64,000 nucleotides of DNA from Sphingomonas cavernae. GTDB taxonomy: Bacteria > Pseudomonadota > Alphaproteobacteria > Sphingomonadales > Sphingomonadaceae. Positions 1 through 64,000 of this stretch are shown in pieces (within the stretch, counting starts at the first letter, position 1; the number at the start of each line of letters is the position of its first letter). The DNA lies in NCBI RefSeq assembly GCF_003590775.1, contig NZ_QYUM01000003.1, positions 932,501-996,500 of the forward strand. The letters run 5' to 3'. Under the pieces are notes generated by a model that saw only the letters and a program-made list of their open reading frames with translations, was not told where the DNA came from and did no database searches. The translations under genes and the position numbers were made by a program.

Positions 1-368
1 TTCGAGGTGGAGACGATCACCCAGCCGGCCAATGGACCGATGATCATGACCGCATAGAAAAGCCAGTGGACGATATTGGCGAGGGTGCGTGCCCATGCCG
101 GGCCTTCGGAGGGCACCGGTCGCGGTACGGTGAAGCGGATGGCGAGCCGGATCAGCGTGAGCACCAGGATGGTGACGCCCACCGACTTGTGGAGTTGGTA
201 GCGCTCGAAGAGTTCGGGGCTGTTGGGCCCCTCGAGCGCCCAGCCCAGCGAAATCTGGAAGGCGAGCGCGAGTGCGATCAGCCAGTGGAGCGTGATGGCG
301 GCATAGCTGTAGCGGGTTGGCGGCACGGACACCTCTGATGGCGTGGCTTCCGTGTTGGTGAACAGCAT
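1..368 (-). CDS. Cytochrome b561 family protein, 3' end outside window
   Basis: This reading frame runs off the left edge of the window, so only about 122 N-terminal residues are visible. It begins MLFTNTEATPSE and continues with hydrophobic helices typical of the cytochrome b561/CybB family, di-haem membrane proteins that pass electrons between quinol and periplasmic partners. Two candidate haem-ligand histidines stand out, in the first helix (TLHWLIALALAF) and in the following YQLHKSVG motif; a third sits in NIVHWLFYAVMIIGP. It starts 28 bases after the hemA stop on the same strand, so the two may be co-transcribed, which would fit a haem protein. The family assignment is solid; the electron partner is unknown. 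Confidence 0.85.
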   Translation of the reverse strand, partial: MLFTNTEATPSEVSVPPTRYSYAAITLHWLIALALAFQISLGWALEGPNSPELFERYQLHKSVGVTILVLTLIRLAIRFTVPRPVPSEGPAWARTLANIVHWLFYAVMIIGPLAGWVIVSTS

Positions 369-396
369 AACCGGCTTCGGTACAAGCCGTTGTGGC

Positions 397-1611
397 TTAC
401 GCCGCCTTGCGCATCTCCAGCCGTTCCCAGATCTCGACAAGCGCCTGGGTGAGTTCGCGCATCATCGCTTCATTGTGCGCGGGACCCGGCGTGAAGCGCA
501 GGCGCTCGGTGCCGCGTGGTACCGTGGGATAGTTGATCGGCTGCACGTAGACGCCATACTCGGCAAGCAGGATGTCGCTGATCTTCTTGGCCTTGACCGG
601 ATCGCCGACCATCAGCGGAACGATGTGCGTGGTCGAGGGCAGGACGGGAAGACCGGCTCCGGCGAACAAATCCTTCAGCATCTGCGCCGCGGCCTGCTGG
701 CCGTCGCGCTCGACGCTCGAACTCTTCAAATGGCGGACCGCCGCAAGCACGCCCGCGACGAGTACGGGCGAGAGCGAGGTCGTGAAGATGAAACCCGGGG
801 CGTACGAACGGATGACGTCGATGATCATCCGGTCGGCGGCGATATAGCCGCCCATGACGCCGAACGCCTTGCCCAGCGTGCCTTCGATGATCGTGACGCG
901 GTGCGCGACCTCGTCACGCTCCGAAATGCCGCCGCCGCGCGGGCCGTACATGCCGACCGCGTGGACCTCGTCGAGATAGGTGAGCGCGTTATACTTGTCG
1001 GCGAGATCGCAGATCGCGGCGATCGGCGCGATATCGGCGTCCATCGAATAGACGCTTTCGAACGCGATAAGCTTGGGCGTCTCGGGATCCTCGGCCGCGA
1101 GCAGCTCCTCGAGATGTTCGAGGTCGTTGTGGCGGAAGACGCGCTTCTCGCAGCCCGAATTGCGGATGCCCGCGATCATCGAGGCGTGGTTGAGCGCGTC
1201 GGAAAAGATGATGCAGCCGGGCAGGATCTTGCCGAGCGTTGCGAGCGTCGCCTCGTTCGAGACATAGCCCGAGGTGAAGAGCAGCGCGCCCTCCTTGCCG
1301 TGCAAGTCGGCAAGCTCGTTCTCGAGGTCGATATGGTAGTGGGTGTTGCCGCCGATGTTGCGCGTGCCGCCCGAGCCGGCCCCGACGTCATGCAGCGCCT
1401 CTTCCATCGCGGCGATCACCTTGGGGTGCTGACCCATCGCGAGATAGTCGTTGGAGCACCAGACGGTGATCGGCTTGGGACCATTATGCCCCGCGAAACA
1501 GCGCGCATTCGGGTAGGCACCCTTGTTGCGCAGGATGTCGATGAAGACGCGGTAGCGGCCCTCGGCATGGAGCCGATCGATCGCCTGGCTAAATACGCGC
1601 TGATAATCCAA
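397..1611 (-). CDS. hemA: 5-aminolevulinate synthase
   Basis: This enzyme condenses glycine and succinyl-CoA to 5-aminolevulinate, the first step of haem synthesis by the C4 (Shemin) route used by alphaproteobacteria. The 404 residues match the usual family length and begin [20 protein letters not shown], a characteristic ALAS N-terminus. The PLP-binding lysine is Lys248 in EGTLGKAFG, the glycine-rich [10 protein letters not shown] block is near residue 51, and [10 protein letters not shown] is near residue 80. The pyridoxal-binding segment [17 protein letters not shown] is intact. The gene lies upstream of the cytochrome b561 gene on the same strand. The call is firm. Confidence 0.97.
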
Positions 1612-1793
1612 TGCTCTGCCCTTCAGACTCTTGTCTGCCTCTGGCCCTTTTGGCCAGCCTTTACGCTTCGTGCCCCCCGAATGCCAGCGCGAACGGTTCG
1701 CAACAAGACGCGATTATTGCGATCAGAGTGGATGGGCGGATCGATCAGGCGCGAACCCCTCGACCCGCGCAACCCGGAACGGATGCGGACATG

Positions 1794-2534
1794 CTAACCA
1801 GCTCGCCTCTTGAGGGCCGGTGCGAGCATGCCGACATCGCGCCGGTAACGCTCGTAGTCCTCCCCAAACAGCCGCACGAGGTCACGCTCCTCATACTGGA
1901 TGGCGATGAGCATGTAGATCGACATCCCCACCGCGAGCAGGAGGTGGCCCGCGCTCATCACCGGGGTTGCCCAAAAGGCGATGAAGAAGCCGCTATAGAG
2001 CGGATGCCGCACCATCTTGTAGAAGAAGGGCTGGCGGAACCTCGGTTCGGCGGGCGCCGCGTCGCGCAGATGCAGCCAGACCTGCTTCAGCCCGAACAAC
2101 TCGAAATGACTGATCAGGAAGGTGCTCAGAAGCACGATGAGCCAGCCCAGGCCAAACAGTCCCCACAACACCGCTGCGCCCACCGGATTGTCGACGGTCC
2201 AGACGTTGGTCGTGATCGGTCGCCATAGTGCAAAGAGCAGGATGAGCACCAGACTTGCCACCAGCACATAGGTGCTGCGTTCGATCGGTTTGGGTACGAT
2301 CCGCGTCCAGGCGCGTTTGAAGCCCTGTCGCGCCATGATCGAGTGCTGCAGGCCAAACAGCATGATGAGCAGGGCGTTCACGACGAGCGCTGGAGCCAGT
2401 TCGGAAGCGGGCCCCCGGTCTACCGTCCGCGGGACTGCGGGGAAATTCCCGACAAACGCGATCAGGTAAAGAAAGGTCGAAAAGAAGACGAGATACGCCA
2501 CCACACCAAACAGCAGGTATAGCCCTCTGGCCAT
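1794..2534 (-). CDS. mddA: MddA-like methanethiol S-methyltransferase (isoprenylcysteine methyltransferase-like membrane protein)
   Basis: This is a 246-residue membrane protein with about five or six hydrophobic helices. Its C-terminal half carries the membrane-methyltransferase signature: MVRHPLYSGFFIAFWATP, then EERDLVRLFGEDYERYRR. These resemble the isoprenylcysteine methyltransferase/NnrU group and, in overall length and motifs (LINA near LLIMLFGLQHSIMAR, ISHFELFGLKQVWLHLR), the MddA proteins that methylate methanethiol to dimethyl sulfide with S-adenosylmethionine. An ATG exists four codons upstream at 2546. The start at 2534 is preferred because GGAGGGG lies just before it. The substrate is inferred from the family and was not tested here. 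Confidence 0.75.
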   Translation of the reverse strand: MARGLYLLFGVVAYLVFFSTFLYLIAFVGNFPAVPRTVDRGPASELAPALVVNALLIMLFGLQHSIMARQGFKRAWTRIVPKPIERSTYVLVASLVLILLFALWRPITTNVWTVDNPVGAAVLWGLFGLGWLIVLLSTFLISHFELFGLKQVWLHLRDAAPAEPRFRQPFFYKMVRHPLYSGFFIAFWATPVMSAGHLLLAVGMSIYMLIAIQYEERDLVRLFGEDYERYRRDVGMLAPALKRRAG

Positions 2535-2630
2535 GATCCCCTCCATGTCGTCTGGTCGTTTCGCAGACTTATCACAGTTCGGGCGAGCACGCTAAACCTT
2601 CGGCACGCCGGCGTTAGCGGCTTGAATGGC

Positions 2631-3428
2631 CTAAAGTGTTTCGTCGAGCGTAAGCCCATAGCTGCGAAGCGCGGGCCGCATGGCTTCGAGATCGGGATTG
2701 GCGGCTGTGAAGACTATCGTCCCCGGACCAGGGGCGCCGGGCCATTGCTGGCCTTGCGTGAGAGAGGCGATCCGGCGCGCTATGCCTTCAGCCCCGTGGA
2801 CGAAAGCGAGAGCGTGGGGCGAGGCGGCGGCAAGTTCGGCCTCGACCAAAGGAAAATGCGTGCACGCGAGGACGACGATATCGAGGCGATCGCCGCCGGG
2901 CTGGCCGGTCATACCCGTCATGGCGCGCGCGAAGATCGCCGGGTCGGGCGTTTCGCCGCGCAGTTTCGCTTCCGCGGCCTCGACCAGTTCGGCGGAGCCA
3001 TGGCGCAGGACAAGGCAATCCGCCGCGAACCCGGCGGCGAGGTTGTCGACATAGGGTTGGCGAACGGTGGCGTCGGTGCCGAGCACGCCGATCACGCGGC
3101 TTTTGGACGCAAGCGCCGCGGGCTTGATCGCGGGGACGGTGCCGACGATCGGAAGCTCGAGCGCCGATCGGACGTGCGCGAGCGCGATCGTCGACGCGGT
3201 GTTGCACGCGATGACGATGATGCGCGGATGGTAGCGTTCCGCAAGTCGGCCCAGCAGCGCGGGAACGCGCGCCGCGATCTCCGCCTCGCTCTTGGTGCCG
3301 TAGGGAAAGCCCGCATTGTCCGCAGCATAGACGAACGGCGCATGCGGCAGCAGCGCGCGGGTTGGCGCCAGCACCGAAAGCCCGCCGACGCCGGAATCGA
3401 AGAACAGGATCGGGCGGGTGTCGGTCAT
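2631..3428 (-). CDS. murI: Glutamate racemase
   Basis: MurI interconverts L- and D-glutamate to supply D-Glu for peptidoglycan. The 265-residue protein starts MTDTRPILFFDSGVGGLSVL, containing the family's DSGVGG motif. It has both catalytic cysteines, Cys75 in IACNTAST and Cys189 in LACTHFPL. The open frame extends upstream to 3704, but that extension runs through two intergenic palindromes and has no family similarity, so the ATG at 3428 is used. It is divergent from plsY across a palindrome-rich spacer. Confidence 0.96.
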   Translation of the reverse strand: MTDTRPILFFDSGVGGLSVLAPTRALLPHAPFVYAADNAGFPYGTKSEAEIAARVPALLGRLAERYHPRIIVIACNTASTIALAHVRSALELPIVGTVPAIKPAALASKSRVIGVLGTDATVRQPYVDNLAAGFAADCLVLRHGSAELVEAAEAKLRGETPDPAIFARAMTGMTGQPGGDRLDIVVLACTHFPLVEAELAAASPHALAFVHGAEGIARRIASLTQGQQWPGAPGPGTIVFTAANPDLEAMRPALRSYGLTLDETL

Positions 3429-3441
3429 CGCCGCTTCCCTA

Positions 3442-3490
3442 GAGCACTTCCCGAAAAAGTGGGAACCGGTTTTTCGGTCAGGAAGTGCTC
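3442..3490. repeat. Intergenic palindromic repeat (imperfect hairpin)
   Basis: GAGCACTTCC at the left edge pairs with GGAAGTGCTC at the right edge, enclosing a second pairing of CGAAAAA with TTTTTCG around GTGGGAACCGG. Elements containing AAGTGGGAACCGGTTTTTCG are, to my knowledge, common between genes in alphaproteobacteria. It lies between the divergent murI and plsY genes. Confidence 0.75.
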
Positions 3491-3505
3491 CAGATATTGA
3501 GACGA

Positions 3506-3553
3506 GAGCCTTTCTTATCCGGCAAGGCGATTCCGCCTTGCCGGGAAAGGCTC
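3506..3553. repeat. Long near-perfect inverted repeat
   Basis: GAGCCTTTC and CCGGCAAGGC on the left pair with GCCTTGCCGG and GAAAGGCTC on the right, giving a stem of about 19 bp with a small bulge. It has no T-run, and sits where the promoters of the divergent murI and plsY genes should be, so it is more likely a dispersed palindrome than a terminator. Confidence 0.7.
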
Positions 3554-3648
3554 GAGCAGCGTCCCGCGCGCGTGCAATTGCGCCGTACTGATCCAGATTG
3601 TTGCGAGAGCGCGATAATTGGCTATGGTCCGGCTCTGAAGAAAGGGCG

Positions 3649-4278
3649 GTGGACGCGATTGTGATTGGGGCACCCTGGATCGCGCCGGCGACGGCACTCA
3701 TCATGGGCTATCTGCTCGGCTCGATCCCGTTCGGGCTGATCCTGACGCGCTACTTCGGCGCGGGCGATCTTCGCGCGATCGGATCGGGCAATATCGGCGC
3801 GACCAACGTGCTCAGGACAGGGCGCAAGGGGCTTGCCGCGGCAACGCTGCTGCTCGACGCCGCCAAGGGCGCTATCGCCGTCCTGATCGGCGCAGCGCTG
3901 GTCACCGGCGGGGGTGCGCTCGCCGCGGTCGGCGTGTTTTTCGGACATTTATATCCGGTCTGGCTCAATTTCCGGGGCGGCAAGGGGGTTGCCACCTTGT
4001 TCGGCATCGCGATAGCTGCCAACTGGATTTGCGGACTGATCTACGCCGTGATCTGGATAGGAGCGCTGGTGATCACCCGGACCTCCTCGCTTGGCGGCAT
4101 GAGCGCGGCGATCGCGCTGCCCGTGGTTGCAGCCGTGATCGGGCGCTTCGATCTGGTCGTGCTGTTCCTGATCTTCACGTTGATGGTTTTGTGGAAACAC
4201 CGCGAAAACATCATGCGACTGCTGGCGGGAACCGAGCCGCGCATTGGCGAGAGCAAGGATCCGGGCGAGGGTGGCTGA
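3649..4278 (+). CDS. plsY: Glycerol-3-phosphate acyltransferase PlsY
   Basis: PlsY transfers the acyl group of acyl-phosphate to glycerol-3-phosphate at the inner membrane, starting phospholipid synthesis. The 209 residues form a chain of about five membrane helices. Family motifs are present: LLGSIPFGLIL, then GSGNIGATNVLRTGRKG, and GHLYPVWLNFRGGKGVATLFG. The frame opens at 3598, but the GTG at 3649 has AAAGGG just upstream and gives the normal length; GTG 3661 is an alternative. It overlaps the start of dprA, so the two are translated together. Confidence 0.94.
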   Translation: MDAIVIGAPWIAPATALIMGYLLGSIPFGLILTRYFGAGDLRAIGSGNIGATNVLRTGRKGLAAATLLLDAAKGAIAVLIGAALVTGGGALAAVGVFFGHLYPVWLNFRGGKGVATLFGIAIAANWICGLIYAVIWIGALVITRTSSLGGMSAAIALPVVAAVIGRFDLVVLFLIFTLMVLWKHRENIMRLLAGTEPRIGESKDPGEGG

Positions 4279-5383
4279 CACCGAGCCGGCGCTGCGAGCG
4301 GAGGACGACCGGCTCGACCGGCTCCGCCTGATCCGCTCCGCCAATATCGGTCCCATTGGCTATGCGCAGTTGCTGGCGCGCTTCGGCACGCCCGCAGCCG
4401 CGCTCGATGCGATCCCCCGGCTTGCTGCGCGTGGTGGCGGACGGGTGCCGCGCATTGCCGATGCGGCGGGTGTCGCAGACGAAATTCGCGCGGTCGAGCG
4501 CCTCGGCGCGCGCTATCTGTTTCGCGGTCAGGGCCTGTACCCACGATTGCTGGGTGAACTTGAAGATGCACCGCCGGCGCTGATCGTGCGCGGCAAGCTC
4601 ACGCTTCTCGACAGGCCCGCGATCGCGATCGTCGGCGCGCGCAACGCTTCGGCTGCGGCGTGCCGCTTCGCGCGGCAACTCGCGCACGAACTTGCCGGGG
4701 AGGGGATGCTGGTCGTCTCCGGCCTCGCGCGCGGCATCGACACCGCAGCGCATGTCGGATCGCTGGGCTTTGGAACCGCGGGCGTGATCGCAAGCGGGAT
4801 CGATATCGCCTTTCCGCCCGAAAATGCCGAGCTTCAGGAGCAGATCGCGCGCGATGGACTGCTGATCGCTGAACAGCCGCCGGGACGCGAGCCGCTGGCA
4901 CGGCATTTCCCGTCGCGCAACCGGATCATCGCAGGCATGGCGCAGGGGAGGGTGGTGGTCGAGGCGGCGCCCCGCTCGGGCTCGCTCATCACGGCGCGAC
5001 TTGCCAATGAGGCGGGACGCGAGGTGATGGCGGTACCCGGATCGCCGCTCGATCCGCGCGCCCAGGGCTGCAACCTCCTGATCCGCGAGGGGGCGACGCT
5101 CGTCCAGTCCGCGGCCGACGTAATCGAGGCGATCCGGCCCCTCGACGGGCGGATCGTGGCGCAGGGCGCACTGGGTTATGATGGCCCCCCGACCGATCAC
5201 GACGCGAGTGAGAGTGAGCGGCGGATCGTGACGAGTCTGCTCGGCCCCGTACCGGTGAGCATAGATGAGATCATTCGGCAGGCTGACATGCCCCCCGCCA
5301 TCGTCCAGACCGTGCTGCTCGAACTCGAGCTGGCCGGGCGGCTCGACCGTCACGCAGGAGGCCGTGTGAGCATCATCGTCTGA
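4271..5383 (+). CDS. dprA: DNA-processing protein DprA
   Basis: DprA protects incoming single-stranded DNA during natural transformation and loads RecA on it. The roughly 370-residue protein has an N-terminal helix-hairpin-like region (RSANIGPIGYAQLLARFG), a central Rossmann-like domain (IAIVGARNAS, then VVSGLARGIDTAAH and PPENAELQEQI), the RNRIIAGMA segment and a C-terminal winged-helix-like part. The GTG start at 4271 follows GGCGAGG and overlaps the plsY stop by eight bases; an in-frame TTG at 4244 is less likely. With comM at 34533 it is one of two transformation-associated genes in the window. Confidence 0.94.
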   Translation: MADTEPALRAEDDRLDRLRLIRSANIGPIGYAQLLARFGTPAAALDAIPRLAARGGGRVPRIADAAGVADEIRAVERLGARYLFRGQGLYPRLLGELEDAPPALIVRGKLTLLDRPAIAIVGARNASAAACRFARQLAHELAGEGMLVVSGLARGIDTAAHVGSLGFGTAGVIASGIDIAFPPENAELQEQIARDGLLIAEQPPGREPLARHFPSRNRIIAGMAQGRVVVEAAPRSGSLITARLANEAGREVMAVPGSPLDPRAQGCNLLIREGATLVQSAADVIEAIRPLDGRIVAQGALGYDGPPTDHDASESERRIVTSLLGPVPVSIDEIIRQADMPPAIVQTVLLELELAGRLDRHAGGRVSIIV

Positions 5384-5421
5384 TTGCCTCTTGACGCCTG
5401 CCCCACTACCTCACCAGCCTC

Positions 5422-5435
5422 ACGCGTATACGCGT
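5422..5435. promoter_or_regulatory. 14-bp perfect palindrome upstream of topA
   Basis: ACGCGTATACGCGT is exactly self-complementary and lies 22 bases before the topA start codon. Its position suggests an operator or part of the topA leader. No regulator can be named from the sequence. Confidence 0.35.
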
Positions 5436-5457
5436 AACAGGGATCAGAACCACTTCC

Positions 5458-8019
5458 ATGCAGCTTGTCATCGTCGAATCGCCCGCCAAGGCGAAGACCA
5501 TCGAGAAATATCTGGGCGGCGATTTCCGCGTGCTCGCCTCCTATGGCCATATCCGCGACCTGCCTCCCAAGGACGGCTCGGTAGACCCCGATGAGGGGTT
5601 CGCGATGCAGTGGGAGAATTACGCCGACAAGGGCAAGCAGCTCAAGGCCATCGCTGACGAGGCGAAGAAGGCCGACCGCCTGATCCTCGCGACCGACCCT
5701 GATCGCGAGGGCGAAGCGATTTCGTGGCACGTGCAGGAAGTGCTGCGCGCGAAAAAGGCGCTGCCACAAAAGGTTGACCGCGTTACCTTCAACGCGATCA
5801 CAAAGGCGGCGGTGACCGATGCGATGAAGGCGCCGCGCGCGCTCGACGAGGATCTGATCGACGCATACCGGGCGCGCCGTGCGCTCGACTATCTGGTCGG
5901 CTTTACGCTTTCGCCCGTGCTGTGGCGCAAGCTGCCCGGCGCGAAATCGGCGGGGCGCGTGCAGTCGGTCGCGCTCAGGCTGGTGGTGGACCGCGAGCGC
6001 GAGATCGAACTGTTCAGACCCCAGGAATATTGGTCGGTCTTCGCCGATATGGAGCAGGACGGGCAGGGCTTCATTGCGCGGCTCGTACGCTTTCAGGGCG
6101 AGAAGATCGACCGGCTGACGATCGGCAATGCGGGCGATGCTGAGAAAGCCAAACAGGCCGTAGAGGCGGGGCGCTTCAGCGTCGCTTCGGTCGAGACCAA
6201 GCCGCTCACGCGCAATCCGCCGCCGCCCTTCACCACCTCGACCCTGCAGCAGGAGGCCGCGCGCAAGCTCGGCTTCTCGGCGAGCCACACGATGCGCGTG
6301 GCGCAGGCGCTCTACGAGGACGGCGCGATCACCTATATGCGTACCGATGGCGTCCAGATGGACGGCAGCGCGATCTCCGCGGCGCGCAAGGCGGTCGCCG
6401 ATCGTTATGACGGCAGTTATGTGCCCGACAAGCCGCGTCAGTACACGACAAAGGCCAAGAACGCGCAGGAAGCGCACGAGGCGATCCGGCCCACCGATTT
6501 CTCGAAGGACAAGGCCGGCTCGGGCGATCATGCGCGGCTTTACGACCTGATCTGGAAGCGCGCTCTGGCAAGCCAGATGGCCTCCGCGCGGCTCGAACGC
6601 ACCACGGTCGAGATGACCGACGGGACGGGTCAGACCGCGCTGCGCGCAACGGGGCAGGTCGTGCTCTTCCCCGGCTTCCTCGCGCTCTACGAAGAGGGCC
6701 GCGACGATCAGGAAGACGAGGACAGCCGCCGCCTGCCGCGCATGGCCGAGGGCGACGCGCCCGCGAAGAAGGCGGTGCATTCGGAACAGCATTTCACCCA
6801 GCCCCCGCCACGCTTCTCCGAGGCGAGCCTCGTCAAGAAGATGGAGGAACTGGGGATCGGGCGTCCGTCGACCTATGCGTCGACACTGCAGACATTGAAG
6901 GACCGCAATTACGTCCGCATCGAGAAGAACCGCTTCTTCGCCGAGGAGAGCGGGCGGCTGGTGACGGCGTTCCTCGAACGCTTCTTCGAACGCTATGTGA
7001 GCTATGATTACACCGCGGGTCTCGAGGAGGAACTCGACGAAATTTCGGGCGGCCGCGCGCAGTGGCAGGCGGTGCTTGAGGCGTTCTGGAAGGATTTCAA
7101 GCCCAAGACCGCGCAGGTGATGGAGCAGAAGCCGTCGGACATCACCGCAGCGCTCGACACATTTCTTGAGCCCTTCCTGTTCCCCGACAAGGGCGACGGC
7201 AGCGATCCCCGGCTCTGCCCCAATTGCGGCGAGGGCCGGCTGGGGCTGCGCGGCGGGCGCTTCGGCGCGTTCGTGGCGTGCTCCAACTATCCGGAGTGCA
7301 AATATACGCGCCGTTTCGCGCAGGGCGGCGGCGAAGGGGAGAATGGCGACGCCGGTCCGGCCGAACTGGGCGAAGATCCGGTGACGGGCGAAAAGGTGAC
7401 GCAGCGCTCGGGGCGCTTCGGGCCCTATATCCAGCTCGGCGAGGGCAAGGACGCCAAGCGCGCCTCGATCCCCAAGGACGTGCCGGGCGAGGATTTCGGG
7501 ATCGAATGGGCGCTCAAGCTGCTGTCGCTGCCGCGCACGATCGGCGACCATCCCGAAAGCGGAAAGCCGATCACCGCGAGCATCGGTCGCTACGGCCCCT
7601 ATCTGGCACATGACGGCAAATATGCGCGGCTGCAATCGACCACCGAGGTGTTCGAGACGGGCATGAACGCGGCCGTCGTCAAGCTCGCCGAGGCGGCCAG
7701 CGGCGGCGGACGCCGTCAGGGCTCGCGCGAACCGCTGAAGGTGCTGGGCGCGCATCCGCGCACCGAGCTTGAGATCAAGCTGATGGAAGGGCGCTTCGGC
7801 CCCTATGTGACCGACGGCACCACCAACGCGACGCTCCCCAAGACGCTCGCGCCCGACCAGTTGACGCTGGAAGAGGCGGCGCAACTGATCGACGATCGCG
7901 CGGCGAAGGGGCCTACCAAGGGCAAGAAGAAGCCCGCGGCGAAGAAGGCGCCTGCGAAGAAGGTACCGGCCAAGAAGGCCGCGCCGAAAAAGGCGGCTGC
8001 GAAGAAGAAGGCGGAGTGA
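5458..8019 (+). CDS. topA: DNA topoisomerase I
   Basis: TopA relaxes negative supercoils through a transient tyrosine-DNA bond. The 853 residues start with the TOPRIM domain (MQLVIVESPAKAKTIEKYLG; ATDPDREGEAISWH). The catalytic tyrosine is about Tyr293 in ITYMRTDG. A C-terminal zinc ribbon with four cysteines (CPNC near residue 587, CSNYPEC near 605) is followed by two topoisomerase C-terminal repeats (RFGPYIQLGEG, RYGPYLAHDGKYARL, RFGPYVTDGTTNATLP). The last 40 residues are a lysine/alanine-rich tail of PAKKA-type repeats, commonly seen in alphaproteobacterial TopA. It follows dprA by 74 bases. Confidence 0.97.
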   Translation: MQLVIVESPAKAKTIEKYLGGDFRVLASYGHIRDLPPKDGSVDPDEGFAMQWENYADKGKQLKAIADEAKKADRLILATDPDREGEAISWHVQEVLRAKKALPQKVDRVTFNAITKAAVTDAMKAPRALDEDLIDAYRARRALDYLVGFTLSPVLWRKLPGAKSAGRVQSVALRLVVDREREIELFRPQEYWSVFADMEQDGQGFIARLVRFQGEKIDRLTIGNAGDAEKAKQAVEAGRFSVASVETKPLTRNPPPPFTTSTLQQEAARKLGFSASHTMRVAQALYEDGAITYMRTDGVQMDGSAISAARKAVADRYDGSYVPDKPRQYTTKAKNAQEAHEAIRPTDFSKDKAGSGDHARLYDLIWKRALASQMASARLERTTVEMTDGTGQTALRATGQVVLFPGFLALYEEGRDDQEDEDSRRLPRMAEGDAPAKKAVHSEQHFTQPPPRFSEASLVKKMEELGIGRPSTYASTLQTLKDRNYVRIEKNRFFAEESGRLVTAFLERFFERYVSYDYTAGLEEELDEISGGRAQWQAVLEAFWKDFKPKTAQVMEQKPSDITAALDTFLEPFLFPDKGDGSDPRLCPNCGEGRLGLRGGRFGAFVACSNYPECKYTRRFAQGGGEGENGDAGPAELGEDPVTGEKVTQRSGRFGPYIQLGEGKDAKRASIPKDVPGEDFGIEWALKLLSLPRTIGDHPESGKPITASIGRYGPYLAHDGKYARLQSTTEVFETGMNAAVVKLAEAASGGGRRQGSREPLKVLGAHPRTELEIKLMEGRFGPYVTDGTTNATLPKTLAPDQLTLEEAAQLIDDRAAKGPTKGKKKPAAKKAPAKKVPAKKAAPKKAAAKKKAE

Positions 8020-8041
8020 CCGGGACGGCGGGCTGGGGCGC

Positions 8042-8413
8042 TTAAATCGTCACCAGCCTGTCGTCGCCGAGCGATGAGAGCAGGCCGACGAGCCCGCCCG
8101 CCTCGATGTCCGGGCCGAGTGCTTCGGCGTCGAGAGATGCGAGCGCTAGGCCCGTCTGGCAGGCGATCAGGCGGACGCCCATTGCGCCGCATTCCTCGAC
8201 AAGCTGCGCGAGCGTGGGAAGGCCAGCCGCAGCATAGCGCGCATCATCGGGGCATACATGCGGTGGAGCGGCCAGCGCGACCGCATCGGCGTGGAGATAG
8301 ACGCGCGTGGGTGCATCGGTCGCGGCATTGGCGGCTGCGATCGAGAGCGCCGCGTGAAAGCACGACGGATCTGCGCTGGTGACGATGATGGTCAGGCCGC
8401 GCATGCCGGGCAT
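8042..8413 (-). CDS. DsrE family protein
   Basis: This 123-residue protein has the alpha/beta fold signature of the DsrE/DsrF sulfur-relay family: an N-terminal beta strand (LTIIVTSADPSCFHAAL), a middle strand with VYLHADAVALA, and MGVRLIACQTGLALASL, where the cysteine corresponds to the position often used for sulfur transfer. It overlaps the end of moeB by 22 bases on the same strand. That pairing fits a sulfur-handling role alongside molybdopterin or thiamine chemistry, but the partner is not shown. ATG 8404 is an alternative start. Confidence 0.8.
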   Translation of the reverse strand: MPGMRGLTIIVTSADPSCFHAALSIAAANAATDAPTRVYLHADAVALAAPPHVCPDDARYAAAGLPTLAQLVEECGAMGVRLIACQTGLALASLDAEALGPDIEAGGLVGLLSSLGDDRLVTI

Positions 8414-9144
8414 CCGGGATCCTTTGGCAAATTGAGCGTGCGGAACCGGAACGATAGCGCGTCGACGAGCAGCAGCTTGCCCGCGCTGTCCTCGCCAAAG
8501 CCCGTAATCGCGCGGATCGCCTCCAACGCGGCGAGGCTGCCCATGACGCCGGTCAGCGCGCCGAGCACGCCCTGATCGGCGCAGCTCACATCGGGTCGGT
8601 CGGGATCATGGCCCACAAAGCAGCGATAGCAGGGCTTGTCGATCTCCCAACCGCGATAGGTGGCGAGCTGCCCCTCGAACTGGCCGACCGCGGCTGAGAC
8701 GAGCGGGATGCGCAGCTTGAGCGCGGCGTCGGCGACGGCGAGGCGCGTCGTGAAATTGTCGCAGCCGTCGAGGACGACATCGACGCCGGCGAGCAGCATT
8801 TCGGCATTGTCGGTGGTGATGCGCTCTTGCCGGAGCGTCAGCGCGACATCGGGGGTCAGGCGCGCGACGGCGTCGGCTGCAGCCTCGACCTTGGGGCGGT
8901 CGATATCGGCGGTGGCGAACAGGGTCTGGCGCTGAAGGTTGGAGAGCGAGACTGTGTCGTCATCGATCAGCGTCAACCGGCCTACGCCCGCGGCGGCGAG
9001 ATACTGGATCGCGGGCGATCCGATCCCGCCCGCGCCGATCAGCGCGATATGGGCGGACAGCAGTTTCGCCTGACCCTGTCCGCCAATCTCCTTGAGGATG
9101 ATGTGGCGGGCATAACGGTCAAGCTGGGTGTCGGAGAGGTTCAT
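8392..9144 (-). CDS. moeB: Molybdopterin-synthase adenylyltransferase MoeB (HesA/MoeB/ThiF family)
   Basis: The protein adenylates the C-terminal glycine of a ubiquitin-like sulfur carrier such as MoaD or ThiS. It has 250 residues, with the ATP-binding loop ALIGAGGIGSPAIQYL, the acidic DDDTVSLSNLQRQ segment and two zinc-binding cysteine pairs (CYRC and CPAC). The C-terminal rhodanese domain of longer homologues is absent, so sulfur may come from a separate protein such as the adjacent DsrE product. A molybdoenzyme cluster at 36.7-42.2 kb in this window needs the cofactor. A ThiF role cannot be excluded. Confidence 0.9.
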   Translation of the reverse strand: MNLSDTQLDRYARHIILKEIGGQGQAKLLSAHIALIGAGGIGSPAIQYLAAAGVGRLTLIDDDTVSLSNLQRQTLFATADIDRPKVEAAADAVARLTPDVALTLRQERITTDNAEMLLAGVDVVLDGCDNFTTRLAVADAALKLRIPLVSAAVGQFEGQLATYRGWEIDKPCYRCFVGHDPDRPDVSCADQGVLGALTGVMGSLAALEAIRAITGFGEDSAGKLLLVDALSFRFRTLNLPKDPGCPACAA

Positions 9145-9162
9145 CACGCGATCCGGTTCATA

Positions 9163-9238
9163 CCCGTTCGTGTCGAGCGAAGTCGAGACACGTCTGACGC
9201 TTGTGCTGACGTCCCTCGGCTACGCTCGGGATGAACGG
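9163..9238. repeat. Dispersed palindromic repeat, copy 1
   Basis: This element starts CCCGTTCGTGTCGAGCGAAG and ends CGGGATGAACGG. A second member of the same family lies at 55708-55781 in the opposite orientation, so the left arm here matches the complement of the right arm there. It fills the gap between moeB and dut. Such palindromes are common in sphingomonads. Confidence 0.8.
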
Positions 9239-9244
9239 TGTGCC

Positions 9245-9700
9245 TTACCCCTGGAGCGCGTGGACGCCCGTCGAGCCGAAGCCGCCCGCGCCGCGCGCGG
9301 TGTCGTCAAGTTCCTCGACCTCGGCGAAGACAGCGCGCTGGACCTTTGCGGGGACGAGCTGCGCGATGCGTTCGCCGCGGCGGACCTCGAAGGACTCGCT
9401 GCCGTGGTTGATCATGATCACCTTCATCTCGCCGCGATAATCCGCGTCGATCGTGCCGGGCGTATTGGGCATGCTGATCCCGTGCTTGAGCGCTAGCCCC
9501 GAGCGCGGGCGCACCTGCACCTCATAGCCCTCAGGGATAGCGATCGCGAAGCCGGTAGCCACAGCATGACGGCCGCCGGGGGCGAGCGTCACGTCCTCGG
9601 CCGAGACGATATCCATGCCCGCGGCATGTTCGGTGGCATAGTGGGGGAGGGGCAGGCCCTCGCCATGAGGCAGGCGCTTGAGCGCGATCGAGATGGTCAT
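9245..9700 (-). CDS. dut: Deoxyuridine 5'-triphosphate nucleotidohydrolase
   Basis: dUTPase hydrolyses dUTP to dUMP and pyrophosphate, keeping uracil out of DNA. The 151-residue protein contains the five trimeric dUTPase motifs in order: [42 protein letters not shown] and the C-terminal [11 protein letters not shown], which closes over the active site. The open frame continues upstream to 9796, but the ATG at 9700 gives the standard length. Its ATGA overlaps the stop of the upstream DoxX gene, indicating translational coupling. Confidence 0.97.
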
Positions 9701-10122
9701 TTTCGCCTTTCGAGAATCGTATCGAGGGCATAGCGGCCCGCGCCCTGAGTCGCAAAGAGCAAGCCAAGCCCGACGAGGACGATTGCGGGCCACCATTCGC
9801 GAAAGCTTTGGTTCCAGTGGACCATGACGACGGCGACGATGAAGTTGAAGGCGAGCAGCAGCCCGGCCCAGCGCGTGAACATCCCGAGGATCAGCGCGAT
9901 GCCGATCAGGAACTGCGCCCAGACCGAAAGCGGCGCCATGAATTCGGGCGCGGCGAAATTGTTGACCTTCAGGAAGCCGACGAACTCGGCCATGCGCCCG
10001 GCGCTGGCGATATTGTCCCAGACGCCGTAGATCAGGAAGCTGCCGGTGAGCCAGCGGAGCGCAAGGAGCGCGAGATCGGTGAAACGGGCAAGCGGAGTGA
10101 GCAGCAGCAGGTCACGGTTCAT
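9697..10122 (-). CDS. DoxX family membrane protein
   Basis: A 141-residue protein with four predicted membrane helices and the DoxX-type pattern ([41 protein letters not shown]). The family's biochemical role is poorly defined; members occur in respiratory and redox-stress contexts. The start at 10122 is preceded by GGGGGAAG and gives the usual length, whereas the longer frame to 10185 overlaps the coaBC end. It is coupled to dut by a four-base overlap. Confidence 0.8.
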
Positions 10123-10147
10123 CGGTCTTCCCCCTTTGTCGCGCCCG

Positions 10148-11368
10148 TCAATCCTCCTTGAGCGCAGCGGCGATGCGTTCGGCAATCCTCATAGCGACGA
10201 CGTCCTTGGGCTGGTCGTCCCAGCTCTCGACGCCGTTTCCGGTCACGATATGGACGCGGTTTCGGTCGCCTCCCATCACGTCACCCGAGACATCGTTGGC
10301 GATGATCCAGTCGGCGCCCTTGCGCGCACGCTTCGTCTCGGCATGCGCGAGCACGTCATTGGTCTCTGCGGCAAAGCCGACGAGCAGACGGGGGCGCTTG
10401 TCGGAGCGCGCGAGCGTGGCAAGGATGTCGGGATTTTCGGTGAGCGTCAGCGTCGGGGCGGTTTGATCCTCAGCCTTCTTGATCTTGGTTTCTGCCGCTG
10501 CCTCGGTGCGCCAGTCGGCGACCGCGGCGACCATCACCGCGGCATCGGCAGGAAGTGCGTTGTCGACGGCGGTCGCCATCTCGCGCGCCGTCTCAATATC
10601 GATCCGGTCTACGCCCGCCGGGGTGATGAGATCGACGGGGCCGGAGACGAGCGTCACGCGCCCGCCAAGCATCGCAAGCGCGCCCGCAATCGCAAAGCCC
10701 TGCTTTCCCGACGAGCGGTTGGCGATATAGCGCACGGGGTCGATCGGCTCATGCGTCGGGCCGGCGGTGACGAGGATATGGCGCCCGGCGAGCGGCAGCG
10801 ATGCTTTGGGCTTCGCTGGCGCGGTGAAGCCGCCGAAATGCGCGCGGATCGCTTCCATGATCGCCTCGGGCTCGGGAAGGCGGCCGGGGCCGAATTCGCC
10901 GCACGCCATCGGACCTTCGTCGGGATGGAGCACGATCACGCCGTCATCGCGCAGTCGCTTCACATTGCGCTGCGTGGCGGCATGCCCCCACATGCGCACG
11001 TTCATCGCGGGAACGGCCATCACGCGCTTGTCGGTCGCGAGCAACAGCGTCGCGGCAAGGCTGTCCGAAATGCCATTGGCCATCTTCGCCAGCAGATCGG
11101 CGGTGGCGGGGCAGACGATAACGAGATCGGCCTCGCGGCTAAGGCGGATATGCCCCATCTCGGCCTCGTTCTTGAGATCCCACAGGCTGGTGTGGACGGG
11201 TTGTTCGGAAAGCGCCGCAAGCGTCATCGGCGTGATGAACTGTGCGCCGCCATCGGTGAGCACGCAGCGCACCGACATGCCCGCCTTGCGGATCAGACGG
11301 ATGAGTTCGCACGACTTGTAGGCAGCTATGCCGCCGCCGACGATGAGGAGGATCCGTTTGCCTTGCAT
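10148..11368 (-). CDS. coaBC: Bifunctional phosphopantothenoylcysteine decarboxylase/phosphopantothenate-cysteine ligase
   Basis: CoaBC carries out two successive steps of coenzyme A synthesis. The N-terminal flavoprotein domain (ILLIVGGGIAAYKSCELIR, residues about 4-22) includes the substrate-binding PAMNVRMW motif near residue 125. The C-terminal ligase domain has the conserved ITAGPTHEPIDPVRYI-type block (here VTAGPTHEPIDPVRYI), NRSSGKQGFAIA, and the KIKK loop. At 406 residues it is full length. It is the first gene of a run with DoxX, dut and moeB on the minus strand. Confidence 0.96.
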   Translation of the reverse strand: MQGKRILLIVGGGIAAYKSCELIRLIRKAGMSVRCVLTDGGAQFITPMTLAALSEQPVHTSLWDLKNEAEMGHIRLSREADLVIVCPATADLLAKMANGISDSLAATLLLATDKRVMAVPAMNVRMWGHAATQRNVKRLRDDGVIVLHPDEGPMACGEFGPGRLPEPEAIMEAIRAHFGGFTAPAKPKASLPLAGRHILVTAGPTHEPIDPVRYIANRSSGKQGFAIAGALAMLGGRVTLVSGPVDLITPAGVDRIDIETAREMATAVDNALPADAAVMVAAVADWRTEAAAETKIKKAEDQTAPTLTLTENPDILATLARSDKRPRLLVGFAAETNDVLAHAETKRARKGADWIIANDVSGDVMGGDRNRVHIVTGNGVESWDDQPKDVVAMRIAERIAAALKED

Positions 11369-11371
11369 AGC

Positions 11372-11668
11372 TCAATAACCCGTCAACAGCATGTCCAGCG
11401 CGTTCATGATTTCACCATGTCGATCAGCCAGCGAGGTAACCGGCCTGTCCAGAATTTTCACGGGGACCGCCAAGGCAAGTTGCGTTACCATAACGACTTT
11501 CTCGCCATTTACATCGAATATCGGGTGAAGGCGCGTTGCCGCCTTGGCGCCCGAGGCGGGCAGCAGCGGCACCGTGAAGCGCGTGTCAAAATCGCCGAGG
11601 AGATCAGCCTGACAATCCAGCAGATAGCCAGAGCCGTCCGGCGCTGTGTAGACATCGAACCGCGCCAT
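11372..11668 (-). CDS. ccdB: CcdB-type toxin
   Basis: This 98-residue protein resembles CcdB, a toxin that poisons DNA gyrase. It starts MARFDVYTAPDGSGYLLDCQ and has the small beta-rich pattern of the family (TRFTVPLLPAS; LHPIFDVNGEKVVMVTQLALAV; C-terminal ALDMLLTGY). Its ATG overlaps the ccdA stop by one base in a TGATG arrangement, typical of toxin-antitoxin operons. It is chromosomal and sits between the essential coaBC and ubiB genes, suggesting it was inserted as a cassette. Confidence 0.9.
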   Translation of the reverse strand: MARFDVYTAPDGSGYLLDCQADLLGDFDTRFTVPLLPASGAKAATRLHPIFDVNGEKVVMVTQLALAVPVKILDRPVTSLADRHGEIMNALDMLLTGY

Positions 11669-11907
11669 CAGAACCGACGATAACGCGCGAGCGGCAGGCC
11701 GTGCTCTTCAACATAGCCGTTCCAATACTCGATCGCCTCGCGGTTCTCTTCCAGCCATTGATCTGCCCGAGTCTTCGCCACCTGTTCCTCCAGCCCGCGC
11801 TCGCAGGCTTGGGAAATGTTGACGTTGAGTCGTTTTGCTTCCTCGATCAGTTCAGCGCTGAGCGACACATTGGTTGCGCGCTTCTGTGCGGCATTCGTGC
11901 GGGCCAT
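11668..11907 (-). CDS. ccdA: CcdA-type antitoxin
   Basis: The 79-residue partner of CcdB. The N-terminal part (RATNVSLSAELIEEAKRLNV) matches a ribbon-helix-helix DNA-binding domain, and the C-terminal tail ENREAIEYWNGYVEEHGLPL is the toxin-binding segment seen in CcdA proteins. The frame extends upstream to 11931, but ATG 11907 (MARTNAAQK) gives the standard start. Two palindromes just upstream (11923-11945) are probable autoregulatory operators. Confidence 0.9.
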   Translation of the reverse strand: MARTNAAQKRATNVSLSAELIEEAKRLNVNISQACERGLEEQVAKTRADQWLEENREAIEYWNGYVEEHGLPLARYRRF

Positions 11908-11922
11908 GGTGTCCTCGTCAGT

Positions 11923-11945
11923 TATGCGCATAAGATATGCGCATA
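11923..11945. promoter_or_regulatory. Paired palindromic operators of ccdAB
   Basis: Two copies of the perfect 10-bp palindrome TATGCGCATA occupy 11923-11932 and 11936-11945, spaced 13 bases start to start. They lie 16-38 bases before the ccdA start. Ribbon-helix-helix antitoxins bind tandem palindromes of this kind, so autorepression by the CcdAB complex is likely. Confidence 0.7.
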
Positions 11946-11955
11946 GGCGTTTGGG

Positions 11956-13497
11956 TCAAGCCCAACCCGAAAGCGCCATCGCCGCGGCCGCGCCGGCCGC
12001 GGCCGCCAGCACGGCCACCACCGCGTAACGCCAGCCGCCGCCGATGCGGATCACCTCGATCTCCTTGAGCGGCGGGGAGGGAGGCGCGGCGCCCAGCGGC
12101 GGGAATTCGGCCTCGATGCGGCGGATCAGGTCGGGAAGCCGGCGCAGCGTCCGGAAATCGAGGATCAGCCGGTCGGCGATCGCGGCCTCGGGCCCAAGCT
12201 CGGTGCGCATCCATTCCTGAACGAAGGGCCCGGAGGTTTCCCACATGTTGATGTCGGGATCGAGCGAGTGCGCGACACCCTCCACCATCACCATCGTCTT
12301 CTGGAGGAGGAGCAGGTGCGGCTGGGTCTGCATGTCGAAATCGCGCGTGATCGCGAAGAGCCCGTCGAGCATCTGGCCGATAGAGACGTCTTTCACGGGA
12401 AGCCCGCGGATCGGCTCGCCGACTGCGCGCAGCGCGGTGGTGAACTCGTCGACATTGTGGTGCGGCGGGACATAGCCCGCCTCGAAATGGATCTCGGCGA
12501 CGCGGCGGTAATTCGCGGTCAGCAGGCCATAGAGGATTTCGGCAAGCCAGACGCGCGCCTGACGGTTGATCCGGCCCATGATGCCGAAATCGATCGCGCC
12601 GATATCGCCGTTGGAGAGAACGAACAGATTGCCCTGGTGGAGATCGGCATGGAAGAACCCTTCCGAGATCGCCTGGCGCAGAAAAGCGCGGACAAGACGC
12701 CCCGCTATCGCCTTGGGGTCGTGACCCGCAGCGATCAGGTCTTCGCGCTTCGAAAGCTTGATGCCGTCGAGCCATTCGAGCGTCATCACGCGCCGTGCGG
12801 TGCGCTGCCAGTCGATCGCGGGGACATGATAGCCCGGCTCGGCCTCCATCGCCTCGGCGAGTTCGGAGGCCGATGCAGCCTCGCGGCGCAGATCGAGCTC
12901 GCGCAGCGTCCACTGCCGGAAGGTCGCGATGACGAGGCGCGGGCGCAGCCGTGCGAGCTCGCCGCCGATCGCCTCGGCCTGCGCAGCCGCCCATTCATAG
13001 GTCTCAAGCGCCTCGGCGAATTCTTCCTCAATTCCCGGGCGCAGCACCTTCACCGCTACCGTATGTCCGTCGGTCGTGACCGCCTTGTGGACCTGCGCGA
13101 TCGAGGCTGCGCCAACGGGATCGGGATCGATGCTCTGGAACAGCGCCTCGATCGGCTTCCCCAGCGATTCCTCGATGCTCTGCCGGATCAGTTCGAAGGG
13201 GGCCGGGGGCAGTGCGTCCTGCAGACGCAGCAGGTCCATCGCCGCGTGCTCGCCGACCAGATCGGGGCGCGTCGCGAGCGACTGGCCGAGCTTGATCGCG
13301 GCAGGGCCGATTGCCTGAAAGGCCTCGGAATAATTGGGCTGTTTGGGGACGCGCGCGCCGAAACGCGCGAGCCGCATCAGCCGGCGCACGCGCGGCGGGG
13401 TCAGTGGATCGCGCTCGATCCCGCGCAGCGCGCCGTGACGTGCGAGCGTCCGTCCCCATTTGAGCAGGCGCCAGGTGTGGACGACGGGGTGGGTCAT
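11956..13497 (-). CDS. ubiB: UbiB, ABC1/ADCK-family protein for ubiquinone synthesis
   Basis: UbiB is an atypical kinase-like ATPase needed for ubiquinone biosynthesis, tethered to the inner membrane. The 513 residues contain the family-specific KxGQ-type motif in AAIKLGQSLATRPDLVGE, the ATP-binding VAVKVLRPGIEEEF block, and the catalytic loop GFFHADLHQGNLF followed by AIDFGIMGR. The last 23 residues (VVAVLAAAAGAAAAMALSG) form one hydrophobic helix, the usual membrane anchor. It follows ubiE on the same strand with a 148-base gap. Confidence 0.95.
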   Translation of the reverse strand: MTHPVVHTWRLLKWGRTLARHGALRGIERDPLTPPRVRRLMRLARFGARVPKQPNYSEAFQAIGPAAIKLGQSLATRPDLVGEHAAMDLLRLQDALPPAPFELIRQSIEESLGKPIEALFQSIDPDPVGAASIAQVHKAVTTDGHTVAVKVLRPGIEEEFAEALETYEWAAAQAEAIGGELARLRPRLVIATFRQWTLRELDLRREAASASELAEAMEAEPGYHVPAIDWQRTARRVMTLEWLDGIKLSKREDLIAAGHDPKAIAGRLVRAFLRQAISEGFFHADLHQGNLFVLSNGDIGAIDFGIMGRINRQARVWLAEILYGLLTANYRRVAEIHFEAGYVPPHHNVDEFTTALRAVGEPIRGLPVKDVSIGQMLDGLFAITRDFDMQTQPHLLLLQKTMVMVEGVAHSLDPDINMWETSGPFVQEWMRTELGPEAAIADRLILDFRTLRRLPDLIRRIEAEFPPLGAAPPSPPLKEIEVIRIGGGWRYAVVAVLAAAAGAAAAMALSGWA

Positions 13498-13550
13498 GCA
13501 GATGTACCCCGGCGAAGGAGTATCGGGTCGGATCGTCCCCCGGGCGATCC

Positions 13551-13573
13551 TTGAACATGCGGGGCATGTTCAA
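13551..13573. repeat. Small inverted repeat between ubiE and ubiB
   Basis: TTGAACATGC and GCATGTTCAA are exact complements separated by three bases (GGG). The hairpin lies in the 148-base gap between ubiE and ubiB, with no T-run. It could be a processing or attenuation structure or a repeat remnant. Confidence 0.5.
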
Positions 13574-13645
13574 CCCGATGCTGGTCCAGAGTTTCCCGTC
13601 GCGCTGGATCCCGGCCTTCGCTGGGATATGAAGCGCCAAGGCGCA

Positions 13646-14377
13646 TCATATCTTCCAGCCGCTATGGATGGCGACAAGGCCGCCGAGCAGCGGCTCGACG
13701 CGTGTCTGGACGAAACCGGCCTGGCCGATCATGCGTTCAAAGCCTGGCATATCCGGAAAACGGCGGATCGATTCGATCAGGTAACGATAGCTGTCCTCGT
13801 CCTTCGCCAGCACCTTGCCGAGCTTTGGTACAAGCTTGTGCGAATAGCTGTCGTAGACCTCGGCGAAGCCCGGCCAGAGCGTGGTCGAGAATTCGAGGCA
13901 GAAGAAGCGACCGCCGCGCTTGAGCACGCGGTGCGCCTCGCCCAGCGCCTGTTGTATATGCGTCACGTTCCGGATGCCGAAGGCGATCGTGTAGGCGTCG
14001 AAGCTCGAGCTCGGAAAGGTCAGCGTTTCCGCATTTTGTTCGGACCAGATGAGTCCTTCAAGCTTGCGCTTCTGCGCGCGCTCCATCCCGACCGTGAGCA
14101 TTTCGGGATTGATGTCGGAGACCGTGATCTGCGCGCCCGAGGGGTGCATGCGAAAGGCGATGTCCCCGGTCCCGCCCGCCATGTCGAGGATTGCCTCCCC
14201 GGCACGCGGCTTCACCCGGCGGACAAACCGGTCCTTCCACAGACGGTGCATGCCCCCCGACATCGCGTCGTTCATCAGGTCGTAGCTTTTGGCGACATTG
14301 GAAAAGACCGCGCGGACGCGGCTGGCCTTTTCGCTGGCGTCGACATTCTCATAGCCGAAGGAAACGGTCTCGCTCAT
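13646..14377 (-). CDS. ubiE: Ubiquinone/menaquinone C-methyltransferase UbiE
   Basis: UbiE performs the C-methylation of the quinone ring using S-adenosylmethionine. The 243-residue protein has the family N-terminus (TVSFGYENVDASEKASRV), the SAM-binding loop ILDMAGGTGDIAFRM, and the family patterns YDLMNDAMSGGMHRLWKD and AFGIRNVTHIQQALGEAHRV. The gene is followed by ubiB, as in many proteobacteria, so both steps of quinone synthesis are encoded together. It is divergent from mutM. Confidence 0.96.
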   Translation of the reverse strand: MSETVSFGYENVDASEKASRVRAVFSNVAKSYDLMNDAMSGGMHRLWKDRFVRRVKPRAGEAILDMAGGTGDIAFRMHPSGAQITVSDINPEMLTVGMERAQKRKLEGLIWSEQNAETLTFPSSSFDAYTIAFGIRNVTHIQQALGEAHRVLKRGGRFFCLEFSTTLWPGFAEVYDSYSHKLVPKLGKVLAKDEDSYRYLIESIRRFPDMPGFERMIGQAGFVQTRVEPLLGGLVAIHSGWKI

Positions 14378-14422
14378 GGGCGCTTCCTGTAGCCAAGGCT
14401 TGTTGCGGGGGCAAACGCTGAC

Positions 14423-14508
14423 TGGACTGATTTTCGTATGAAAACCAGTCCAGACCCCTCTTGCGCGATTTCCAAGCCGCCGGGTGGTTCCAACCCGCTC
14501 GAAATCGC
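14423..14508. repeat. Two adjacent inverted repeats upstream of mutM
   Basis: The first hairpin (14423-14452) pairs TGGACTGATTTTC with GAAAACCAGTCCA. The second (14465-14508) pairs GCGATTTC with GAAATCGC around an internal CGGGTGGTTCCAACCCG hairpin. They fill the spacer between the divergent ubiE and mutM genes and look like repetitive palindromes rather than terminators. Confidence 0.65.
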
Positions 14509-14522
14509 TCTAGCTGTTTCTT

Positions 14523-15338
14523 ATGCCAGAATTGCCAGAAGTCGAAACCACCGTCCGCGGCCTCGCAACCGTCCTGCAGGATCAACTGCTTTCATCGGTG
14601 GAGCCACGCCGCGCCGATCTGCGTCGCGCCATTCCCGTCGATCTGCGTCAGCGGCTCACGGGCGCGCGGGTCACCGGGCTTTCGCGCCGCGCCAAATACG
14701 GGCTGATCGATACCGATCGGGGCGACACGCTTGTCTTTCATCTTGGCATGTCGGGGCGCTGGCGCGTCGATCCCGAGGATATCGGCGTCCATGACCATCT
14801 GGTGATCGAGACCGGAGCGGGGCGGCGCATTGCGCTCAACGACCCGCGACGATTCGGATCGCTCGACCTTGTCGAGTCGGCGGCGCTCGAAGATTTCGCG
14901 CCCTTCGCCGCACTGGGCCCCGAGCCTTTGGGCGCGGATTTCGACGGGGCGCATCTGGTGCGCGTCTTCAAGGGCCGCGTTGCGCCAATAAAGGCGCTGC
15001 TGCTCGACCAGCGGACCGTGGCGGGGCTTGGTAATATCTATGTGTGCGAGGCGCTCCACATGGCGGGAATCGCGCCGACGCGTGCGGCGGGACAGGTCGC
15101 ACGCAAGCGGCTCGATTCGTTGGTGATCGCGATCAAGGACGTGCTTGCCGCCGCGATCGAGGCGGGGGGATCGACACTCAGGGACTATGCGCGACCCGAC
15201 GGCGAACTCGGCTATTTCTTCAAGCAATGGCGCGTTTATGGGCGAGAAGGGCAGGGTTGCCCGGGGTGCGGTGCTTCGGTACAGCGCCGCGTCGACAGCG
15301 GCCGATCGACCTTTTACTGCGGAAAATGCCAACGGTAG
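14523..15338 (+). CDS. mutM: Formamidopyrimidine-DNA glycosylase
   Basis: MutM (Fpg) removes 8-oxoguanine and ring-opened purines, then cleaves the strand by beta,delta-elimination. The 271-residue protein begins MPELPEVETTVRGL, where Pro2 is the catalytic nucleophile and Glu3 a catalytic acid once Met1 is removed. The beta-lyase-region lysine lies in RRAKYGLI. The C-terminal zinc finger is complete: CPGCGASVQRRVDSGRSTFYC followed by GKCQR. The helix-two-turn-helix motif contains TVAGLGNIYVCEAL. Confidence 0.97.
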   Translation: MPELPEVETTVRGLATVLQDQLLSSVEPRRADLRRAIPVDLRQRLTGARVTGLSRRAKYGLIDTDRGDTLVFHLGMSGRWRVDPEDIGVHDHLVIETGAGRRIALNDPRRFGSLDLVESAALEDFAPFAALGPEPLGADFDGAHLVRVFKGRVAPIKALLLDQRTVAGLGNIYVCEALHMAGIAPTRAAGQVARKRLDSLVIAIKDVLAAAIEAGGSTLRDYARPDGELGYFFKQWRVYGREGQGCPGCGASVQRRVDSGRSTFYCGKCQR

Positions 15339-15460
15339 AGCCTGGTCGGTGGAGATTGAAGCGCATGGCGCTTCAATCGAGAACGTGAATCAGGCTCTAT
15401 TCAATAGTTGGGACCTCGATTCACGTTTCAGGCTCATTTTAGCCTGAAACGATCGAGGTC
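15336..15460. repeat. Nested palindromes between mutM and rpsT
   Basis: TAGAGCCTG (overlapping the mutM stop codon) pairs with CAGGCTCTA at 15391, enclosing a GATTGAAGCGC/GCGCTTCAATC hairpin. A second stem pairs GACCTCGAT (15412) with ATCGAGGTC (15452), enclosing CGTTTCAGGCT/AGCCTGAAACG. One of these could act as the mutM terminator; the shape is that of a mosaic intergenic repeat. Confidence 0.65.
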
Positions 15461-15557
15461 CGCTGGTTGACGATCGGACGAACCAACGTTATTGGGGCCG
15501 CTTTCCGGGCGCGGACGACTCCGCGCCTTGTTCATTTTCGCAAACGAGGCATTGACG

Positions 15558-15821
15558 ATGGCGAATACGCCGCAGGCAAAAAAGCGCATTCGGCGGAACA
15601 CCCGTCGCGCCGAGATCAACGGCAACCGTATCGGCCGCATCCGCACCTTCGTGAAGAAGGTCGAAGCTGCGCTGCTCGCGGGCAACAAGGACGAAGCCAA
15701 GGCCGCTCTCGCCGGCGTTCAGCCCGAACTGGCTCGCGGTGTCTCCAAGGGCGTCCTTCACAAGAATACCGCCTCGCGCAAGTTCTCGCGCCTCACGAAG
15801 CGGGTCGCAGCCCTCGGCTGA
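15558..15821 (+). CDS. rpsT: 30S ribosomal protein S20
   Basis: S20 binds 16S rRNA early in assembly of the small subunit. The 87-residue, lysine/arginine-rich protein begins [19 protein letters not shown] and ends [12 protein letters not shown], the typical alphaproteobacterial form. The ATG at 15558 is preceded by AACGAGGCATTGACG and gives the expected length. It sits between mutM and dnaA, and a strong terminator follows at 15847. Confidence 0.97.
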
Positions 15822-15846
15822 TTGACCCATTTCGGGAACGAGCTGC

Positions 15847-15889
15847 AATGCCCGCCGACGCAAAGCGTCTGGCGGGCATTTCATTTTTG
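15847..15889 (+). terminator. Rho-independent terminator of rpsT
   Basis: AATGCCCGCC plus GACGC pairs with GCGTC plus GGCGGGCATT around an AAA loop with one mismatched base, followed by TCATTTTTGT. The stem is about 15 bp and GC-rich, ending in a T-rich run, 26 bases after the rpsT stop. Confidence 0.85.
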
Positions 15890-16230
15890 TTACGCTTACG
15901 TGTCACAACCCAAGCTTAGTCCACGATTCGCGCTTTCGACTAATTGCGCGCCTGTCTGTAACCAGTAGAAAATCCTCATAATTTCAGGGGATTTGGGCAA
16001 TCGCACGGGATTCCTGAGTCAAGCTGGTTTATTTCAATATTTTGACATGAGCGGCCTTGATCGCGCTCCGATTCCGTCCGTAAAACTCCTCTTCCCGGTG
16101 AGTCGAATCGCTTGCCGAAGCAGCAGATTTCAGTAGCTTTTCGTGTCGGAACAATGAGTTGCGGCCAGGATATAGTGTTGCGTGCAAAAAGGGGCGCTCC
16201 AACAGGGGCGTGTGGGGCAAGGGGCGAGGC
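15890..16230 (+). promoter_or_regulatory. dnaA upstream region, no gene seen
   Basis: This 341-base stretch is more AT-rich than its neighbours and holds no plausible gene on either strand. It must carry the dnaA promoter. I looked for TTATCCACA-type DnaA boxes and saw none with a good match, so there is no support for placing the replication origin here. Confidence 0.5.
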
Positions 16231-16239
16231 GTGTACCTG

Positions 16240-17631
16240 ATGGCGGATTCCGAAAGGCTGGGCAGTGCGGTTGAGGCGAATCAGGGAACGCTGATCGACG
16301 CCTGGACTGCCGTTCGCGCCGGCCTGCGCCGCGATTGCGGCGCAAGGACCTTCGATCACTGGCTGAAGCCGATCCGGCTCGGTAAATACCGCGTCGAGGA
16401 CCGCACGGTCGAGATGGTGCTGCCGTCGCCATTCATGGCACGCTGGGTCGAATCGCACTTTGCCGAGCGGCTCGCGCTCGCCTGGCGCACGCATGCCCCT
16501 GAAATCCGTGCGGTCGAGATCATCGCCAACGACAATATCGACGGTGCCGCGGTCTATTCGGCGGAGATCGAAGCCAAGGACGCGCCGCTTCCCGTCGAGG
16601 AGGTGCTGTCGTCGGAGACAAGCACGCTCGATCCGCGCTTCACCTTCGACACCTTTGTGACGGGCGAGGCCAACGCGCTAGCCTGCAATGCGGCGCGCGT
16701 GCTTGCCGAGGGCGGCGTGGCATTCAACCCGCTGTTCATCCACGGCGCGACGGGGCAGGGCAAGACGCACCTGCTGCACGCGATCGGCCATGGTTTTGCC
16801 GCGCGCAATCCTGGCTCCACGGTGCTCTACATGTCCGCCGAGAAGTTCATGGTGGAGTTCGTTTCCGCAATGCGCGCGCGCGATACGCTGGGCTTCAAGG
16901 CGCGGCTGCGTTCGGCTGACCTGCTGATGATCGACGACGTCCAGTTCATCGCGGGCAAGGGTTCGACGCAGGAAGAGTTCCTTCACACCGTCAACGAGAT
17001 CATGGCCACGGGCCGCAAGCTCGTGATCGGCGCGGACCGCAGCCCGCAGGCGCTTGAAGGCGTCGAGGGGCGCATATTGTCGCGTCTCGCAATGGGGCTG
17101 GTGGCCGATATCCGGCCTGCAGACTACGCGCTTCGCCTGGAAATTCTGCGCCGCAAGGCCGCGGGCCACCCCGGCATCCCCGAAGAGGTCGTGCTGTTCC
17201 TCGCGCAGCGCATCGCGAGCAACATTCGCGAGCTCGAGGGCGCACTCAACCGCGTGGTTGCTTATTCGCTGCTCAATGCGCGGCCGATCGACCTCGATTT
17301 CGTGCAGGAAGTGCTCGCCGACGTTCTCCAGGCGAGCCAGCGCCGCGTGACGATCGACGAGATCCAGCGCCGCGTCTGCCAGCATTTCGACATCCGCCAG
17401 AACGACATGGTTTCGGCCCGCCGCGCGCGCGCGATCGCCCGCCCGCGCCAGATCGCTATGTACCTCGCCAAGCGCATGACGCCGCGTTCGCTGCCCGAGA
17501 TCGGGCGCAAATTCGGCGGGCGCGACCATACCACCGTGATCCACGCCGTTCGCCAGATCGAGAAGCTTCGCGCGAGCGACGCCGAGATGGACAACGACAT
17601 CCGCACGCTGATCCGCACGCTCGAGGGCTGA
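16240..17631 (+). CDS. dnaA: Chromosomal replication initiator protein DnaA
   Basis: DnaA binds and melts the origin and recruits the helicase. The roughly 463-residue protein has domain I (TFDHWLKPIRLGKYRVEDR), a linker, and the AAA+ domain with Walker A GATGQGKTHLLHAIG near residue 169 and Walker B LLMIDDVQFIAGKG. The sensor region RLAMGLVADIRPADY and the C-terminal DNA-binding domain with the signature GRDHTTVIHAVRQIEKL are intact. The frame is open from 16159. ATG 16240 (MADSERLGS) is chosen; GTG 16231, just after AAGGGGCGAGGC, is an equally possible start. Confidence 0.96.
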   Translation: MADSERLGSAVEANQGTLIDAWTAVRAGLRRDCGARTFDHWLKPIRLGKYRVEDRTVEMVLPSPFMARWVESHFAERLALAWRTHAPEIRAVEIIANDNIDGAAVYSAEIEAKDAPLPVEEVLSSETSTLDPRFTFDTFVTGEANALACNAARVLAEGGVAFNPLFIHGATGQGKTHLLHAIGHGFAARNPGSTVLYMSAEKFMVEFVSAMRARDTLGFKARLRSADLLMIDDVQFIAGKGSTQEEFLHTVNEIMATGRKLVIGADRSPQALEGVEGRILSRLAMGLVADIRPADYALRLEILRRKAAGHPGIPEEVVLFLAQRIASNIRELEGALNRVVAYSLLNARPIDLDFVQEVLADVLQASQRRVTIDEIQRRVCQHFDIRQNDMVSARRARAIARPRQIAMYLAKRMTPRSLPEIGRKFGGRDHTTVIHAVRQIEKLRASDAEMDNDIRTLIRTLEG

Positions 17632-17749
17632 GCGCGCCCCACAATCGATAGAGCGCGCCAGCGGGTGCGCCGGCGTCGGTTGATGCAGCCACTTTTGCCC
17701 ACCCGAATCTTCACGTACTTGATCCCATTCACTGAGTTGGGGGGCGGGA

Positions 17750-18262
17750 GTGAACGGCAAGCATCTCATAGGAACCGGCATAGGGCTTGGCTTCGCGGCT
17801 ATAGCGGTCGTGCTGGGTATCAACCATTTCGCCAACGCCGAGGGTGGCGCGAAGCCCGCTGCGGCACCCGTTGATGAGCGTGTCGCAGCCGTGCGCGTCA
17901 ACCTGGCGGACGATCAGACCTATTACCTGACCGCCAAGGTCAATGGCGTGCCGATCCGTTTCCTTGTCGATACCGGGGCTACGATCACCGTGCTGCGCCT
18001 TGTTGACGCGCAGAAGGCGGGCATTGCGTTGCGTGCCTCCGATTTCACAGGCGATGTCGAGGGGATCGACGGCCATGCCGCGGTTGCCGAGATTGTCATC
18101 AATCGCCTCGAAGCGGGCGAAATACTCGTCAGCAATATCGAGGCAGATGTCGATCAGGGGGCGCTGGACGTATCGCTGCTGGGGCAGAATTTCCTGTCCA
18201 GGCTCGAGCGCATCGTCATCGAGGACGGCGTCATGACATTGCAGGGCAAGCCCGCCATGTGA
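17750..18262 (+). CDS. Membrane-anchored retropepsin-like aspartic protease (TIGR02281-type)
   Basis: This 170-residue protein has an N-terminal hydrophobic anchor (LIGTGIGLGFAAIAVVLG) and a periplasmic single-domain aspartic protease with the active-site motif FLVDTGATITVL near residue 76. The second family motif, LLGQNFLSRLE, is near the C-terminus. Retroviral-type proteases work as homodimers with one Asp from each chain. The family is widespread in alphaproteobacteria; substrates are unknown. The GTG start follows GGGGCGGGA. It ends facing the DUF4136 gene across a shared terminator. Confidence 0.82.
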   Translation: MNGKHLIGTGIGLGFAAIAVVLGINHFANAEGGAKPAAAPVDERVAAVRVNLADDQTYYLTAKVNGVPIRFLVDTGATITVLRLVDAQKAGIALRASDFTGDVEGIDGHAAVAEIVINRLEAGEILVSNIEADVDQGALDVSLLGQNFLSRLERIVIEDGVMTLQGKPAM

Positions 18263-18295
18263 GGGAAGGTCATCTCCACTGCACTGCGCGGTGGT

Positions 18296-18329
18296 AAAAA
18301 AAAGCCCCGGCATCGCCGGGGCTTTTTTC
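18296..18329. terminator. Bidirectional rho-independent terminator
   Basis: AAAAAAAAGCCCCGG, CATCG, CCGGGGCTTTTTT: an 8-bp GC-rich stem flanked by A-run and T-run, so it can stop transcription from both sides. It separates the protease gene (plus) and the DUF4136 lipoprotein gene (minus), which converge here. Confidence 0.93.
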
Positions 18330-18330
18330 G

Positions 18331-18999
18331 TCAGTAGCCTCTCGCCTCGCTCTTGGGCGGGGGCGGGACGGTGATCTTGACGGTCTCGCCCGAATTGCCC
18401 GGGAAGCCCGTGAACATCGCCTCGATCAGATTGGGCACGAGGTAGGTGAGCTTGTTGCTCGACGACACTGCCTGTGCCTTGCCTTCGAAGACGCGCTGGC
18501 CATCGGCCCTGCGTTCGATCACCATGTTCAGGTCGCTGGTATAGACGGTGTAGCTCTGGATATCGTTATAGCCAAAGCCGCCGAACATGAAGGGATCATA
18601 GAAGCCGCGGACATAGCCGTAGCGGCCCCAGCGACGGTACGGACCCCAGTAGAAGGGATCATTGTAAAAGCCTGCGCCATAGCCCGTGGGATAGCTGCGG
18701 ATCTTTTCTCGCCCCTTGTCGATGCCGTAGTCGAGCTTGACCACCAGTGTCGCGTCACCGCCGCTGGCCGGTTGATAGCCAAGCTGCGCCAGACGGGCGC
18801 TGACGAGCCCGGCATATTGCGAGAATTCGAGGCCGCCTTGCATCTCCGGATCGAGCGCAGCCACGGTAAAGGTCTGTCCCTGCGGCACCGGCATCGCCTG
18901 GAAGCGGCTGACGTCCGCCTTGAAGTTGGTCGCGCAGCCGCCCAGCGCAAGCAGCGCCACCGGAGCGATTGCGAACATGATCTTGCGTTGGATCGACAT
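18331..18999 (-). CDS. DUF4136 domain lipoprotein
   Basis: A 222-residue lipoprotein with signal MSIQRKIMFAIAPVALLALG and lipobox LGGC, predicted to be attached to the periplasmic face of the cell envelope. The mature part matches the DUF4136 pattern: SRFQAMPVPQGQTFTV, PEMQGGLEFSQYAGLVSARL and ATLVVKLDYG, followed by a tyrosine/glycine-rich segment (YGAGFYNDPFYWGPYRRWG). The function of the domain is unknown. An upstream frame to 19059 lacks a signal peptide start, so ATG 18999 is used. Confidence 0.82.
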   Translation of the reverse strand: MSIQRKIMFAIAPVALLALGGCATNFKADVSRFQAMPVPQGQTFTVAALDPEMQGGLEFSQYAGLVSARLAQLGYQPASGGDATLVVKLDYGIDKGREKIRSYPTGYGAGFYNDPFYWGPYRRWGRYGYVRGFYDPFMFGGFGYNDIQSYTVYTSDLNMVIERRADGQRVFEGKAQAVSSSNKLTYLVPNLIEAMFTGFPGNSGETVKITVPPPPKSEARGY

Positions 19000-19019
19000 T
19001 GTCGGGGCCCTTGATTGCC

Positions 19020-19053
19020 TATGCGCGTGTAAACTCAGTTGCCTACACGCATA
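19020..19053. promoter_or_regulatory. Imperfect inverted repeat upstream of the DUF4136 gene
   Basis: TATGCGCGTGTA (19020-19031) faces TACACGCATA (19044-19053); the arms pair with a two-base bulge. It lies 20-55 bases before the lipoprotein start, where an operator would be expected. No binding protein can be proposed. Confidence 0.3.
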
Positions 19054-19095
19054 AGTCAAATTGGCTGAACAAGAATTGAACGCACGGTCCGTCGA

Positions 19096-20106
19096 TCAGG
19101 TTGCACGCCTCGTCCTGTGGACCAGTCCCAGCGCCTCATAGGCGGCGTCGAGCGTCGGCTGCGCGAGCGTGCGCGCCTTTTCAGCGCCCTTGGCGAGGTG
19201 GTCGTCGAGTGCGGTCGAATCCGAACGCAGCGCGTTGAAGCGCGCGGTGATGGGGGCGAGCGTTTCGACAAGAAGATCGGCGAGCGCTGGCTTGAACTGG
19301 CCGAAGCCCTGGCCGGCATATTCAGCCAGCACCTCGGCGGGCGTCTTTTCGGCGAGCGCGGCAAAGATGTTGACGAGGTTCTTCGCTTCGGGCCGGCCTT
19401 CCAGGCCGTCGAGGCTTTCGGGCAGCGGCTCGGGATCGGTCTTCGCCTTGCGGATCTTCTGCGCAATCATGTCGGCGTCGTCGGTCAGGTTGATGCGGCT
19501 CATGTCCGATGGATCGGACTTGGACATCTTCGATGTGCCGTCGCGCAGCGACATGATCCGCGCCGCGGTCGCGCCGATATAGGGCTCGGGGATCGTGAAG
19601 ATCTCGCGTTCGAAATCGGTGTTGAACTTGATCGCGATGTCGCGCGTCAACTCGAGATGCTGGCGCTGGTCCTCGCCGACGGGAACGTGGGTCGTCTGAT
19701 AGATCAGGATGTCCGCGGCCTGGAGGACGGGATAGACATAGAGGCCGACGCTCGCGCCCTCGCGGTTCTTGCCCGATTTCTCCTTGAACTGCGTCATGCG
19801 GTTGAGCCAGCCGATGCGCGCGGTGCAGTTCAGCAGCCAGGCAAGCTCGGCATGCGCGGGCACCTGCGCCTGGTTGAACAGGATCGACCTGTCGGGATCG
19901 ATGCCCGCGGCGATCAGCGCCGCCGCCATTTCGCGCGTGTTCTGCCGGAGTGCTGCAGGATCATTATGGACGGTGATCGCGTGGAGATCGGCGAGGAAAT
20001 AGAGGCACTCACCCTCGTCCTGCATCTTCACCCAGTTCTTGATCGCGCCCAGATAGTTGCCGAGGTGGAGATTCCCCGTGGTCTGGATTCCGGAAAGAAC
20101 GCGCAT
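19096..20106 (-). CDS. trpS: Tryptophanyl-tRNA synthetase
   Basis: TrpS charges tRNA-Trp. The 336-residue protein has the class I signatures: the HIGH-like [17 protein letters not shown] near residue 10, and KMSKS in [15 protein letters not shown] near residue 192. The family sequence [13 protein letters not shown] and [16 protein letters not shown] are present. Its ATG overlaps the murJ stop by one base (TGATG), so translation is likely coupled in the secB-murJ-trpS run. Confidence 0.97.
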
Positions 20107-21662
20107 CAGACTGCCTTTTTCTTACGCATGAGGACGAGGATCGCATCGCGGTCCATGCCGCCGATGAGGAACGCGACGAGGAAATAGACGGCGCCGCCGG
20201 TGCCGACGAGCGCGAGGACGCCCGCAAGCCGTTCGGCGACCGAGCCAGCGAACCAGTCGCCCAGCAGCATGCGCACGCCCGCGAGCGCCGCGACCATCGC
20301 GAGACCCGCGGCGAACTGGCGGGCTATCCGGCCCCATAGCCAGGGCTGGATGCGGAAATGCCCGCGCTTGCTCAGGATCACATAGAGCATCACGCAGTTG
20401 AGCCACGAGCAGAGCGAAATCGCCGCGGCAAGCCCATAGATGCCAAAGGACGGGATCAGCGCGAAGTTGAGCGCGATATTGGCGAGCAGCACCACGCCCG
20501 CGGTCTTCACGGGTGTTTTGGTGTCCTCGCGCGCATAGAAGCCCGGCGTGATGACCTTGACCAGCACATAGGCGGGCAGGCCCGAGGCGATGATGGCCAG
20601 CACGTTGCCGGTGATATAGGCGTCGTTCGCCGTGAACTTGCCGCCCTGGAACAGCGCGGCCACGAGCGGACCCGCGACCACCGCCAGCGCGAGCGCGGCG
20701 GGGAGGCAGAGCAGCATAGACAGGTCGACCGCATTGCCTTGCACCTTGGCGGCCTCTTCGGGCTCGCCCTTGGCGATGAAGCGGCTGATATGCGGCAGGA
20801 TCGCGGTGCCGAGCGCGGTGCCGATCACCGAGAGCGGGAGCTGGTTGAGGCGATCCGAATAGTTGAGATACGACATCGAGCCTTCGGGCAGCCGCGTCGC
20901 GAAGAACGTGTCGATGAGCTGGCTGATCTGGTAGACGCCCGCGCCCAGCGTCGCGGGGATGACGACAACGAAGAACTGCTTCACCCCCGGAGTCATTCTC
21001 GGCTTGCGCAGCGCCAGCGACACGCCCGCCCGGCGCGCGCTGTTCCAGAGCAGTGCGAGCTGAAGGAAGCCGCCCGCGGTGACGCCAATTGCAAGCGCGG
21101 TTGCGCTCGCAGCCCCACCGGTCGGCACGACGAGCAGCGCAATGAGCATCGCGACGTTCAGCAGCGCGGGCGCGAAGGCCGCCGCGGCGAATTTGGTCAA
21201 CGAATTGAGAATGCCCGAGAAGAAGGAGACGAGGCTGATCAGCAGCAGATAGGGAAAGGTGATCCGGCTGAGGAAGACGGTCAGCTCGAATTTCTGCGGC
21301 TCATCGGCGTAGCCCGAGGCGATCGCCCAGACAAAGGCGGGCATCGCGATCTCGAAGATCAGCGTGAAGGCCAGCAGTGTCGGGATGAAGAAGGCGAGCA
21401 CCTCTTCGGAGAATTTTTTCGCCTCTTCCATTCCGCCGGGGCCGTGAAAGCGCTGGCTGAACAGCGGCACGAACCCGGCGGAGAAGGCGCCTTCACCGAA
21501 CAGGCGGCGAAAGGTGTTGGGGAGGCGGAAGGCGACGAGGAAGGCATCTGCCTCCCCGCTCGCCCCCATGATGCGCGACATGAGCATCTCGCGCGCGAAG
21601 CCGAACACGCGGCTGACCATGGTCAGCCCGCCGATCGTGCCCATCGATTTGACGAGGTTCAC
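20106..21662 (-). CDS. murJ: Lipid II flippase MurJ
   Basis: MurJ moves lipid II across the inner membrane during peptidoglycan synthesis. The 518-residue polytopic protein has the family N-terminus ([20 protein letters not shown]), [21 protein letters not shown], and about 14 membrane helices ending in a cytoplasmic KKK tail. The gene follows secB by 29 bases and overlaps trpS by one base, forming a minus-strand run of three genes. Confidence 0.95.
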
Positions 21663-21691
21663 GCGCGCATCCCCCTATGAAGGCGAAAGGG

Positions 21692-22204
21692 TCAGGCCTG
21701 GCCCGCCGTTTCGATCTCCGCGAGCTGATCGCCCTGCGCCTGAAGCTGGCTCATATAGAGCGCGCCGAAATCGATCGGCTCGAGCATCAGCGGCGGGAAG
21801 CCGCCATCGCGCACGGCGTCGGCAAGGATGCGGCGCGCGAAGGGGAAGAGGATGCGCGGCGCCTCGGCGAGCAGGAAGGGCTGGAGCTGCTCTTCGGGAA
21901 CGTTGCGAAGGCCGAAGAGGCCGGCATAGGCGAGCTCAACCTGGAAGGCGACCTTGTCCGCGGCTTCGGCGCGAACGTCGATCTTGAGCATCACTTCAAA
22001 CACGTCGTCGGCGATCTTTTGCGGGCCGATGTTGAACTGGACGTCAATCTGGGGCTGGCCCTGCCATTGATAGACCGCAGGCGCGTTGGGATTTTCGAAG
22101 GAAAGATCCTTAACATACTGCGAAATAATGGAAACCTGTGGAAGATTGTCCGCGCCGTTCGCCTGCGTTGCTTCGGTTTCCGCCGTGCCTTGTTCTTCGG
22201 CCAT
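21692..22204 (-). CDS. secB: Protein-export chaperone SecB
   Basis: SecB keeps precursor proteins unfolded and delivers them to SecA. The 170-residue protein contains the family core: ISQYVKDLSFENPNAP, QIDVQFNIGPQKIADDVFEV and a C-terminal PPLMLEPIDFGALYMSQL segment. The N-terminus is acidic (MAEEQGTAETEATQAN), as is usual in this class. Two consecutive ATG codons exist at 22207 and 22204; the second leaves a better four-base spacing to AGGA. It is divergent from the Tim44-like gene across a 220-base spacer. Confidence 0.95.
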   Translation of the reverse strand: MAEEQGTAETEATQANGADNLPQVSIISQYVKDLSFENPNAPAVYQWQGQPQIDVQFNIGPQKIADDVFEVMLKIDVRAEAADKVAFQVELAYAGLFGLRNVPEEQLQPFLLAEAPRILFPFARRILADAVRDGGFPPLMLEPIDFGALYMSQLQAQGDQLAEIETAGQA

Positions 22205-22427
22205 CATGTCCTGCCTTGATCGAATTGAAAAATGGTGCCGCACCGCGGCGCGGAGCGTGCCGGGCGACTAGCAGCCGCCGCGTGCTAGGGCAATGCTGCG
22301 CGCTCTGGCGCGCAAATGGGGCAATGCCGTGCGCTCTCGCTTTTGCCATCGGCAGCGCGTATGGCGGCGATTTGAAACACTGGTTCCCAGCGCCTATATC
22401 GGGCGTTCGGGTCTGGACGGAGGTAGC

Positions 22428-23081
22428 GTGGTTACGGTTGTCATCCTGGCGCTTGTATCGGTTTTCCTTGCCTTGCGGCTCTATGCCGTGCTCGGCAAGC
22501 GCACGGGGCATGAGCAGCAGCCGCTGCCGCGCCCGGCCGAGGAGCGCCTTGGCCCGCCACCCGCCGCGGGCACCGTCACCGATATCAGCCCCGAGGCCCG
22601 CGTACTCGGCGACCCGTCGATCGGCCCGGCTGCACAGCGCGGCTTGAAGGCGATCATGGCGGCCGATTCCGCGTTCGATCCGGCGCGCTTTCTCGAAGGC
22701 GCCAAATACGCATATCGCATGGTGCTCGAGGCCTATTGGTCGGGCGACGAGGCACAGCTTGCCGAACTGGCGGGTGACGATGTCCGCGCCGCCTTTTTCC
22801 AGGCGATCGCCGACCGCAAGGCCGCCGGGCATGTGCTCGACAACCGGCTTGTCGCGGTCGAGCGCGCGATGATTTCGGATGCCGAACTCGACGGCCAGAT
22901 GGCACGCATCACGGTGCGCTTCGACGCCGATATCGCAGCGGTCACGCGCGACGGTGATGGCAATGTGATCGCGGGCTCGCTGAGCGATGCGGTGCCTACG
23001 CATGACGTCTGGACATTCAGTCGTCATATCCGTTCCGACGATCCCAACTGGCTGCTGGTCGAAACCGACGAGGCCGCCTGA
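22428..23081 (+). CDS. Tim44-like domain protein (TimA-type adaptor)
   Basis: A 217-residue protein with one N-terminal membrane helix (VVTVVILALVSVFLALRLYAV) and a soluble Tim44/MBA1-like domain (FDPARFLEGAKYAYRMVLEAYWSGD to the C-terminal DVWTFSRHIRSDDPNWLLVETDE). This family in alphaproteobacteria is related to the mitochondrial protein-import motor subunit Tim44; the bacterial role is not settled. The GTG at 22428 follows GGAGGTAGC and is the clear start, although the frame opens at 22293. It is followed by mltA after two bases and is divergent from secB. Confidence 0.88.
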   Translation: MVTVVILALVSVFLALRLYAVLGKRTGHEQQPLPRPAEERLGPPPAAGTVTDISPEARVLGDPSIGPAAQRGLKAIMAADSAFDPARFLEGAKYAYRMVLEAYWSGDEAQLAELAGDDVRAAFFQAIADRKAAGHVLDNRLVAVERAMISDAELDGQMARITVRFDADIAAVTRDGDGNVIAGSLSDAVPTHDVWTFSRHIRSDDPNWLLVETDEAA

Positions 23082-23083
23082 CG

Positions 23084-24307
23084 ATGCTTCGCCAGCGGGC
23101 GGGGATGGTGCTGGCGATGCTGGCGCTCGGCGCGTGCGCGACGGTGCCGCCGCCAGCGGCTGCGCCGTCATCACCGCCAATCTCGTCATCGGCTGAACCG
23201 ACTCAAATCAAGCCGCCCGCCAACGCGAACGCGCTTGGCGTGTCGGCGGGCCCGGCGATCGCCACGCTCGCGATCACGCCCGAACAGGCGCTGCGCGCGC
23301 TGGCCGCTTTCAGGATCAGTTGCCCCTCGCTCATCCGTCGCACCGATGCGAGCGGACTCACGCGCGGAGATGACTGGAAGGCCGTCTGCGATGCTGCGCC
23401 GGGCTGGTCGAACGCCGACGCTGCCGGCTTTTTTCGCGCGCATTTCGAGAGCGTGCGCGTAGGTGACGGCAAGGGCTTCGCCACGGGTTATTTCGAACCC
23501 GAGATACTGGGCGCGCGCACACCGGCACCGGGTTTTGCGGTTCCTGTCTACAAGAAGCCCGACGATCTGGTTGAGGCCGACCTCTCGCTGTTCGGCGACC
23601 GCCTCAAGGGCAAGCGGATCCGCGGCCGCGTCGAGAAGGGCGCGCTTGTGCCCTATCATGACCGCGGCGCAATCGAGGACGGTGCGCTTGCCGGGCGCGG
23701 TCTCGAAATCGCGTGGGCGGCCGATCCGGTCGAGTTCTTCTTCCTGCAGATCCAAGGGTCGGGCCGCCTCAAGCTGCCCGATGGCGGCGTGATGCGCATC
23801 GGCTATGATGGGCAGAATGGCCGCGACTATACGGGCATCGGCAAGCTGCTGCTCGACCGCGGCGAGTTGCAGCGCGGCAAGGCCGGGATGCAGGGCATCA
23901 TGGACTGGCTGCGCGCCAATCCCGAAAAAGGCCGCGCGGTGATGCGCGAGAACAAGAGCGTCGTCTTTTTCCGCGAGCTGACGGGAGCCGGGCCGCTGGG
24001 CGCGCTCGGCCTGCCCGTGACCCCGCGCGCAACGGTTGCGACCGACCCTGCTTTCGTGCCGCTTGGCGCGCCGGTCTTTCTTGCGCTCGATCGCGCCGAA
24101 ACCGCCGGCATATGGGTGGCGCAGGACACTGGCGGCGCCATCAAGGGGGCCAATCGCTTCGACACATTCTGGGGTGCCGGGGCGGATGCACGCACGATCG
24201 CGGGGGGAATGTCCGCGCGCGGCGATGCACTGATCTTTCTGCCGCGCGGTACGCTGGCGCGGATCGCGGGGGCGGGGGACGATGGCGGGACGACGCCTCG
24301 ACGCTGA
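23084..24307 (+). CDS. mltA: Membrane-bound lytic murein transglycosylase A
   Basis: MltA cleaves peptidoglycan glycan strands with formation of 1,6-anhydromuramic acid, anchored in the outer membrane. The 407-residue protein has a short lipoprotein signal (LAMLALGAC lipobox), the N-terminal MltA domain (GDGKGFATGYFEPEILGAR), and a C-terminal 3D domain with the catalytic aspartate in WVAQDTGGAIKGANRFDTFWG. It starts two bases after the Tim44-like stop and overlaps the Smr gene by 26 bases, so the three genes form an operon. Confidence 0.94.
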   Translation: MLRQRAGMVLAMLALGACATVPPPAAAPSSPPISSSAEPTQIKPPANANALGVSAGPAIATLAITPEQALRALAAFRISCPSLIRRTDASGLTRGDDWKAVCDAAPGWSNADAAGFFRAHFESVRVGDGKGFATGYFEPEILGARTPAPGFAVPVYKKPDDLVEADLSLFGDRLKGKRIRGRVEKGALVPYHDRGAIEDGALAGRGLEIAWAADPVEFFFLQIQGSGRLKLPDGGVMRIGYDGQNGRDYTGIGKLLLDRGELQRGKAGMQGIMDWLRANPEKGRAVMRENKSVVFFRELTGAGPLGALGLPVTPRATVATDPAFVPLGAPVFLALDRAETAGIWVAQDTGGAIKGANRFDTFWGAGADARTIAGGMSARGDALIFLPRGTLARIAGAGDDGGTTPRR

Positions 24308-24836
24308 CGAGCGCGCGCTCTGGGCGCGTGTCATAGCAAGCGTTACGCCACTTGTGCCTGTCCGCACCAAGGACGATCCGGTGGTGCCCGCTACGGAACA
24401 ACCTGCAATCGCGCCCAGGCGCGGCCGCAACATTGTCGCGCCGTCCCCGCCGCCGTCGCCCCAACCGCGCCCCGCTATCGGCGAGACGCTCGACGGAAGC
24501 TGGGACCGCAGGCTTACGCGCGGTGCGATCATTCCCGATATGGCCGTCGACCTTCACGGCCACACGCTCGATTCAGCGTACCGGCTTCTCGATTCAAGTC
24601 TTGACCGCGCCGTCCGCAGTGGCGCGCGCGTGATTCTGCTCATCACCGGAAAACCGCCGCGGGCCGATTTGCGCGGCGAGCGGCCGATGCGTGGCGTGAT
24701 CCGCGCCGCCGTTGGCGACTGGCTGTCAGCGTCGCGTCACGCCGCGCATATCGCGACGGTCCGCAATGCGCATCCGCGCCATGGCGGCACCGGCGCGCTG
24801 TACATCATCCTGAAACGAGATCGTTGCGCCGCGTAA
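24282..24836 (+). CDS. Smr domain protein
   Basis: This 184-residue protein has a disordered, proline-rich N-terminal half and a C-terminal Smr (small MutS-related) domain: MAVDLHGHTLDSAYRLLD, RVILLITGKPPRADLRGE, and NAHPRHGGTGALYIILKR. The DLHG and HGGTGA motifs are the nuclease-associated Smr signatures. Free-standing Smr proteins may cut RNA or DNA; the target here is unknown. It overlaps the mltA end by 26 bases. Confidence 0.88.
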   Translation: MAGRRLDADERALWARVIASVTPLVPVRTKDDPVVPATEQPAIAPRRGRNIVAPSPPPSPQPRPAIGETLDGSWDRRLTRGAIIPDMAVDLHGHTLDSAYRLLDSSLDRAVRSGARVILLITGKPPRADLRGERPMRGVIRAAVGDWLSASRHAAHIATVRNAHPRHGGTGALYIILKRDRCAA

Positions 24837-24926
24837 AGCCAAATTTAACGAGATTCTGGCAGGAAAGCTTAATCGGGGTGGCCAATGGGGTGGTGCTCCG
24901 GTTCTGGGAACGAGCGTGGGAGCATC

Positions 24927-26606
24927 ATGGAAGGCGTATCGCTAAAGAGCCGCGCTATTGCTTTTGCCATATGCGTGGGCGCCGGGGCGTTCATCCTTTC
25001 GGTGCTGGCGGGCGCAGGCACGGCCAGCCATACCGACACCGCGGCCAATGCGCTGATCGTTGCGATCATCTGTGCGGTGATGAGCTGGGCTTCGGCCGAT
25101 CAGGCGCTCTCCGCGGTCGCCGACGCGGTTGACAGCGCGATCAAGCGACTCGCGGCAGCCGCGCATGGCGACTTCGAGACGCCCACGCCCGAGGAAGTGC
25201 GCCAATGCCTCCCCGAACTAGCCGACAGCATGGACGCGCTTTTCCTCGAGACACGTTCGACCTTCGACAGCATTCACAATCTGGCGATGTTCGATCCGGT
25301 CACCTCGCTTGCCAATCGGACCAATTTTCGTCGCGACGTTGAACGCGCGATCGGCGAGCTGCCCGCGACCAGCACTTCCGCGCTGCTCTTCGTCGACCTC
25401 GACAATTTCAAGGCCGTCAACGACACGCTCGGCCATGCCCAGGGTGACCATCTGCTCGCGAAGGTCGCCAATCGCCTCCGCGCAGTGCTTGCCGCCGAGC
25501 GGCACGCTGGTCGTGAAGGCCGCTTTCCCGGCATGATCGGACGGCTGGCCGGGGACGAGTTCACGATGTTCCTGCCCGATATCGCCGGGATCGAGGATGC
25601 CAGGCGCGTCGCGCAGCGCATCCTCTACGCGCTCAACGAAGATATCGAGCTTTCGGGGCACACGATACGCGTGGGCGCCTCGATCGGCGTCGCGATCTAT
25701 CCGGAGCATGGGCGGTCGCTGACGACGCTCATGAAAGCGGCCGACGTGGCGATGTATCACGCCAAGGCGAACGGGCGCGCGCAGGCGCAGTTCTATACCG
25801 ATGCGCTCGCCGATGCGCTGAGCGAGCGTCTGCGGGTCGAACAGGATCTTCGCAAGGCGCTGACGCACGAGCATTTCCGACTGGCGTTCCAGCCGCAGAT
25901 TTCGCTGATGACCGGCGAGATCACCACTGCCGAGGCGCTGTTGCGCTGGGAGCACCCCGAAGACGGCACGCGCATGCCCGGCGAGTTCATCGAGATTGCC
26001 GAGGAAAGCGCGCTGATCGTCGAGATCGGCGACTGGGTGATCGACGCGGTGGCCGCGACCATCGCGCGCTGGGACCGTTTCGGCATCGAACAGCGTCTGG
26101 CGATCAACATCAGCCCGCGCCAGATCGAGCAGCACGACTTCTTCACGCGGCTGCGAGAGCGCATGGAGCATCACGGCGCCCCCGCTCGGTTGCTGGAGCT
26201 CGAAATCACCGAAGGGCTCGCCATGACCTGTGGCGACGCTGTTTTCCACGAAATGGCTGCGTTCCGCCGCGACGGCGCGATGATCTCCATCGACGATTTC
26301 GGAACCGGCTATTCGAACTTCTCGCGGCTGCGCGACATGCCGATCGATCGCGTGAAGCTCGATCGTTCGATGATCGCCGACATCGCGGTTTCGGATCAGG
26401 CGCGCGCGATCATCCATGCGGTGATCGAACTGATCCACGGCCTCGGCCACAAGGTTGTCGCCGAAGGGGTGGAGACGCGCGAGCAGCTCGACGTGCTCAA
26501 GGTAATCGGCTGCGACGCGGTGCAGGGTTATGTGATCGCGACGCCGATGGACGAGCACGAATTCGTCGACTGGGCGCGCGCGGAGCGCTCCGCGCTCGCA
26601 GGTTAA
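24927..26606 (+). CDS. Membrane GGDEF-EAL protein (cyclic di-GMP enzyme)
   Basis: A 559-residue protein with two N-terminal membrane helices (residues about 8-55), then a GGDEF domain and an EAL domain. The GGDEF site reads AGDEF, a first-position change that may still allow activity. The EAL phosphodiesterase site looks complete: AEALLRWEHP, NISPRQ, LEITEG, SIDDFGTGYS, KLDRS and VAEGVET are all present. No RxxD inhibitory site is obvious before AGDEF. The net output, synthesis or breakdown, cannot be decided from sequence. ATG 24927 follows GGGAG and is better than the 24885 start. Confidence 0.93.
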   Translation: MEGVSLKSRAIAFAICVGAGAFILSVLAGAGTASHTDTAANALIVAIICAVMSWASADQALSAVADAVDSAIKRLAAAAHGDFETPTPEEVRQCLPELADSMDALFLETRSTFDSIHNLAMFDPVTSLANRTNFRRDVERAIGELPATSTSALLFVDLDNFKAVNDTLGHAQGDHLLAKVANRLRAVLAAERHAGREGRFPGMIGRLAGDEFTMFLPDIAGIEDARRVAQRILYALNEDIELSGHTIRVGASIGVAIYPEHGRSLTTLMKAADVAMYHAKANGRAQAQFYTDALADALSERLRVEQDLRKALTHEHFRLAFQPQISLMTGEITTAEALLRWEHPEDGTRMPGEFIEIAEESALIVEIGDWVIDAVAATIARWDRFGIEQRLAINISPRQIEQHDFFTRLRERMEHHGAPARLLELEITEGLAMTCGDAVFHEMAAFRRDGAMISIDDFGTGYSNFSRLRDMPIDRVKLDRSMIADIAVSDQARAIIHAVIELIHGLGHKVVAEGVETREQLDVLKVIGCDAVQGYVIATPMDEHEFVDWARAERSALAG

Positions 26607-27736
26607 CTCGCAAGCGCCTCGCGGATCACCAGCTCGAAGATCTCGGTCAGTGCGTGGATGTCCGCGATGGCGGCCGCCTCGTCGAGCTTGTGCATCGTCG
26701 CGTTCGACAGTCCGAACTCGACCACAGGGCACAGCTTCGAGAGGAAGCGCGCGTCAGACGTGCCGCCGGTCGTCGAAAGTTCGGGCACCAAGCCGGTGAC
26801 CCTGCGGATCGCACCCGAGACGATGTCGGACAGACGGCCGGGTTCGGTCAGGAATGCCTCTCCCGATATGCGCGCGACGAGCGAAGCGTTTGGCGATTCC
26901 TCGGTACAGATGGCGCGGATGCGTTCGACCAGCGCCTCTCCCGAGTGGAGATCGTTGAAGCGGATGCTGAGCCGCGCCTTGGCGAGCGCGGGGATGACGT
27001 TGGTCGCGGGATTGCCCACCTCGATATCGGTGACTTCGATATTGGACGCCTGAAACCAGTCATTGCCCTGATCGAGTTCGATCACGTCGATGCGCGACAG
27101 GATGCGGACGAGTGCGGGGATGGGATTGTCGGCCATGTGCGGATAGGCGACATGGCCCTGCGTGCCCGCGACCTCGATCCACATATTGACCGAGCCGCGA
27201 CGGCCGATCTTGATCATGTCGCCCAGTCGGTGGACCGACGTCGGCTCGCCCACAAGGCACAGATCGGGCTGATGGCCATTTACGCGCATCCAGTCGATCA
27301 GCTCGACCGTTCCGTGGACAGCCGGGCCTTCCTCATCGCCCGTGATGATCAGGCTCAGCGTACCCGGATGATCGGCTGAGCGCGCGGCGGCTGCGACAAA
27401 GGCGGCGATCGAGCCCTTCATGTCGACCGCGCCGCGGCCGTAGAGCAGCTCGCCGCGGATCTCGGGGATAAAGGGATCGCTCGTCCAGCCAACGCCCGGG
27501 GGCACGACGTCAAGATGGCCGGCATAGGCGAAATGCGGACCGCCCGAGCCGCGGGCGGCGAAGAGATTCTCGACCGGGCCATCCGGCGCTTCACCCGCGA
27601 TGAACCGGTGGACCGTAAAGCCGATCGCGCCCAGCGCGTCTTCCAGAACATCGAAGACCGCGCCTGTGGCTGGCGTGATACTCGGGGCGGCGATCAGCCG
27701 GCTGGCGAGGTCGATAGGGTCGATGGACGCGGTCAT
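26603..27736 (-). CDS. dapE: Succinyl-diaminopimelate desuccinylase
   Basis: DapE removes succinate from N-succinyl-LL-2,6-diaminopimelate in the lysine and peptidoglycan precursor pathway. The 377-residue metallopeptidase-family protein has the zinc ligands in context: YAGHLDVVPPG, GRGAVDMKGSIAAF and TGDEEGPAVHGT. The conserved HMADNPIPALVRILSR segment and C-terminal VEFGLSNATMHKLDE block are also present. The gene converges with the GGDEF-EAL gene and its stop overlaps that stop by four bases. It is divergent from the cupin gene. Confidence 0.96.
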   Translation of the reverse strand: MTASIDPIDLASRLIAAPSITPATGAVFDVLEDALGAIGFTVHRFIAGEAPDGPVENLFAARGSGGPHFAYAGHLDVVPPGVGWTSDPFIPEIRGELLYGRGAVDMKGSIAAFVAAAARSADHPGTLSLIITGDEEGPAVHGTVELIDWMRVNGHQPDLCLVGEPTSVHRLGDMIKIGRRGSVNMWIEVAGTQGHVAYPHMADNPIPALVRILSRIDVIELDQGNDWFQASNIEVTDIEVGNPATNVIPALAKARLSIRFNDLHSGEALVERIRAICTEESPNASLVARISGEAFLTEPGRLSDIVSGAIRRVTGLVPELSTTGGTSDARFLSKLCPVVEFGLSNATMHKLDEAAAIADIHALTEIFELVIREALAS

Positions 27737-27784
27737 GCGCTGCGACTAGCTTGCCGGAATGCGTTTGCCTAGCGGAAGGATACC

Positions 27785-28234
27785 ATGCCCAAGCTCGAGC
27801 TCGAGACGATCCCGCAGATCAATCTGACGGGTTATCCGCCCGTCTATGCCGACAAGGTTCAGGGCCGCTGGTATCGCCGCCTGGCGCCCGCAACCGGGAT
27901 CGTCGATTTCGGCGCCAGCCATGTGACGCTGAAGCCCGGCGCCTGGTCCTCGCAGCGCCATTGGCACGAAGGCGAAGATGAACTGGTGGTGATGATTACG
28001 GGCGAGGCGGTGCTGGTCGACGAGAGTGGTCGCCACCCGATGCGGCCCGGCGATGTTGCGACCTTTCCCAAGAACGACCGCAACGGGCATGTTCTCATCA
28101 ACGAGAGCGAGGCCGATTGCGTGTTCGTGGCGATCGGGCGTCCTTCGGCCACCGATTGCCACTATCCCGATATCGACATGCACCTCGACAGCGCGGCCGG
28201 CGGCTTTCGTCGCAAGGATGGAAGCGAATTCTGA
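27785..28234 (+). CDS. Cupin domain protein
   Basis: A 149-residue single-domain cupin. The beta-barrel motifs are seen in order: SSQRHWHEGEDELVVMITG (cupin motif 1 with His, His and Glu metal ligands) and the second motif GDVATFPKNDRNGHVLIN. Such small proteins bind a metal or sugar-like ligand, and many have no known substrate. It is divergent from dapE and is followed by an orphan response regulator, with no clear functional link to either. Confidence 0.85.
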   Translation: MPKLELETIPQINLTGYPPVYADKVQGRWYRRLAPATGIVDFGASHVTLKPGAWSSQRHWHEGEDELVVMITGEAVLVDESGRHPMRPGDVATFPKNDRNGHVLINESEADCVFVAIGRPSATDCHYPDIDMHLDSAAGGFRRKDGSEF

Positions 28235-28309
28235 CGCTAATGTTACTTCGGTGCTGCCAATGGCGCCAATTGTGCTATAACAAAACGGCAATGAAGGGCC
28301 GCGTGCGTA

Positions 28310-29020
28310 ATGGGTAATCGAGTTCTCATCGTCGAAGATGAGCCAACCTTGCTCCATGTTCTGGAGGCTACTCTGGAATATGGAGGCTTCGAGAGCGTCG
28401 TTGCACGGACCGGCCGTGCGGCGGCGGAGTTGTTCGACTCGGGTGGAATCGATGCCGTGCTGCTCGACATGGGGCTTCCGGATATGAGCGGCGGCGAGTT
28501 GTTGCAGCAACTGCGCCAGCGATCGAATCTGCCGATCATCGTCGTTTCGGGCCATGACACCGAAAGCGACCGTATCGCCGCGCTCGACCTCGGCGCCGAT
28601 GATTTCGTGCCCAAGCCCTTCCTTCCCGGCGAATTGCTTGCGCGCATCCGCGCGGCGCTCCGGCGCTCTGAGGTGCCCGCCGGCACGGCTCCCACGGCCG
28701 ACAACGGCACGCTGTCCATCGACCCCGTGCAGCCGCTTATCACGGTGGGCGGTGAGGTCGTCTATCTGACGACGCATGAGCACAAACTGCTCACCATCCT
28801 CGCGGCACGGATGGACCGCGCGGTGACGGTGGATGAAATCGTCACCGAAATATGGGGTAGCGCCGATCCGCTGCACCAGGGCAATCTGCGCGTCCTGATC
28901 CACAAGCTCCGCGAGAAGATGGAGGCCACGCCAAAGGCCCCGCGTTTCCTGCTCACGGTGCATGGCATCGGCTATCGCCTGCGGGCACATACCAAGGAAA
29001 GCGCTTCGGCGGCGGCTTGA
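28310..29020 (+). CDS. OmpR/PhoB-family response regulator
   Basis: A 236-residue two-component regulator. The receiver domain carries the acidic pair Glu9-Asp10, phospho-acceptor Asp53 in LLDMGLPDMSG and Lys102 in FVPKPF. The C-terminal winged-helix DNA-binding domain includes LTTHEHKLLTILA and NLRVLIHKLREKM, ending in FLLTVHGIGYRL. No histidine kinase gene is next to it, so it is an orphan here. The DJ-1 protein gene follows closely. Confidence 0.92.
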   Translation: MGNRVLIVEDEPTLLHVLEATLEYGGFESVVARTGRAAAELFDSGGIDAVLLDMGLPDMSGGELLQQLRQRSNLPIIVVSGHDTESDRIAALDLGADDFVPKPFLPGELLARIRAALRRSEVPAGTAPTADNGTLSIDPVQPLITVGGEVVYLTTHEHKLLTILAARMDRAVTVDEIVTEIWGSADPLHQGNLRVLIHKLREKMEATPKAPRFLLTVHGIGYRLRAHTKESASAAA

Positions 29021-29067
29021 ACCGGCGTTGCGGCGCTGGCACAGACGCGGACGAAGGGAGACGCCTG

Positions 29068-29685
29068 TTGCGCATCGCAGTTCTGACATTCGACGGCTTC
29101 AATGAGCTGGATTCATTCGTTGCGGCGGCGATCCTGAACCGGATGCGGGCAAGCGGATGGAAAGCGAGCATCACCGCGCCCACCGAGCAGGTGACCTCGA
29201 TGAACGGCGTCACCATTTTTCGCGAAGAGCCGCTCGAGTTCGCGGCAGAGGCCGACGCGGTCATCATCGGCAGCGGCATCCGGACGCGCGAAATCGCGGG
29301 GGATCCGGAACTTCTGAGCCGTATCCGGCTCGACCCCGAGCGCCAGCTCATAGGCGCGCAATGCTCGGGGACGCTGTTGCTCGCAAAGCTGGGCCTGATC
29401 GGCACGATGCCCGCCTGCACGGATCTGACCACCAAACCCTGGGTGATCGAGGCGGGCGTCAACGTCATCGACGCGCCCTTCCATGCGCAGGACAATATCG
29501 CGACCGCGGGCGGCTGCCTCGCGTCGCAGTATCTGGCAACGTGGATATTGCTGCGCGCCGGATCGCGTGCCGACGCCGAGGCGGCAATGCACTATGTCGC
29601 GCCGGTGGGGGAGAAGGAAGAATATGTGACGCGCGCGCTGGGCGTGGTTACACCCTTTGTGGCGCAATCATCGATTGCCGCCTGA
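29068..29685 (+). CDS. DJ-1/PfpI family protein
   Basis: A 205-residue protein of the DJ-1/PfpI superfamily, with strand LRIAVLTFDGFNELDSFVAA and the nucleophile elbow cysteine, Cys99, in LIGAQCSGTLLLAKLG. The TTG start at 29068 is preceded by GAAGGGAG; the frame opens earlier at another TTG (29017) overlapping the response-regulator stop. Members include glyoxalases, amidase-like proteins and transcription regulators, so function is open. Close spacing suggests co-transcription with the response regulator. Confidence 0.85.
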   Translation: MRIAVLTFDGFNELDSFVAAAILNRMRASGWKASITAPTEQVTSMNGVTIFREEPLEFAAEADAVIIGSGIRTREIAGDPELLSRIRLDPERQLIGAQCSGTLLLAKLGLIGTMPACTDLTTKPWVIEAGVNVIDAPFHAQDNIATAGGCLASQYLATWILLRAGSRADAEAAMHYVAPVGEKEEYVTRALGVVTPFVAQSSIAA

Positions 29686-29750
29686 GAGACCACAACCGCC
29701 TCGCTGCTGATCTGCGCCTCGCGCATTGAGCGGCTGGGCCTTGAGCCTCC

Positions 29751-29981
29751 TCAGCCCTGATGCTCAGCCTTTACTGCGGCTTCAGCGGCCTGGAACCCGA
29801 TCTTCGAATGGTGCCCGTCGCAAAAGGGCTTGGTCTCGGACGCACCGCACCGGCAAAGGAAGATCCTGCGTTTGCTCGCGAGTTCGTATCGATTCCCGTC
29901 CGCATCGGTCAGCTCGAGTTCGTCGAGCGCGCCTTCGACCTGATAGGGGCCATCCTTCAGCGCAACCGCCTTGATTGCCAT
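29751..29981 (-). CDS. CDGSH iron-sulfur domain protein
   Basis: A 76-residue protein with the CDGSH-type cluster-binding motif CRCGASETKPFCDGHH, whose three cysteines and one histidine hold a 2Fe-2S cluster. The N-terminal part (DGPYQVEGALDELELTDADG) is a small beta-domain. The ATG at 29981 has GGAG at a suitable distance; an upstream ATG at 29993 lacks one. It converges with the DJ-1 gene. A redox or cluster-transfer role follows from the family only. Confidence 0.9.
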   Translation of the reverse strand: MAIKAVALKDGPYQVEGALDELELTDADGNRYELASKRRIFLCRCGASETKPFCDGHHSKIGFQAAEAAVKAEHQG

Positions 29982-30043
29982 GACGATCTCCATGCGAGAT
30001 TGAGGCTGCGCCCATCATAGCACGGCTTGGGGATCGAGGGCGA

Positions 30044-30715
30044 TTACGCGCCTTGCGGCGTGCGCTCGAACTTCTCGATCACCCAGTCTTCTTCCTGCGC
30101 GCCCGCGATCCAGTCCTGCATGAAGGGATGGTTGATCACCGCCTGCATATAGGGTTCGGCGAAGCGCGCGATGGGAAGCTGATAGGTGATGAAGCGCGTG
30201 ATCACGGGCGCGAACATCATGTCGGCGGCGCCGAAGTCGCCGAACAGGAATTGGCCATCGCCCCCGAAGCGCGCGCGAGCCTCCGCCCAGAGCTGCATGA
30301 TGCGGGTGATGTCGTGCGTCACCTCGGGCGAGGGCGGTTGCGGCTGATAGATCTGGCGGATGTTCATGCTGTGCTCGCGGCGCAGCGCTGCGAAGCTCGA
30401 ATGCATCTCGGCCGACATCGATCGCGCCATGGCGCGGGCCGCTTCATCCTCGGGCCAGAAGAGCTTGCGATCGGTCTTTTCGGCCAGATATTCGATGATG
30501 GCGAGGCTGTCCCACACCACGACATCGCCGTCCCACAGGATCGGGACCTTGCCCGACGATGGCGCGAACTCGTCGCCTTCGCGACGCTTGTCCCAGTCCT
30601 GATCGTAGAGCGGAACGACGTTTTCCTCGAAGGGGAGCCCGGATTGCCGGACTGCGAGCCAGCCGCGCAGCGACCAGCTCGAATATGCCTTGTTGCCGAT
30701 GAAGAGCTTGAGCAT
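30044..30715 (-). CDS. Glutathione S-transferase family protein
   Basis: A 223-residue GST with an N-terminal thioredoxin-like domain (MLKLFIGNKAYSSWSLRGWL; SSGKVPILWDGDVVVWDSLAI, the cis-proline and SLAI glutathione site) and an all-helical C-terminal domain (MFAPVITRFITYQLPI). The start at 30715 follows GGGAAACG; the upstream frame extends through a repeat and is discarded. The active residue cannot be fixed from the motif. It lies downstream of engB, on the same strand, beyond a palindromic repeat pair. Confidence 0.93.
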   Translation of the reverse strand: MLKLFIGNKAYSSWSLRGWLAVRQSGLPFEENVVPLYDQDWDKRREGDEFAPSSGKVPILWDGDVVVWDSLAIIEYLAEKTDRKLFWPEDEAARAMARSMSAEMHSSFAALRREHSMNIRQIYQPQPPSPEVTHDITRIMQLWAEARARFGGDGQFLFGDFGAADMMFAPVITRFITYQLPIARFAEPYMQAVINHPFMQDWIAGAQEEDWVIEKFERTPQGA

Positions 30716-30733
30716 CGTTTCCCTTACAGTGTT

Positions 30734-30819
30734 ATTCCCGCGAAAGCGGGAATCCAAGCAATGCCTGATTCTGCGTCGCGCTTCATGAATATCCTCTGGA
30801 TTCCCGCTTTCGCGGGAAT
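30734..30819. repeat. Inverted pair of ATTCCCGC palindromes (REPIN-like)
   Basis: ATTCCCGCGAAAGCGGGAAT at 30734-30753 and its inverted partner ATTCCCGCTTTCGCGGGAAT at 30800-30819 face each other across 46 bases. Each is a perfect hairpin. The flanks are also complementary (GGATTCCCGC in both), as in REPIN pairs. It lies between the GST gene and engB. Confidence 0.85.
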
Positions 30820-30857
30820 GACATCAAAGGGCAAGTCCCGCGATCTTGACGTAAAGC

Positions 30858-31502
30858 TTAGGTCAGCGACTCAATCACGGCCGCGCGCAATTCGGCCATG
30901 CCTTGCCCGGTTTCGCTCGAGGTGGCGATGATCTCGGGATGCGCCGCGGGGCGCGTGCGCGCCTCGGTGGCGGTGCGTTCCATAACCTCGGCAAGCTCGG
31001 TCGGCTTGATCTTGTCGGCCTTGGTGAGGACGAGGCGATAGCTGACCGCGGCCTCGTCGAGCATCTTCATCACGTCGCGGTCGACATCCTTGATGCCGTG
31101 ACGCGCGTCGATGAGGACAAGCGTGCGCTTGAGCACCGAGCGGCCCCGCAGGAAGTCGTTGATCAGGAAGCGCCATTGCTTGACGACATCCTTGGGCGCC
31201 TTGGCGAAGCCATAGCCCGGCATGTCGACGAGCCGCAGGATCAGCGGATCGCCGACGTCGAAGAAGTTGAGCTCCTGCGTCCGCCCCGGCGTGTTCGACG
31301 TCCGCGCGAGGCCGTTGCGGTTGGTTAGGCCGTTGAGCAGCGACGACTTGCCGACGTTGGAGCGTCCCGCAAATGCGATTTCGGGCACGCTCATATCGGG
31401 CAGGAACTTGAGTGCGGGCGCGGACTTGAGGAACGCGATGGGCCCCGCGAAAATCTTCCGCGCGGCCTCGATCGCTTCCTCGGTCCTTTCGGTCTCGCTC
31501 AC
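30858..31502 (-). CDS. engB: Ribosome biogenesis GTP-binding protein EngB (YihA/YsxC)
   Basis: EngB is a small essential GTPase assisting large-subunit assembly. The 214-residue protein has the GTPase motifs: G1 FAGRSNVGKSSLLNGL, G3 LVDMPGYGFAKAP and G4 LTKADK. The GTG start at 31502 overlaps the yidC stop by four bases (GTGA), so the genes are coupled. An open frame runs upstream through yidC in another phase, which is not meaningful. Confidence 0.96.
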   Translation of the reverse strand: MSETERTEEAIEAARKIFAGPIAFLKSAPALKFLPDMSVPEIAFAGRSNVGKSSLLNGLTNRNGLARTSNTPGRTQELNFFDVGDPLILRLVDMPGYGFAKAPKDVVKQWRFLINDFLRGRSVLKRTLVLIDARHGIKDVDRDVMKMLDEAAVSYRLVLTKADKIKPTELAEVMERTATEARTRPAAHPEIIATSSETGQGMAELRAAVIESLT

Positions 31503-33214
31503 TTGGCCTCCGCCTGGCTGAGCGCCGGGTGGCGGCTGTAGAGCCACTTCTGCTGCGCGATCGAAAGGATGTTGTTGGTGAGCCAGTAGAGCTGCAGGCC
31601 CGCTGCGAAGGGCGCCATGATGAACATGAAGACCCAGGGCATGATGCCGAACACCTGTTGCTGCACCGGATCGGCGGGCGCGGGGTTGAGCTTGAACTGC
31701 AGCCACATCGAGATGCCGAGCAGGATCGGAAGGACGCCCAGCGCGATCATCGACGGCGGCGTGAAATTGAGCAGGCCGAACAGGTTGACCGGCGTCAGCG
31801 GATCGGGCGCCGACAGATCTTTGATCCACAGCGCGAAGGGCTGGTGACGCATTTCGATCGTGAGCAAGAGCACCTTGTAGAGCGCATAGAAGATCGGGAT
31901 CTGGAGCAGGATCGGAAGGCAGCCCGCCAGCGGATTGATCTTTTCCTGCTGATAGAGCTTGAGCATCTCCTGCTGGAGGCGCGGCTTGTCGTCCTTGTGG
32001 CGTTCCTGCAGCGCCTTCATCTTGGGCTGCACCGCGCGCATCCCCGCCATCGACTTGAACTGCTTCTGCGCGATCGGGAACATCAGCAGGCGGATGATGA
32101 GCGTCAGGCCGATGATCGCGACGCCGAAATTGCCGAAGACGCGGAACAGCCAGTCGAGCAGATAGAAGATCGGCTTTTCGAACCAGTAGAACCAGCCCCA
32201 GTCGATCCCGCGGTCGAACTGCTTGATGCCGAGGTCGTCCTCATAGGCGTCGAGCACGCCGACTTCCTTCGCCCCTGCAAAGAAGCGCGAGGTGGTGCTG
32301 AGCGCCTTGCCCGGCTGCACGATCTGCGCCTCGGTCGTGAAGTCGGCCTGATAGGCCTTGTCCGAACCGACGCGGAAGGTGCCGTTCATGCTCGTGCCCT
32401 GGTCGGGGACGAGCGCGGTCAGCCAATATTTGTCGGTAAAGCCGAGCCAGCCGCCCTTGGATGAGTTCTGGACGCCGGCATTGCCGGCTTCATCGACGTC
32501 CTCGAAATTGATGTCGTAATTGGCGCTGCCGTTGAACACGCCCATCGGTCCGATATGGATCGTCCAGCTATCGGGATCCTTGAAGACGCCGTGACGGCTG
32601 ACAAAGCCGAAGGGCTGCGCCGCGACCGCGCCCGTGCCGGTGTTGGTCACGGTCTGCTTGACCGTGAACATGTAATCCTTGTCGACCGCCAGGTTGATGT
32701 CGAAGCGCTGGCCCTGGCCGTTGTCCCAGCTCAGCGTGACGGGTGTTGCGGGGGTGAGGGCCGGGGCGCTCGCGGTCCAGATGGTGTCGGCGGTGGGGGC
32801 TGCAAGGCCCTGTCCGGTCCAGCCGAAGCCCGCCAGATAGCTTTCCTTGGAGCCCGCCGGCGAAAGCAGGCGGATCGGCGGCGAATCCTTCTTGATCGTC
32901 TCGCGGTAGCGCGTGAGCGTCAGGTCATCGATCCGCGCGCCCTTGAGGTTGATCGAGCCGCTGAGCGCGGGCGTATCGATTTTCACGCGTGGGGTTTCAC
33001 CAAGCACCAGTGCGCGGTCACGCAGCGCCGCGGGCGTGTTGGATACCGGGCTGCCGGCGGCGCTCGGGACGGGCACCTGCTTGCCGTCGACAATCTGGGT
33101 CGCTGGCGGATTGGCCGTGGGGAAAAAGCGCTCGGAAAGGAAACTCCACCCGAACAGCACAAGCGCAGACAGCACGATCGCCAGGATCATGTTGCGATTA
33201 TTTTCCAACGTCAT
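31499..33214 (-). CDS. yidC: Membrane protein insertase YidC
   Basis: YidC inserts and folds inner-membrane proteins, alone or with SecYEG. The 571-residue protein has the N-terminal signal anchor (NMILAIVLSALVLFGWSFL), a long periplasmic domain, and five membrane segments in the C-terminal third with the family signatures MAGMRAVQPKMKALQERHKDD and NPLAGCLPILLQIPIFYALY. Gene order rpmH-rnpA-yidD-yidC-engB is conserved in bacteria, and this window has it intact on the minus strand. Confidence 0.97.
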   Translation of the reverse strand: MTLENNRNMILAIVLSALVLFGWSFLSERFFPTANPPATQIVDGKQVPVPSAAGSPVSNTPAALRDRALVLGETPRVKIDTPALSGSINLKGARIDDLTLTRYRETIKKDSPPIRLLSPAGSKESYLAGFGWTGQGLAAPTADTIWTASAPALTPATPVTLSWDNGQGQRFDINLAVDKDYMFTVKQTVTNTGTGAVAAQPFGFVSRHGVFKDPDSWTIHIGPMGVFNGSANYDINFEDVDEAGNAGVQNSSKGGWLGFTDKYWLTALVPDQGTSMNGTFRVGSDKAYQADFTTEAQIVQPGKALSTTSRFFAGAKEVGVLDAYEDDLGIKQFDRGIDWGWFYWFEKPIFYLLDWLFRVFGNFGVAIIGLTLIIRLLMFPIAQKQFKSMAGMRAVQPKMKALQERHKDDKPRLQQEMLKLYQQEKINPLAGCLPILLQIPIFYALYKVLLLTIEMRHQPFALWIKDLSAPDPLTPVNLFGLLNFTPPSMIALGVLPILLGISMWLQFKLNPAPADPVQQQVFGIMPWVFMFIMAPFAAGLQLYWLTNNILSIAQQKWLYSRHPALSQAEAK

Positions 33215-33240
33215 TCCCCCAAATCATGGAACGGTCCAAA

Positions 33241-33453
33241 TCATGGAACAGGGTCGTAACCCGAGCCACCCCAGGGGTGGCAGCGGGCGATGCGCCTGAC
33301 AGAGAGCCAGCAGCCTTTGAGTGCGCCATAGCGGCTGAGTGCGGTGATTGCATAGGCCGAACAACTCGGCTGATAGCGGCAACTTGGTGGCAGGATTGCC
33401 GATGGGCCGATCTGCCACAGGCGTGCAATGCCGATGAGCAGCTTCGCGATCAT
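33241..33453 (-). CDS. yidD: Membrane protein insertion efficiency factor YidD
   Basis: YidD is a short, cysteine-rich membrane-associated protein that helps YidC-dependent insertion. The 70-residue version has the conserved cysteines in [18 protein letters not shown] and [13 protein letters not shown], plus [19 protein letters not shown] 33453 follows AAGGG and gives the normal length; the frame opens at TTG 33480. It lies between rnpA and yidC. Confidence 0.95.
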
Positions 33454-33484
33454 GCGCCCTTGCCCTTCCGACACGCGCAAATGC

Positions 33485-33542
33485 CGTCACCCTGAACTTG
33501 TTTCAGGGTCCAAATGGATGCTGAAACAAGTTCAGCATGACG
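33485..33542. repeat. Large inverted repeat (REPIN-like)
   Basis: Two arms of 28 bases face each other: CGTCACCCTGAACTTGTTTC and onward to TCCA on the left, TGGATGCTGAAACAAG and onward to GACG on the right. The arms differ at four positions near the tips and each arm is itself a hairpin around CTTG. It separates yidD from rnpA. Confidence 0.85.
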
Positions 33543-33553
33543 AAAAAGGGCCA

Positions 33554-34018
33554 TCATCGCGCGGCCTTTGAGAGTGCCCTGGAGAGTTCGCGGCGCAATT
33601 CGCCGAAGTCGCGCTCAACCCCGCCCGCGCGTCCGATCAAGACATGATCGGCGCCCGCGATGCCGTGCTCGGGCAACAGCTCGCGGATGAGTGCGCGAAA
33701 ACGGCGCTTCATCCGGTTGCGGACGACAGCGCCGCCGATCTTCTTGGTGACCGTGATTCCGTAGCGGACGAGCGATTCATCATCGTCGCGCGCGCGGACG
33801 AGCAGGACGAATCCTGGTGTCGCCACGCGTTTGCCACCGTTCGCCGCCAGATAGTCGGCGCGGCGGCTAAGGCCGATCAGGCCGACAGAACCTTGCGGCC
33901 GCGGGCCCGACGGGCGCGGATCACATTGCGGCCGCCCGGGGTCGCCATGCGGGCGCGGAAGCCGTGACGGCGGGCGCGCACAAGGTTGCTCGGCTGGAAG
34001 GTGCGCTTCATCGCTCAT
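33554..34018 (-). CDS. rnpA: Ribonuclease P protein component, start uncertain, overlaps rpmH
   Basis: RnpA binds the RNase P RNA that matures tRNA 5' ends. The core ([17 protein letters not shown] onward) includes the signature [20 protein letters not shown] and the C-terminal [20 protein letters not shown]. In this frame there is no ATG, GTG or TTG between the ATG at 34018 and the core; the first codon inside it that could serve is GTG at the end of GGKR, too late for the family. The ATG at 34018 gives 154 residues and encloses all of rpmH in a different phase. A CTG at 33880, overlapping the rpmH stop, would give 108 residues, the usual family size. The coordinate given is the canonical-start version. 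Confidence 0.75.
33877..34011 (-). CDS. rpmH: 50S ribosomal protein L34
   Basis: L34 is the small basic protein of the large subunit. The 44-residue product reads [20 protein letters not shown] at the N-terminus and ends ARGRKVLSA, a textbook L34. It starts seven bases inside the canonical-start rnpA frame and ends within it. GAGG lies nine bases before its ATG. It was too short to be noticed by length alone, but the sequence is unmistakable. Confidence 0.97.
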
Positions 34019-34101
34019 TTCCTCAAACGTCAAAATAGAAAATGGCCGCCTCAGGCGGGCGGCCGCTGTTGGGGGGCGGATATTGAAAACGGCTGTGGAA
34101 G

Positions 34102-34410
34102 TCAATCGGATTCGGCCACGTCTTGCCGCGCGATTTCGGCGCGTCGCTTTGCGCTTTGCCGCCGGAGGCCCCAGTCGGCCCAATCGCCATAGCGCGGATG
34201 CCGCTTCTTGAATTCGGCATAGCGCTTCTTGACCCAGCGCGAATTCTTGAGCGCCAGGCTCGCGCCGATTGCGAAGACGACGATTCCCCCGGGTCCCGGA
34301 AGCACGCCGACGACCGGTGCGAGCGCGATCAGCACGAAGCCCGTGACGACGAGCCCGAAGCGCACGCGCTCATCATGTCCCAGCGTGGAAATTCGTTCCC
34401 TCAGCCTCAT
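34102..34410 (-). CDS. PGPGW-family transmembrane protein
   Basis: A 102-residue protein with two membrane helices around VVTGFVLIALAPVVGVLPGP and GIVVFAIGASLALKN. The LPGPGG element matches the family that is named for its PGPGW motif, with W replaced by G here. The C-terminal third is basic (KKRYAEFKKRHPRYGDWADWG). Function unknown. The frame reads back to 34578, over the comM start, but ATG 34410 is the natural beginning. Confidence 0.75.
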   Translation of the reverse strand: MRLRERISTLGHDERVRFGLVVTGFVLIALAPVVGVLPGPGGIVVFAIGASLALKNSRWVKKRYAEFKKRHPRYGDWADWGLRRQSAKRRAEIARQDVAESD

Positions 34411-34532
34411 GGCGACGATGTGGGAACGCGATCTTCGGCGCGCAAGCCGCGGCGGCGTAGCGCAGAATGAACACATCTCGACTCCCGGGCCATCTGTCGT
34501 CACAGTGCGCCGGAACAAAACGGGGGCGGAAC

Positions 34533-36041
34533 ATGGTATCCATTGTTTCGACAGTGGCTTATCTGGGGCTGGAGGCACGCGGGGTCGAGACGCAGGTGCA
34601 GGTCGCGGCGGGCGTGCCGGGCTTTGTCGTCGTCGGATTGCCTGACAAGGCGGTCGCCGAGAGCCGTGAACGCGTCCGCGCCGCGATCGCCGCTATCGGG
34701 CTTTCGCTGCCGCCCAAGCGGATCACGGTCAATCTTTCACCCGCCGATCTTCCCAAGGAAGGATCGCATTACGACCTGCCCATCGCGCTTGGGCTGCTGG
34801 GAGCGATGGGCGTGATCGATGCCGAGACGCTCGCATCCTATGTCGTGGTGGGCGAGCTGGGGCTGGACGGGCGCGTCGCGTCGTCGCCCGGCGTGCTGCT
34901 CGCTGCGCTGCACGCGTCGGCGGCTGGGAAGGGGCTTGTCTGCCCCGCGGCGCAGGGCCCCGAGGCGGCGTGGGCGGGCAGCGTCGAGGTGATCGCGGCG
35001 CCCGACCTCTTGAGCCTGCTCAACCATTTCAAGGGCAGCGCACTGCTGCGCCCGCCGGTGCCCGGCGAAGTCGCGCTCAACGGCCACGGCCCCGATCTTC
35101 GCCAGGTGAAGGGGCAGGAGACGGCCAAGCGCGCGCTCGAGATCGCGGCCGCCGGCGGTCATAACATGCTGATGGTCGGGCCCCCGGGGGCGGGCAAGTC
35201 GCTGCTCGCCTCGTGCCTCGCGGGCATATTGCCCGAGCTTGGTCCCGCCGAGGCGCTTGAGGTGTCGATGGTCGCCTCGGTCGCGGGCGAACTGACCGAT
35301 GGTCGGCTGATCCGCGCGCGGCCTTTCAGAAGCCCGCATCATTCGGCGTCGATGGCGGCGCTCGTCGGCGGCGGGCTCAAGGTTCGGCCGGGCGAGGTGA
35401 GTCTCGCGCATCTGGGCGTGCTCTTTCTCGACGAACTGCCCGAATTTCAACGTGCCGTGCTCGATTCGCTGCGCCAGCCGCTCGAAACCGGCACCGTCAG
35501 CGTTGCGCGCGCCAATGCGCACGTCACTTTCCCCGCGCGAGTCCAGATGATCGCCGCGATGAACCCTTGCCGTTGCGGGCATCTCGGCGACCCCGCGCTC
35601 GCCTGTTCGCGTGCGCCGCGCTGCGCCGTCGACTATCAGGCCAAGGTCTCGGGGCCGCTGCTGGATAGAATAGATCTTCATGTCGAGGTGCAGGCGGTCA
35701 CCGCCGCCGATCTTGTTCTCCCCGCGCCCGCCGAAGGCTCGGCCGAAGTCGCGGCGCGCGTGGCCTCCGCGCGTGCGATTCAGACAGCGCGCTATGAAAG
35801 CCAGGGTATCCGCACCAATGCCGAGGTCGATGGCGAGGCGCTCGAGGCCGTGGCCACGCCCGACGAATCCGGCCGCAAGCTGCTTGCGCAGGCGGCCGAG
35901 GCAATGCGGCTTTCGGCGCGCGGCTACACCCGGATCCTGCGCGTCGCGCGCACGATCGCAGATCTGGCGGAAAGCGAGAGCGTCGGCCGCATCCATGTCG
36001 CCGAGGCGCTCAGCTATCGGCGGCAGGCGCCGCGCAACTGA
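34533..36041 (+). CDS. comM: ComM/YifB family AAA+ Mg-chelatase-like ATPase
   Basis: ComM is a helicase-like ATPase that extends branches during natural transformation. The 502-residue protein has the N-terminal RNase-H-like/Lon-like domain (GLPDKAVAESRERVRAA; NLSPADLPKEGSHYDLPIA), a Walker A MVGPPGAGKSLLA, Walker B LFLDELPEF, and the cysteine cluster CRCGHLGDPALACSRAPRC. With dprA it suggests DNA uptake capability, although the uptake pilus genes are not in the window. ATG 34533 (MVSIVSTVAYLGLEARGVE) follows GGGGGCGG. Confidence 0.94.
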   Translation: MVSIVSTVAYLGLEARGVETQVQVAAGVPGFVVVGLPDKAVAESRERVRAAIAAIGLSLPPKRITVNLSPADLPKEGSHYDLPIALGLLGAMGVIDAETLASYVVVGELGLDGRVASSPGVLLAALHASAAGKGLVCPAAQGPEAAWAGSVEVIAAPDLLSLLNHFKGSALLRPPVPGEVALNGHGPDLRQVKGQETAKRALEIAAAGGHNMLMVGPPGAGKSLLASCLAGILPELGPAEALEVSMVASVAGELTDGRLIRARPFRSPHHSASMAALVGGGLKVRPGEVSLAHLGVLFLDELPEFQRAVLDSLRQPLETGTVSVARANAHVTFPARVQMIAAMNPCRCGHLGDPALACSRAPRCAVDYQAKVSGPLLDRIDLHVEVQAVTAADLVLPAPAEGSAEVAARVASARAIQTARYESQGIRTNAEVDGEALEAVATPDESGRKLLAQAAEAMRLSARGYTRILRVARTIADLAESESVGRIHVAEALSYRRQAPRN

Positions 36042-36121
36042 ATTTTCTTGCCAGAAACGGCGATTGGCATAGTCTCCGTCGCCGTGCCGCCAAGAAGCGG
36101 CCAAATATAGGGGGAAATGTC

Positions 36122-36520
36122 ATGGAATGGATGATCCTGCCTTTCAAGCGCTATGCCGATTTCGCGGGCCGCTCGCGGCGCAAGGAATATTGGATGTTCT
36201 TTCTGTTGAACCTGATCATCTATGTCGTCCTGATGGGCGCGACCGGCGGTTTCGCGATGATGACCGACCCGATGGCCGCGGCCAGCGGGGCAGGTGGTCT
36301 TTCGATGGCGGTGCTGCTTTACGCGCTGATCGTCTTCATCCCCGCGCTTGCGGTGCAGGTGCGGCGCTTCCACGATCAGGACAAGTCGGGCTGGTTTGTG
36401 CTGCTGAACTTCATCCCGTTCGTCGGCGCGCTGATCGTGATCGTGTTCATGTGCCTTGAGGGCACGCGCGGGGCCAATCGCTTCGGCCCCGATCCCAAGG
36501 CCGAGGAAGCCGCCGCCTGA
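36122..36520 (+). CDS. DUF805 family membrane protein
   Basis: A 132-residue protein typical of the DUF805/YhaH type: the N-terminal FKRYADFAGRSRRKEYW motif, three hydrophobic helices (FFLLNLIIYVVLM; VLLYALIVFIPALAVQ; GWFVLLNFIPFVGALIVIV), RRFHDQDKSGWF, and the C-terminal GTRGANRFGPDPK. Function unknown. It follows comM by 80 bases. Confidence 0.9.
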   Translation: MEWMILPFKRYADFAGRSRRKEYWMFFLLNLIIYVVLMGATGGFAMMTDPMAAASGAGGLSMAVLLYALIVFIPALAVQVRRFHDQDKSGWFVLLNFIPFVGALIVIVFMCLEGTRGANRFGPDPKAEEAAA

Positions 36521-36544
36521 GCGGAGCGTAAAGCAAGCTGTTGC

Positions 36545-36574
36545 GGGCGGCCCCGGTCTCGGCTAGGGCCGCCC
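36545..36574. terminator. GC-rich hairpin after the DUF805 gene
   Basis: GGGCGGCCC at 36545-36553 pairs perfectly with GGGCCGCCC at 36566-36574 around a 12-base loop. There is no clear T-run, so a factor-independent terminator is only possible, not certain. It lies just before tRNA-Leu. Confidence 0.4.
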
Positions 36575-36580
36575 TTCGCT

Positions 36581-36665
<85 letters not shown>

Positions 36666-36726
36666 TTTCCGGTTATTTCAGATTTCCCGATTCGGCTTTT
36701 CGTCCAGATCGATCGCGGACCCGGCT

Positions 36727-37731
36727 TCAGCCGCTGCCAGTCATGGCCATGTTGTTCGCTGGCGCTCTTGCCGCATCGCGCTGCGAAGGCAGTTCAAGCA
36801 TGCGGGCATATTCCTGCACGATCTCCGACAGGATCGAGAGCGCAAGCGTCGCCGGATCGCGGGTGGCCGGGATGAGGCCGATCGGACCGCGCACGGCGTT
36901 GCACACATGCTCCGGAACGCCCACGGCGCGCAGCAGATCCAACCGGGCGGCGTGCGTCCGCGGACTTCCGACTGCGCCAAAATAGAAGGCGGGCAGGTTG
37001 AGCGCTTGTGGCAGCAAGCCTTCCTCCCAATCCCGATCATGGAAGAGAAAGACGATCGCCGTCCACGGATCGGTGCGAACCTTCGGCAAGGCGGTGCGCG
37101 TGCGCAGTTCGACCGCCTCAATCCCCTGATCCGCCAGTTCGCCCAATGCGCGCGCGTCTGGCGTAAGCGCTGTGACGTCAGCGTCGAATCCATGCGCGAG
37201 GCGCGCAAGCGCCGCCAGATCGTCGCCCTGGCCGATCGCGACGAGGCGAAGCGCAGGTGCGTAGCCGATATCGAAGTGGTCGCTATTCCAGCCGGCGCGC
37301 GATCCGCCCGCCACCGGTTCTACGGACTGCACACCGAGATGCGAAAGACGCAAAGCCGCCGCGCTGCGCGCGTCGATTCGGGACACCGCGTCGGCGATGG
37401 CCTGATGATCGGGCCGGGGGTTGAAGAGAAGATCGATGCCGCCTCCGCATGGGAGGCGGATGTCGAGATAGGGCGAATTCACGCCGAACCGCACGAGCTT
37501 CGCGCTGCCGCTGGCGAGCGCCCCCAGCGCTTCGGCGACGACCGCCGCCTCGATGCAACCGCCGGAAAAGGAACCCAGATAGCGGCCGTCTTCCGCCACC
37601 GCCATTTGTGCGCCGAGCGCACGCGACGATGATCCTTCGATGCCGGTGAGTGTCACAAGAACGGCGTCGAGCCCGTCATCCGCACATGAGAGGATATAAC
37701 GCAGTATATCGGCCGGAGCACTTGCAATCAT
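36727..37731 (-). CDS. XdhC/CoxI family molybdenum-enzyme maturation factor
   Basis: A 334-residue protein of the XdhC/CoxI type, which binds and sulfurates the molybdenum cofactor for xanthine-dehydrogenase family enzymes. The N-terminal domain has the pattern GSSSRALGAQMAVAEDG and LGSFSGGCIEAAV; the C-terminal half is a Rossmann-like region with AFYFGAVGSPRTHAARLDLL. The ATG at 37731 follows GGGGTGG, whereas the open frame extends to 38151 over the divergent nucleotidyltransferase. It is oriented like the aldehyde oxidoreductase genes that start at 42206. Confidence 0.88.
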   Translation of the reverse strand: MIASAPADILRYILSCADDGLDAVLVTLTGIEGSSSRALGAQMAVAEDGRYLGSFSGGCIEAAVVAEALGALASGSAKLVRFGVNSPYLDIRLPCGGGIDLLFNPRPDHQAIADAVSRIDARSAAALRLSHLGVQSVEPVAGGSRAGWNSDHFDIGYAPALRLVAIGQGDDLAALARLAHGFDADVTALTPDARALGELADQGIEAVELRTRTALPKVRTDPWTAIVFLFHDRDWEEGLLPQALNLPAFYFGAVGSPRTHAARLDLLRAVGVPEHVCNAVRGPIGLIPATRDPATLALSILSEIVQEYARMLELPSQRDAARAPANNMAMTGSG

Positions 37732-37803
37732 TACCACCCCGAGCTGATTGTGTCCCGATCGCTTGCGGGCACGCAAGGCGGACTGGACAGGATAGATGTC
37801 ATC

Positions 37804-38385
37804 ATGATCGACGCCGGCAACATCGCTGCCATACTGCTCGCCGCGGGGCAATCGCGACGGTTCGGCGCAGACGACAAGCTGCTCGCCGAACTCGATGGAG
37901 AGCCCCTCGGACTCCATGTGGCGCGGCGTATGGTCGAACTGGCGGCGGGCCGCCTGATTGCGGTGTGTAGCAGCGCCGAAGGTCCGCTGGCGCACGAGCT
38001 GGGTGCCGCCGGCTTCGAGATCGTATCGAATCCATATCCCGAGCGCGGACTTTCGCATTCGCTTGCGAAGGGCATCAAGCTTGCGGCCGAGGGCGGGGCG
38101 GAGGCGGCGCTTGTCTGCCTCGCGGACATGCCGTTTGTCAGCATCGGTCATCTGCGCGCGCTATTGGCGCAGTTCGATCCGGAAAACACGCCGGTGGTGG
38201 CGTCCGACCGGGACGGAACCGCGATGCCGCCGGCGCTGTTCGCGCGATCCGTGTTTGACCGGCTCCAGCAGGGACAGGGCGATCAGGGCGGCAGGGCATT
38301 GCTTGCCGCCGCCACGCGTGCGGCGGCTGGCGAGGGTGAACTGGCGGACATCGACCTGCCGGAGGATCTGCTGCGGCAGCGCTAG
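37804..38385 (+). CDS. MobA-like NTP transferase (molybdenum cofactor cytidylyltransferase type)
   Basis: A 193-residue nucleotidyltransferase with the signature LLAAGQSRRFGADDKLLAEL and LVCLADMPFVS, similar to MocA-type enzymes that add CMP to molybdopterin for the xanthine oxidase family. The start ATG 37804 is chosen over an upstream GTG-like extension because it begins the conserved glycine-rich loop directly. It sits between XdhC and the molybdenum-binding subunit and is divergent from XdhC, fitting cofactor supply to the cluster. Confidence 0.88.
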   Translation: MIDAGNIAAILLAAGQSRRFGADDKLLAELDGEPLGLHVARRMVELAAGRLIAVCSSAEGPLAHELGAAGFEIVSNPYPERGLSHSLAKGIKLAAEGGAEAALVCLADMPFVSIGHLRALLAQFDPENTPVVASDRDGTAMPPALFARSVFDRLQQGQGDQGGRALLAAATRAAAGEGELADIDLPEDLLRQR

Positions 38386-38412
38386 GCGCGCAGCATCGCT
38401 GATTTCGCGCGA

Positions 38413-40620
38413 TCATGCCACGTCGGGAAGCTTGTCGAGCAGCTTGTCGAGCGTGATCGGATAGTTGCGCACGCGCACGCCGGTTGCGTTGTAGATCGCG
38501 TTGGCAACCGCGGCGCCGACCCCGCATATGCCGAGCTCGCCGACGCCCTTGGCTTTCATCGGCGATGACATCGGATCGGTCTCGTCGAGGAAGATCACCT
38601 CCTGGTGCGGGATGTCCGCATGGACGGGCACCTCATAACCGGCAAGATCATGATTGACGAAGAAGCCGAAGCGCTTGTCGACCGCGAGTTCTTCCATCAG
38701 CGCTGCGCCCGCACCCATGGTCATCGCCCCGATCACCTGGCTGCGCGCCGCCTTGGGATTGAGGATGCGGCCCGCCGCGCATATGGCGAGCATGCGCCGG
38801 ATGCGGATCTCGCCCGTAAAGGCATCGACCGCTGCCTCGACGAAATGCGAGGCGAAGGTCGATTGCTGGTACTTCTTGTCGAGGTCGCCATATTCGATGA
38901 AGTCTTCGGCGACGACCTCGCCGCCGCGGGCGGCCTCGCGAAGCGCCACGCTGCGGTTGCCCGCGCGGACCTGGCCGTCCGTAAACACCGCCTCGGCGGT
39001 ATTGAATCCGAGCTTCTGCGCCACCGCCTCGCGCAGCTTCATGCAGGCGGCATAGACTCCGGCAGTCGAATTGTTCGCGCCCCATTGGCCGCCCGAGCCG
39101 CACGACACCGGGAAGTCCGAGTCGCCGAGCCGCACCATCACCTTGTCGAGCGGCAGGCCCATGGTCTCCGCCGCTGTCTGGGCGATGATGGTGTAGGTGC
39201 CGGTGCCGATGTCGGTCATGTCGGTCTCGACGGTGACCACGCCTTTGTCATCGAGCCGCACACGCGCGGCCGACTTGGTCAGCAGGTTGTTGCGAAATGC
39301 GGCGGCGACGCCCATGCCGACCAGCCAGCGTCCTTCGCGCCGGCTGCCTGGCTTGGCGCGCTTGTCCCAGCCAAAGCGTTCAGCGCCGGTCTTCAGGCAT
39401 TCGACCAGCCGGCGCTGCGAGAAACGGCGCCCCGGCTGCTCGGGATCGACTTGCGTATCGTTGAGGATGCGGAACTCGACCGGGTCCATGCCCAGCTTTT
39501 CCGCCATCTCGTCCATCGCGACCTCGAGCGCCATCAGTCCGGGCGCCTCGCCCGGCGCGCGCATCGCATTGCCCTCGGGCAGGTCGAGCACCGCGAGCCG
39601 CGTCGCTGTCATGCGGTTGGGGGCCGCATAGAGCATCCGCGTCTGGTTGACCGCTGTCTCCGGCCCTCCGCCGGGCAGATCGCCCGACCAGCCCTCATGG
39701 CCAATCGCCGTGATCTTGCCGTCGCGCGTCGCGCCGATCCGGATGCGCTGGATCGTCGCCGGGCGGTGGGTGGTGTTGTTGGCCATCAGCGGCCGCGCAA
39801 GGGCGACCTTGACCGGGCGCTTCGCCGCCTTCGCGCCCAACGCAGCCAGGATCGCATCGGCGCGCACGAACAGCTTTCCGCCGAACCCGCCGCCGAGATA
39901 GGGTGAGTCCAGCCGCACATTCTCCTTGGGAATGCCGAGCGTCCTGGCGACATCGCCCTTGCCCCAGTTGATCATCTGGTTGGACGTCCACAAGGTCAGC
40001 TTGTCGCCTTGCCAGGCGGCGATGGACGCATGCGGTTCCATCATCGCATGCGACTGGTCGGGCGTGGTGTAGGTCGCGTCGAGCCTGACCGGCGCGGCGG
40101 TAAAGGCGGCTGCGAAGTCGCCGACCGCGGTGTCGGGCTTGCCGCTGAACTCGTTTTCGGGGGGCGGGGAGGCCGTGTCCTTGGCGGCCGCGAGATCGAA
40201 GCGGCCCTTGCCGCGGGCATAGTCAACCTTGACCAGCGCGGCGGCGGCGCGCGCCTGCTCGAAGGTCTCTGCCACCACTACGGCGATCGCCTGGTGGTAG
40301 TGCTCGATCTCAGGGCCGCCGAGCAGCTTTGCGGTGTTGAACCTGCCCTTGTTGAGCGTGCCCGCATTTTCGGCAGTGACGATGGCGAGAACGCCGGGCG
40401 AAGCCTTGGCGTCGGCCAGGTCGATGGCGATGATCCGTCCCTTGGCGATCGCCGCGCCGATGACGTAGCCATAGGCTTGGTTGGGCACGACCTCGTGCCG
40501 TTCATAGGCATAGGGGGCCTTGCCCGTGGTCTTGAGCGGGCCGTCGATCCGGTCGGTCGGCTTGCCGATTATCTTGAGCTGGTCGATCGGGTTGGTCGTG
40601 GCCGGGGTGTCGAATTTCAT
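38413..40620 (-). CDS. paoC: Molybdenum-binding subunit of a PaoC-like aldehyde oxidoreductase
   Basis: A 735-residue large subunit of the xanthine oxidase family. It shows the typical fold with the first domain (DRIDGPLKTTGKAPYAYER), the molybdopterin-binding regions (YLGGGFGGKLFVRADAI; GEAPGLMALEVAMDEMAEKL; SCGSGGQWGANNSTAGVYA) and the catalytic glutamate in MKAKGVGELGICGVG. No signal peptide is seen; PaoC is carried across the membrane with its Tat-tagged partner. The stop of this gene (38413) faces the MobA-like gene. Substrate unknown: aldehydes are inferred from the Pao family. Confidence 0.9.
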   Translation of the reverse strand: MKFDTPATTNPIDQLKIIGKPTDRIDGPLKTTGKAPYAYERHEVVPNQAYGYVIGAAIAKGRIIAIDLADAKASPGVLAIVTAENAGTLNKGRFNTAKLLGGPEIEHYHQAIAVVVAETFEQARAAAALVKVDYARGKGRFDLAAAKDTASPPPENEFSGKPDTAVGDFAAAFTAAPVRLDATYTTPDQSHAMMEPHASIAAWQGDKLTLWTSNQMINWGKGDVARTLGIPKENVRLDSPYLGGGFGGKLFVRADAILAALGAKAAKRPVKVALARPLMANNTTHRPATIQRIRIGATRDGKITAIGHEGWSGDLPGGGPETAVNQTRMLYAAPNRMTATRLAVLDLPEGNAMRAPGEAPGLMALEVAMDEMAEKLGMDPVEFRILNDTQVDPEQPGRRFSQRRLVECLKTGAERFGWDKRAKPGSRREGRWLVGMGVAAAFRNNLLTKSAARVRLDDKGVVTVETDMTDIGTGTYTIIAQTAAETMGLPLDKVMVRLGDSDFPVSCGSGGQWGANNSTAGVYAACMKLREAVAQKLGFNTAEAVFTDGQVRAGNRSVALREAARGGEVVAEDFIEYGDLDKKYQQSTFASHFVEAAVDAFTGEIRIRRMLAICAAGRILNPKAARSQVIGAMTMGAGAALMEELAVDKRFGFFVNHDLAGYEVPVHADIPHQEVIFLDETDPMSSPMKAKGVGELGICGVGAAVANAIYNATGVRVRNYPITLDKLLDKLPDVA

Positions 40621-40623
40621 GGC

Positions 40624-41574
40624 TCAGGCCCTCGCTTGTGCCAGCGCCGCGCTGAGCGTGCGCTCGACCAGCAGCAGCTTGAATGCGTTTTCATGCGTCG
40701 GTTTGGCGCCCGCAAGCAGCGCTGTCGTCACCGCCCTGGCGCCGCGCGGCATTTCGGCCTCGGCGGCCTCTACGCGCCACGGTTTGTAGGCGACGCCGCC
40801 CAGCGCCACGCGGCCGCTGCCGTCACGCTGAATGATCGCGCCGACCGAGATCAGTGCGAACGCGTAGGACGCGCGGTCGCGTACCTTGTGATAGATGTGC
40901 GTTCCGCCGACGGGCTTGGGAAGCGTGACCGCGGTGATCAGCTCGCCGGGTTCGAGGGCGGTCTCCAGATGCGGCGTGCTGCCGGGCGCGCGATAGAAAT
41001 CGACGATCGCAACAGTGCGCGTTTTCCCGTCGGGGCGCACCGTCTCGATGGTTGCGTCGAGCGCGCGCATGGCGACCGCCATGTCGCTTGGGTGCGTCGC
41101 GATGCATGCTTCGCTTGCGCCAATGACCGCGAGCGTGCGGTTGAATCCGCCGATCGCGGCGCAGCCGCTGCCCGGCGTGCGCTTGTTGCAGGGCTGGTTG
41201 GTGTCGTAGAAATAGGGGCACCGTGTGCGCTGGAGCAGATTGCCTGCGGTCGTCGCGCGGTTGCGCAACTGGCCCGAGGCTCCGGCGAGCAGCGCGCGAG
41301 AGAGCAGGGCGTAGTCGCGCCGTACCCGCGCGTCCGCAGCGAGATCGGTATTGCGCACCAACGCGCCGATGCGCAGTCCGCCGTCGCTCATGGGCTCGAT
41401 CTTGTCGAGAGCGAGGCGATTGACGTCGATCAGGTGCGCGGGTGTCTCGATCTCGAGCTTCATCAGGTCGAGCAGGTTGGTGCCGCCCGCGATGAACCTG
41501 GAGCCTGGCGTGCGCATAGCGGCAGCGGCCGCCTCGGCGGGCGCATCCGCGCGCTCATAGGTGAAGGATTTCAT
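40624..41574 (-). CDS. paoB: FAD-binding subunit of a PaoB-like aldehyde oxidoreductase
   Basis: A 316-residue medium subunit of the xanthine oxidase family. The FAD-binding part has [17 protein letters not shown] and [16 protein letters not shown]. The cysteines in [20 protein letters not shown] followed by CAAIGG match the extra 4Fe-4S site described in PaoB. The ATG at 41574 overlaps the paoA stop by four bases; a longer frame to 41631 is discarded. It is followed by paoC after three bases. Confidence 0.9.
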
Positions 41575-42206
41575 GCCTTCCTCCCCGCGACTTCGGTGAT
41601 CGCGTCGACAATGTTGGAATAGGCGCCGCAACGGCAGATATTGCCGCTCATGCGCTCGCGGATCTCATCGACGCTGACGTGCGGGCGGGCGGTCAGGTCT
41701 GCACTGACATGGCTTGGCACGCCCGCCTTGATTTCGTTGAGCACGGCCACTGCCGAGCAGATCTGGCCGGGCGTGCAATAGCCGCATTGATAGCCGTCAT
41801 GCGTAACGAAAGCGGCTTGCATCGGATGCATTTTCTCGGGCGTGCCCAGCCCCTCGATCGTGGTGATGCTGTCGCCCTCGTGCATCACCGCAAGGCTCAG
41901 GCACGAATTGATCCGCCGTCCCTCGACGATCACCGTGCACGCCCCGCACTGGCCGTGGTCGCATCCCTTTTTCGTGCCCGTCAGGCGCAAATGCTCGCGC
42001 AGCGCGTCAAGCAATGTGGTCCGCGTATCAAGCTCGAGTGCGCGGGCCTGTCCGTTAACCTTGAAGGAAACCTTGACCATGGCGGGCTTCTCCGCAGGTT
42101 TTGGGTTTTGGGCGCGGACCGGAGCGGCGGCCGTCGCCGCCACCGAAGCCGCGCTGCCGACGAGGACCCCGCGCCGGGACATCTCTATATCGCCTGGGGC
42201 TGGCAT
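41571..42206 (-). CDS. paoA: 2Fe-2S subunit of a PaoA-like aldehyde oxidoreductase, Tat-exported
   Basis: A 211-residue iron-sulfur subunit. It starts with a twin-arginine signal ([20 protein letters not shown] within the first 30 residues), so the assembled enzyme is predicted to be in the periplasm, with the other subunits exported together. Two 2Fe-2S motifs are visible: [15 protein letters not shown] with a later NSC, and [13 protein letters not shown] with [11 protein letters not shown] 42182 is an alternative start. It heads the leftward paoABC unit. Confidence 0.92.
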
Positions 42207-42501
42207 GGCGTGCTTCGATCCTTTCTCATTTTTCGCTCGTTCGGCGGCGCTGCGGTGAACGCACAGGCTATCGCTATGGATGCGGAGCCGCTGCTGCATT
42301 GCGCCTTGGCTCAACAGGCGGCTTCGCGAATTCACAATAACTTATGTGCCGGGGGACGATTAGTCACTATATCTGCAATTCATGAAAGCCTCAGCGCGTC
42401 CGCCCGGCGCCTCGGCGATTGTGGTCCCGCTGAGCAATAAGCATCCCTCGTCCTGCGATTAGGCGCTAAGCACGGCATGGAATTATATCTGGAGTTCATC
42501 A
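42207..42501. promoter_or_regulatory. Intergenic region between paoA and the LysR remnant
   Basis: About 295 bases without a gene, holding the promoter of the leftward paoABC operon. The base composition is somewhat less GC-rich near 42300-42460. No strong palindrome stood out; LysR-type T-N11-A sites are too short to call. Confidence 0.4.
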
Positions 42502-42636
42502 ATGCGACGCGAAGAGCTTGTCGACCTCAACGCGTTCCAGACGGTGGCCGCGGGCTATCACCTCTATTACCCGAGCCGCCGCCAGAACTCGCCCGCCTTC
42601 GCGTTGCCGGTCGAAGCATTGCGTTGCCGGGAATGA
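42502..42636 (+). pseudogene. LysR-family regulator remnant (internal in-frame deletion)
   Basis: A 44-codon ORF. Its first 17 residues, MRREELVDLNAFQTVAA, match the N-terminal start of LysR regulators of the form MRREELxDLNAFxxVAE. The remaining residues, GYHLYYPSRRQNSPAFALPVE, match the typical C-terminal end of the same proteins. The roughly 250 codons in between are missing and the frame is kept. It sits divergent to paoABC, where a LysR activator is common. The short product would lack the recognition helix, so it is scored as a pseudogene. Confidence 0.8.
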
Positions 42637-43142
42637 GAGCACGCCCGGCTCCGATGCGCTGGCGCGCGATGAAGGCCGATGACGTATCCGCGGTCGCCGA
42701 CGTCGCGACCGTGATTCATCTCGACTATCCCGAGAATCCCGCGGTGTTCGCGGCATGTTTCGCGCTCTATCCTGCGGGCTGCCATATATTGGAGGGCGAT
42801 GACGGCAGGGTGGCGGGCTATCTGGTTTCGCACCCCGGGCGACTTGATACGCCCCCCGTTCTCGATGTGCCATTAAAGGAGCTGCCCGAGCCGCAGGACT
42901 GCTATTTCCTCCACGACCTCGCGCTCGGCGCTGAAACGCGCGGGCGAGGCTTTGCGGGGCAAGCCGTCGACATGGTGATCGAGGAGGCGCGTCGCGGCGG
43001 TTTTGACAGGATCGCGCTGATCGCAGTGGGCGACGCGCACGGCTTCTGGGCACGGCAGGGCTTCGTTCCGCTAGGCGACGGGTTGCTCGATCCCGCCAAG
43101 GGTTATGGCGTGGAGGCGCGCGCACTCATCCGCAGGCTATGA
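42633..43142 (+). CDS. GNAT-family N-acetyltransferase
   Basis: A 169-residue acetyltransferase. The acetyl-CoA-binding loop is in LGAETRGRGFAGQAVDMVIE and the family beta-alpha core is recognisable: CYFLHDLALG, then RIALIAVGDAHGFWARQGFV. ATG 42633 overlaps the LysR-remnant stop (GAATGA), with in-frame alternatives at 42654 and 42669. Substrate unknown. The frame begins at 42477, but the upstream part belongs to the regulator remnant. Confidence 0.82.
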   Translation: MRARPAPMRWRAMKADDVSAVADVATVIHLDYPENPAVFAACFALYPAGCHILEGDDGRVAGYLVSHPGRLDTPPVLDVPLKELPEPQDCYFLHDLALGAETRGRGFAGQAVDMVIEEARRGGFDRIALIAVGDAHGFWARQGFVPLGDGLLDPAKGYGVEARALIRRL

Positions 43143-43171
43143 GCATCGTGCGTTAAATTGGCATCACTAAT

Positions 43172-43333
43172 CCGCTCATCCTGAGGAGCCGTTGAGCCCT
43201 TCGACGCCGCCTGCGGCGTCGCTCAGGATAAACTTCGCCTTTGGCGAAGTCGAAACGGCATCTCGAAGGACGCACCGAGCCGGTCCTTCGAGACGGGGCT
43301 TCGACAAGCTCAGCCCCTCCTCAGGATGAGCGG
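43172..43333. repeat. Composite palindromic element next to the IS
   Basis: CCGCTCATCCTGAGGA (43172-43187) and its exact complement TCCTCAGGATGAGCGG (43318-43333) enclose about 130 bases made of smaller hairpins: CGACGCCGCC/GGCGTCG, ACTTCGCC/GGCGAAGT and TCTCGAAGGAC/GTCCTTCGAGA. No coding potential is seen. The IS begins 25 bases further on. Confidence 0.75.
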
Positions 43334-43358
43334 GTCTGATTAAGCGGCGCACGATGCC

Positions 43359-44140
43359 CTAGGCGGCGTGGACGAATTTGATCCAAAGCCGGATGGCAGC
43401 GAGATGGACCATGCCGAGGAAACTTGAGGGCGTTTGATCGTAGCGGGTGGCGACGGCACGATTGATTTTCAGCTTGCCGAACATTCGCTCAATGCCGTTT
43501 CGCTGCCTGTAGAGCTGCCGATCGTGCTCGATCCTTTCTCGGCGATTGGAGCGCGCCGGGATGACAGCCTGTATGCTGCGGCTCGCGAGATCGGCGCGAA
43601 TGGCGTTGGTGTCGTAGCCTTTGTCGGCCAGCAGAGCCGCCGGAGCGCGGTCCGGCAGGCGGATCAGCGTGTCATAGGCCGTGCAGTCGGCGGCTTCACC
43701 ACCAGTCAGGTGGAAGGCGACGGGGCGTCCTCGGGCATCAGCCAGACAGTGAAGCTTACTGGTGAACCCGCCCCGCGAGCGGCCAAGAGCGCGTCGACAA
43801 GTCCCCCTTTTCCGCCCGCTGCCGAGACCTGGGCGCGAAGGGTGGTGCTGTCGATGCTGTAGTGTCCGGTGTCGGCCATGATCTCGGCAAGCGTCACCGA
43901 CACGGCCTCCCAGACCCCGGCCTCGCTCCAACGACGGAACCGCCGGTAGATCGTGTTCCAATTGCCGTATTTTGGCGGGACATCGCGCCAAGCAGTCCCA
44001 CAGCGCAGCCGCCAGAGTATGCCGTTGACTATCGAGAGATTCTGCTCAGGCCTGCGGCCGCGCCCTCGGTTCTCTGGCTCGATCGGCAGCAGACCCTTCA
44101 GAACGCGCCATTCTGCTTCGCTCAGATCGCCCCGGCTCAA
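43359..44140 (-). CDS. IS5/IS427-type transposase with programmed -1 frameshift
   Basis: Two overlapping frames encode one transposase. ORF A (43706-44140, start TTG after GGAGG) has LSRGDLSEAEWRVLKGLLP, the DUF4096-like N-terminal DNA-binding part, and the first catalytic Asp in HYSIDSTTLRAQ. ORF B (43359-43991 frame) carries the second Asp in LLADKGYDTNAIR and the Glu in QRNGIERMFGKLK. ORF B is in the -1 phase relative to A; the A/G run GGAAAAGGGGGAC is the likely slip site. All three DDE residues are present and the sequence is uninterrupted, so the element may still be active. Confidence 0.92.
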
Positions 44141-44211
44141 ACCTGCCTCCAAAAGGCAGCCTTGAATCAACCCACACCGTCCACGTCAACCAATTCGTCC
44201 ACGCCGCCTAG
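43359..44211 (-). mobile_element. IS5-family insertion sequence, IS427-like, complete
   Basis: An 853-bp element with terminal inverted repeats GCGGCGTGGACGAATT on the left and AATTCGTCCACGCCGC on the right, each next to CTAG. CTAG at both outer ends (43359-43362 and 44208-44211) fits a 4-bp target duplication of the YTAR type; counting CTA as part of the inverted repeat is the alternative. It encodes one transposase in two overlapping frames. An identical left end recurs at 63923. Confidence 0.93.
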
Positions 44212-45206
44212 ATAATCGCCCCGCGATATCGCGCCCAGTTCAAAAAGAGTTCGGGCCAGATCGCGGCGGGCTTGCCTTTCGCGCGGCTGAGCCCGAAGCC
44301 GTGGCCGCCCTCCGTGAAAATGTGGGATTCGACGGGGATCGAGCGTGCCTTGAGCGCATCGCGCAACAGCAAACTGTTCCGCACCACCACAGAATTGTCG
44401 TCCTCTGCATGGACGAGGAAGCAGGGCGGCGTGTCCGCCGCGATGTTCAGATGCGGTGAGTGCGCACGCTCGAGCGTCAGGGTCGCATCCGTGCCGATCA
44501 GGTTGGCGCGAGACCTTTCGTGCGCGGTCGGCAGCGCCATCGAGATGACCGGATAGATCGGCGCCGCAACGACCGGGCGCGCTGACAGCCGGTCCACGGC
44601 GTCGACGGGGGCGTAGGTCGGGGCGGCGAACCGCGCGGCCAGATCGGCGCACAGATGGCCGCCTGCAGAAAAGCCGATCGCCGAGACGCGGTCCGGGTCG
44701 ATCCCGTAATACGGCGCGCGGTGACGGATCAGCCGCATCGCACGCTGCGCGTCGGACAGCGGCGTATCGGGCCCTGCTGCCCAGCCTTCATGCGGCAGGC
44801 GATAGAAGAGCACGAAGGCGGTGATACCGCGATCGGCGAGCCAAGCGCCAAGCTCATATCCCTCCTTGTCGACGACCACCCAGCTATAGCCGCCGCCGGG
44901 CGTAATCAGCACAGCGGCTCCGTTTGGCTTGGCCGGGCGGAACACGACCATGCGCGGACGCGTGATGCCGAAAACCGCGCGGTCGTTGATTAGCGGATCG
45001 GTGCTGCGTTCGTTGACGGTTTCCACAGGCGGCGTCGCGGGCATTCCCGGCGCACCCTTTGGCCAGAGGTCGATCGTCTCGGTCGGTTGAGGCCGGGCAG
45101 GGGGCAGCGCACTGGTCGACGGCGGTGGCGTCTGCGCTGCTGCACGAACGGCAAGGCCCGCCGCGGCCATGCCGCCCAGAAGCGCGCTCCGCCGGTCGAT
45201 CGTCAT
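44208..45206 (-). CDS. Tat-signal alpha/beta hydrolase (esterase)
   Basis: A 332-residue secreted hydrolase. It has a twin-arginine signal (DRRSALLGGMAAAGLAVRAAA), an oxyanion-hole LITPGGGYSWV, nucleophile serine in AIGFSAGGHLCAD, an acidic residue in HAEDDNSV and the catalytic histidine in FTEGGHGFG. It resembles bacterial acetylxylan-type or sugar esterases. As it follows GH43 and the TonB receptor in one operon, deacetylation of plant polysaccharides is likely but not shown. Its stop codon TAG coincides with the CTAG at the edge of the IS. Its ATG overlaps the GH43 stop by four bases. Confidence 0.85.
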   Translation of the reverse strand: MTIDRRSALLGGMAAAGLAVRAAAQTPPPSTSALPPARPQPTETIDLWPKGAPGMPATPPVETVNERSTDPLINDRAVFGITRPRMVVFRPAKPNGAAVLITPGGGYSWVVVDKEGYELGAWLADRGITAFVLFYRLPHEGWAAGPDTPLSDAQRAMRLIRHRAPYYGIDPDRVSAIGFSAGGHLCADLAARFAAPTYAPVDAVDRLSARPVVAAPIYPVISMALPTAHERSRANLIGTDATLTLERAHSPHLNIAADTPPCFLVHAEDDNSVVVRNSLLLRDALKARSIPVESHIFTEGGHGFGLSRAKGKPAAIWPELFLNWARYRGAII

Positions 45207-46840
45207 ACCAGCGCCCGATAGGTGAAGTTGGCGAAGCGCGCCTCACCGCTGCCCGCGGCGTAGAGCGCAGGCCGCAGACTGAGGAAATCATAGGCGACAT
45301 TGTGGTGATAACCCGAAACCTCCATCTGAACGTCGAACTTCTGCCAGCTCGCGCCCTTGTCGGTGCTGGTGTGGATGGTCAGGATATTGTGGTCGTTGGT
45401 CAGGCGCAGCCGTAGCGCGCGGACCGGGCCGGTTGCGTTGTCGCGCTGCCCCGGTACCGCGCCGCGCGGGCGCTGCAGTCCATAGCGGTGCATCACCAGC
45501 CCCTTGTCGCCAAGCCCGAGCCCGGCATAGAGGCGGCGGTTGTAGAACAGCAACATTCCCGCCTCGGCGCCGGGATCGACCTCGATATCCGCCTCGAAGC
45601 GGTAGGCCTGATCGCCCGCAAGGCAACTGATCGGCGAGCAGTCGCTAGGCGAACGCCCCTTGGCCTTCACATGCAGCACGCCACCCGCCCGCCGAACGCG
45701 CGCCATCTCGCCCGGAGCAGGGTCGTAGAAGCTCCATTGAATGCCGAACTTGTCGGTCGAGAAATCGTCGCTGAGCGCCAGGCCGTGGGGCTGGGGTCCA
45801 AGGTCGACGGGTTTGGCGAGGGGACGGGACAGATCGCCGCCGAGCGGCTTCACCCAGCCCTCAGCGGTCCATTCGATCGGCTCGAGCAGCGTCTGGCGCC
45901 CCAGCGTCCAATAGCCGTTTTCATAGCCGTGATAGATCATCCACCATTTGCCGCTCGGCCCTTCGAAGATCGTGGCATGGCCGCGCGACCACCATTTCTC
46001 GGCGGCCGACTTCGTCTTGATGACGGGATTGCCCGGATCATTCTCCCACGGCCCGTCGAGCGAGCGCGATCGCGCCATGATGACCATGTGCCCCGTGGGC
46101 GGGCCCGCGGTGCCGCCGACCGCGAGGATCATGTAATACCAGTCGCCGCGCTTGAGGATCTTGGGCCCCTCGGGCGCGAAGGTCTCCACCACCCAGTCCT
46201 CGGGATAGCGCCAGGGGTCATAGACATGCTCGACCCTCCCCACCGTCGAAAGCCCGTCGGGCGCGAGCTTCACGCGGTCACCGCCCGACAGGAACAGCCA
46301 GCGCGAGCCATCCGCAGCCACGGCATGGCCGGGGTCGATATGATCGGGCAGGTCGAGGTCGATCGGCTCGGACCACGGGCCCTCGATCCGCTCGGCATGG
46401 ATGACATAGGTCGATTTCCGGTCGGGAAAGCGCGCGGGGATATAGCAATAGAAGCGCCCGCCATGCTTCACCAACTCGGGCGCCCAGACCGAACCTATCG
46501 GCGTTTTCAGCGCGGCGGTGACGGGCCGCCAGTTCACCAGATCGCGCGAATGCCAGATGACGATGCCGGGATAGGCGTCGAAGCTGGAAAAGGTCAGGTA
46601 ATAATCCTTGCCGTCTTTCAGGATCGTCGGATCGGGGCGATCGCCCGCAAAGACGGGATTGAGGAAGGTGCCATTGCCGAGATCGGCCCTGCGCTGTCCC
46701 TCGAAACCCTGGGCCCAGCGCATTCCCGCATGCGGGTCCAGCGAACTCGACGCCGCCGAACCCTGTGCACGCACGCCGGGGATAAGCGGCAGCAGCCCGG
46801 TAGCCGCCAGCGCCCTGAGGCTGTCTCTACGATCGAACAC
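45203..46840 (-). CDS. Glycoside hydrolase family 43 protein
   Basis: A 545-residue five-bladed beta-propeller enzyme, exported by a Tat-like signal (DRRDSLRALAATGLLPLIPG). The general base Asp is in NPVFAGDRPDPTILKDG and the second acidic residue in SVWAPELVKHGG, both GH43 positions. The general acid is likely the Glu of DWVVETFAPEGPKILKRG. A C-terminal beta-sandwich-like domain (residues about 350-545) follows. GH43 enzymes act on arabinan, xylan or galactan side chains. GTG 46840 follows GGAGAGTGAC, which decides the start. In the TonB receptor operon. Confidence 0.88.
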   Translation of the reverse strand: MFDRRDSLRALAATGLLPLIPGVRAQGSAASSSLDPHAGMRWAQGFEGQRRADLGNGTFLNPVFAGDRPDPTILKDGKDYYLTFSSFDAYPGIVIWHSRDLVNWRPVTAALKTPIGSVWAPELVKHGGRFYCYIPARFPDRKSTYVIHAERIEGPWSEPIDLDLPDHIDPGHAVAADGSRWLFLSGGDRVKLAPDGLSTVGRVEHVYDPWRYPEDWVVETFAPEGPKILKRGDWYYMILAVGGTAGPPTGHMVIMARSRSLDGPWENDPGNPVIKTKSAAEKWWSRGHATIFEGPSGKWWMIYHGYENGYWTLGRQTLLEPIEWTAEGWVKPLGGDLSRPLAKPVDLGPQPHGLALSDDFSTDKFGIQWSFYDPAPGEMARVRRAGGVLHVKAKGRSPSDCSPISCLAGDQAYRFEADIEVDPGAEAGMLLFYNRRLYAGLGLGDKGLVMHRYGLQRPRGAVPGQRDNATGPVRALRLRLTNDHNILTIHTSTDKGASWQKFDVQMEVSGYHHNVAYDFLSLRPALYAAGSGEARFANFTYRALV

Positions 46841-46918
46841 GTCACTCTCCGAAAAAAATGGCCAGCCTCCACAGGGGGGCTGGCCAGTCATCGTTTCATG
46901 CGGGGAAGCGCATGATGA

Positions 46919-49798
46919 TCACATCTTGAAACGCGCACCGAACAGGATGGTGCGGCCGAAATGGTTGTATTCGTAGTTCCGGTTGGCGTCTTCGTCGGTC
47001 CAGCGGTCGCGATACTCGTCGGTCAGGTTGACGCCTTCGAGCGAGAGCTCGATCTGCTCGGTGATCTTGTAGCGGACCGAGGCGTCGACGTTGATCGTCG
47101 AATTGTAACCCTCGAAGATATTGCCGGTGCCGCTGTTCTGATCGTTGAAGCCGCTGCGATAGCTGACCGAGGCACGCGCGCTGAACTTGTCGTCCTCATA
47201 ATAGAGCGTGCCGTTAAAGGCGCGCTTGGAAACCTGAAAGAGCGTCGAGTTGCGGGTCTCGCCGATCAGCGGGCCGCCCGGCACGACCGCGGGGCCGGCG
47301 ACGTCATAGTCCGCCTTGGACTTGACGAAGGTCGCGTTGACGATGCCGCCGAAATGCGACCAGAAGCCCGGCAGGAAGGTGAAGGGCGCCTGCAACGCGA
47401 TTTCCACGCCCTTGAGGCTCGCACCCTCGCCGTTGGTGATCGAGTTGATCGTCCAGATCTGGCCCTCGGGATTCTGTCCGGCGGGCGAGCTGGGCGGGAT
47501 GATCGAGGTCGGTAGCCCTGTCGAGGCGAAGGTGCCGCTGCGCGTCTGCGCAATCGGGAAGCTCGCGATATCCTTTTTGAACAGCGCGACCGAGAAGATT
47601 GATTGCGGTGCGAAATACCACTCGAACGCCAGGTCATAGGCGGTGGCGCGGAACGGATCGAGGAATGGGTTGCCGAAGTTTACGCGATAGTTGAAGCCAT
47701 CGACGGTGCCGCCAGGTGTCAGGTTGCCCAGCGTCGGGCGCGTCACGACATCGGCAATCGCCGCACGGATCACGATGTCCTCGTGCGGAAACAGCGCCAG
47801 GTTGGCCGAGGGCAGCCAGTCATCATAGCTGCGTTCGACGGTAACCGACGTGCCGCTGCTCAGCCCCGTCGAGGACTGATCGGTCTTCACATAGCGCATG
47901 CCCGCATTGGCCGCATATTCGAGCCCGAAAATGTCGCCCTTGGCATTGAACTCGAGATAGCCGCCGGTAACCTTCTCGATGACGCTGCGCGTATTGCCCG
48001 CGTCGACCTGAGGCGTCCGCTCATAAAGCTTCGTAAAGGCCGTGCCCGTTTCCAGATTGGGGATCAGCCACTGGGTCGTGGTGCCCGCCGGCGCTCCGGC
48101 CCTGCGCAGCGTGAACAGCTCGGAAAGCTCGGGCGTTGCCTGGAAACCGTAGATGGCGGTCGGCCCGACGTTCGTGTTGGGCGTACAGGTGATCGTGCCC
48201 AGCACCAGATCGCGCCCGCCGGCATTGGGGCACACCACGGTGTCGCGCAGGAAGCCTGCGGTGTCGAAGCTGAACCGGCGATAGACGCCGCCCGCCTTGA
48301 CCTGGAAGCCGTCGGTCACGTCCCATTCGGTCCGAAGCTGAAGCGTCCGGAACTTGTTGACCGTATCCGAAGGCCGGTCACGGATTTCCGCGAGCTGGAA
48401 GTTGGCCGGCTCGGTGATGCTGGTGCCGAAGCTCAGGACCGGATTGCGCGAATTGGTGTAGTCGTAGCGATAGCCCTGCGCATCGCGGTCATCGAAGACC
48501 AGCGTCGTCTCGACGGGGATGCTTGCATCCGACTTGGAGAATCCGCCGAGCAGCGTGAAGCGGAAACTGTCCGACAGCTCCTGATCCCAGGTGGCGCCGG
48601 CCTGATAGAATTCGGTCTTCGATTTGCGCAGATAATGCTCGGTGCGCACCCAGGCATCGTTGAAGGTACCGCTGATGAGATTGTTGTCGGCGTCGATCGT
48701 ATAATCGGTCACGTCGATCGAGCGCTCGTTGCTGCGGAACAGCACTTCGCCCCATTTCTCTTCGCGCGTTTCCTTGAAGCTCGAATAGAGGCCGTCGATC
48801 GAGAGCTTGGTGCGCTCGCTCGGCTCCCACTGGATGCTCGCGGTCATGCCGAGCCGGTCACGATCGTGGCGAATCTCGCCATAGCGCGGAATGCGCGGGT
48901 GGAAGGCAAGCGAGACCGCGTCGCATGCGGCATTGCGTCCGGGCGTATAGACACCGCCGCTGTTGGGACGTGGCGTGGTGCTGGTGGCGCTGGCAAACCA
49001 GCACGGCGTTCCGTTCACCGAGTCAAACCGCGCCTGCGCCCAGCGGACCGTGTTGTTGCCCATCTCGAGCGTCTCGCCCTGCTGATAGGCGGCGGACACC
49101 GAGACGCCGAAAGTGCCGTCGGGCGATTTCCAGCCGATCAGGCCCGCAAGCCGCGGCCCCAGATCCTCGCTCAGCGTGTTGTATTGGGCCTGCGCCGAGG
49201 CGACGAGCGTCAGGCCGTCCTTGCCCCCGAGCGGATTGCCTGTGTTGAGATCGACCACCGCGCCCAGCGAGCCTTCGTCGAGTGAGGCCTCTGCGGTCTT
49301 GTGGACGACGATCGAGTTGAACAGCTCGGATGCGAACACGTTGAAATCGAATGCGCGGTCGCGATTGGCGCTCGCGCCATCGGTCGAGGTGGCGACCGTC
49401 TCGAGCCCGTTGACGCGCACGCGCGTGAACTGCGCGCCAAGGCCGCGCACACTGATCGCACGGCCTTCGCCGCCATCACGCTGGATCGAGATGCCGGGGA
49501 TGCGCTGCAGCGATTCAGCGAGGTTCTGGTCGGGGAACTTCGCGATGTCCTCGGCCACGATCGCGTCGACCGCGCTCACCGAATCGCGTTTTACATTGAG
49601 CGCGGCGTCGAGCGAGGCGCGGAAACCGGTGACGATGATCTCCTCGGCTTCGGCCGAGGCCTGCGCGTCCGCTGCGTCCCCTGCGCCCGGCTGGGCCTCC
49701 TGCGCAAATGCGCTGCCCGTCGCCAATACCGCGAATGACGCACTGCACAGCAGCCGCAGCGCGGCTTTCGATCCATTATGGCGATTGATCACCCGCAT
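46919..49798 (-). CDS. TonB-dependent receptor (sugar-oligomer type)
   Basis: An outer-membrane receptor of about 959 residues. It has a signal peptide (LRLLCSASFAVLATGSAFA), a short region with the TonB box-like EEIIVTGFRASLD, a plug domain (DIAKFPDQNLAESLQRIPGI, VRGLGAQFTRVRVNGLE), and a 22-strand barrel ending HFGRTILFGARFKM, with a terminal aromatic/hydrophobic pattern. The plug sequence is of the sphingomonad/xanthomonad large-receptor class. The operator at 49858 lies 60 bases upstream. ATG 49798 follows GAAGAGG; GTG 49792 is an alternative. It probably imports oligogalacturonides, inferred from context. Confidence 0.93.
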   Translation of the reverse strand: MRVINRHNGSKAALRLLCSASFAVLATGSAFAQEAQPGAGDAADAQASAEAEEIIVTGFRASLDAALNVKRDSVSAVDAIVAEDIAKFPDQNLAESLQRIPGISIQRDGGEGRAISVRGLGAQFTRVRVNGLETVATSTDGASANRDRAFDFNVFASELFNSIVVHKTAEASLDEGSLGAVVDLNTGNPLGGKDGLTLVASAQAQYNTLSEDLGPRLAGLIGWKSPDGTFGVSVSAAYQQGETLEMGNNTVRWAQARFDSVNGTPCWFASATSTTPRPNSGGVYTPGRNAACDAVSLAFHPRIPRYGEIRHDRDRLGMTASIQWEPSERTKLSIDGLYSSFKETREEKWGEVLFRSNERSIDVTDYTIDADNNLISGTFNDAWVRTEHYLRKSKTEFYQAGATWDQELSDSFRFTLLGGFSKSDASIPVETTLVFDDRDAQGYRYDYTNSRNPVLSFGTSITEPANFQLAEIRDRPSDTVNKFRTLQLRTEWDVTDGFQVKAGGVYRRFSFDTAGFLRDTVVCPNAGGRDLVLGTITCTPNTNVGPTAIYGFQATPELSELFTLRRAGAPAGTTTQWLIPNLETGTAFTKLYERTPQVDAGNTRSVIEKVTGGYLEFNAKGDIFGLEYAANAGMRYVKTDQSSTGLSSGTSVTVERSYDDWLPSANLALFPHEDIVIRAAIADVVTRPTLGNLTPGGTVDGFNYRVNFGNPFLDPFRATAYDLAFEWYFAPQSIFSVALFKKDIASFPIAQTRSGTFASTGLPTSIIPPSSPAGQNPEGQIWTINSITNGEGASLKGVEIALQAPFTFLPGFWSHFGGIVNATFVKSKADYDVAGPAVVPGGPLIGETRNSTLFQVSKRAFNGTLYYEDDKFSARASVSYRSGFNDQNSGTGNIFEGYNSTINVDASVRYKITEQIELSLEGVNLTDEYRDRWTDEDANRNYEYNHFGRTILFGARFKM

Positions 49799-49857
49799 TC
49801 CTCTTCTCCCCTTCTGCCGCCGGCTATCGCAGCGGTCCAGTGTTTCCTCACCGGTTA

Positions 49858-49871
49858 TGACACCGGTATCC
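49858..49871. promoter_or_regulatory. LacI-type operator site 1 (TonB receptor operon)
   Basis: TGACACCGGTATCC, one of five matches to TGACACCGGTTACC in the island. It lies 60 bases upstream of the receptor start. The local sequence CACCGGTTATGACACCGGTA also holds a partial second copy. Confidence 0.75.
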
Positions 49872-50010
49872 ATCCGAGTCGCAGCAACGCATTCACACGC
49901 GTTTCCGCAACGCAAAATTGGGGGAGTTTGGGCATTTTCGCGATGCGAGGGCCCCGTCCTCTCCCGTTGCGCCGCATTCATGCGGTCGATTTTCCGGTCA
50001 TTTGCGTCGA

Positions 50011-50024
50011 AGTAACCGGTGTCA
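50011..50024. promoter_or_regulatory. LacI-type operator site 2 (pectate lyase)
   Basis: AGTAACCGGTGTCA is the reverse complement of the consensus TGACACCGGTTACT. It is 62 bases upstream of the pectate lyase start codon. Confidence 0.75.
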
Positions 50025-50085
50025 TAAGGACATTGAGGCGAACCCCCTTCTATGTCAAGAAGGCAATGAGAGAGAGGATGGCGTT

Positions 50086-51429
50086 ATGCGTTTGATGTTG
50101 TTTCTGTGCCTCATGCTGGCGGGCGCGGCTCCTGCCGCCGCGCAAAAGCCCGCCTTTCCGGGGGCGGCAGGGTGGGCGGCCGAGACGCAGGGCGGCCGCG
50201 GCGGCCGCATCATTCGCGTGACCACGCTCAATCCCGAAGGCCCCGGCAGCCTGAAGGCCGCGCTCGAGGCCAGGGGGCCGAGGACGGTGGTGTTCGAGGT
50301 CGGCGGCGTGATCGATCTCGGTCGCTCCACGCTTACGATCACCGAACCTTATTTGACGATCGCCGGGCAGACGGCCCCATCACCGGGGATCACGATCATC
50401 CGCGGCGGGATCGATCTGAAAACGCATGACGTGATCGTGCGCCACATTCGCGTGCGCCCCGGCGTCGATGGACAGCCCAAACGTAGCGGCTGGGAGGTCG
50501 ACGCCTTTTCCACCGTCGGCGCGTACAATGTCATCGTCGATCACTGCACGATGACCTGGGGGCTCGACGAGAATCTCTCGGCTTCGGGGCCACGCTTCAC
50601 CGGCAGCACGCCCGCAGAATGGCGCAAGGGGACGTCGCACAACATCACCTTCTCGTACAACCTGCTCGCCGAGGGGCTTGCCAACGCCAGCCATCCCAAG
50701 GGCGAGCATTCGAAGGGCTCGCTGATCCACGACAATGCGACGGGCATCCTCATTTATCGCAACATTTACGCGCACAATGTCGAGCGCAGTCCGCTCTTGA
50801 AGGGCGGCGTCCAGGCCGCCGTGGTCAACAACCTCATCTATGATCCGGGCAAGCGCGCGGTGCATTACAACCTGATGGCGCTCGAATGGGCGGGGCATCC
50901 CTATCAGACGGGCGAGCTTTCGGCGGTCGGCAATGTCATGCGCGGCGGGCCTTCGACCGATGAAGGGCTTCCCTTCCTCATGCTCGGCGGCGATGGCGAT
51001 CTGCGCTATCACGGCCGCGACAATCTGGCGGTCGACAAGAATGGCAAGCCGCTGCCGATGTTCGGCCGCTATGGCGAAACGCGCGCGAAGCTGATCGAGA
51101 CGGACAAGCCGGTGATCTGGCCCGCAGAGCTCGACGTGTTGGCAGCGCGCGATGTCGAAACGCACGTGCTCGCCAATGCCGGTGCGCGACCCTGGGACCG
51201 TGACGAGCACGACATCCGCGTCCTCTTCTTCGTCGCCGAAGGGCGCGGTGAGATCATCGACGACGAGAAGCAGGTCGGCGGCTATCCGGTGTTCAAGGAA
51301 ACGCGCGCGCCCTTTGTCGAGACGGAATGGAACCTCGACACCATGGAGCCGAAATCAGGCCGCTATCCCGGCCAGAAGGGCCCCATCCAGGAGACCATGT
51401 CGAGCCGCGACCGCGCCATGCGCAACTGA
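50086..51429 (+). CDS. Secreted pectate lyase (right-handed beta-helix, PL1-like)
   Basis: A 447-residue secreted polysaccharide lyase. The signal peptide is short (MRLMLFLCLMLAGAAPAAAQ). The mature part shows the pectate lyase pattern: FPGAAGWAAETQGGRGG, GSLKAALEARGPRTVVFEVGG, NVIVDHCTMTWGLDENLS, KGTSHNITFSYNLLAEGL and RYPGQKGPIQETM. Such enzymes cleave polygalacturonate by beta-elimination to unsaturated oligomers, which feed KduI/KduD after further cleavage. ATG 50086 is preferred over upstream frame to 49918 because it opens the signal peptide, with GAGAGGATGGCGTT upstream. Confidence 0.9.
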   Translation: MRLMLFLCLMLAGAAPAAAQKPAFPGAAGWAAETQGGRGGRIIRVTTLNPEGPGSLKAALEARGPRTVVFEVGGVIDLGRSTLTITEPYLTIAGQTAPSPGITIIRGGIDLKTHDVIVRHIRVRPGVDGQPKRSGWEVDAFSTVGAYNVIVDHCTMTWGLDENLSASGPRFTGSTPAEWRKGTSHNITFSYNLLAEGLANASHPKGEHSKGSLIHDNATGILIYRNIYAHNVERSPLLKGGVQAAVVNNLIYDPGKRAVHYNLMALEWAGHPYQTGELSAVGNVMRGGPSTDEGLPFLMLGGDGDLRYHGRDNLAVDKNGKPLPMFGRYGETRAKLIETDKPVIWPAELDVLAARDVETHVLANAGARPWDRDEHDIRVLFFVAEGRGEIIDDEKQVGGYPVFKETRAPFVETEWNLDTMEPKSGRYPGQKGPIQETMSSRDRAMRN

Positions 51430-51827
51430 GGTCGAAGGGCATGGCCCACGGCACCTCGGCGGGTCGCGATAGCTAAAGTTCCGTGAACCGGAGACGCGGC
51501 TAGCACGGCCTCGGACGCGACGGGGTGATCCGGATCACAGTGAGCGATATCAATGTCAGCTTTGTCGTGGTTAGCGGACGTCTCGAACTCCCTCTCCCTC
51601 AAGGGAGAGGGTTGCGCAGACTTGGCGGCTGTGCCGCCTAGTCGGAGCTGGGTGAGGGGGCGTAAGTCAACGGCAACGCACGACTCCCGAGCTTCCGGCC
51701 CCTCATCCAACTCCGCCTAGCTGCGCTCACGCGCATCAAGGCTCCGTATCCTTCTCCCTTGAGGGAGAAGGTCTCCTTTTGGTCGAAAGACGACACACTT
51801 GCAAATCACAATGTTCCGCATTTGTTC
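51430..51827. other. Gene-free region with two small hairpins
   Basis: Nothing codes for a protein here. Two palindromes are visible: CCTCTCCCTCAAGGGAGAGG at about 51592-51611 and CCTTCTCCCTTGAGGGAGAAGG at 51749-51770. These CTCCCTC-type palindromes are typical of repetitive elements and may end the pectate lyase transcript. Confidence 0.5.
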
Positions 51828-51856
51828 TTGACATTGCGAACCATATTGGTTATATG
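51828..51856 (+). promoter_or_regulatory. Sigma-70-like promoter without an obvious gene
   Basis: TTGACA (51828-51833), 17-base spacer, TATATG (51851-51856). This is an unusually good match to the housekeeping consensus for this genome, yet no convincing ORF follows. It would start a transcript at about 51863. Confidence 0.55.
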
Positions 51857-52271
51857 AGGAGCCGTTCGCTGCATCCCTGATCAGCTTGCGGCGAACAGGC
51901 TTTCTCTTGTGGCGGTGTCACTCGAGAACGACCGGCGCGAAGTCATCCGGTATCAAAGACGAAGCTTCGCGTTATCGATCGCCGGCCCGATTTTCCGCCG
52001 GAGCGTCGCCCAACGGGCAAGACGGGACCGGGATCATGCGGCAGCGGGTCGTATGAGCCTGACCGGTCAGCGTGGCCCCGCACCGCGGCTTTCCGGTAGA
52101 CGGCCTTGTCCTTCGGGCCAAGGGTTCACGGTCTGAGGCCACCTGCTCGGAACGGGTTCGAACGGCGACCTCCTGAAAGCCTGGACGCTTTCGACTGAAT
52201 GCCAATGCCAAAGTCGTCCAGCCCGATGAGCCAATATGGCCTGTCTGGGGGGCAGGCCATATTGGCTCATC
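51857..52271 (+). ncRNA. Candidate untranslated RNA locus with terminal hairpin
   Basis: Downstream of the promoter at 51828 lies about 410 bases with little coding character. GTTCGCTGCA and TGCGGCGAAC pair as a hairpin at about 51865-51895. At the far end, GATGAGCCAATATGGCCTG (52225-52243) and CAGGCCATATTGGCTCATC (52253-52271) are exact complements, a 19-bp perfect stem with a 9-base loop. A 75-codon GTG ORF (51909-52136) resembles no protein I know. It does not match RNase P, tmRNA or 6S consensus segments I know. Candidate only. Confidence 0.3.
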
Positions 52272-52349
52272 CCGTGGCAAGGACGCGCCGGTCGCAACAG
52301 CCTGTCTTCATTTTACGGCACAAACATGCCCGTATTTCCAACAGCGGCA

Positions 52350-53924
52350 TCAACTCCCGGGCTGGATATACGGCACGCGCGCGAACAGCTCGCGTTCCCA
52401 TTGGCGCGGGTCGTTCATGGCGCGCGTCTGCCTGTCGAAAACCATCGTCGTGCGTTGGGGCAGTGTGTAGCCGGGCCAGTCGGGCAGATCGGCATGAGCG
52501 GGGCTTCCGGCGCGTGCGAGTGCGGCGAAGGCGCGCATCATCTGTTCGCTCACCCGCTGCGCATCGGCACCCGTTCCCGTCAGCGATCCTTCGGCGTCGA
52601 GCGTGCCGAACACCAGCGGAATGTCGTGCGTGTGCGGCGCGCCACGCTCCGGGCGGACGGGCGATGGGAAGTCGAGTTGATAGACCCAGGTCGCGCGGGC
52701 TCCTGCGCGCGCGCGGGCATCGGCCTCCTCAACCTGGCCGCGCCAGCTTCGCCCGGCCGTCGTCGCTGCATAGAAGATGTCGGCGGGCGAATAGCGCGGA
52801 TAGCGCTCGCGGAATTCGGCGACGACCCATTCGGGAAGTATGTCGATCTTCAGTTCGGGTGCGATCCGGTCCGCCAGATTATCCCAGTCGATCCCGACGA
52901 TCCTCGGATGATCGGGCCCGAAAAAGCCGCGCGTCTCGTCGTGCGTGTTGCCGAGGATCATCGGGATCGCGTTGGACTGCGGATTGGGATCAGGCCAGAA
53001 GGGATGGCGCGTCAGCCATTTCATGTCGAGCACCGGGCCCATATAGACACCACCGCCAAGCACCGGATCGGTTGCTTCGAGCGCCTCTACAAGCCGCTCG
53101 GTGGGCAGTTCGAGCAGCGCGTCGAGGTTCGTCTCGGCCACGCCGAGTGCGGCCAGATAAGCGCGGGTGCGCGCGGTGGCGTTGAGCGGTCCCGATGCGG
53201 TCACCTGCTGTCCGCTCATCGTGGCCGCACTGTGGAACAGCCCCTTGGCGGCGGGCATTCCCATCATCGTCGCGATCTTGGCGCCGCCGCCCGACTGGCC
53301 GAACACCATCACGCGCCCCGGATCGCCGCCGAATGCCGCGATATTGTCGCGCACCCATTGCAGCGCGAGGATGAGATCGAGCTGGCCGACATTGCCGCTA
53401 TCGGCAAAACGGGGGTCCAGCCGCGAGAGATACAGGTAGCCGAGCGCGTTCAACCGGTGATTGATCGTGACCACCACCGCGTCGCCGCGCGCCGCCAGGT
53501 GATGCCCGTAGTTGAGCGGGTCGATCACGCTACCCGTCGAATAGGCGCCGCCATGGATATAGACCATCACCGGACGTCTGGCGCGCGGATCGGTCTCGGG
53601 CGTCCAGATATTGAGGAACAGGCAGTCCTCGCTCGTCCTCGCATAGCGATCGCCCTTTTGCGGGCACGATGCAGCGAATTCGACGGCCTGTTGGATGGAG
53701 TGCGTGGCCTTGGGCGCGGCGGCTGCGCGGAAGCGGTGCTGGCGCGTGTCCTCGCCATAACGAATCCCGCGAAAGACCTTTACGCCGTGCTCGCTGAGCC
53801 CGGCATACCGGCCGCCAGCAGCGCGCACATCGGCCGAGGGTTTTGCGGACAATATGGCAGGCGCGACGCCGAACGCGAGCCCGCCCGCGAGCGCCGCGCG
53901 GCGTGTCAGCCTAGCGGCGAACAT
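52350..53924 (-). CDS. Type-B carboxylesterase, Tat-signal
   Basis: A 524-residue esterase of the cholinesterase-like type B family. The twin-arginine signal is ARLTRRAALAGGLAFGVAPA. The family motifs are EDCLFLNIWTPE, the oxyanion GGAYSTGSV, the nucleophile elbow MVFGQSGGGAKIA, an acid residue late in the sequence, and a histidine near HTHDIPLVFG. It overlaps the kdgK stop by 14 bases as the last gene of the uxaC operon. It may remove ester groups from pectin or hemicellulose, an inference from context. The gene ends 79 bases from the hairpin at 52225-52271. Confidence 0.87.
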   Translation of the reverse strand: MFAARLTRRAALAGGLAFGVAPAILSAKPSADVRAAGGRYAGLSEHGVKVFRGIRYGEDTRQHRFRAAAAPKATHSIQQAVEFAASCPQKGDRYARTSEDCLFLNIWTPETDPRARRPVMVYIHGGAYSTGSVIDPLNYGHHLAARGDAVVVTINHRLNALGYLYLSRLDPRFADSGNVGQLDLILALQWVRDNIAAFGGDPGRVMVFGQSGGGAKIATMMGMPAAKGLFHSAATMSGQQVTASGPLNATARTRAYLAALGVAETNLDALLELPTERLVEALEATDPVLGGGVYMGPVLDMKWLTRHPFWPDPNPQSNAIPMILGNTHDETRGFFGPDHPRIVGIDWDNLADRIAPELKIDILPEWVVAEFRERYPRYSPADIFYAATTAGRSWRGQVEEADARARAGARATWVYQLDFPSPVRPERGAPHTHDIPLVFGTLDAEGSLTGTGADAQRVSEQMMRAFAALARAGSPAHADLPDWPGYTLPQRTTMVFDRQTRAMNDPRQWERELFARVPYIQPGS

Positions 53925-54921
53925 CCAGTTCGCCCGACAGGAAGGCTTCGATATCAGCGCGGCCGAACAGGCTGGCGTCGCCGGGCAGCGAGTGCTTCAG
54001 GCAGGTAAGTGCGAGTCCCGAGCGCACCGTCCAGTCCGCGTCTGCGCCGATATGCAGACCGTGGAGCACACCTGCGGCGAAGGCGTCGCCCGCGCCGATC
54101 CGGTCGACGATTCCGGCGACGACGACCTCGTCGGTCTGATGCGCGCCCTCGCGCGTGTCGATCCGCGCGGCGATGCGGTGCCGGTCGGCGTCATCGACAT
54201 GACGCGCCGTGGACGCGATCAGTTTGAGCCTTGGGAAGGCCGCAAAGGCGGCTTCGGCAGCTTCTCGCCGCCGTTCCGGGCCGTCACCGTGGAAGGTGTC
54301 GCCAAGCAGCAGCGATACGTCGCGGTGGTTGCCGAACAGCACGTCGGCATGGTCGACAAGTTTGGTCAGGACCGCCTTCGGATCGCTGTCCCAGCTTTCC
54401 CACAGACGCGCACGATAGTTGCCGTCGAAGGACACAGGCACGCCAAGCGCCGAAGCCGTTTCGGCGGCTGCAATCGCGGCGGCTGCCGTCGCGGGGCCGA
54501 GCGCGGGCGTGATGCCCGAGAGATGCAACCGGCTTGCGCCGTTCAGCAGCGCGGGCCAGTCGAAGACGCCCGCGGGCGCTTCGGCGAAGCTTGAATGCGC
54601 GCGGTCATAGACGACCTCCGAGGCGCGCAAGCCCGCGCCGGGCGTCAGGAAATACAGTCCCATCCGCCCATCGCGTCGCTGCACCGCGCTGCAATCGACG
54701 CCGTGCCCGCGCAGCGCATCGATCGCCGCCTGGCCAAGCGGATTGTCGGGCGCCGCGCTCACCATCTTCGTGTCGTGACCGAGCCGCGCGAGCCCCACCG
54801 CGACATTCGCTTCCGCGCCGCCGACATGTACGTCGAGCCTGCCCGACTGGAGCAGCAGCTCGCGCCCCGGCGCGGTCAGCCGCAAGAGCAGCTCTCCGAA
54901 GAAGACGATGCGACCAGCCAA
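53911..54921 (-). CDS. kdgK: 2-keto-3-deoxygluconate kinase
   Basis: A PfkB-family sugar kinase of 336 residues that phosphorylates 2-keto-3-deoxygluconate to KDPG. Motifs: IVFFGELLLRLTAPGRELLL (family start), GGAEANVAVGLARLGHD, and the second PfkB signature DRIGAGDAFAAGVLHGL with the catalytic Asp in GAGDAF. The start is TTG at 54921, right after GGGGGATCGC; no ATG lies nearby, and the longer frame to 55173 is inside kduD in another phase. Between kduD and the carboxylesterase in a minus-strand operon. Confidence 0.88.
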   Translation of the reverse strand: MAGRIVFFGELLLRLTAPGRELLLQSGRLDVHVGGAEANVAVGLARLGHDTKMVSAAPDNPLGQAAIDALRGHGVDCSAVQRRDGRMGLYFLTPGAGLRASEVVYDRAHSSFAEAPAGVFDWPALLNGASRLHLSGITPALGPATAAAAIAAAETASALGVPVSFDGNYRARLWESWDSDPKAVLTKLVDHADVLFGNHRDVSLLLGDTFHGDGPERRREAAEAAFAAFPRLKLIASTARHVDDADRHRIAARIDTREGAHQTDEVVVAGIVDRIGAGDAFAAGVLHGLHIGADADWTVRSGLALTCLKHSLPGDASLFGRADIEAFLSGELDVRR

Positions 54922-54935
54922 GCGATCCCCCTTTA

Positions 54936-55691
54936 TCAGCGTGCGAGCCAGCCGCCGTCTACAGCCAGGATATGGCCTTGAACATAGTCCGCGGCGGAGG
55001 ATGCAAGGAATACGGCCGCGCCCCCCAGATCCTTGGGCCGGCCCCAACGGCCCGCCGGGATACGCTCCATGATCTGGCGGTTGCGCGTCTCGTCGTCCTG
55101 CAGCGCTGCCGTATTGTTCGTGGCAATATAGCCCGGCGCGATCGCGTTGACGTTGATGCCCTCTGCCGCCCATTCATTGGCGAGCAGCTTGGTGAGCCCG
55201 CCGATCCCGCTTTTCGACGCGGTGTAGCTAGGCACGCGTATCCCGCCCTGAAAGGTCAGCATCGAGGCGATGTTGATGATCTTGCCGCCGCCGTTCGGGA
55301 TCATGTGCCGCGCGGCCGCTTGGGCCAGAAAGAACACCGATTTGAGGTTGGTGTCGATCACCGCATCCCAGTCTTCTTCGGTGAAGTCGATGCTGTCGGC
55401 GCGGCGGATGATCCCCGCATTGTTAACGAGAATGTCGAGGCGGCCGAGCTTGTCGACCGTCTCTTTCACGATGCGATCGGCGGGCTCGATCGTCGACAGA
55501 TCGGCGCTGATGATCTCGGCGCACCGCCCCATCGAACGTGCCTTGGTGACGGTCTCTTCGGCGGCGGAGCGCCCCACCGCCGCAATGTCCGCGCCCGCCG
55601 CGGCGAGCGCCAGCGCAATGCCCTGGCCGATACCCGTATTGGCGCCCGTGACGACCGCCACCTTGCCCGAAAGATCGAAGAGACTGTTCAT
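54936..55691 (-). CDS. kduD: 2-dehydro-3-deoxy-D-gluconate 5-dehydrogenase KduD
   Basis: A short-chain dehydrogenase that reduces 2,5-diketo-3-deoxygluconate to 2-keto-3-deoxygluconate. The 251 residues show the NAD-binding VVTGANTGIGQGIALALA, the NNAG motif, and the catalytic Ser-Tyr-Lys (MLTFQG preceded by NIAS; YTASKSG). The C-terminal AVFLASSAADYVQGHILAVDGG is usual for the family. ATG 55691 begins MNSLFDLSGK; ATG 55706 is a possible alternative five codons upstream, close to a repeat edge. The gene is between kduI and kdgK. Confidence 0.93.
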   Translation of the reverse strand: MNSLFDLSGKVAVVTGANTGIGQGIALALAAAGADIAAVGRSAAEETVTKARSMGRCAEIISADLSTIEPADRIVKETVDKLGRLDILVNNAGIIRRADSIDFTEEDWDAVIDTNLKSVFFLAQAAARHMIPNGGGKIINIASMLTFQGGIRVPSYTASKSGIGGLTKLLANEWAAEGINVNAIAPGYIATNNTAALQDDETRNRQIMERIPAGRWGRPKDLGGAAVFLASSAADYVQGHILAVDGGWLAR

Positions 55692-55707
55692 GGGTTCATT
55701 CTTCATT

Positions 55708-55781
55708 CCGTTCGTCCCGAGCGAAGTCGAGGGACTTTGTAATCGCGCTGACGTGTCTCGACTTCGCTCGACACGAACGGG
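55708..55781. repeat. Dispersed palindromic repeat, copy 2
   Basis: Starts CCGTTCGTCCCGAGCGAAG and ends GCTCGACACGAACGGG. The sequence is related to 9163-9238 in inverse orientation, showing that the family is spread through the genome. It separates kduI from kduD inside the operon, so it would be transcribed. Confidence 0.8.
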
Positions 55782-55795
55782 TTATGATGGTTCGA

Positions 55796-56635
55796 TTACT
55801 GCAACTGGCAGATGTCGAGGACATTCATGTCGGTATAGTCCTGATTCTCGCCCGCCATCGCCCAGATAAACGCGTACGCTTTGGTGCCCGAACCCATATG
55901 GATCGACCAGGGCGGCGAGATGACTGCCTCCTCGTTGCCCATCACGATATGCCGCATCGCCTCGCCCTCGCCCATATAGTGGAAGACGCGGTCATTGGGG
56001 CCTTCGAGTTCGAAGTAGAAATAGATCTCGCTGCGCCGCTCGTGAATGTGCGGGGGCATGGTGTTCCAGACGCTGCCGGGCTTGAGTACGGTCAGTCCCA
56101 TGACGAGCTGCGCGCTGTCGCACACACCCGGGATGACGAGCTGGAAGATCGTGCGCTCATTCGATTCTTCGAGGCTGCCGCGCTCGAGCGCATTGGCGTC
56201 GGCGATCGAGAGTTTGCGCGTGGTGAAGGCTTTATGCGCGGGGCAGGAGGCGAGATAGAAGCGTGCGCCTTCGCCCGAAAACAGCACCTCCTTCGCGCCC
56301 ATCGTCACATACAGGCAGTCCTTGTTGCCAAGCACGAAGGTTTCGCCGTCGACGGTGACCGTACCCTCGACCGAGCCGACGTTGACCACCGCAAGCTCGC
56401 GGCGCTCAAGGAAGGGGTGGCCGGCTGCCGAGGGCGGCTCGGTCTGGTCGGGCAGCTTCACGGCGGCGCTGGTAACGTGGACACCGCCGATCACGAAGCG
56501 ATCGGCATGGGTGTAGTTCAGCACGCACTCGCCCGCGCGAAAAAGGTTCGAGATCAGATACCGATCGCGAAGTTCTTCGTTGGAGACGCACTCCATCATG
56601 TCGGGGTGCGTGGCATAATAGGTGCGATCGAACAT
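55796..56635 (-). CDS. kduI: 5-dehydro-4-deoxy-D-glucuronate isomerase
   Basis: KduI converts 5-keto-4-deoxyuronate, from unsaturated uronates, to 2,5-diketo-3-deoxygluconate. The 279-residue protein matches the cupin-like KduI family: [30 protein letters not shown], the zinc-site segment [18 protein letters not shown], and [19 protein letters not shown]. All family motifs look intact. It sits 24 bases after uxaC and before kduD, so the unsaturated branch and the galacturonate branch are co-transcribed. Confidence 0.95.
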
Positions 56636-56659
56636 CGTCTACTCCGTTAAGCAATTTAT

Positions 56660-58108
56660 TCAGGCTGCCGCGGCAACCGGGGGGAATTCGGGATCGTCGA
56701 GCTTATAGGCCTTCTTCACCAGCCCATAGGCCAATTCCTGCGCCAGTTCCGCGGCCTCCCATTCGGCCAGCCGGTGCTCGGCGACGAGGCGGGCGAGGAA
56801 GGCGCAATCGACGCGGCGCGCGACGTCGTGGCGCGCGGGGATCGAGAGGAAGGCGCGCGTGTCGTCGTTGAAACCGACGGTGTTGTAGAAGCCGGCGGTC
56901 TCGGTGGTCATCTCGCGGAAGCGGCGCATCCCTTCGGGGCTGTCATGGAACCACCAGGAAGGGCCGAGTTTCAGGCAAGGATAATGCCCGGCAAGCGGTG
57001 CGAGTTCACGCGCATAGGTCGATTCATCGAGCGTGAACAATATGATCGAAAGCCGCGTTTCGGTGCCAAAACGGTCGAGCAGGGGCTTCAGCGCATGGAC
57101 ATAGTCAGTGCGCGTCGGAATGTCGGCGCCCTTGTCTCGTCCATGGCTTTCGAACAGCACGCGATTGTGATTGCGGCATGATCCCGCATGGATCTGCATC
57201 ACCATGCCGTCCTCGACGCTCATCGCGGCGAATTCTGTCAGCATCTGCGCGCGGAACAGTTCGGCGTCGGCGGGCGTCCAGTTGCCGGTTGCGATCTGAC
57301 GGAATAGCCGCTCTGCCTCGCCGGCCGAAAGATTGGCGGTGGCGGCGGTGGGGTGGCCATGGTCGGTCGCCGTGGCACCCGCCGCGCGGAAATCGGCGCG
57401 GCGCTTGCGATGCGCCGCCAGATAGCCGCGCCAGTCATAGACGTCTTCGCCGCTCAATTCGGCAAAGCGCGCCATCGCGACCGCGAAGTCGTGATGCTCG
57501 GGATCGACCACTGCATCGGGGCGGTAGGTGGTGACGATCCGGCCCCGCCAGCCCGAGGCGCGGATTGCGGCGTGATGGTCGAGGGGCTCGTGCGCGCCCT
57601 CGGTCGTTGCGAGCAACTCGATCCCGAAACGGTCGAAGAGCGCACGGGGGCGAAAGGCTGGAGTCGCCAGCGCCGCTCCGATCGCATCGAAATACGCGTC
57701 GGCGGTGTCGGCGGACAGCGCCGTGTCGAAACCGAAGACCTCTGCGAAAACATGATCGAGCCAGATGCGCGAAGGCGTGCCGCGAAAGAGGTGGTAGTGC
57801 GCAGAAAACAGCCGCCATGCCTCGCGAGGATCGGTCGCAGGCACCCCGTTGCGGTCGGGAACCCCGAGCGCGTCCAGTGTGACACCCTGACTGTAGAGCA
57901 TGCGGTAAAGATAGTGGTCGGGCGCGAGCAGCAATTCGGTCGCATTGGTCCAGGGCGCGTCGCTCGCGAACCAGGCGGGATCGGTATGGCCGTGCGGGCT
58001 GATGATGGGGAGGGCCGCCACCTCGCGGTAAAGCGCGCGCGCAATGTCCCGCGTGCGTGCATCTGCCGGAAACAGGCGATCCTCATTCAATTTCAGCGGC
58101 CTTGTCAT
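56660..58108 (-). CDS. uxaC: Uronate isomerase
   Basis: UxaC interconverts galacturonate and tagaturonate, or glucuronate and fructuronate. The 482-residue TIM-barrel protein starts with LNEDRLFPADARTRDIARAL and the metal-binding ISPHGHTDPAWF, followed by TLDALGVPDRNG and the family signature AGSCRNHNRVLFESHGRDK. C-terminal residues VGFNDDTRAFLSIPARHDVA match the family. First gene of the kduI-kduD-kdgK-carboxylesterase operon, 41 bases after operator site 3. Confidence 0.95.
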   Translation of the reverse strand: MTRPLKLNEDRLFPADARTRDIARALYREVAALPIISPHGHTDPAWFASDAPWTNATELLLAPDHYLYRMLYSQGVTLDALGVPDRNGVPATDPREAWRLFSAHYHLFRGTPSRIWLDHVFAEVFGFDTALSADTADAYFDAIGAALATPAFRPRALFDRFGIELLATTEGAHEPLDHHAAIRASGWRGRIVTTYRPDAVVDPEHHDFAVAMARFAELSGEDVYDWRGYLAAHRKRRADFRAAGATATDHGHPTAATANLSAGEAERLFRQIATGNWTPADAELFRAQMLTEFAAMSVEDGMVMQIHAGSCRNHNRVLFESHGRDKGADIPTRTDYVHALKPLLDRFGTETRLSIILFTLDESTYARELAPLAGHYPCLKLGPSWWFHDSPEGMRRFREMTTETAGFYNTVGFNDDTRAFLSIPARHDVARRVDCAFLARLVAEHRLAEWEAAELAQELAYGLVKKAYKLDDPEFPPVAAAA

Positions 58109-58148
58109 CGCTCTCCCGAGTCCCTTGGTGCGGACTTGATGGGTTATT

Positions 58149-58162
58149 GGTAACCGGTGTCA
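58149..58162. promoter_or_regulatory. LacI-type operator site 3 (uxaC operon)
   Basis: GGTAACCGGTGTCA, an exact reverse complement of the consensus, lies 41 bases upstream of the uxaC start and downstream of the lacI-type gene. Confidence 0.8.
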
Positions 58163-58203
58163 GAAAATTGTTCAAGGCGGAAAGCCCGGCTATTGCCCGG
58201 CGT

Positions 58204-59250
58204 TCAATCGACTTTGGGCGGAGGCGCCACCGACGCGCGCCGGATCAGCGACGAAAGGAAAATCGCGGGCTCCGCGGCTGCGTTGCCCTGGCCGGTCGCA
58301 TCGCCGACGAGCTTCAGCGCCGCCGACCGCGCCATCGCAGCAATCGGCCAGCGGACGGTGGTGAGCGGTGGCCAGATATGCGCCGCGATCGGATTGTCGT
58401 CGAAGCCGATCACAGACAGATCGCGTGGAACCTCGAGCCCTCGCTGGCGTGCGGCATGGATCACGCCCGCCGCCATCTCATCGTTCGATGCAAAGATCGC
58501 GGTGGGGCGGGGGAGGTGGTCGAGCAGCCGGTCGCCCGCGGCAAGCCCCGATTCAAAGGTGTAGTTGCCGTCAGCGGTCAGGCTGGCCGGAAGCGCGATC
58601 CCGGCGGCGGCAATGGCGTCCTCGAAACCCTGGCGTCGTTCCCGCGCAGAGCGGAAACCGTGCGGGCCAAGCACCAGCCCGATGCGCCGGTGCCCCGTCT
58701 CGATCAGATATTGGGTCGCCGCACGCACCGCCTCGCGGTCGTTGGACGCGACCATATGCTCGGACGCGTCAAGTTCGGCCGAACCCATGCGCACGTAGTG
58801 GCAGCCGATTTCATCGCACAATGCTGCGAGCTCGTCGTTCTCCGAGATCGGCGGCATCAGCATCACCCCGAACAGCCGCTGGCGCTCGAGGAAGCGGCGT
58901 ATGTCGTCGAGCATCGTCGGTGAGCCGCGATTGACGGGGTGAATGACGAGTTCGAACTCTGTTTCGCGCAGCGTCTCCAAAATGCCCTGTTGCACGCTGA
59001 GCACGGTCTGCGCGGTCGGGTTGTCGTGGACCAGGCCGATCAGGAAATTGCGCCTCAGCGCCAGCGCGCGTGCTTGCGGATTGGGGATGTAGCCGAGATC
59101 GTCGATCACACCGAGCACGCGTTTGCGCGTATCGTCGTTGAGCAACGGCGAGTGGTTGATGACTCGGCTGACGGTCTTTTTGGAAACCCCGGCAAGCCGG
59201 GCGACATCGTTGATCGTCGGTTGAGCGCTTTTTTTCATGGGCAATTGCAT
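58204..59250 (-). CDS. LacI-family transcription regulator of the pectin/uronate genes
   Basis: A 348-residue repressor. The N-terminal helix-turn-helix is typical: TINDVARLAGVSKKTVSRVI, followed by the hinge NPQARALALRR. The effector domain is of the periplasmic-binding-protein type (LFGVMLMPPISENDELAAL; RRIGLVLGPHGFRSARERRQG; AIFASNDEMAAGVIHAARQR; SVIGFDDNPIAAHIWPPLTT). Located between the uxaC operon and uxaA, it is the best candidate for binding the five TGACACCGGTTACC sites. The likely inducer is a uronate or KDG, inferred. ATG 59250 (MQLPMKKSAQ) is chosen; ATG 59238 is the alternative. The longer frame to 59319 covers operator 4. Confidence 0.93.
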   Translation of the reverse strand: MQLPMKKSAQPTINDVARLAGVSKKTVSRVINHSPLLNDDTRKRVLGVIDDLGYIPNPQARALALRRNFLIGLVHDNPTAQTVLSVQQGILETLRETEFELVIHPVNRGSPTMLDDIRRFLERQRLFGVMLMPPISENDELAALCDEIGCHYVRMGSAELDASEHMVASNDREAVRAATQYLIETGHRRIGLVLGPHGFRSARERRQGFEDAIAAAGIALPASLTADGNYTFESGLAAGDRLLDHLPRPTAIFASNDEMAAGVIHAARQRGLEVPRDLSVIGFDDNPIAAHIWPPLTTVRWPIAAMARSAALKLVGDATGQGNAAAEPAIFLSSLIRRASVAPPPKVD

Positions 59251-59303
59251 AGCTGTTCGTCCCGTTCGCGCCAATCGCCCCTGACGGGAATTGCGTCGTG
59301 CAC

Positions 59304-59317
59304 TGACACCGGTTACC
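59304..59317. promoter_or_regulatory. LacI-type operator site 4 (lacI-type gene and uxaA)
   Basis: TGACACCGGTTACC, a full match to the consensus, lies between the divergent regulator gene (54 bases upstream of its start) and uxaA (26 bases upstream of its start), so it may control both. Confidence 0.8.
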
Positions 59318-59342
59318 AAAGAAGCAAGGAAAGGATCAAGTC

Positions 59343-60833
59343 GTGACCGAATCTGCGATCATCAGGATCACCCCGGAGGACAGCGTCGGGACGACCTTGC
59401 GGGCCGTTGCGGTCGGCGAAACGCTGAGCGTCGGGGATGCAACGCTGATCGCTGCAGAGGCCGTGCCCGCGGGACACAAGATCGCGCTGCGGTCGATTCG
59501 ATCGGGTGATCCGGTGATCAAGTTCGGCTTTCCGATCGGCACCGCGTCTTCGGCGATTTCGGCGGGCGCGCATGTGCACAGCCACAATCTGGCGACAGCG
59601 CTCGCGGGCACGCAAGGCTATCGCTACATGCCCGATCCGTTTCCGTTGACGAAGCGCGATCAGCCACAGCGAAATTTCGAGGGCTATTTGCGCGCCGATG
59701 GCCGCGCGGCGACGCGCAACGAGATCTGGGTGTTGCCGACCGTCGGATGCGTGGCCCGCACGGCCGAGAAGATCGCGGCGAGCGCACATGCGCGCCATCG
59801 CGGTACGGTCGACGGCGTCTATGCCTTCAAGCATCCTTTTGGCTGCTCGCAGCTTGGCGATGATCTCGGGGCGACGCGCACGGTGCTGGCCGGGCTAGCC
59901 AGCAATCCGAACGCCGCCGGTGTCCTGATCGTGGGGCTGGGGTGCGAATCCAATCAGACGTCAGCGCTTCTGGAGACGATCGCGCCCGAAATCCGGCGCA
60001 ATATCCGCGTGCTGGGCGCGCAGCAGGCAGGCGACGAGGTGGCCGATGGTGTGGCGTTGGTCGACGCGCTTGTCGCCAGTGCCTCTTTTGCAAGGCGGAC
60101 GACGATCGCACTCGACAAGCTCGTCATAGGTGTGAAATGCGGCGGGTCCGACGGCTATAGCGGGCTGACCGCCAATCCGCTGGTGGGACGAATCAGCGAC
60201 GCCGTGACCGATGCCGGGGGCACCGCGATTCTGACCGAAATACCCGAAATATTCGGGGCGGAGGAACTGCTCATGCGCCGTGCCGCCGATGAGCATGTGT
60301 TCGACGCCACGGTGGCGCTTGTGAACAGTTTCAAGCGCTATTTCATCGGGCACGGCGAGCCTGTTTCGGAAAATCCGTCGCCGGGGAATATCGCGGGCGG
60401 AATCACGACGCTTGAGGAAAAATCGCTGGGGGCGGTGCAAAAGGCCGGCCATGCACGCGTCACCGATGTGCGATTATATGGCGAGCGCGTGCGGCACCCC
60501 GGACTCACTCTGCTTGAGGCGCCGGGCAACGATGCGGTCTCTTCGACCGCGCTCGCGGCGGCGGGTGCAACATTGATCCTGTTCACCACCGGCCGGGGAA
60601 CACCGCTCGGTTTTCCTGTGCCGACGATCAAGATCGCATCCAATAGCGAACTTGCGGCGCGCAAGCCCGGCTGGATAGACTTTGATGCGGGAAGCGCGCT
60701 CACCCATGGTTTCAACGCTGCGACGGACGCGCTTTTGGATGTAGTGCTGGCGACAGCGTCGGGAACGCCGACCGCAGCCGAACGCAATGACGAGCGCGAG
60801 ATAGCCCTGTGGAAGCGGGGAGTAACCTTGTGA
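59343..60833 (+). CDS. uxaA: Altronate dehydratase
   Basis: UxaA dehydrates D-altronate to 2-keto-3-deoxygluconate. The 496-residue protein has the N-terminal SAF domain (AEAVPAGHKIALRSIRSGDP; HVHSHNLATAL) and the C-terminal GD-AH domain (VGCVARTAEKIAASAHARHR; FGCSQLGDDLGATRTVLAG; GLGCESNQTSALLETIAPE). The iron-binding KCGGSDGYSGLTANP motif is present. It starts with GTG at 59343, 92 bases from the regulator start. The reductase that produces altronate (UxaB) is not in the window. Confidence 0.95.
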   Translation: MTESAIIRITPEDSVGTTLRAVAVGETLSVGDATLIAAEAVPAGHKIALRSIRSGDPVIKFGFPIGTASSAISAGAHVHSHNLATALAGTQGYRYMPDPFPLTKRDQPQRNFEGYLRADGRAATRNEIWVLPTVGCVARTAEKIAASAHARHRGTVDGVYAFKHPFGCSQLGDDLGATRTVLAGLASNPNAAGVLIVGLGCESNQTSALLETIAPEIRRNIRVLGAQQAGDEVADGVALVDALVASASFARRTTIALDKLVIGVKCGGSDGYSGLTANPLVGRISDAVTDAGGTAILTEIPEIFGAEELLMRRAADEHVFDATVALVNSFKRYFIGHGEPVSENPSPGNIAGGITTLEEKSLGAVQKAGHARVTDVRLYGERVRHPGLTLLEAPGNDAVSSTALAAAGATLILFTTGRGTPLGFPVPTIKIASNSELAARKPGWIDFDAGSALTHGFNAATDALLDVVLATASGTPTAAERNDEREIALWKRGVTL

Positions 60834-60862
60834 GCGGAGCTCTTCCGAGCACCGCTGTCTAG

Positions 60863-61717
60863 TCACTCTTCAATGTCGATGTCGGCGGTGAGCACGACGG
60901 GCTTGCCCCGTGGAAGGTTGACCGGCGTCGCTCCCGGCCAGACGCAATTCTGCATGCTTTTTTCGCGACGCAGGATCCAGGCGGTGATGGGCTTGCCGTT
61001 CACCGCGCACCGCATGACGACGGCGCGGGGGAGAGAGGCGGGAGCGGAATCCCAGCTAAACCGCATCTCCTGACCCGCCGGCACCGCCTGCCGCCGTGCT
61101 TCGACCGGTTTGCCAAGGCTTTCGAAGCGGAGTCGTTCGGCATCGCGCAGCCTGAGCGAGATCCCGCCATAACCCTTGTCGTCCGCACTGCCGCCAAGCG
61201 CCAGGCCGTCGACGAGCGGAACCAGCGTCAGGCGAAGGCTCAGTCCGTTTTCGCTTATGCGGATATCGGCGCTTTCGCGCAGCACTGCGCGGCCGGCCAC
61301 GATCCAATCGGTCGTCATCGTGCCGCGTGCGCCGTGATCCGTCACCTTGCTCGAAACGGGTTTGAAGGTCATCCCCGTCAAAAGCCAGCCGTCAGCGCTT
61401 TGCGCGCCGTCGAGCACAATCTGATGCCATGCCCAGAAAAATCCGCGATGATGGATGTGATCCTCGGGATAGAGTTCGGTCAGAACCGTTCCCCTCGCGC
61501 TGAGCAGCGGATGCACGAAGGCGGCGGGCGGCGTCGCTCCGGCAGCCGTCAGCTTCGGATCGGGCGCTGCAAGCGGCACGAGTTGCGCCACGCGCCGGCC
61601 TTCACGCTGCAGCCACAATCCATCCCGCGGTGCGGCCGGTGGCGACGTGCCCGCGCATGCGGAGAGGAGGAGAGTGCCCAATGCCGCCATGCCGGACAGC
61701 CACGAAACAGGCTTCAT
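60863..61717 (-). CDS. PmoA-family (DUF6807) lipoprotein
   Basis: A 284-residue lipoprotein with lipobox LLSAC at residue 17-21. The mature part resembles the PmoA/DUF6807 family: LTELYPEDHIHHRGFFWAWH, GGISLRLRDAERLRFE, and the C-terminal CVWPGATPVNLPRGKPVVLT. The IHHRGFF motif is the family's hallmark. These proteins occur in polysaccharide loci and their role is unclear. It is divergent from the hydratase across operator site 5. Confidence 0.8.
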   Translation of the reverse strand: MKPVSWLSGMAALGTLLLSACAGTSPPAAPRDGLWLQREGRRVAQLVPLAAPDPKLTAAGATPPAAFVHPLLSARGTVLTELYPEDHIHHRGFFWAWHQIVLDGAQSADGWLLTGMTFKPVSSKVTDHGARGTMTTDWIVAGRAVLRESADIRISENGLSLRLTLVPLVDGLALGGSADDKGYGGISLRLRDAERLRFESLGKPVEARRQAVPAGQEMRFSWDSAPASLPRAVVMRCAVNGKPITAWILRREKSMQNCVWPGATPVNLPRGKPVVLTADIDIEE

Positions 61718-61736
61718 CGCATTGCCTTCTTGCCAA

Positions 61737-61750
61737 TGACACCGGTTTCC
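61737..61750. promoter_or_regulatory. LacI-type operator site 5 (PmoA-family lipoprotein and hydratase-transporter)
   Basis: TGACACCGGTTTCC differs from the consensus at one base. It lies between the divergent lipoprotein gene (20 bases upstream of its start) and the hydratase gene (50 bases upstream of its start). Confidence 0.75.
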
Positions 61751-61799
61751 AATACGTCAGTTGAAAGCAATCGACAAGCAGTCAGGGGAGTAGCCGAGG

Positions 61800-62615
61800 G
61801 TGGAAGAGTCGCAGGCCGGACTGGAGCAGGACCGGATCGCAGAAGCCTTTGTATCGGCGCGTCGCGCTGCTCGCGGCCTTTCCGACTATCCCGGAAACAT
61901 TCCGGAATCTCTGAAATCTGCCTATTCTGTGCAGGATGTAGCGATCCGCCTCCAGGGCGATTCGGTCGCGGGATGGAAGGTCGGTCGCATCATGCCGCCG
62001 CTCGACGCGCAGTTCGGCGCCGATCGCCTTGCCGGTCCAATCTTCGTCGCGGGTGTTTTTTTTGAGGGGGATGGGAAACCGGTTTCCATGGCGGTCTTTC
62101 AGGACGGATTCGGCGCGGTCGAAGCCGAGTTTCTGCTGCGGATCGGCACGCAACTCGATCCTGCCAAGCGATACTATTCGCTCGAGGAAGCCGCTGACGC
62201 GATCGATGCGGTTCATGTCGGATTGGAGATTGCGAGCTCGCCGCTTGGCGCGATCAACGATCTCGGGCCGGCGGTAACCGCTTCGGATTTCGGCAATAAT
62301 AACGGCCTCGTTATCGGCGCCGCCATTCCGGATTGGCAGAATTCGGGATTCGCGACGTGGCCGGTGACTCTCGCCATCGACGGCGCGGAAATCGGCACAG
62401 GTCGCGGCGACAGCATGCCCGACGGACCGGTCGGCGCGGCTCGTTTTCTGTTCGAGCTGATGGCCCGGCGGGGGATCGCGCTCCAAAAGGGGCAGTGGAT
62501 ATCGTCCGGTGCGATCACCGGCGTCCATCGCGTGGCGCCGGGCGCGTCGGTTGAGGCGCGCTTCGGTGCGGACTATGCGGTGCGTTGCACGATAGAGGCG
62601 GCGACCGCTCGATAA
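61800..62615 (+). CDS. 2-keto-4-pentenoate hydratase-like protein (FAH superfamily)
   Basis: A 271-residue protein of the hydratase/FAH fold. Recognisable segments are GDSVAGWKVGRIMPPLD, FGAVEAEFLLRIG, AVHVGLEIASSPL, and KGQWISSGAITGVHRVAPG. The acidic metal ligands are the Glu pair in VEAEF and Glu in GLEIAS. In a uronate operon under the same operator, a 2-keto-3-deoxy sugar acid is a natural candidate substrate, but no hydratase of this type has an assigned place in the classic pathway. GTG 61800 follows GCCGAGG. The transporter gene follows 14 bases later. Confidence 0.8.
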   Translation: MEESQAGLEQDRIAEAFVSARRAARGLSDYPGNIPESLKSAYSVQDVAIRLQGDSVAGWKVGRIMPPLDAQFGADRLAGPIFVAGVFFEGDGKPVSMAVFQDGFGAVEAEFLLRIGTQLDPAKRYYSLEEAADAIDAVHVGLEIASSPLGAINDLGPAVTASDFGNNNGLVIGAAIPDWQNSGFATWPVTLAIDGAEIGTGRGDSMPDGPVGAARFLFELMARRGIALQKGQWISSGAITGVHRVAPGASVEARFGADYAVRCTIEAATAR

Positions 62616-62629
62616 ACGGGAGTAACAGG

Positions 62630-63916
62630 ATGACCTCGATCGAGGCAGAAGGTGTCGCTACGGCCGCTGCACGCGCTGGCCGCTACCGCTGGGTGATCGT
62701 CGGACTGCTCTTCGTCGCCACCGCCATCAACTATGTCGATCGGCAGATGATCGGCGTGCTCAAGCCGACGATTCTCGGCGATCTCGGTTGGACCGAGACC
62801 GACTATGCGAATGTCATCTTCTGGTTTCAGGCGGCCTACGCCATCGGCTATATCGGCTTCGGGCGTCTGGTCGACGTGGTCGGCGCGCGGCTCGGCTATG
62901 CGGTGGCCTTTGTTATCTGGCAACTGGCGCATATCGCGCACGGCGGCGCCTATTCGGTCACGCAGTTCGCGATGGCGCGCTTCGGGCTTGGCATTGGCGA
63001 AGCGGGCAATTTCCCGGCGGGCATCAAGGCGGTCACCGAATGGTTCCCCGGCAAGGAGCGGGCCTTCGCCATCGGCGTATTCAATGCCGGCGCCAATGTC
63101 GGCGCGATCATCACACCCATTCTGGGCATGACCCTCGTCCCCGCCGTCGGCTGGCGCGCCGCCTTCGTCATCACGGGCGTTGCGGCGTTTGTCTGGCTGA
63201 TCGCCTGGTGGATCATGTACCGTCACCCGCGCCAGCATGCCAAAGTTTCGGCGAGCGAGCTTGCCTGGATAGAGCAGGATCCCGCCGATCCCGTGATCCC
63301 GATCGCCTGGCGCAAGCTTATCGGCATCAAGGAAACCTGGGCCTATGCGCTCGGCAAGTTCTTCATTGATCCGATCTGGTGGTTCTTTCTGTTCTGGCTG
63401 CCGGGTTATCTTGGCACGCGCTATGGGCTGGACCTGATGACCTTCGGACCACCGCTCATCGCCATCTATCTTTTGTCCGACGTTGGCAGCATCGCCGGGG
63501 GCTGGATGTCATCGCGCCTGATCAAGGCGGGCAGGACGGTCAACGCGGCGCGCAAGATCACGATGCTGGTTTGCGCGATTGCGGTTTTGCCGATCTTTTT
63601 CGCGCAGTCGATCGACAATCTCTGGCTGGCGGTTCTCGTGATCGGCATTGCAACGGCCGCGCATCAGGCGTTTTCCGCCAATCTCTATACGCTGCCTTCG
63701 GATGTGTTCCCGCGCGGCGCAGTGGGCTCGGTGGTGGGCATCGGAGGCACCGTCGGCGCGATCGGCGGCATGCTGATGGCGAAATATGCGGGTTTCATCC
63801 TCGACAGCTTCGGCACCTATACGCCGCTGTTTGCGGTGGCGGGCAGCGCATATTTCCTCGCGTTGCTGGCGGTGCATCTACTCTCGCCCAGACTCGACCG
63901 CGTCGAACCGCGCTGA
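62630..63916 (+). CDS. exuT: MFS hexuronate transporter (ExuT-like)
   Basis: A 428-residue transporter with 12 hydrophobic helices. It carries major facilitator family signatures: GFGRLVDVVGARLGYA near residue 75, ARFGLGIGEAGNFPAGIKAV, FFLFWLPGYLGTRYGLD and GSVVGIGGTVGAIGGML. This is the anion:cation symporter subgroup that includes ExuT. ATG 62630 follows GGGAGTAACAGG and gives an N-terminus of normal length; the frame opens at 62585. It is co-transcribed with the hydratase and is likely to import hexuronates. Confidence 0.88.
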   Translation: MTSIEAEGVATAAARAGRYRWVIVGLLFVATAINYVDRQMIGVLKPTILGDLGWTETDYANVIFWFQAAYAIGYIGFGRLVDVVGARLGYAVAFVIWQLAHIAHGGAYSVTQFAMARFGLGIGEAGNFPAGIKAVTEWFPGKERAFAIGVFNAGANVGAIITPILGMTLVPAVGWRAAFVITGVAAFVWLIAWWIMYRHPRQHAKVSASELAWIEQDPADPVIPIAWRKLIGIKETWAYALGKFFIDPIWWFFLFWLPGYLGTRYGLDLMTFGPPLIAIYLLSDVGSIAGGWMSSRLIKAGRTVNAARKITMLVCAIAVLPIFFAQSIDNLWLAVLVIGIATAAHQAFSANLYTLPSDVFPRGAVGSVVGIGGTVGAIGGMLMAKYAGFILDSFGTYTPLFAVAGSAYFLALLAVHLLSPRLDRVEPR

Positions 63917-63922
63917 CGTGCC

Positions 63923-64000
63923 CTAGGCGGCGTGGACGAATTTGATCCAAAGCCGGATGGCAGCGAGATGGACCATGCCGAGGAAACTTGAGGGCGTTTG
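63923..64000 (-). mobile_element. Second copy of the IS427-like element, cut by the window edge
   Basis: The 78 bases from 63923 to the end are identical to 43359-43436, including CTAG and the terminal repeat GCGGCGTGGACGAATT. The element therefore continues to the right, in the same orientation as the copy at 43359. Confidence 0.95.
63923..64000 (-). CDS. 3' end of IS427-like transposase, partial
   Basis: The last 25 codons and TAG stop of a transposase ORF B, ending LWIKFVHAA, identical in translation to the first copy. The rest lies beyond the window, so completeness cannot be judged. Confidence 0.93.
   Translation of the reverse strand, partial: QTPSSFLGMVHLAAIRLWIKFVHAA

Follow-up and report, generated by a model that had tools for sequence, protein, structure and literature searches.

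The window, that is the whole stretch of 64,000 nucleotides of Sphingomonas cavernae that was analysed, contains an island of genes that match functions of pectin and uronate use. On the minus strand, a TonB-dependent receptor (46919-49798, TIGR01782 above cut-off) has a GH43 glycosidase downstream of it (45203-46891, Pfam). A PelZ-like pectate lyase gene, pel, lies on the plus strand at 50086-51429 (NF041900 at 374.8 bits, below the curated cut-off of 840). A further minus-strand unit comprises the UxaC uronate isomerase (56660-58108, NF002794 above cut-off), KduI (55796-56635, NF002091 above cut-off), KduD (54936-55706, TIGR01832 above cut-off), a KDG-kinase-like sugar kinase (53911-54936 with an approximate start, below curated cut-offs) and, as its last gene, a carboxylesterase (52350-53924, Pfam). 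The minus strand also encodes the presumed repressor, a LacI-family protein of 348 aa (58204-59250; Pfam LacI E 1.3e-18, Peripla_BP_3 E 1.6e-39), in which PF00356 (residues 12-57) and PF13377 (residues 180-341) each exceed the gathering score. Against the NCBIfam models the protein gave no match above a cut-off. Pfam showed no IclR domain in it; besides its LacI-type and periplasmic-binding-protein-like domains there was an HTH match below threshold. On the plus strand we found a UxaA-type sugar-acid dehydratase (59343-60833; TIGR03248, galactarate dehydratase, 253.5 bits, below the cut-off of 730.85), whose substrate would, from its context, be altronate. A 2-keto-4-pentenoate-hydratase-like enzyme (61800-62615) and an MFS transporter (62585-63916; it matches the D-galactonate transporter subfamily best, though below cut-off) lie on the same strand, and the two genes presumably belong to one unit. 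A DUF6807 protein with an N-terminus judged by eye to be lipoprotein-like (60863-61717, Pfam) is on the minus strand.

Putative operators and their placement

The first-pass annotation had proposed five 14-bp operators of a LacI-type regulon, and all five were found at the proposed positions as matches to the consensus TGACACCGGTTACC with at most two mismatches. Site 1 (TGACACCGGTATCC, 49858-49871, plus strand, two mismatches, matrix score 23.8) and site 2 (TGACACCGGTTACT, 50011-50024, minus strand, one mismatch) lie between the TonB receptor and pel. The exact consensus is present both at site 3 (58149-58162, minus strand), which would serve the uxaC unit, and at site 4 (59304-59317, plus strand) between lacI and uxaA, so that the regulator's own gene is preceded by a site. 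Site 5 (TGACACCGGTTTCC, 61737-61750, plus strand, one mismatch) lies between the DUF6807 and hydratase-like genes. With three mismatches allowed, the window holds 11 matches, compared to 2.37 +/- 1.70 in shuffles (shuffle maximum 8).

With gene starts picked by eye, the coordinate differences are 60 (site 49858 to the TonB-receptor ATG at 49798), 62 (site end 50024 to the pel start at 50086), 41 (58149 to the uxaC start at 58108), 26 (site end 59317 to the uxaA start at 59343), 54 (59304 to the lacI ATG at 59250), 20 (61737 to the DUF6807 start at 61717) and 50 (site end 61750 to the hydratase-like start at 61800). The distances of 20-62 bases given earlier are therefore reproduced, but the assignment of sites to the nearest gene is probably crossed between the TonB receptor and pel. 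The site at 50011 is probably the receptor's operator, because its orientation and distance are as at the receptor sites of relatives (58 forward, 18 reverse, median 204 bp, in the best 80 of 564 loci). A TTGACA at 50053-50058 is at offset -34 to -29 from it towards the receptor. It is plausible that the five sites serve every promoter visible in the island.

Rarity of the sites in the host genome

Allowing one mismatch, there are five sites in the host genome (4.24 Mb), four of which are inside the island, which makes up 0.28% of the genome (binomial P = 3e-10, a value that ignores genome relatedness). An equal or higher density of the motif elsewhere, which had been named as evidence against the regulon, is thus not seen at one mismatch. 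Allowing two mismatches, the count of 22 sites is at the background level given by the reversed control (19). A two-mismatch match by itself therefore proves nothing, and we dropped the two-mismatch genome scan as evidence.

We then scored the window and the 17 loci of off-island matches with a matrix built from 245 sites of relatives. The five window sites scored 23.8-32.3, and the best score across the 17 loci was 18.9. Three off-island matches were rejected as regulon members: C2:872801 (one mismatch) is inside a 547-aa open frame that matches no Pfam family, C3:531148 (score 18.9) is inside a TonB-receptor frame, and C4:230000 (score 18.0) adjoins a frame that likewise has no Pfam match. 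The sole Mannitol_dh-family match, C3:829204, has no site at score 13 in the surrounding 20 kb, and uxaB (tagaturonate reductase) was accordingly not placed in the regulon; this match lies near a second uxaC of the host genome. A search of the host genome for Glyco_hydro_88 (GH88/GH105) gave no match.

Conservation at the loci of relatives

The sample of relatives consisted of 80 loci around lacI orthologues, the best 80 of the 564 found, and all counts in this section refer to these best 80 of 564. A gene copy was scored as site-bearing when at least one site in the same locus had been assigned to a gene of that name. The loci contain 280 sites with at most two mismatches, compared to 5 for the reversed control. 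A subset of 20 loci was also scanned with 40 column-permuted motifs; these gave means of 0, 0.1 and 2.2 matches at zero, one and two mismatches, and the motif itself gave 23, 29 and 17. A position at most 300 bp upstream of a regulon gene (lacI, uxaC, uxaA, hydratase-like, TonB receptor and pectate lyase among them) was found for 245 of the 280 sites; 7 are inside genes and 28 have no gene assignment, 13 of the latter being exact. Sites stand upstream of 67/80 lacI copies (13 without), 33/42 uxaC copies (9 without), 32/34 uxaA copies and 60/70 hydratase-like copies. No site was found within 300 bp of the starts of kduD (0/59), kdgK (0/54) or GH43 (0/14). The placement upstream of the first genes of units, with operon-internal genes lacking a site, is therefore kept in relatives. 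The hydratase-like gene is present in 71 of the 80 loci, the highest count among the twelve genes that were looked for in addition to lacI.

The orientation is forward at all hydratase-like (63/63), uxaC (33/33), kduI (16/16) and esterase (10/10) sites, and 63 of 70 lacI assignments are in reverse. We did not take this constancy to prove a directional element, because in our judgement the gene groups amount to no more than about four independent promoters.

Co-occurrence with the regulator

An exact site is present in 42 of the 43 same-family genomes with an orthologue of the 58204 regulator and in 7 of the 106 without (Fisher P = 1.6e-28, ignoring genome relatedness). The orthologue count comprises 42 genomes with E <= 1e-110 and G052, included with a match over residues 10-233 only (E 3.2e-79). 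Outside the family but within the class, seven genomes with orthologues of 49-52% identity were compared, and six of them retain the operator; in G152, with a 49%-identical orthologue, there is no site in the surrounding 20 kb. Within the family, G091 has a 64%-identical orthologue and neither an exact nor a one-mismatch site in its genome, the best score in 20 kb around the orthologue being 10.8. Together with the placement at the first genes of units, this co-occurrence and the retention in other families lend support to the LacI-type regulon proposed earlier. From sequence comparison, we consider it very probable that the LacI-family protein at 58204-59250 uses the five sites as its operators; it would bind TGACACC|GGTWWCC and repress the pectin and uronate units and its own gene.

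A different LacI paralogue or a global sugar regulator might instead bind these sites, with the neighbouring lacI a mere target. At least two further LacI proteins of the host (41-44% identity) have recognition helices (SMKTVSRVFN, SIKTVSRVLN) similar to that of the 58204 regulator (SKKTVSRVIN), and a related TGACA half lies nearby. However, the 20-kb surroundings of two host paralogues have no site at matrix score 13, and the motif tracks the 58204 orthologue. In 19 genomes of the family the LacI matches are all more distant (E <= 1e-60), and just one of these genomes, G140, has an exact site. A second search of the seven exact-site genomes without an orthologue (G006, G071, G115, G133, G140, G141, G142) gave none, the best identity being 41%. 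In G141, sites stand at uxaC/uxaA and at TonB receptor/pel, yet the nearest LacI protein is 36% identical, which favours a paralogue; this 99%-complete draft has regulon genes without a detected regulator. The site-bearing stretches of G115 and G133 contain none of thirteen genes sought. Overall, we consider binding by another regulator quite unlikely.

One genome, G072, has 32 one-mismatch matches, compared to 1 in the reversed control. An expanded regulon was rejected here: all 18 sites in the 16 stretches examined are inside open frames of at least 200 aa, several plainly unrelated by eye, and we treated the matches as an over-represented word. Open frames of this length are common in G+C-rich DNA.

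Operator symmetry

The operator has an even length and a CG centre. Its consensus is symmetric in the ACCGGT core and in the G/C pair at +/-6, and asymmetric at positions -7 and -4. The symmetry around CC/GG described earlier therefore holds for the core and this pair and fails at the outer positions, the perfect palindrome TGACACCGGTGTCA having 0 exact matches in the best 80 of 564 loci. This count comes from a separate symmetric scan, which is the fair test, because column counts are biased towards asymmetry when the sites behind them were collected with the asymmetric consensus. A single perfect TGACACCGGTGTCA was seen in another family, upstream of a TonB receptor (L182).

Sites adjacent to paralogues in the host genome look symmetric (TGACAnCGnTGTCA), and TGACAATGCTGTCA stands 16 bp before the C4 paralogue. 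The paralogues would be expected to bind such TGACAnCGnTGTCA-like sites. Like the pectin operator, these have the TGACA half and usually the central CG, and they are placed at a TonB receptor or the paralogue's own gene; unlike it, they are near-symmetric, and their base at -2 varies where the pectin operator has C. A symmetric TGACACCGGTGTCA would fit the paralogues' sites in the same cell, and one may speculate, though we regard it as rather doubtful, that the asymmetry was selected, one half having diverged to GGWWACC for insulation of the pectin regulon from the paralogues or for an affinity low enough to allow induction.

Promoter register

Putative promoter elements were compared to the site positions. 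For uxaC, a -35 TTGAAC (58170-58175) and a -10 TACCAA (58147-58152) lie on the minus strand, the -10 overlapping the operator, and this register (TTG at -13, TA at 10) recurs at 30/33 uxaC, 16/16 kduI and 9/10 esterase sites of the best 80 of 564 loci. For the hydratase-like gene, TTGCCA (61730-61735) and TACGTC (61753-61758) lie on the plus strand with the operator within the spacer; the register (TTG at -7, TA at 16, N17) is kept at 58/63 sites of the same best 80 of 564. The uxaA pair (TTGCGT at 59291-59296, TACCAA at 59314-59319, plus strand) is weak and its register is not conserved, being present at 2/30 uxaA sites of these best 80 of 564, where no single register was found for uxaA (best offset 5/30) or the TonB-receptor sites (1/58). 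The overlap of the operator with a TTG-N17-TA pair in fixed register at several promoters suggests repression by promoter occlusion.

The regulator could alternatively activate, or do both, as some LacI-family members (Cra, CcpA) activate from upstream sites. At uxaC, kduI, esterase and hydratase-like genes, however, the operator overlaps the putative -35 and -10 boxes or lies in the spacer separating them, a position from which a bound protein would be expected to obstruct polymerase, and we find activation quite improbable at these clear-register groups and overall. The 14-mer might also be a promoter or sigma-factor element whose orientation reflects reading by RNA polymerase, as its near-constant orientation and its asymmetry, resembling a promoter box, would allow. 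The TTG/TA pairs of 17-bp spacing are nevertheless at two different offsets, -13 and -7, which argues against the 14-mer being a fixed polymerase box in its own right, and lacI is served in reverse. The sigma-54 consensus is TGGCAC-N5-TTGC, and by inspection the 14-mer (TGACAC-N3-TT) does not match its spacing; we hold this explanation to be very improbable. Chance similarity in a G+C-rich genome, with which the two-mismatch genome count agrees, is practically dismissed by the same promoters bearing sites in the best 80 of 564 loci and controls almost none.

Discussion

Repression by the LacI-family protein would work as follows. Bound at the five sites, the regulator would cover core promoter elements and thereby repress the TonB receptor/GH43 and pectate lyase units (pectin uptake and cutting), the uxaC-kduI-kduD-kdgK-esterase and uxaA units (unsaturated and plain uronates) and the hydratase-like/MFS unit (transport), with operon limits as predicted here. 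It would repress its own gene from the site upstream. Release would come from an intermediate at which the branches meet; we lean towards 2-keto-3-deoxygluconate as the simplest candidate inducer, and otherwise a uronate.

In soft-rot enterobacteria, a single regulator, KdgR of the IclR family, controls pectinases, uptake and uronate/KDG catabolism. The working proposed here is similar, and the protein families are unrelated. Ravcheev et al. 2014 (PMC4052901), in whose main text 'Sphingo' does not occur, reported autoregulation in 72% of the LacI regulators they studied and list 6 orthologous groups for glucuronate and galacturonate (ExuR, KdgR, UxaR, UxuR). The local sugar-catabolic regulons described there likewise have even pseudo-palindromes with a central CG, autoregulation, sites shortly upstream of starts and control of one sugar pathway. 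Their motifs are described as palindromic, with strongly conserved inverted repeats and a length of 16-22 nt where even, whereas the present one has 14 bp and asymmetric outer positions. By description in the available text (PMC5507952), UxuR2 of Algoriphagus is also a LacI-family regulator of hexuronate genes (galacturonate and glucuronate), in another phylum and with a TRAP transporter. The TonB-receptor carbohydrate loci of Xanthomonas and Caulobacter similarly include a TonB receptor gene that neighbours genes for pectin methylesterase and pectate lyase, and the available text of Blanvillain et al. 2007 (PMC1790865) names no pectin operator or pectin LacI regulator. The operator was not found in titles and abstract starts of open-licence literature; a search of this literature by operator letters gave only papers on evidently other subjects.

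Since many related bacteria carry matching sites at the corresponding genes, the site set is well supported as a genetic switch of an ordinary kind. It provides sphingomonads with a candidate operator for pectin use that is ready to test, and the operators offer a way of annotating pectin genes. The conserved hydratase-like enzyme is flagged as a likely part of the pathway and may perform an unrecognised step of uronate breakdown. The asymmetric operator and the near-symmetric paralogue sites in one genome would form a simple system for studying how LacI proteins avoid cross-talk.

Predicted operators and their surroundings

All five 14-bp sites that the first-pass annotation had proposed as operators of a LacI-type regulon were found in the window exactly where claimed, at 49858(+), 50011(-), 58149(-), 59304(+) and 61737(+), and their distances of 20-62 bases from presumed start codons were borne out as coordinate differences. 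The surrounding genes serve the use of pectin and uronates and encode a TonB receptor, GH43, pectate lyase, carboxylesterase, a KDG-kinase-like protein, KduD, KduI, UxaC, LacI, a UxaA-type dehydratase, a DUF6807 protein, a hydratase-like protein and an MFS transporter. Since such genes flank the sites, the island spans about 45203 to 63916 and so exceeds the limits first given. The regulator gene (58204-59250, minus strand) probably starts at ATG 59250 rather than at TTG 59319, which falls at the operator itself.

Two of the sites, 49858 and 50011, lie between the TonB receptor and pel. The proposed assignment of 49858 to the receptor and of 50011 to pel is probably crossed, or else both sites serve both genes, because a TTGACA is met at offset -34 when site 50011 is read in the direction of the receptor, and because relatives' receptor sites mostly share the orientation of 50011 (58 forward, 18 reverse), with a median distance of 204 bp. 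A second core, CACCGGTTA, adjoins site 49858 at 49849-49857, its ACCGGT being 12 bp from the site's own.

The 2-keto-4-pentenoate-hydratase-like protein (61800-62615) has a weak NCBIfam match (43 bits, the cut-off being 350) and no Pfam match; its EAE and lysine stretches match up in an alignment with 2-keto-4-pentenoate hydratase. The gene occurs in 71 of the best 80 of at least 564 relatives' loci, usually with its own operator.

Motif counts in the host genome

With at most one mismatch, the whole host genome (G000, 4.24 Mb, in which the window occupies C3:932501-996500) holds five sites, four of them in the island (binomial P 3e-10), so that at this level the motif is not equally or more dense elsewhere. 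With at most two mismatches there are 22 sites against 19 in the control, which is background; site 49858, having two mismatches to the consensus, would therefore not suffice alone. It is backed by its place, by a matrix score of 23.8 and by differing at just one position from the common TTTCC form. The sole other one-mismatch site (G000:C2:872801) is close to the beginning of an open frame of 547 aa, which had no Pfam match and resembles, judged by eye, secreted pectate-lyase-like proteins.

Conservation among relatives

Relatives were sought with an alignment of 26 orthologues. At least 564 were found and the best 80 loci, of up to 21 kb each, were retained; 76 of the 80 are labelled as Sphingomonadales, and the remaining four come from two unresolved proteobacterial bins, one Rhodocyclaceae bin and one 'Bacillus'. 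This last contig, labelled Bacillus sp. 2B10, carries a lacI 69% identical to the host gene and is probably a mislabelled or contaminated record.

These best 80 loci contain 97 exact, 120 one-mismatch and 63 two-mismatch sites, against 0, 0 and 5 for the reversed control. In 20 of the loci, the real motif had 23, 29 and 17 sites, and 40 permuted versions averaged 0, 0.1 and 2.2 (largest 0, 2 and 8). A recognised regulon gene begins within 300 bp downstream of 245 of the 280 sites; seven, all two-mismatch, are inside regulon genes, and 28 have no assignment. Thirteen of these 28 are exact, five of which lie farther upstream of a TonB receptor on the same strand.

A gene copy entered the count when its match started no later than residue 60 and was more than 45% identical. 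In the same best 80 loci, sites precede lacI in 67/80 copies, uxaC in 33/42, uxaA in 32/34, the hydratase-like gene in 60/70, the TonB receptor in 40/41 and pel in 12/12. The fractions are 16/55 for kduI, 10/67 for the esterase and 6/58 for MFS, and no site was found upstream of kduD (0/59), kdgK (0/54) or GH43 (0/14). Where uxaC is not next to lacI, kduI or the esterase may take the adjoining place (e.g. loci L100 and L152). The one locus without a site of at most two mismatches, L154, has TGACACCGGTATCG before lacI.

Promoter register

Taking the first T of the 14-mer as offset 0, a TTG-N17-TA pair stands at -13/10 in relatives' uxaC (30/33), kduI (16/16) and esterase (9/10) sites, and at -7/16 in hydratase-like sites (58/63). 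The first register places the TA of the -10 box within the operator, and every uxaC, kduI and esterase site has A at offset 11; in the second register this TA falls beyond the operator, and 94% of the sites have T at offset 11. With the operator at fixed offsets to these pairs, a bound regulator dimer would block polymerase at these promoters. No single register was found for uxaA or TonB-receptor sites (best 5/30 and 1/58).

Co-occurrence of site and regulator

The orthologue is present in 43 of 149 family genomes, one of them (G052) by partial match. Exact TGACACCGGTTWCC occurs in 42 of these 43 genomes vs 7 of the 106 others, and a repeat search of the seven site-only genomes found no orthologue in any. 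The draft genome G141 has operators at uxaC/uxaA and at TonB receptor/pel, and no regulator orthologue was found in it, which slightly lowers the confidence in the LacI-type reading. In genomes G043 and G123 about 15 kb separates the regulator from the sites, and the link is therefore independent of adjacency. A class-wide sample of 289 genomes gave seven orthologues (49-52% identity) from outside the family. At six of these loci, spread over four other families, the same operator is retained and stands at hydratase-like, uxaC, kduD or lacI positions; for the seventh (49%), no operator and no neighbouring genes of the regulon are present within 20 kb.

One family genome, G072, holds 32 one-mismatch copies of the 14-mer vs 1 in the control, and all 18 copies within fetched stretches fall inside open frames. 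A second uronate cluster of the host (G000:C3:812500-832400) comprises uxaC (65%), MFS, a mannitol-dehydrogenase-family (uxaB/uxuB-like) gene and a LacI paralogue; the pectin operator is absent from it. The pectin island itself yielded no reductase gene of this type.

Symmetry and paralogues

The symmetry described for the operator holds for its core and breaks down at the outer positions. The halves differ at positions -7 and -4 (T/G and C/A), in column counts that are biased by the search consensus. An unbiased scan of the best 80 of at least 564 loci found no exact TGACACCGGTGTCA or GGTAACCGGTTACC and one GGAAACCGGTTTCC, within a coding region; the exact asymmetric forms number 97 and 77. 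Eighteen sites differ from TGACACCGGTGTCA at one position, and 12 of the eighteen precede TonB receptors or lacI. Symmetry is evidently tolerated in some places, since in another family (L182) a receptor is preceded by a perfect TGACACCGGTGTCA.

The perfect palindrome GGAAACCGGTTTCC in the window (62074-62087) is inside the hydratase-like gene, 337 bp past the fifth operator, and is also present in the closest relative among the best 80 loci (L084:5760). It is possibly an auxiliary site or a coding coincidence.

At most one mismatch from TGACAnCGnTGTCA, the host genome has 14 places (reversed control 0). One of them, a one-mismatch place, stops 16 bp short of the LacI paralogue on contig C4. 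The sole perfect one stops 38 bp short of a TonB receptor, which is some 1.8 kb away from the paralogue on C3; several others appear to fall within coding frames. The asymmetric operator, set against TGACAnCGnTGTCA-like sites near paralogues, suggests a possible insulation between paralogues.

Discussion

LacI-family motifs are palindromes, the even ones 16-22 nt long with mostly a CG centre, according to Ravcheev et al. 2014 (PMC4052901), who also give autoregulation for 72% of the LacI-family regulators studied and assign six groups to glucuronate and galacturonate. The operators described here agree with that kind, save for length and strict symmetry.

Conservation at regulon genes and co-occurrence with the orthologue support the LacI-type reading proposed earlier, and the five sites are very probably operators of the regulator encoded at 58204-59250. 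In its working the predicted regulon is similar to the enterobacterial KdgR regulon, but its regulator belongs to an unrelated protein family. Judged from these genomic comparisons, the regulon is real and well conserved.
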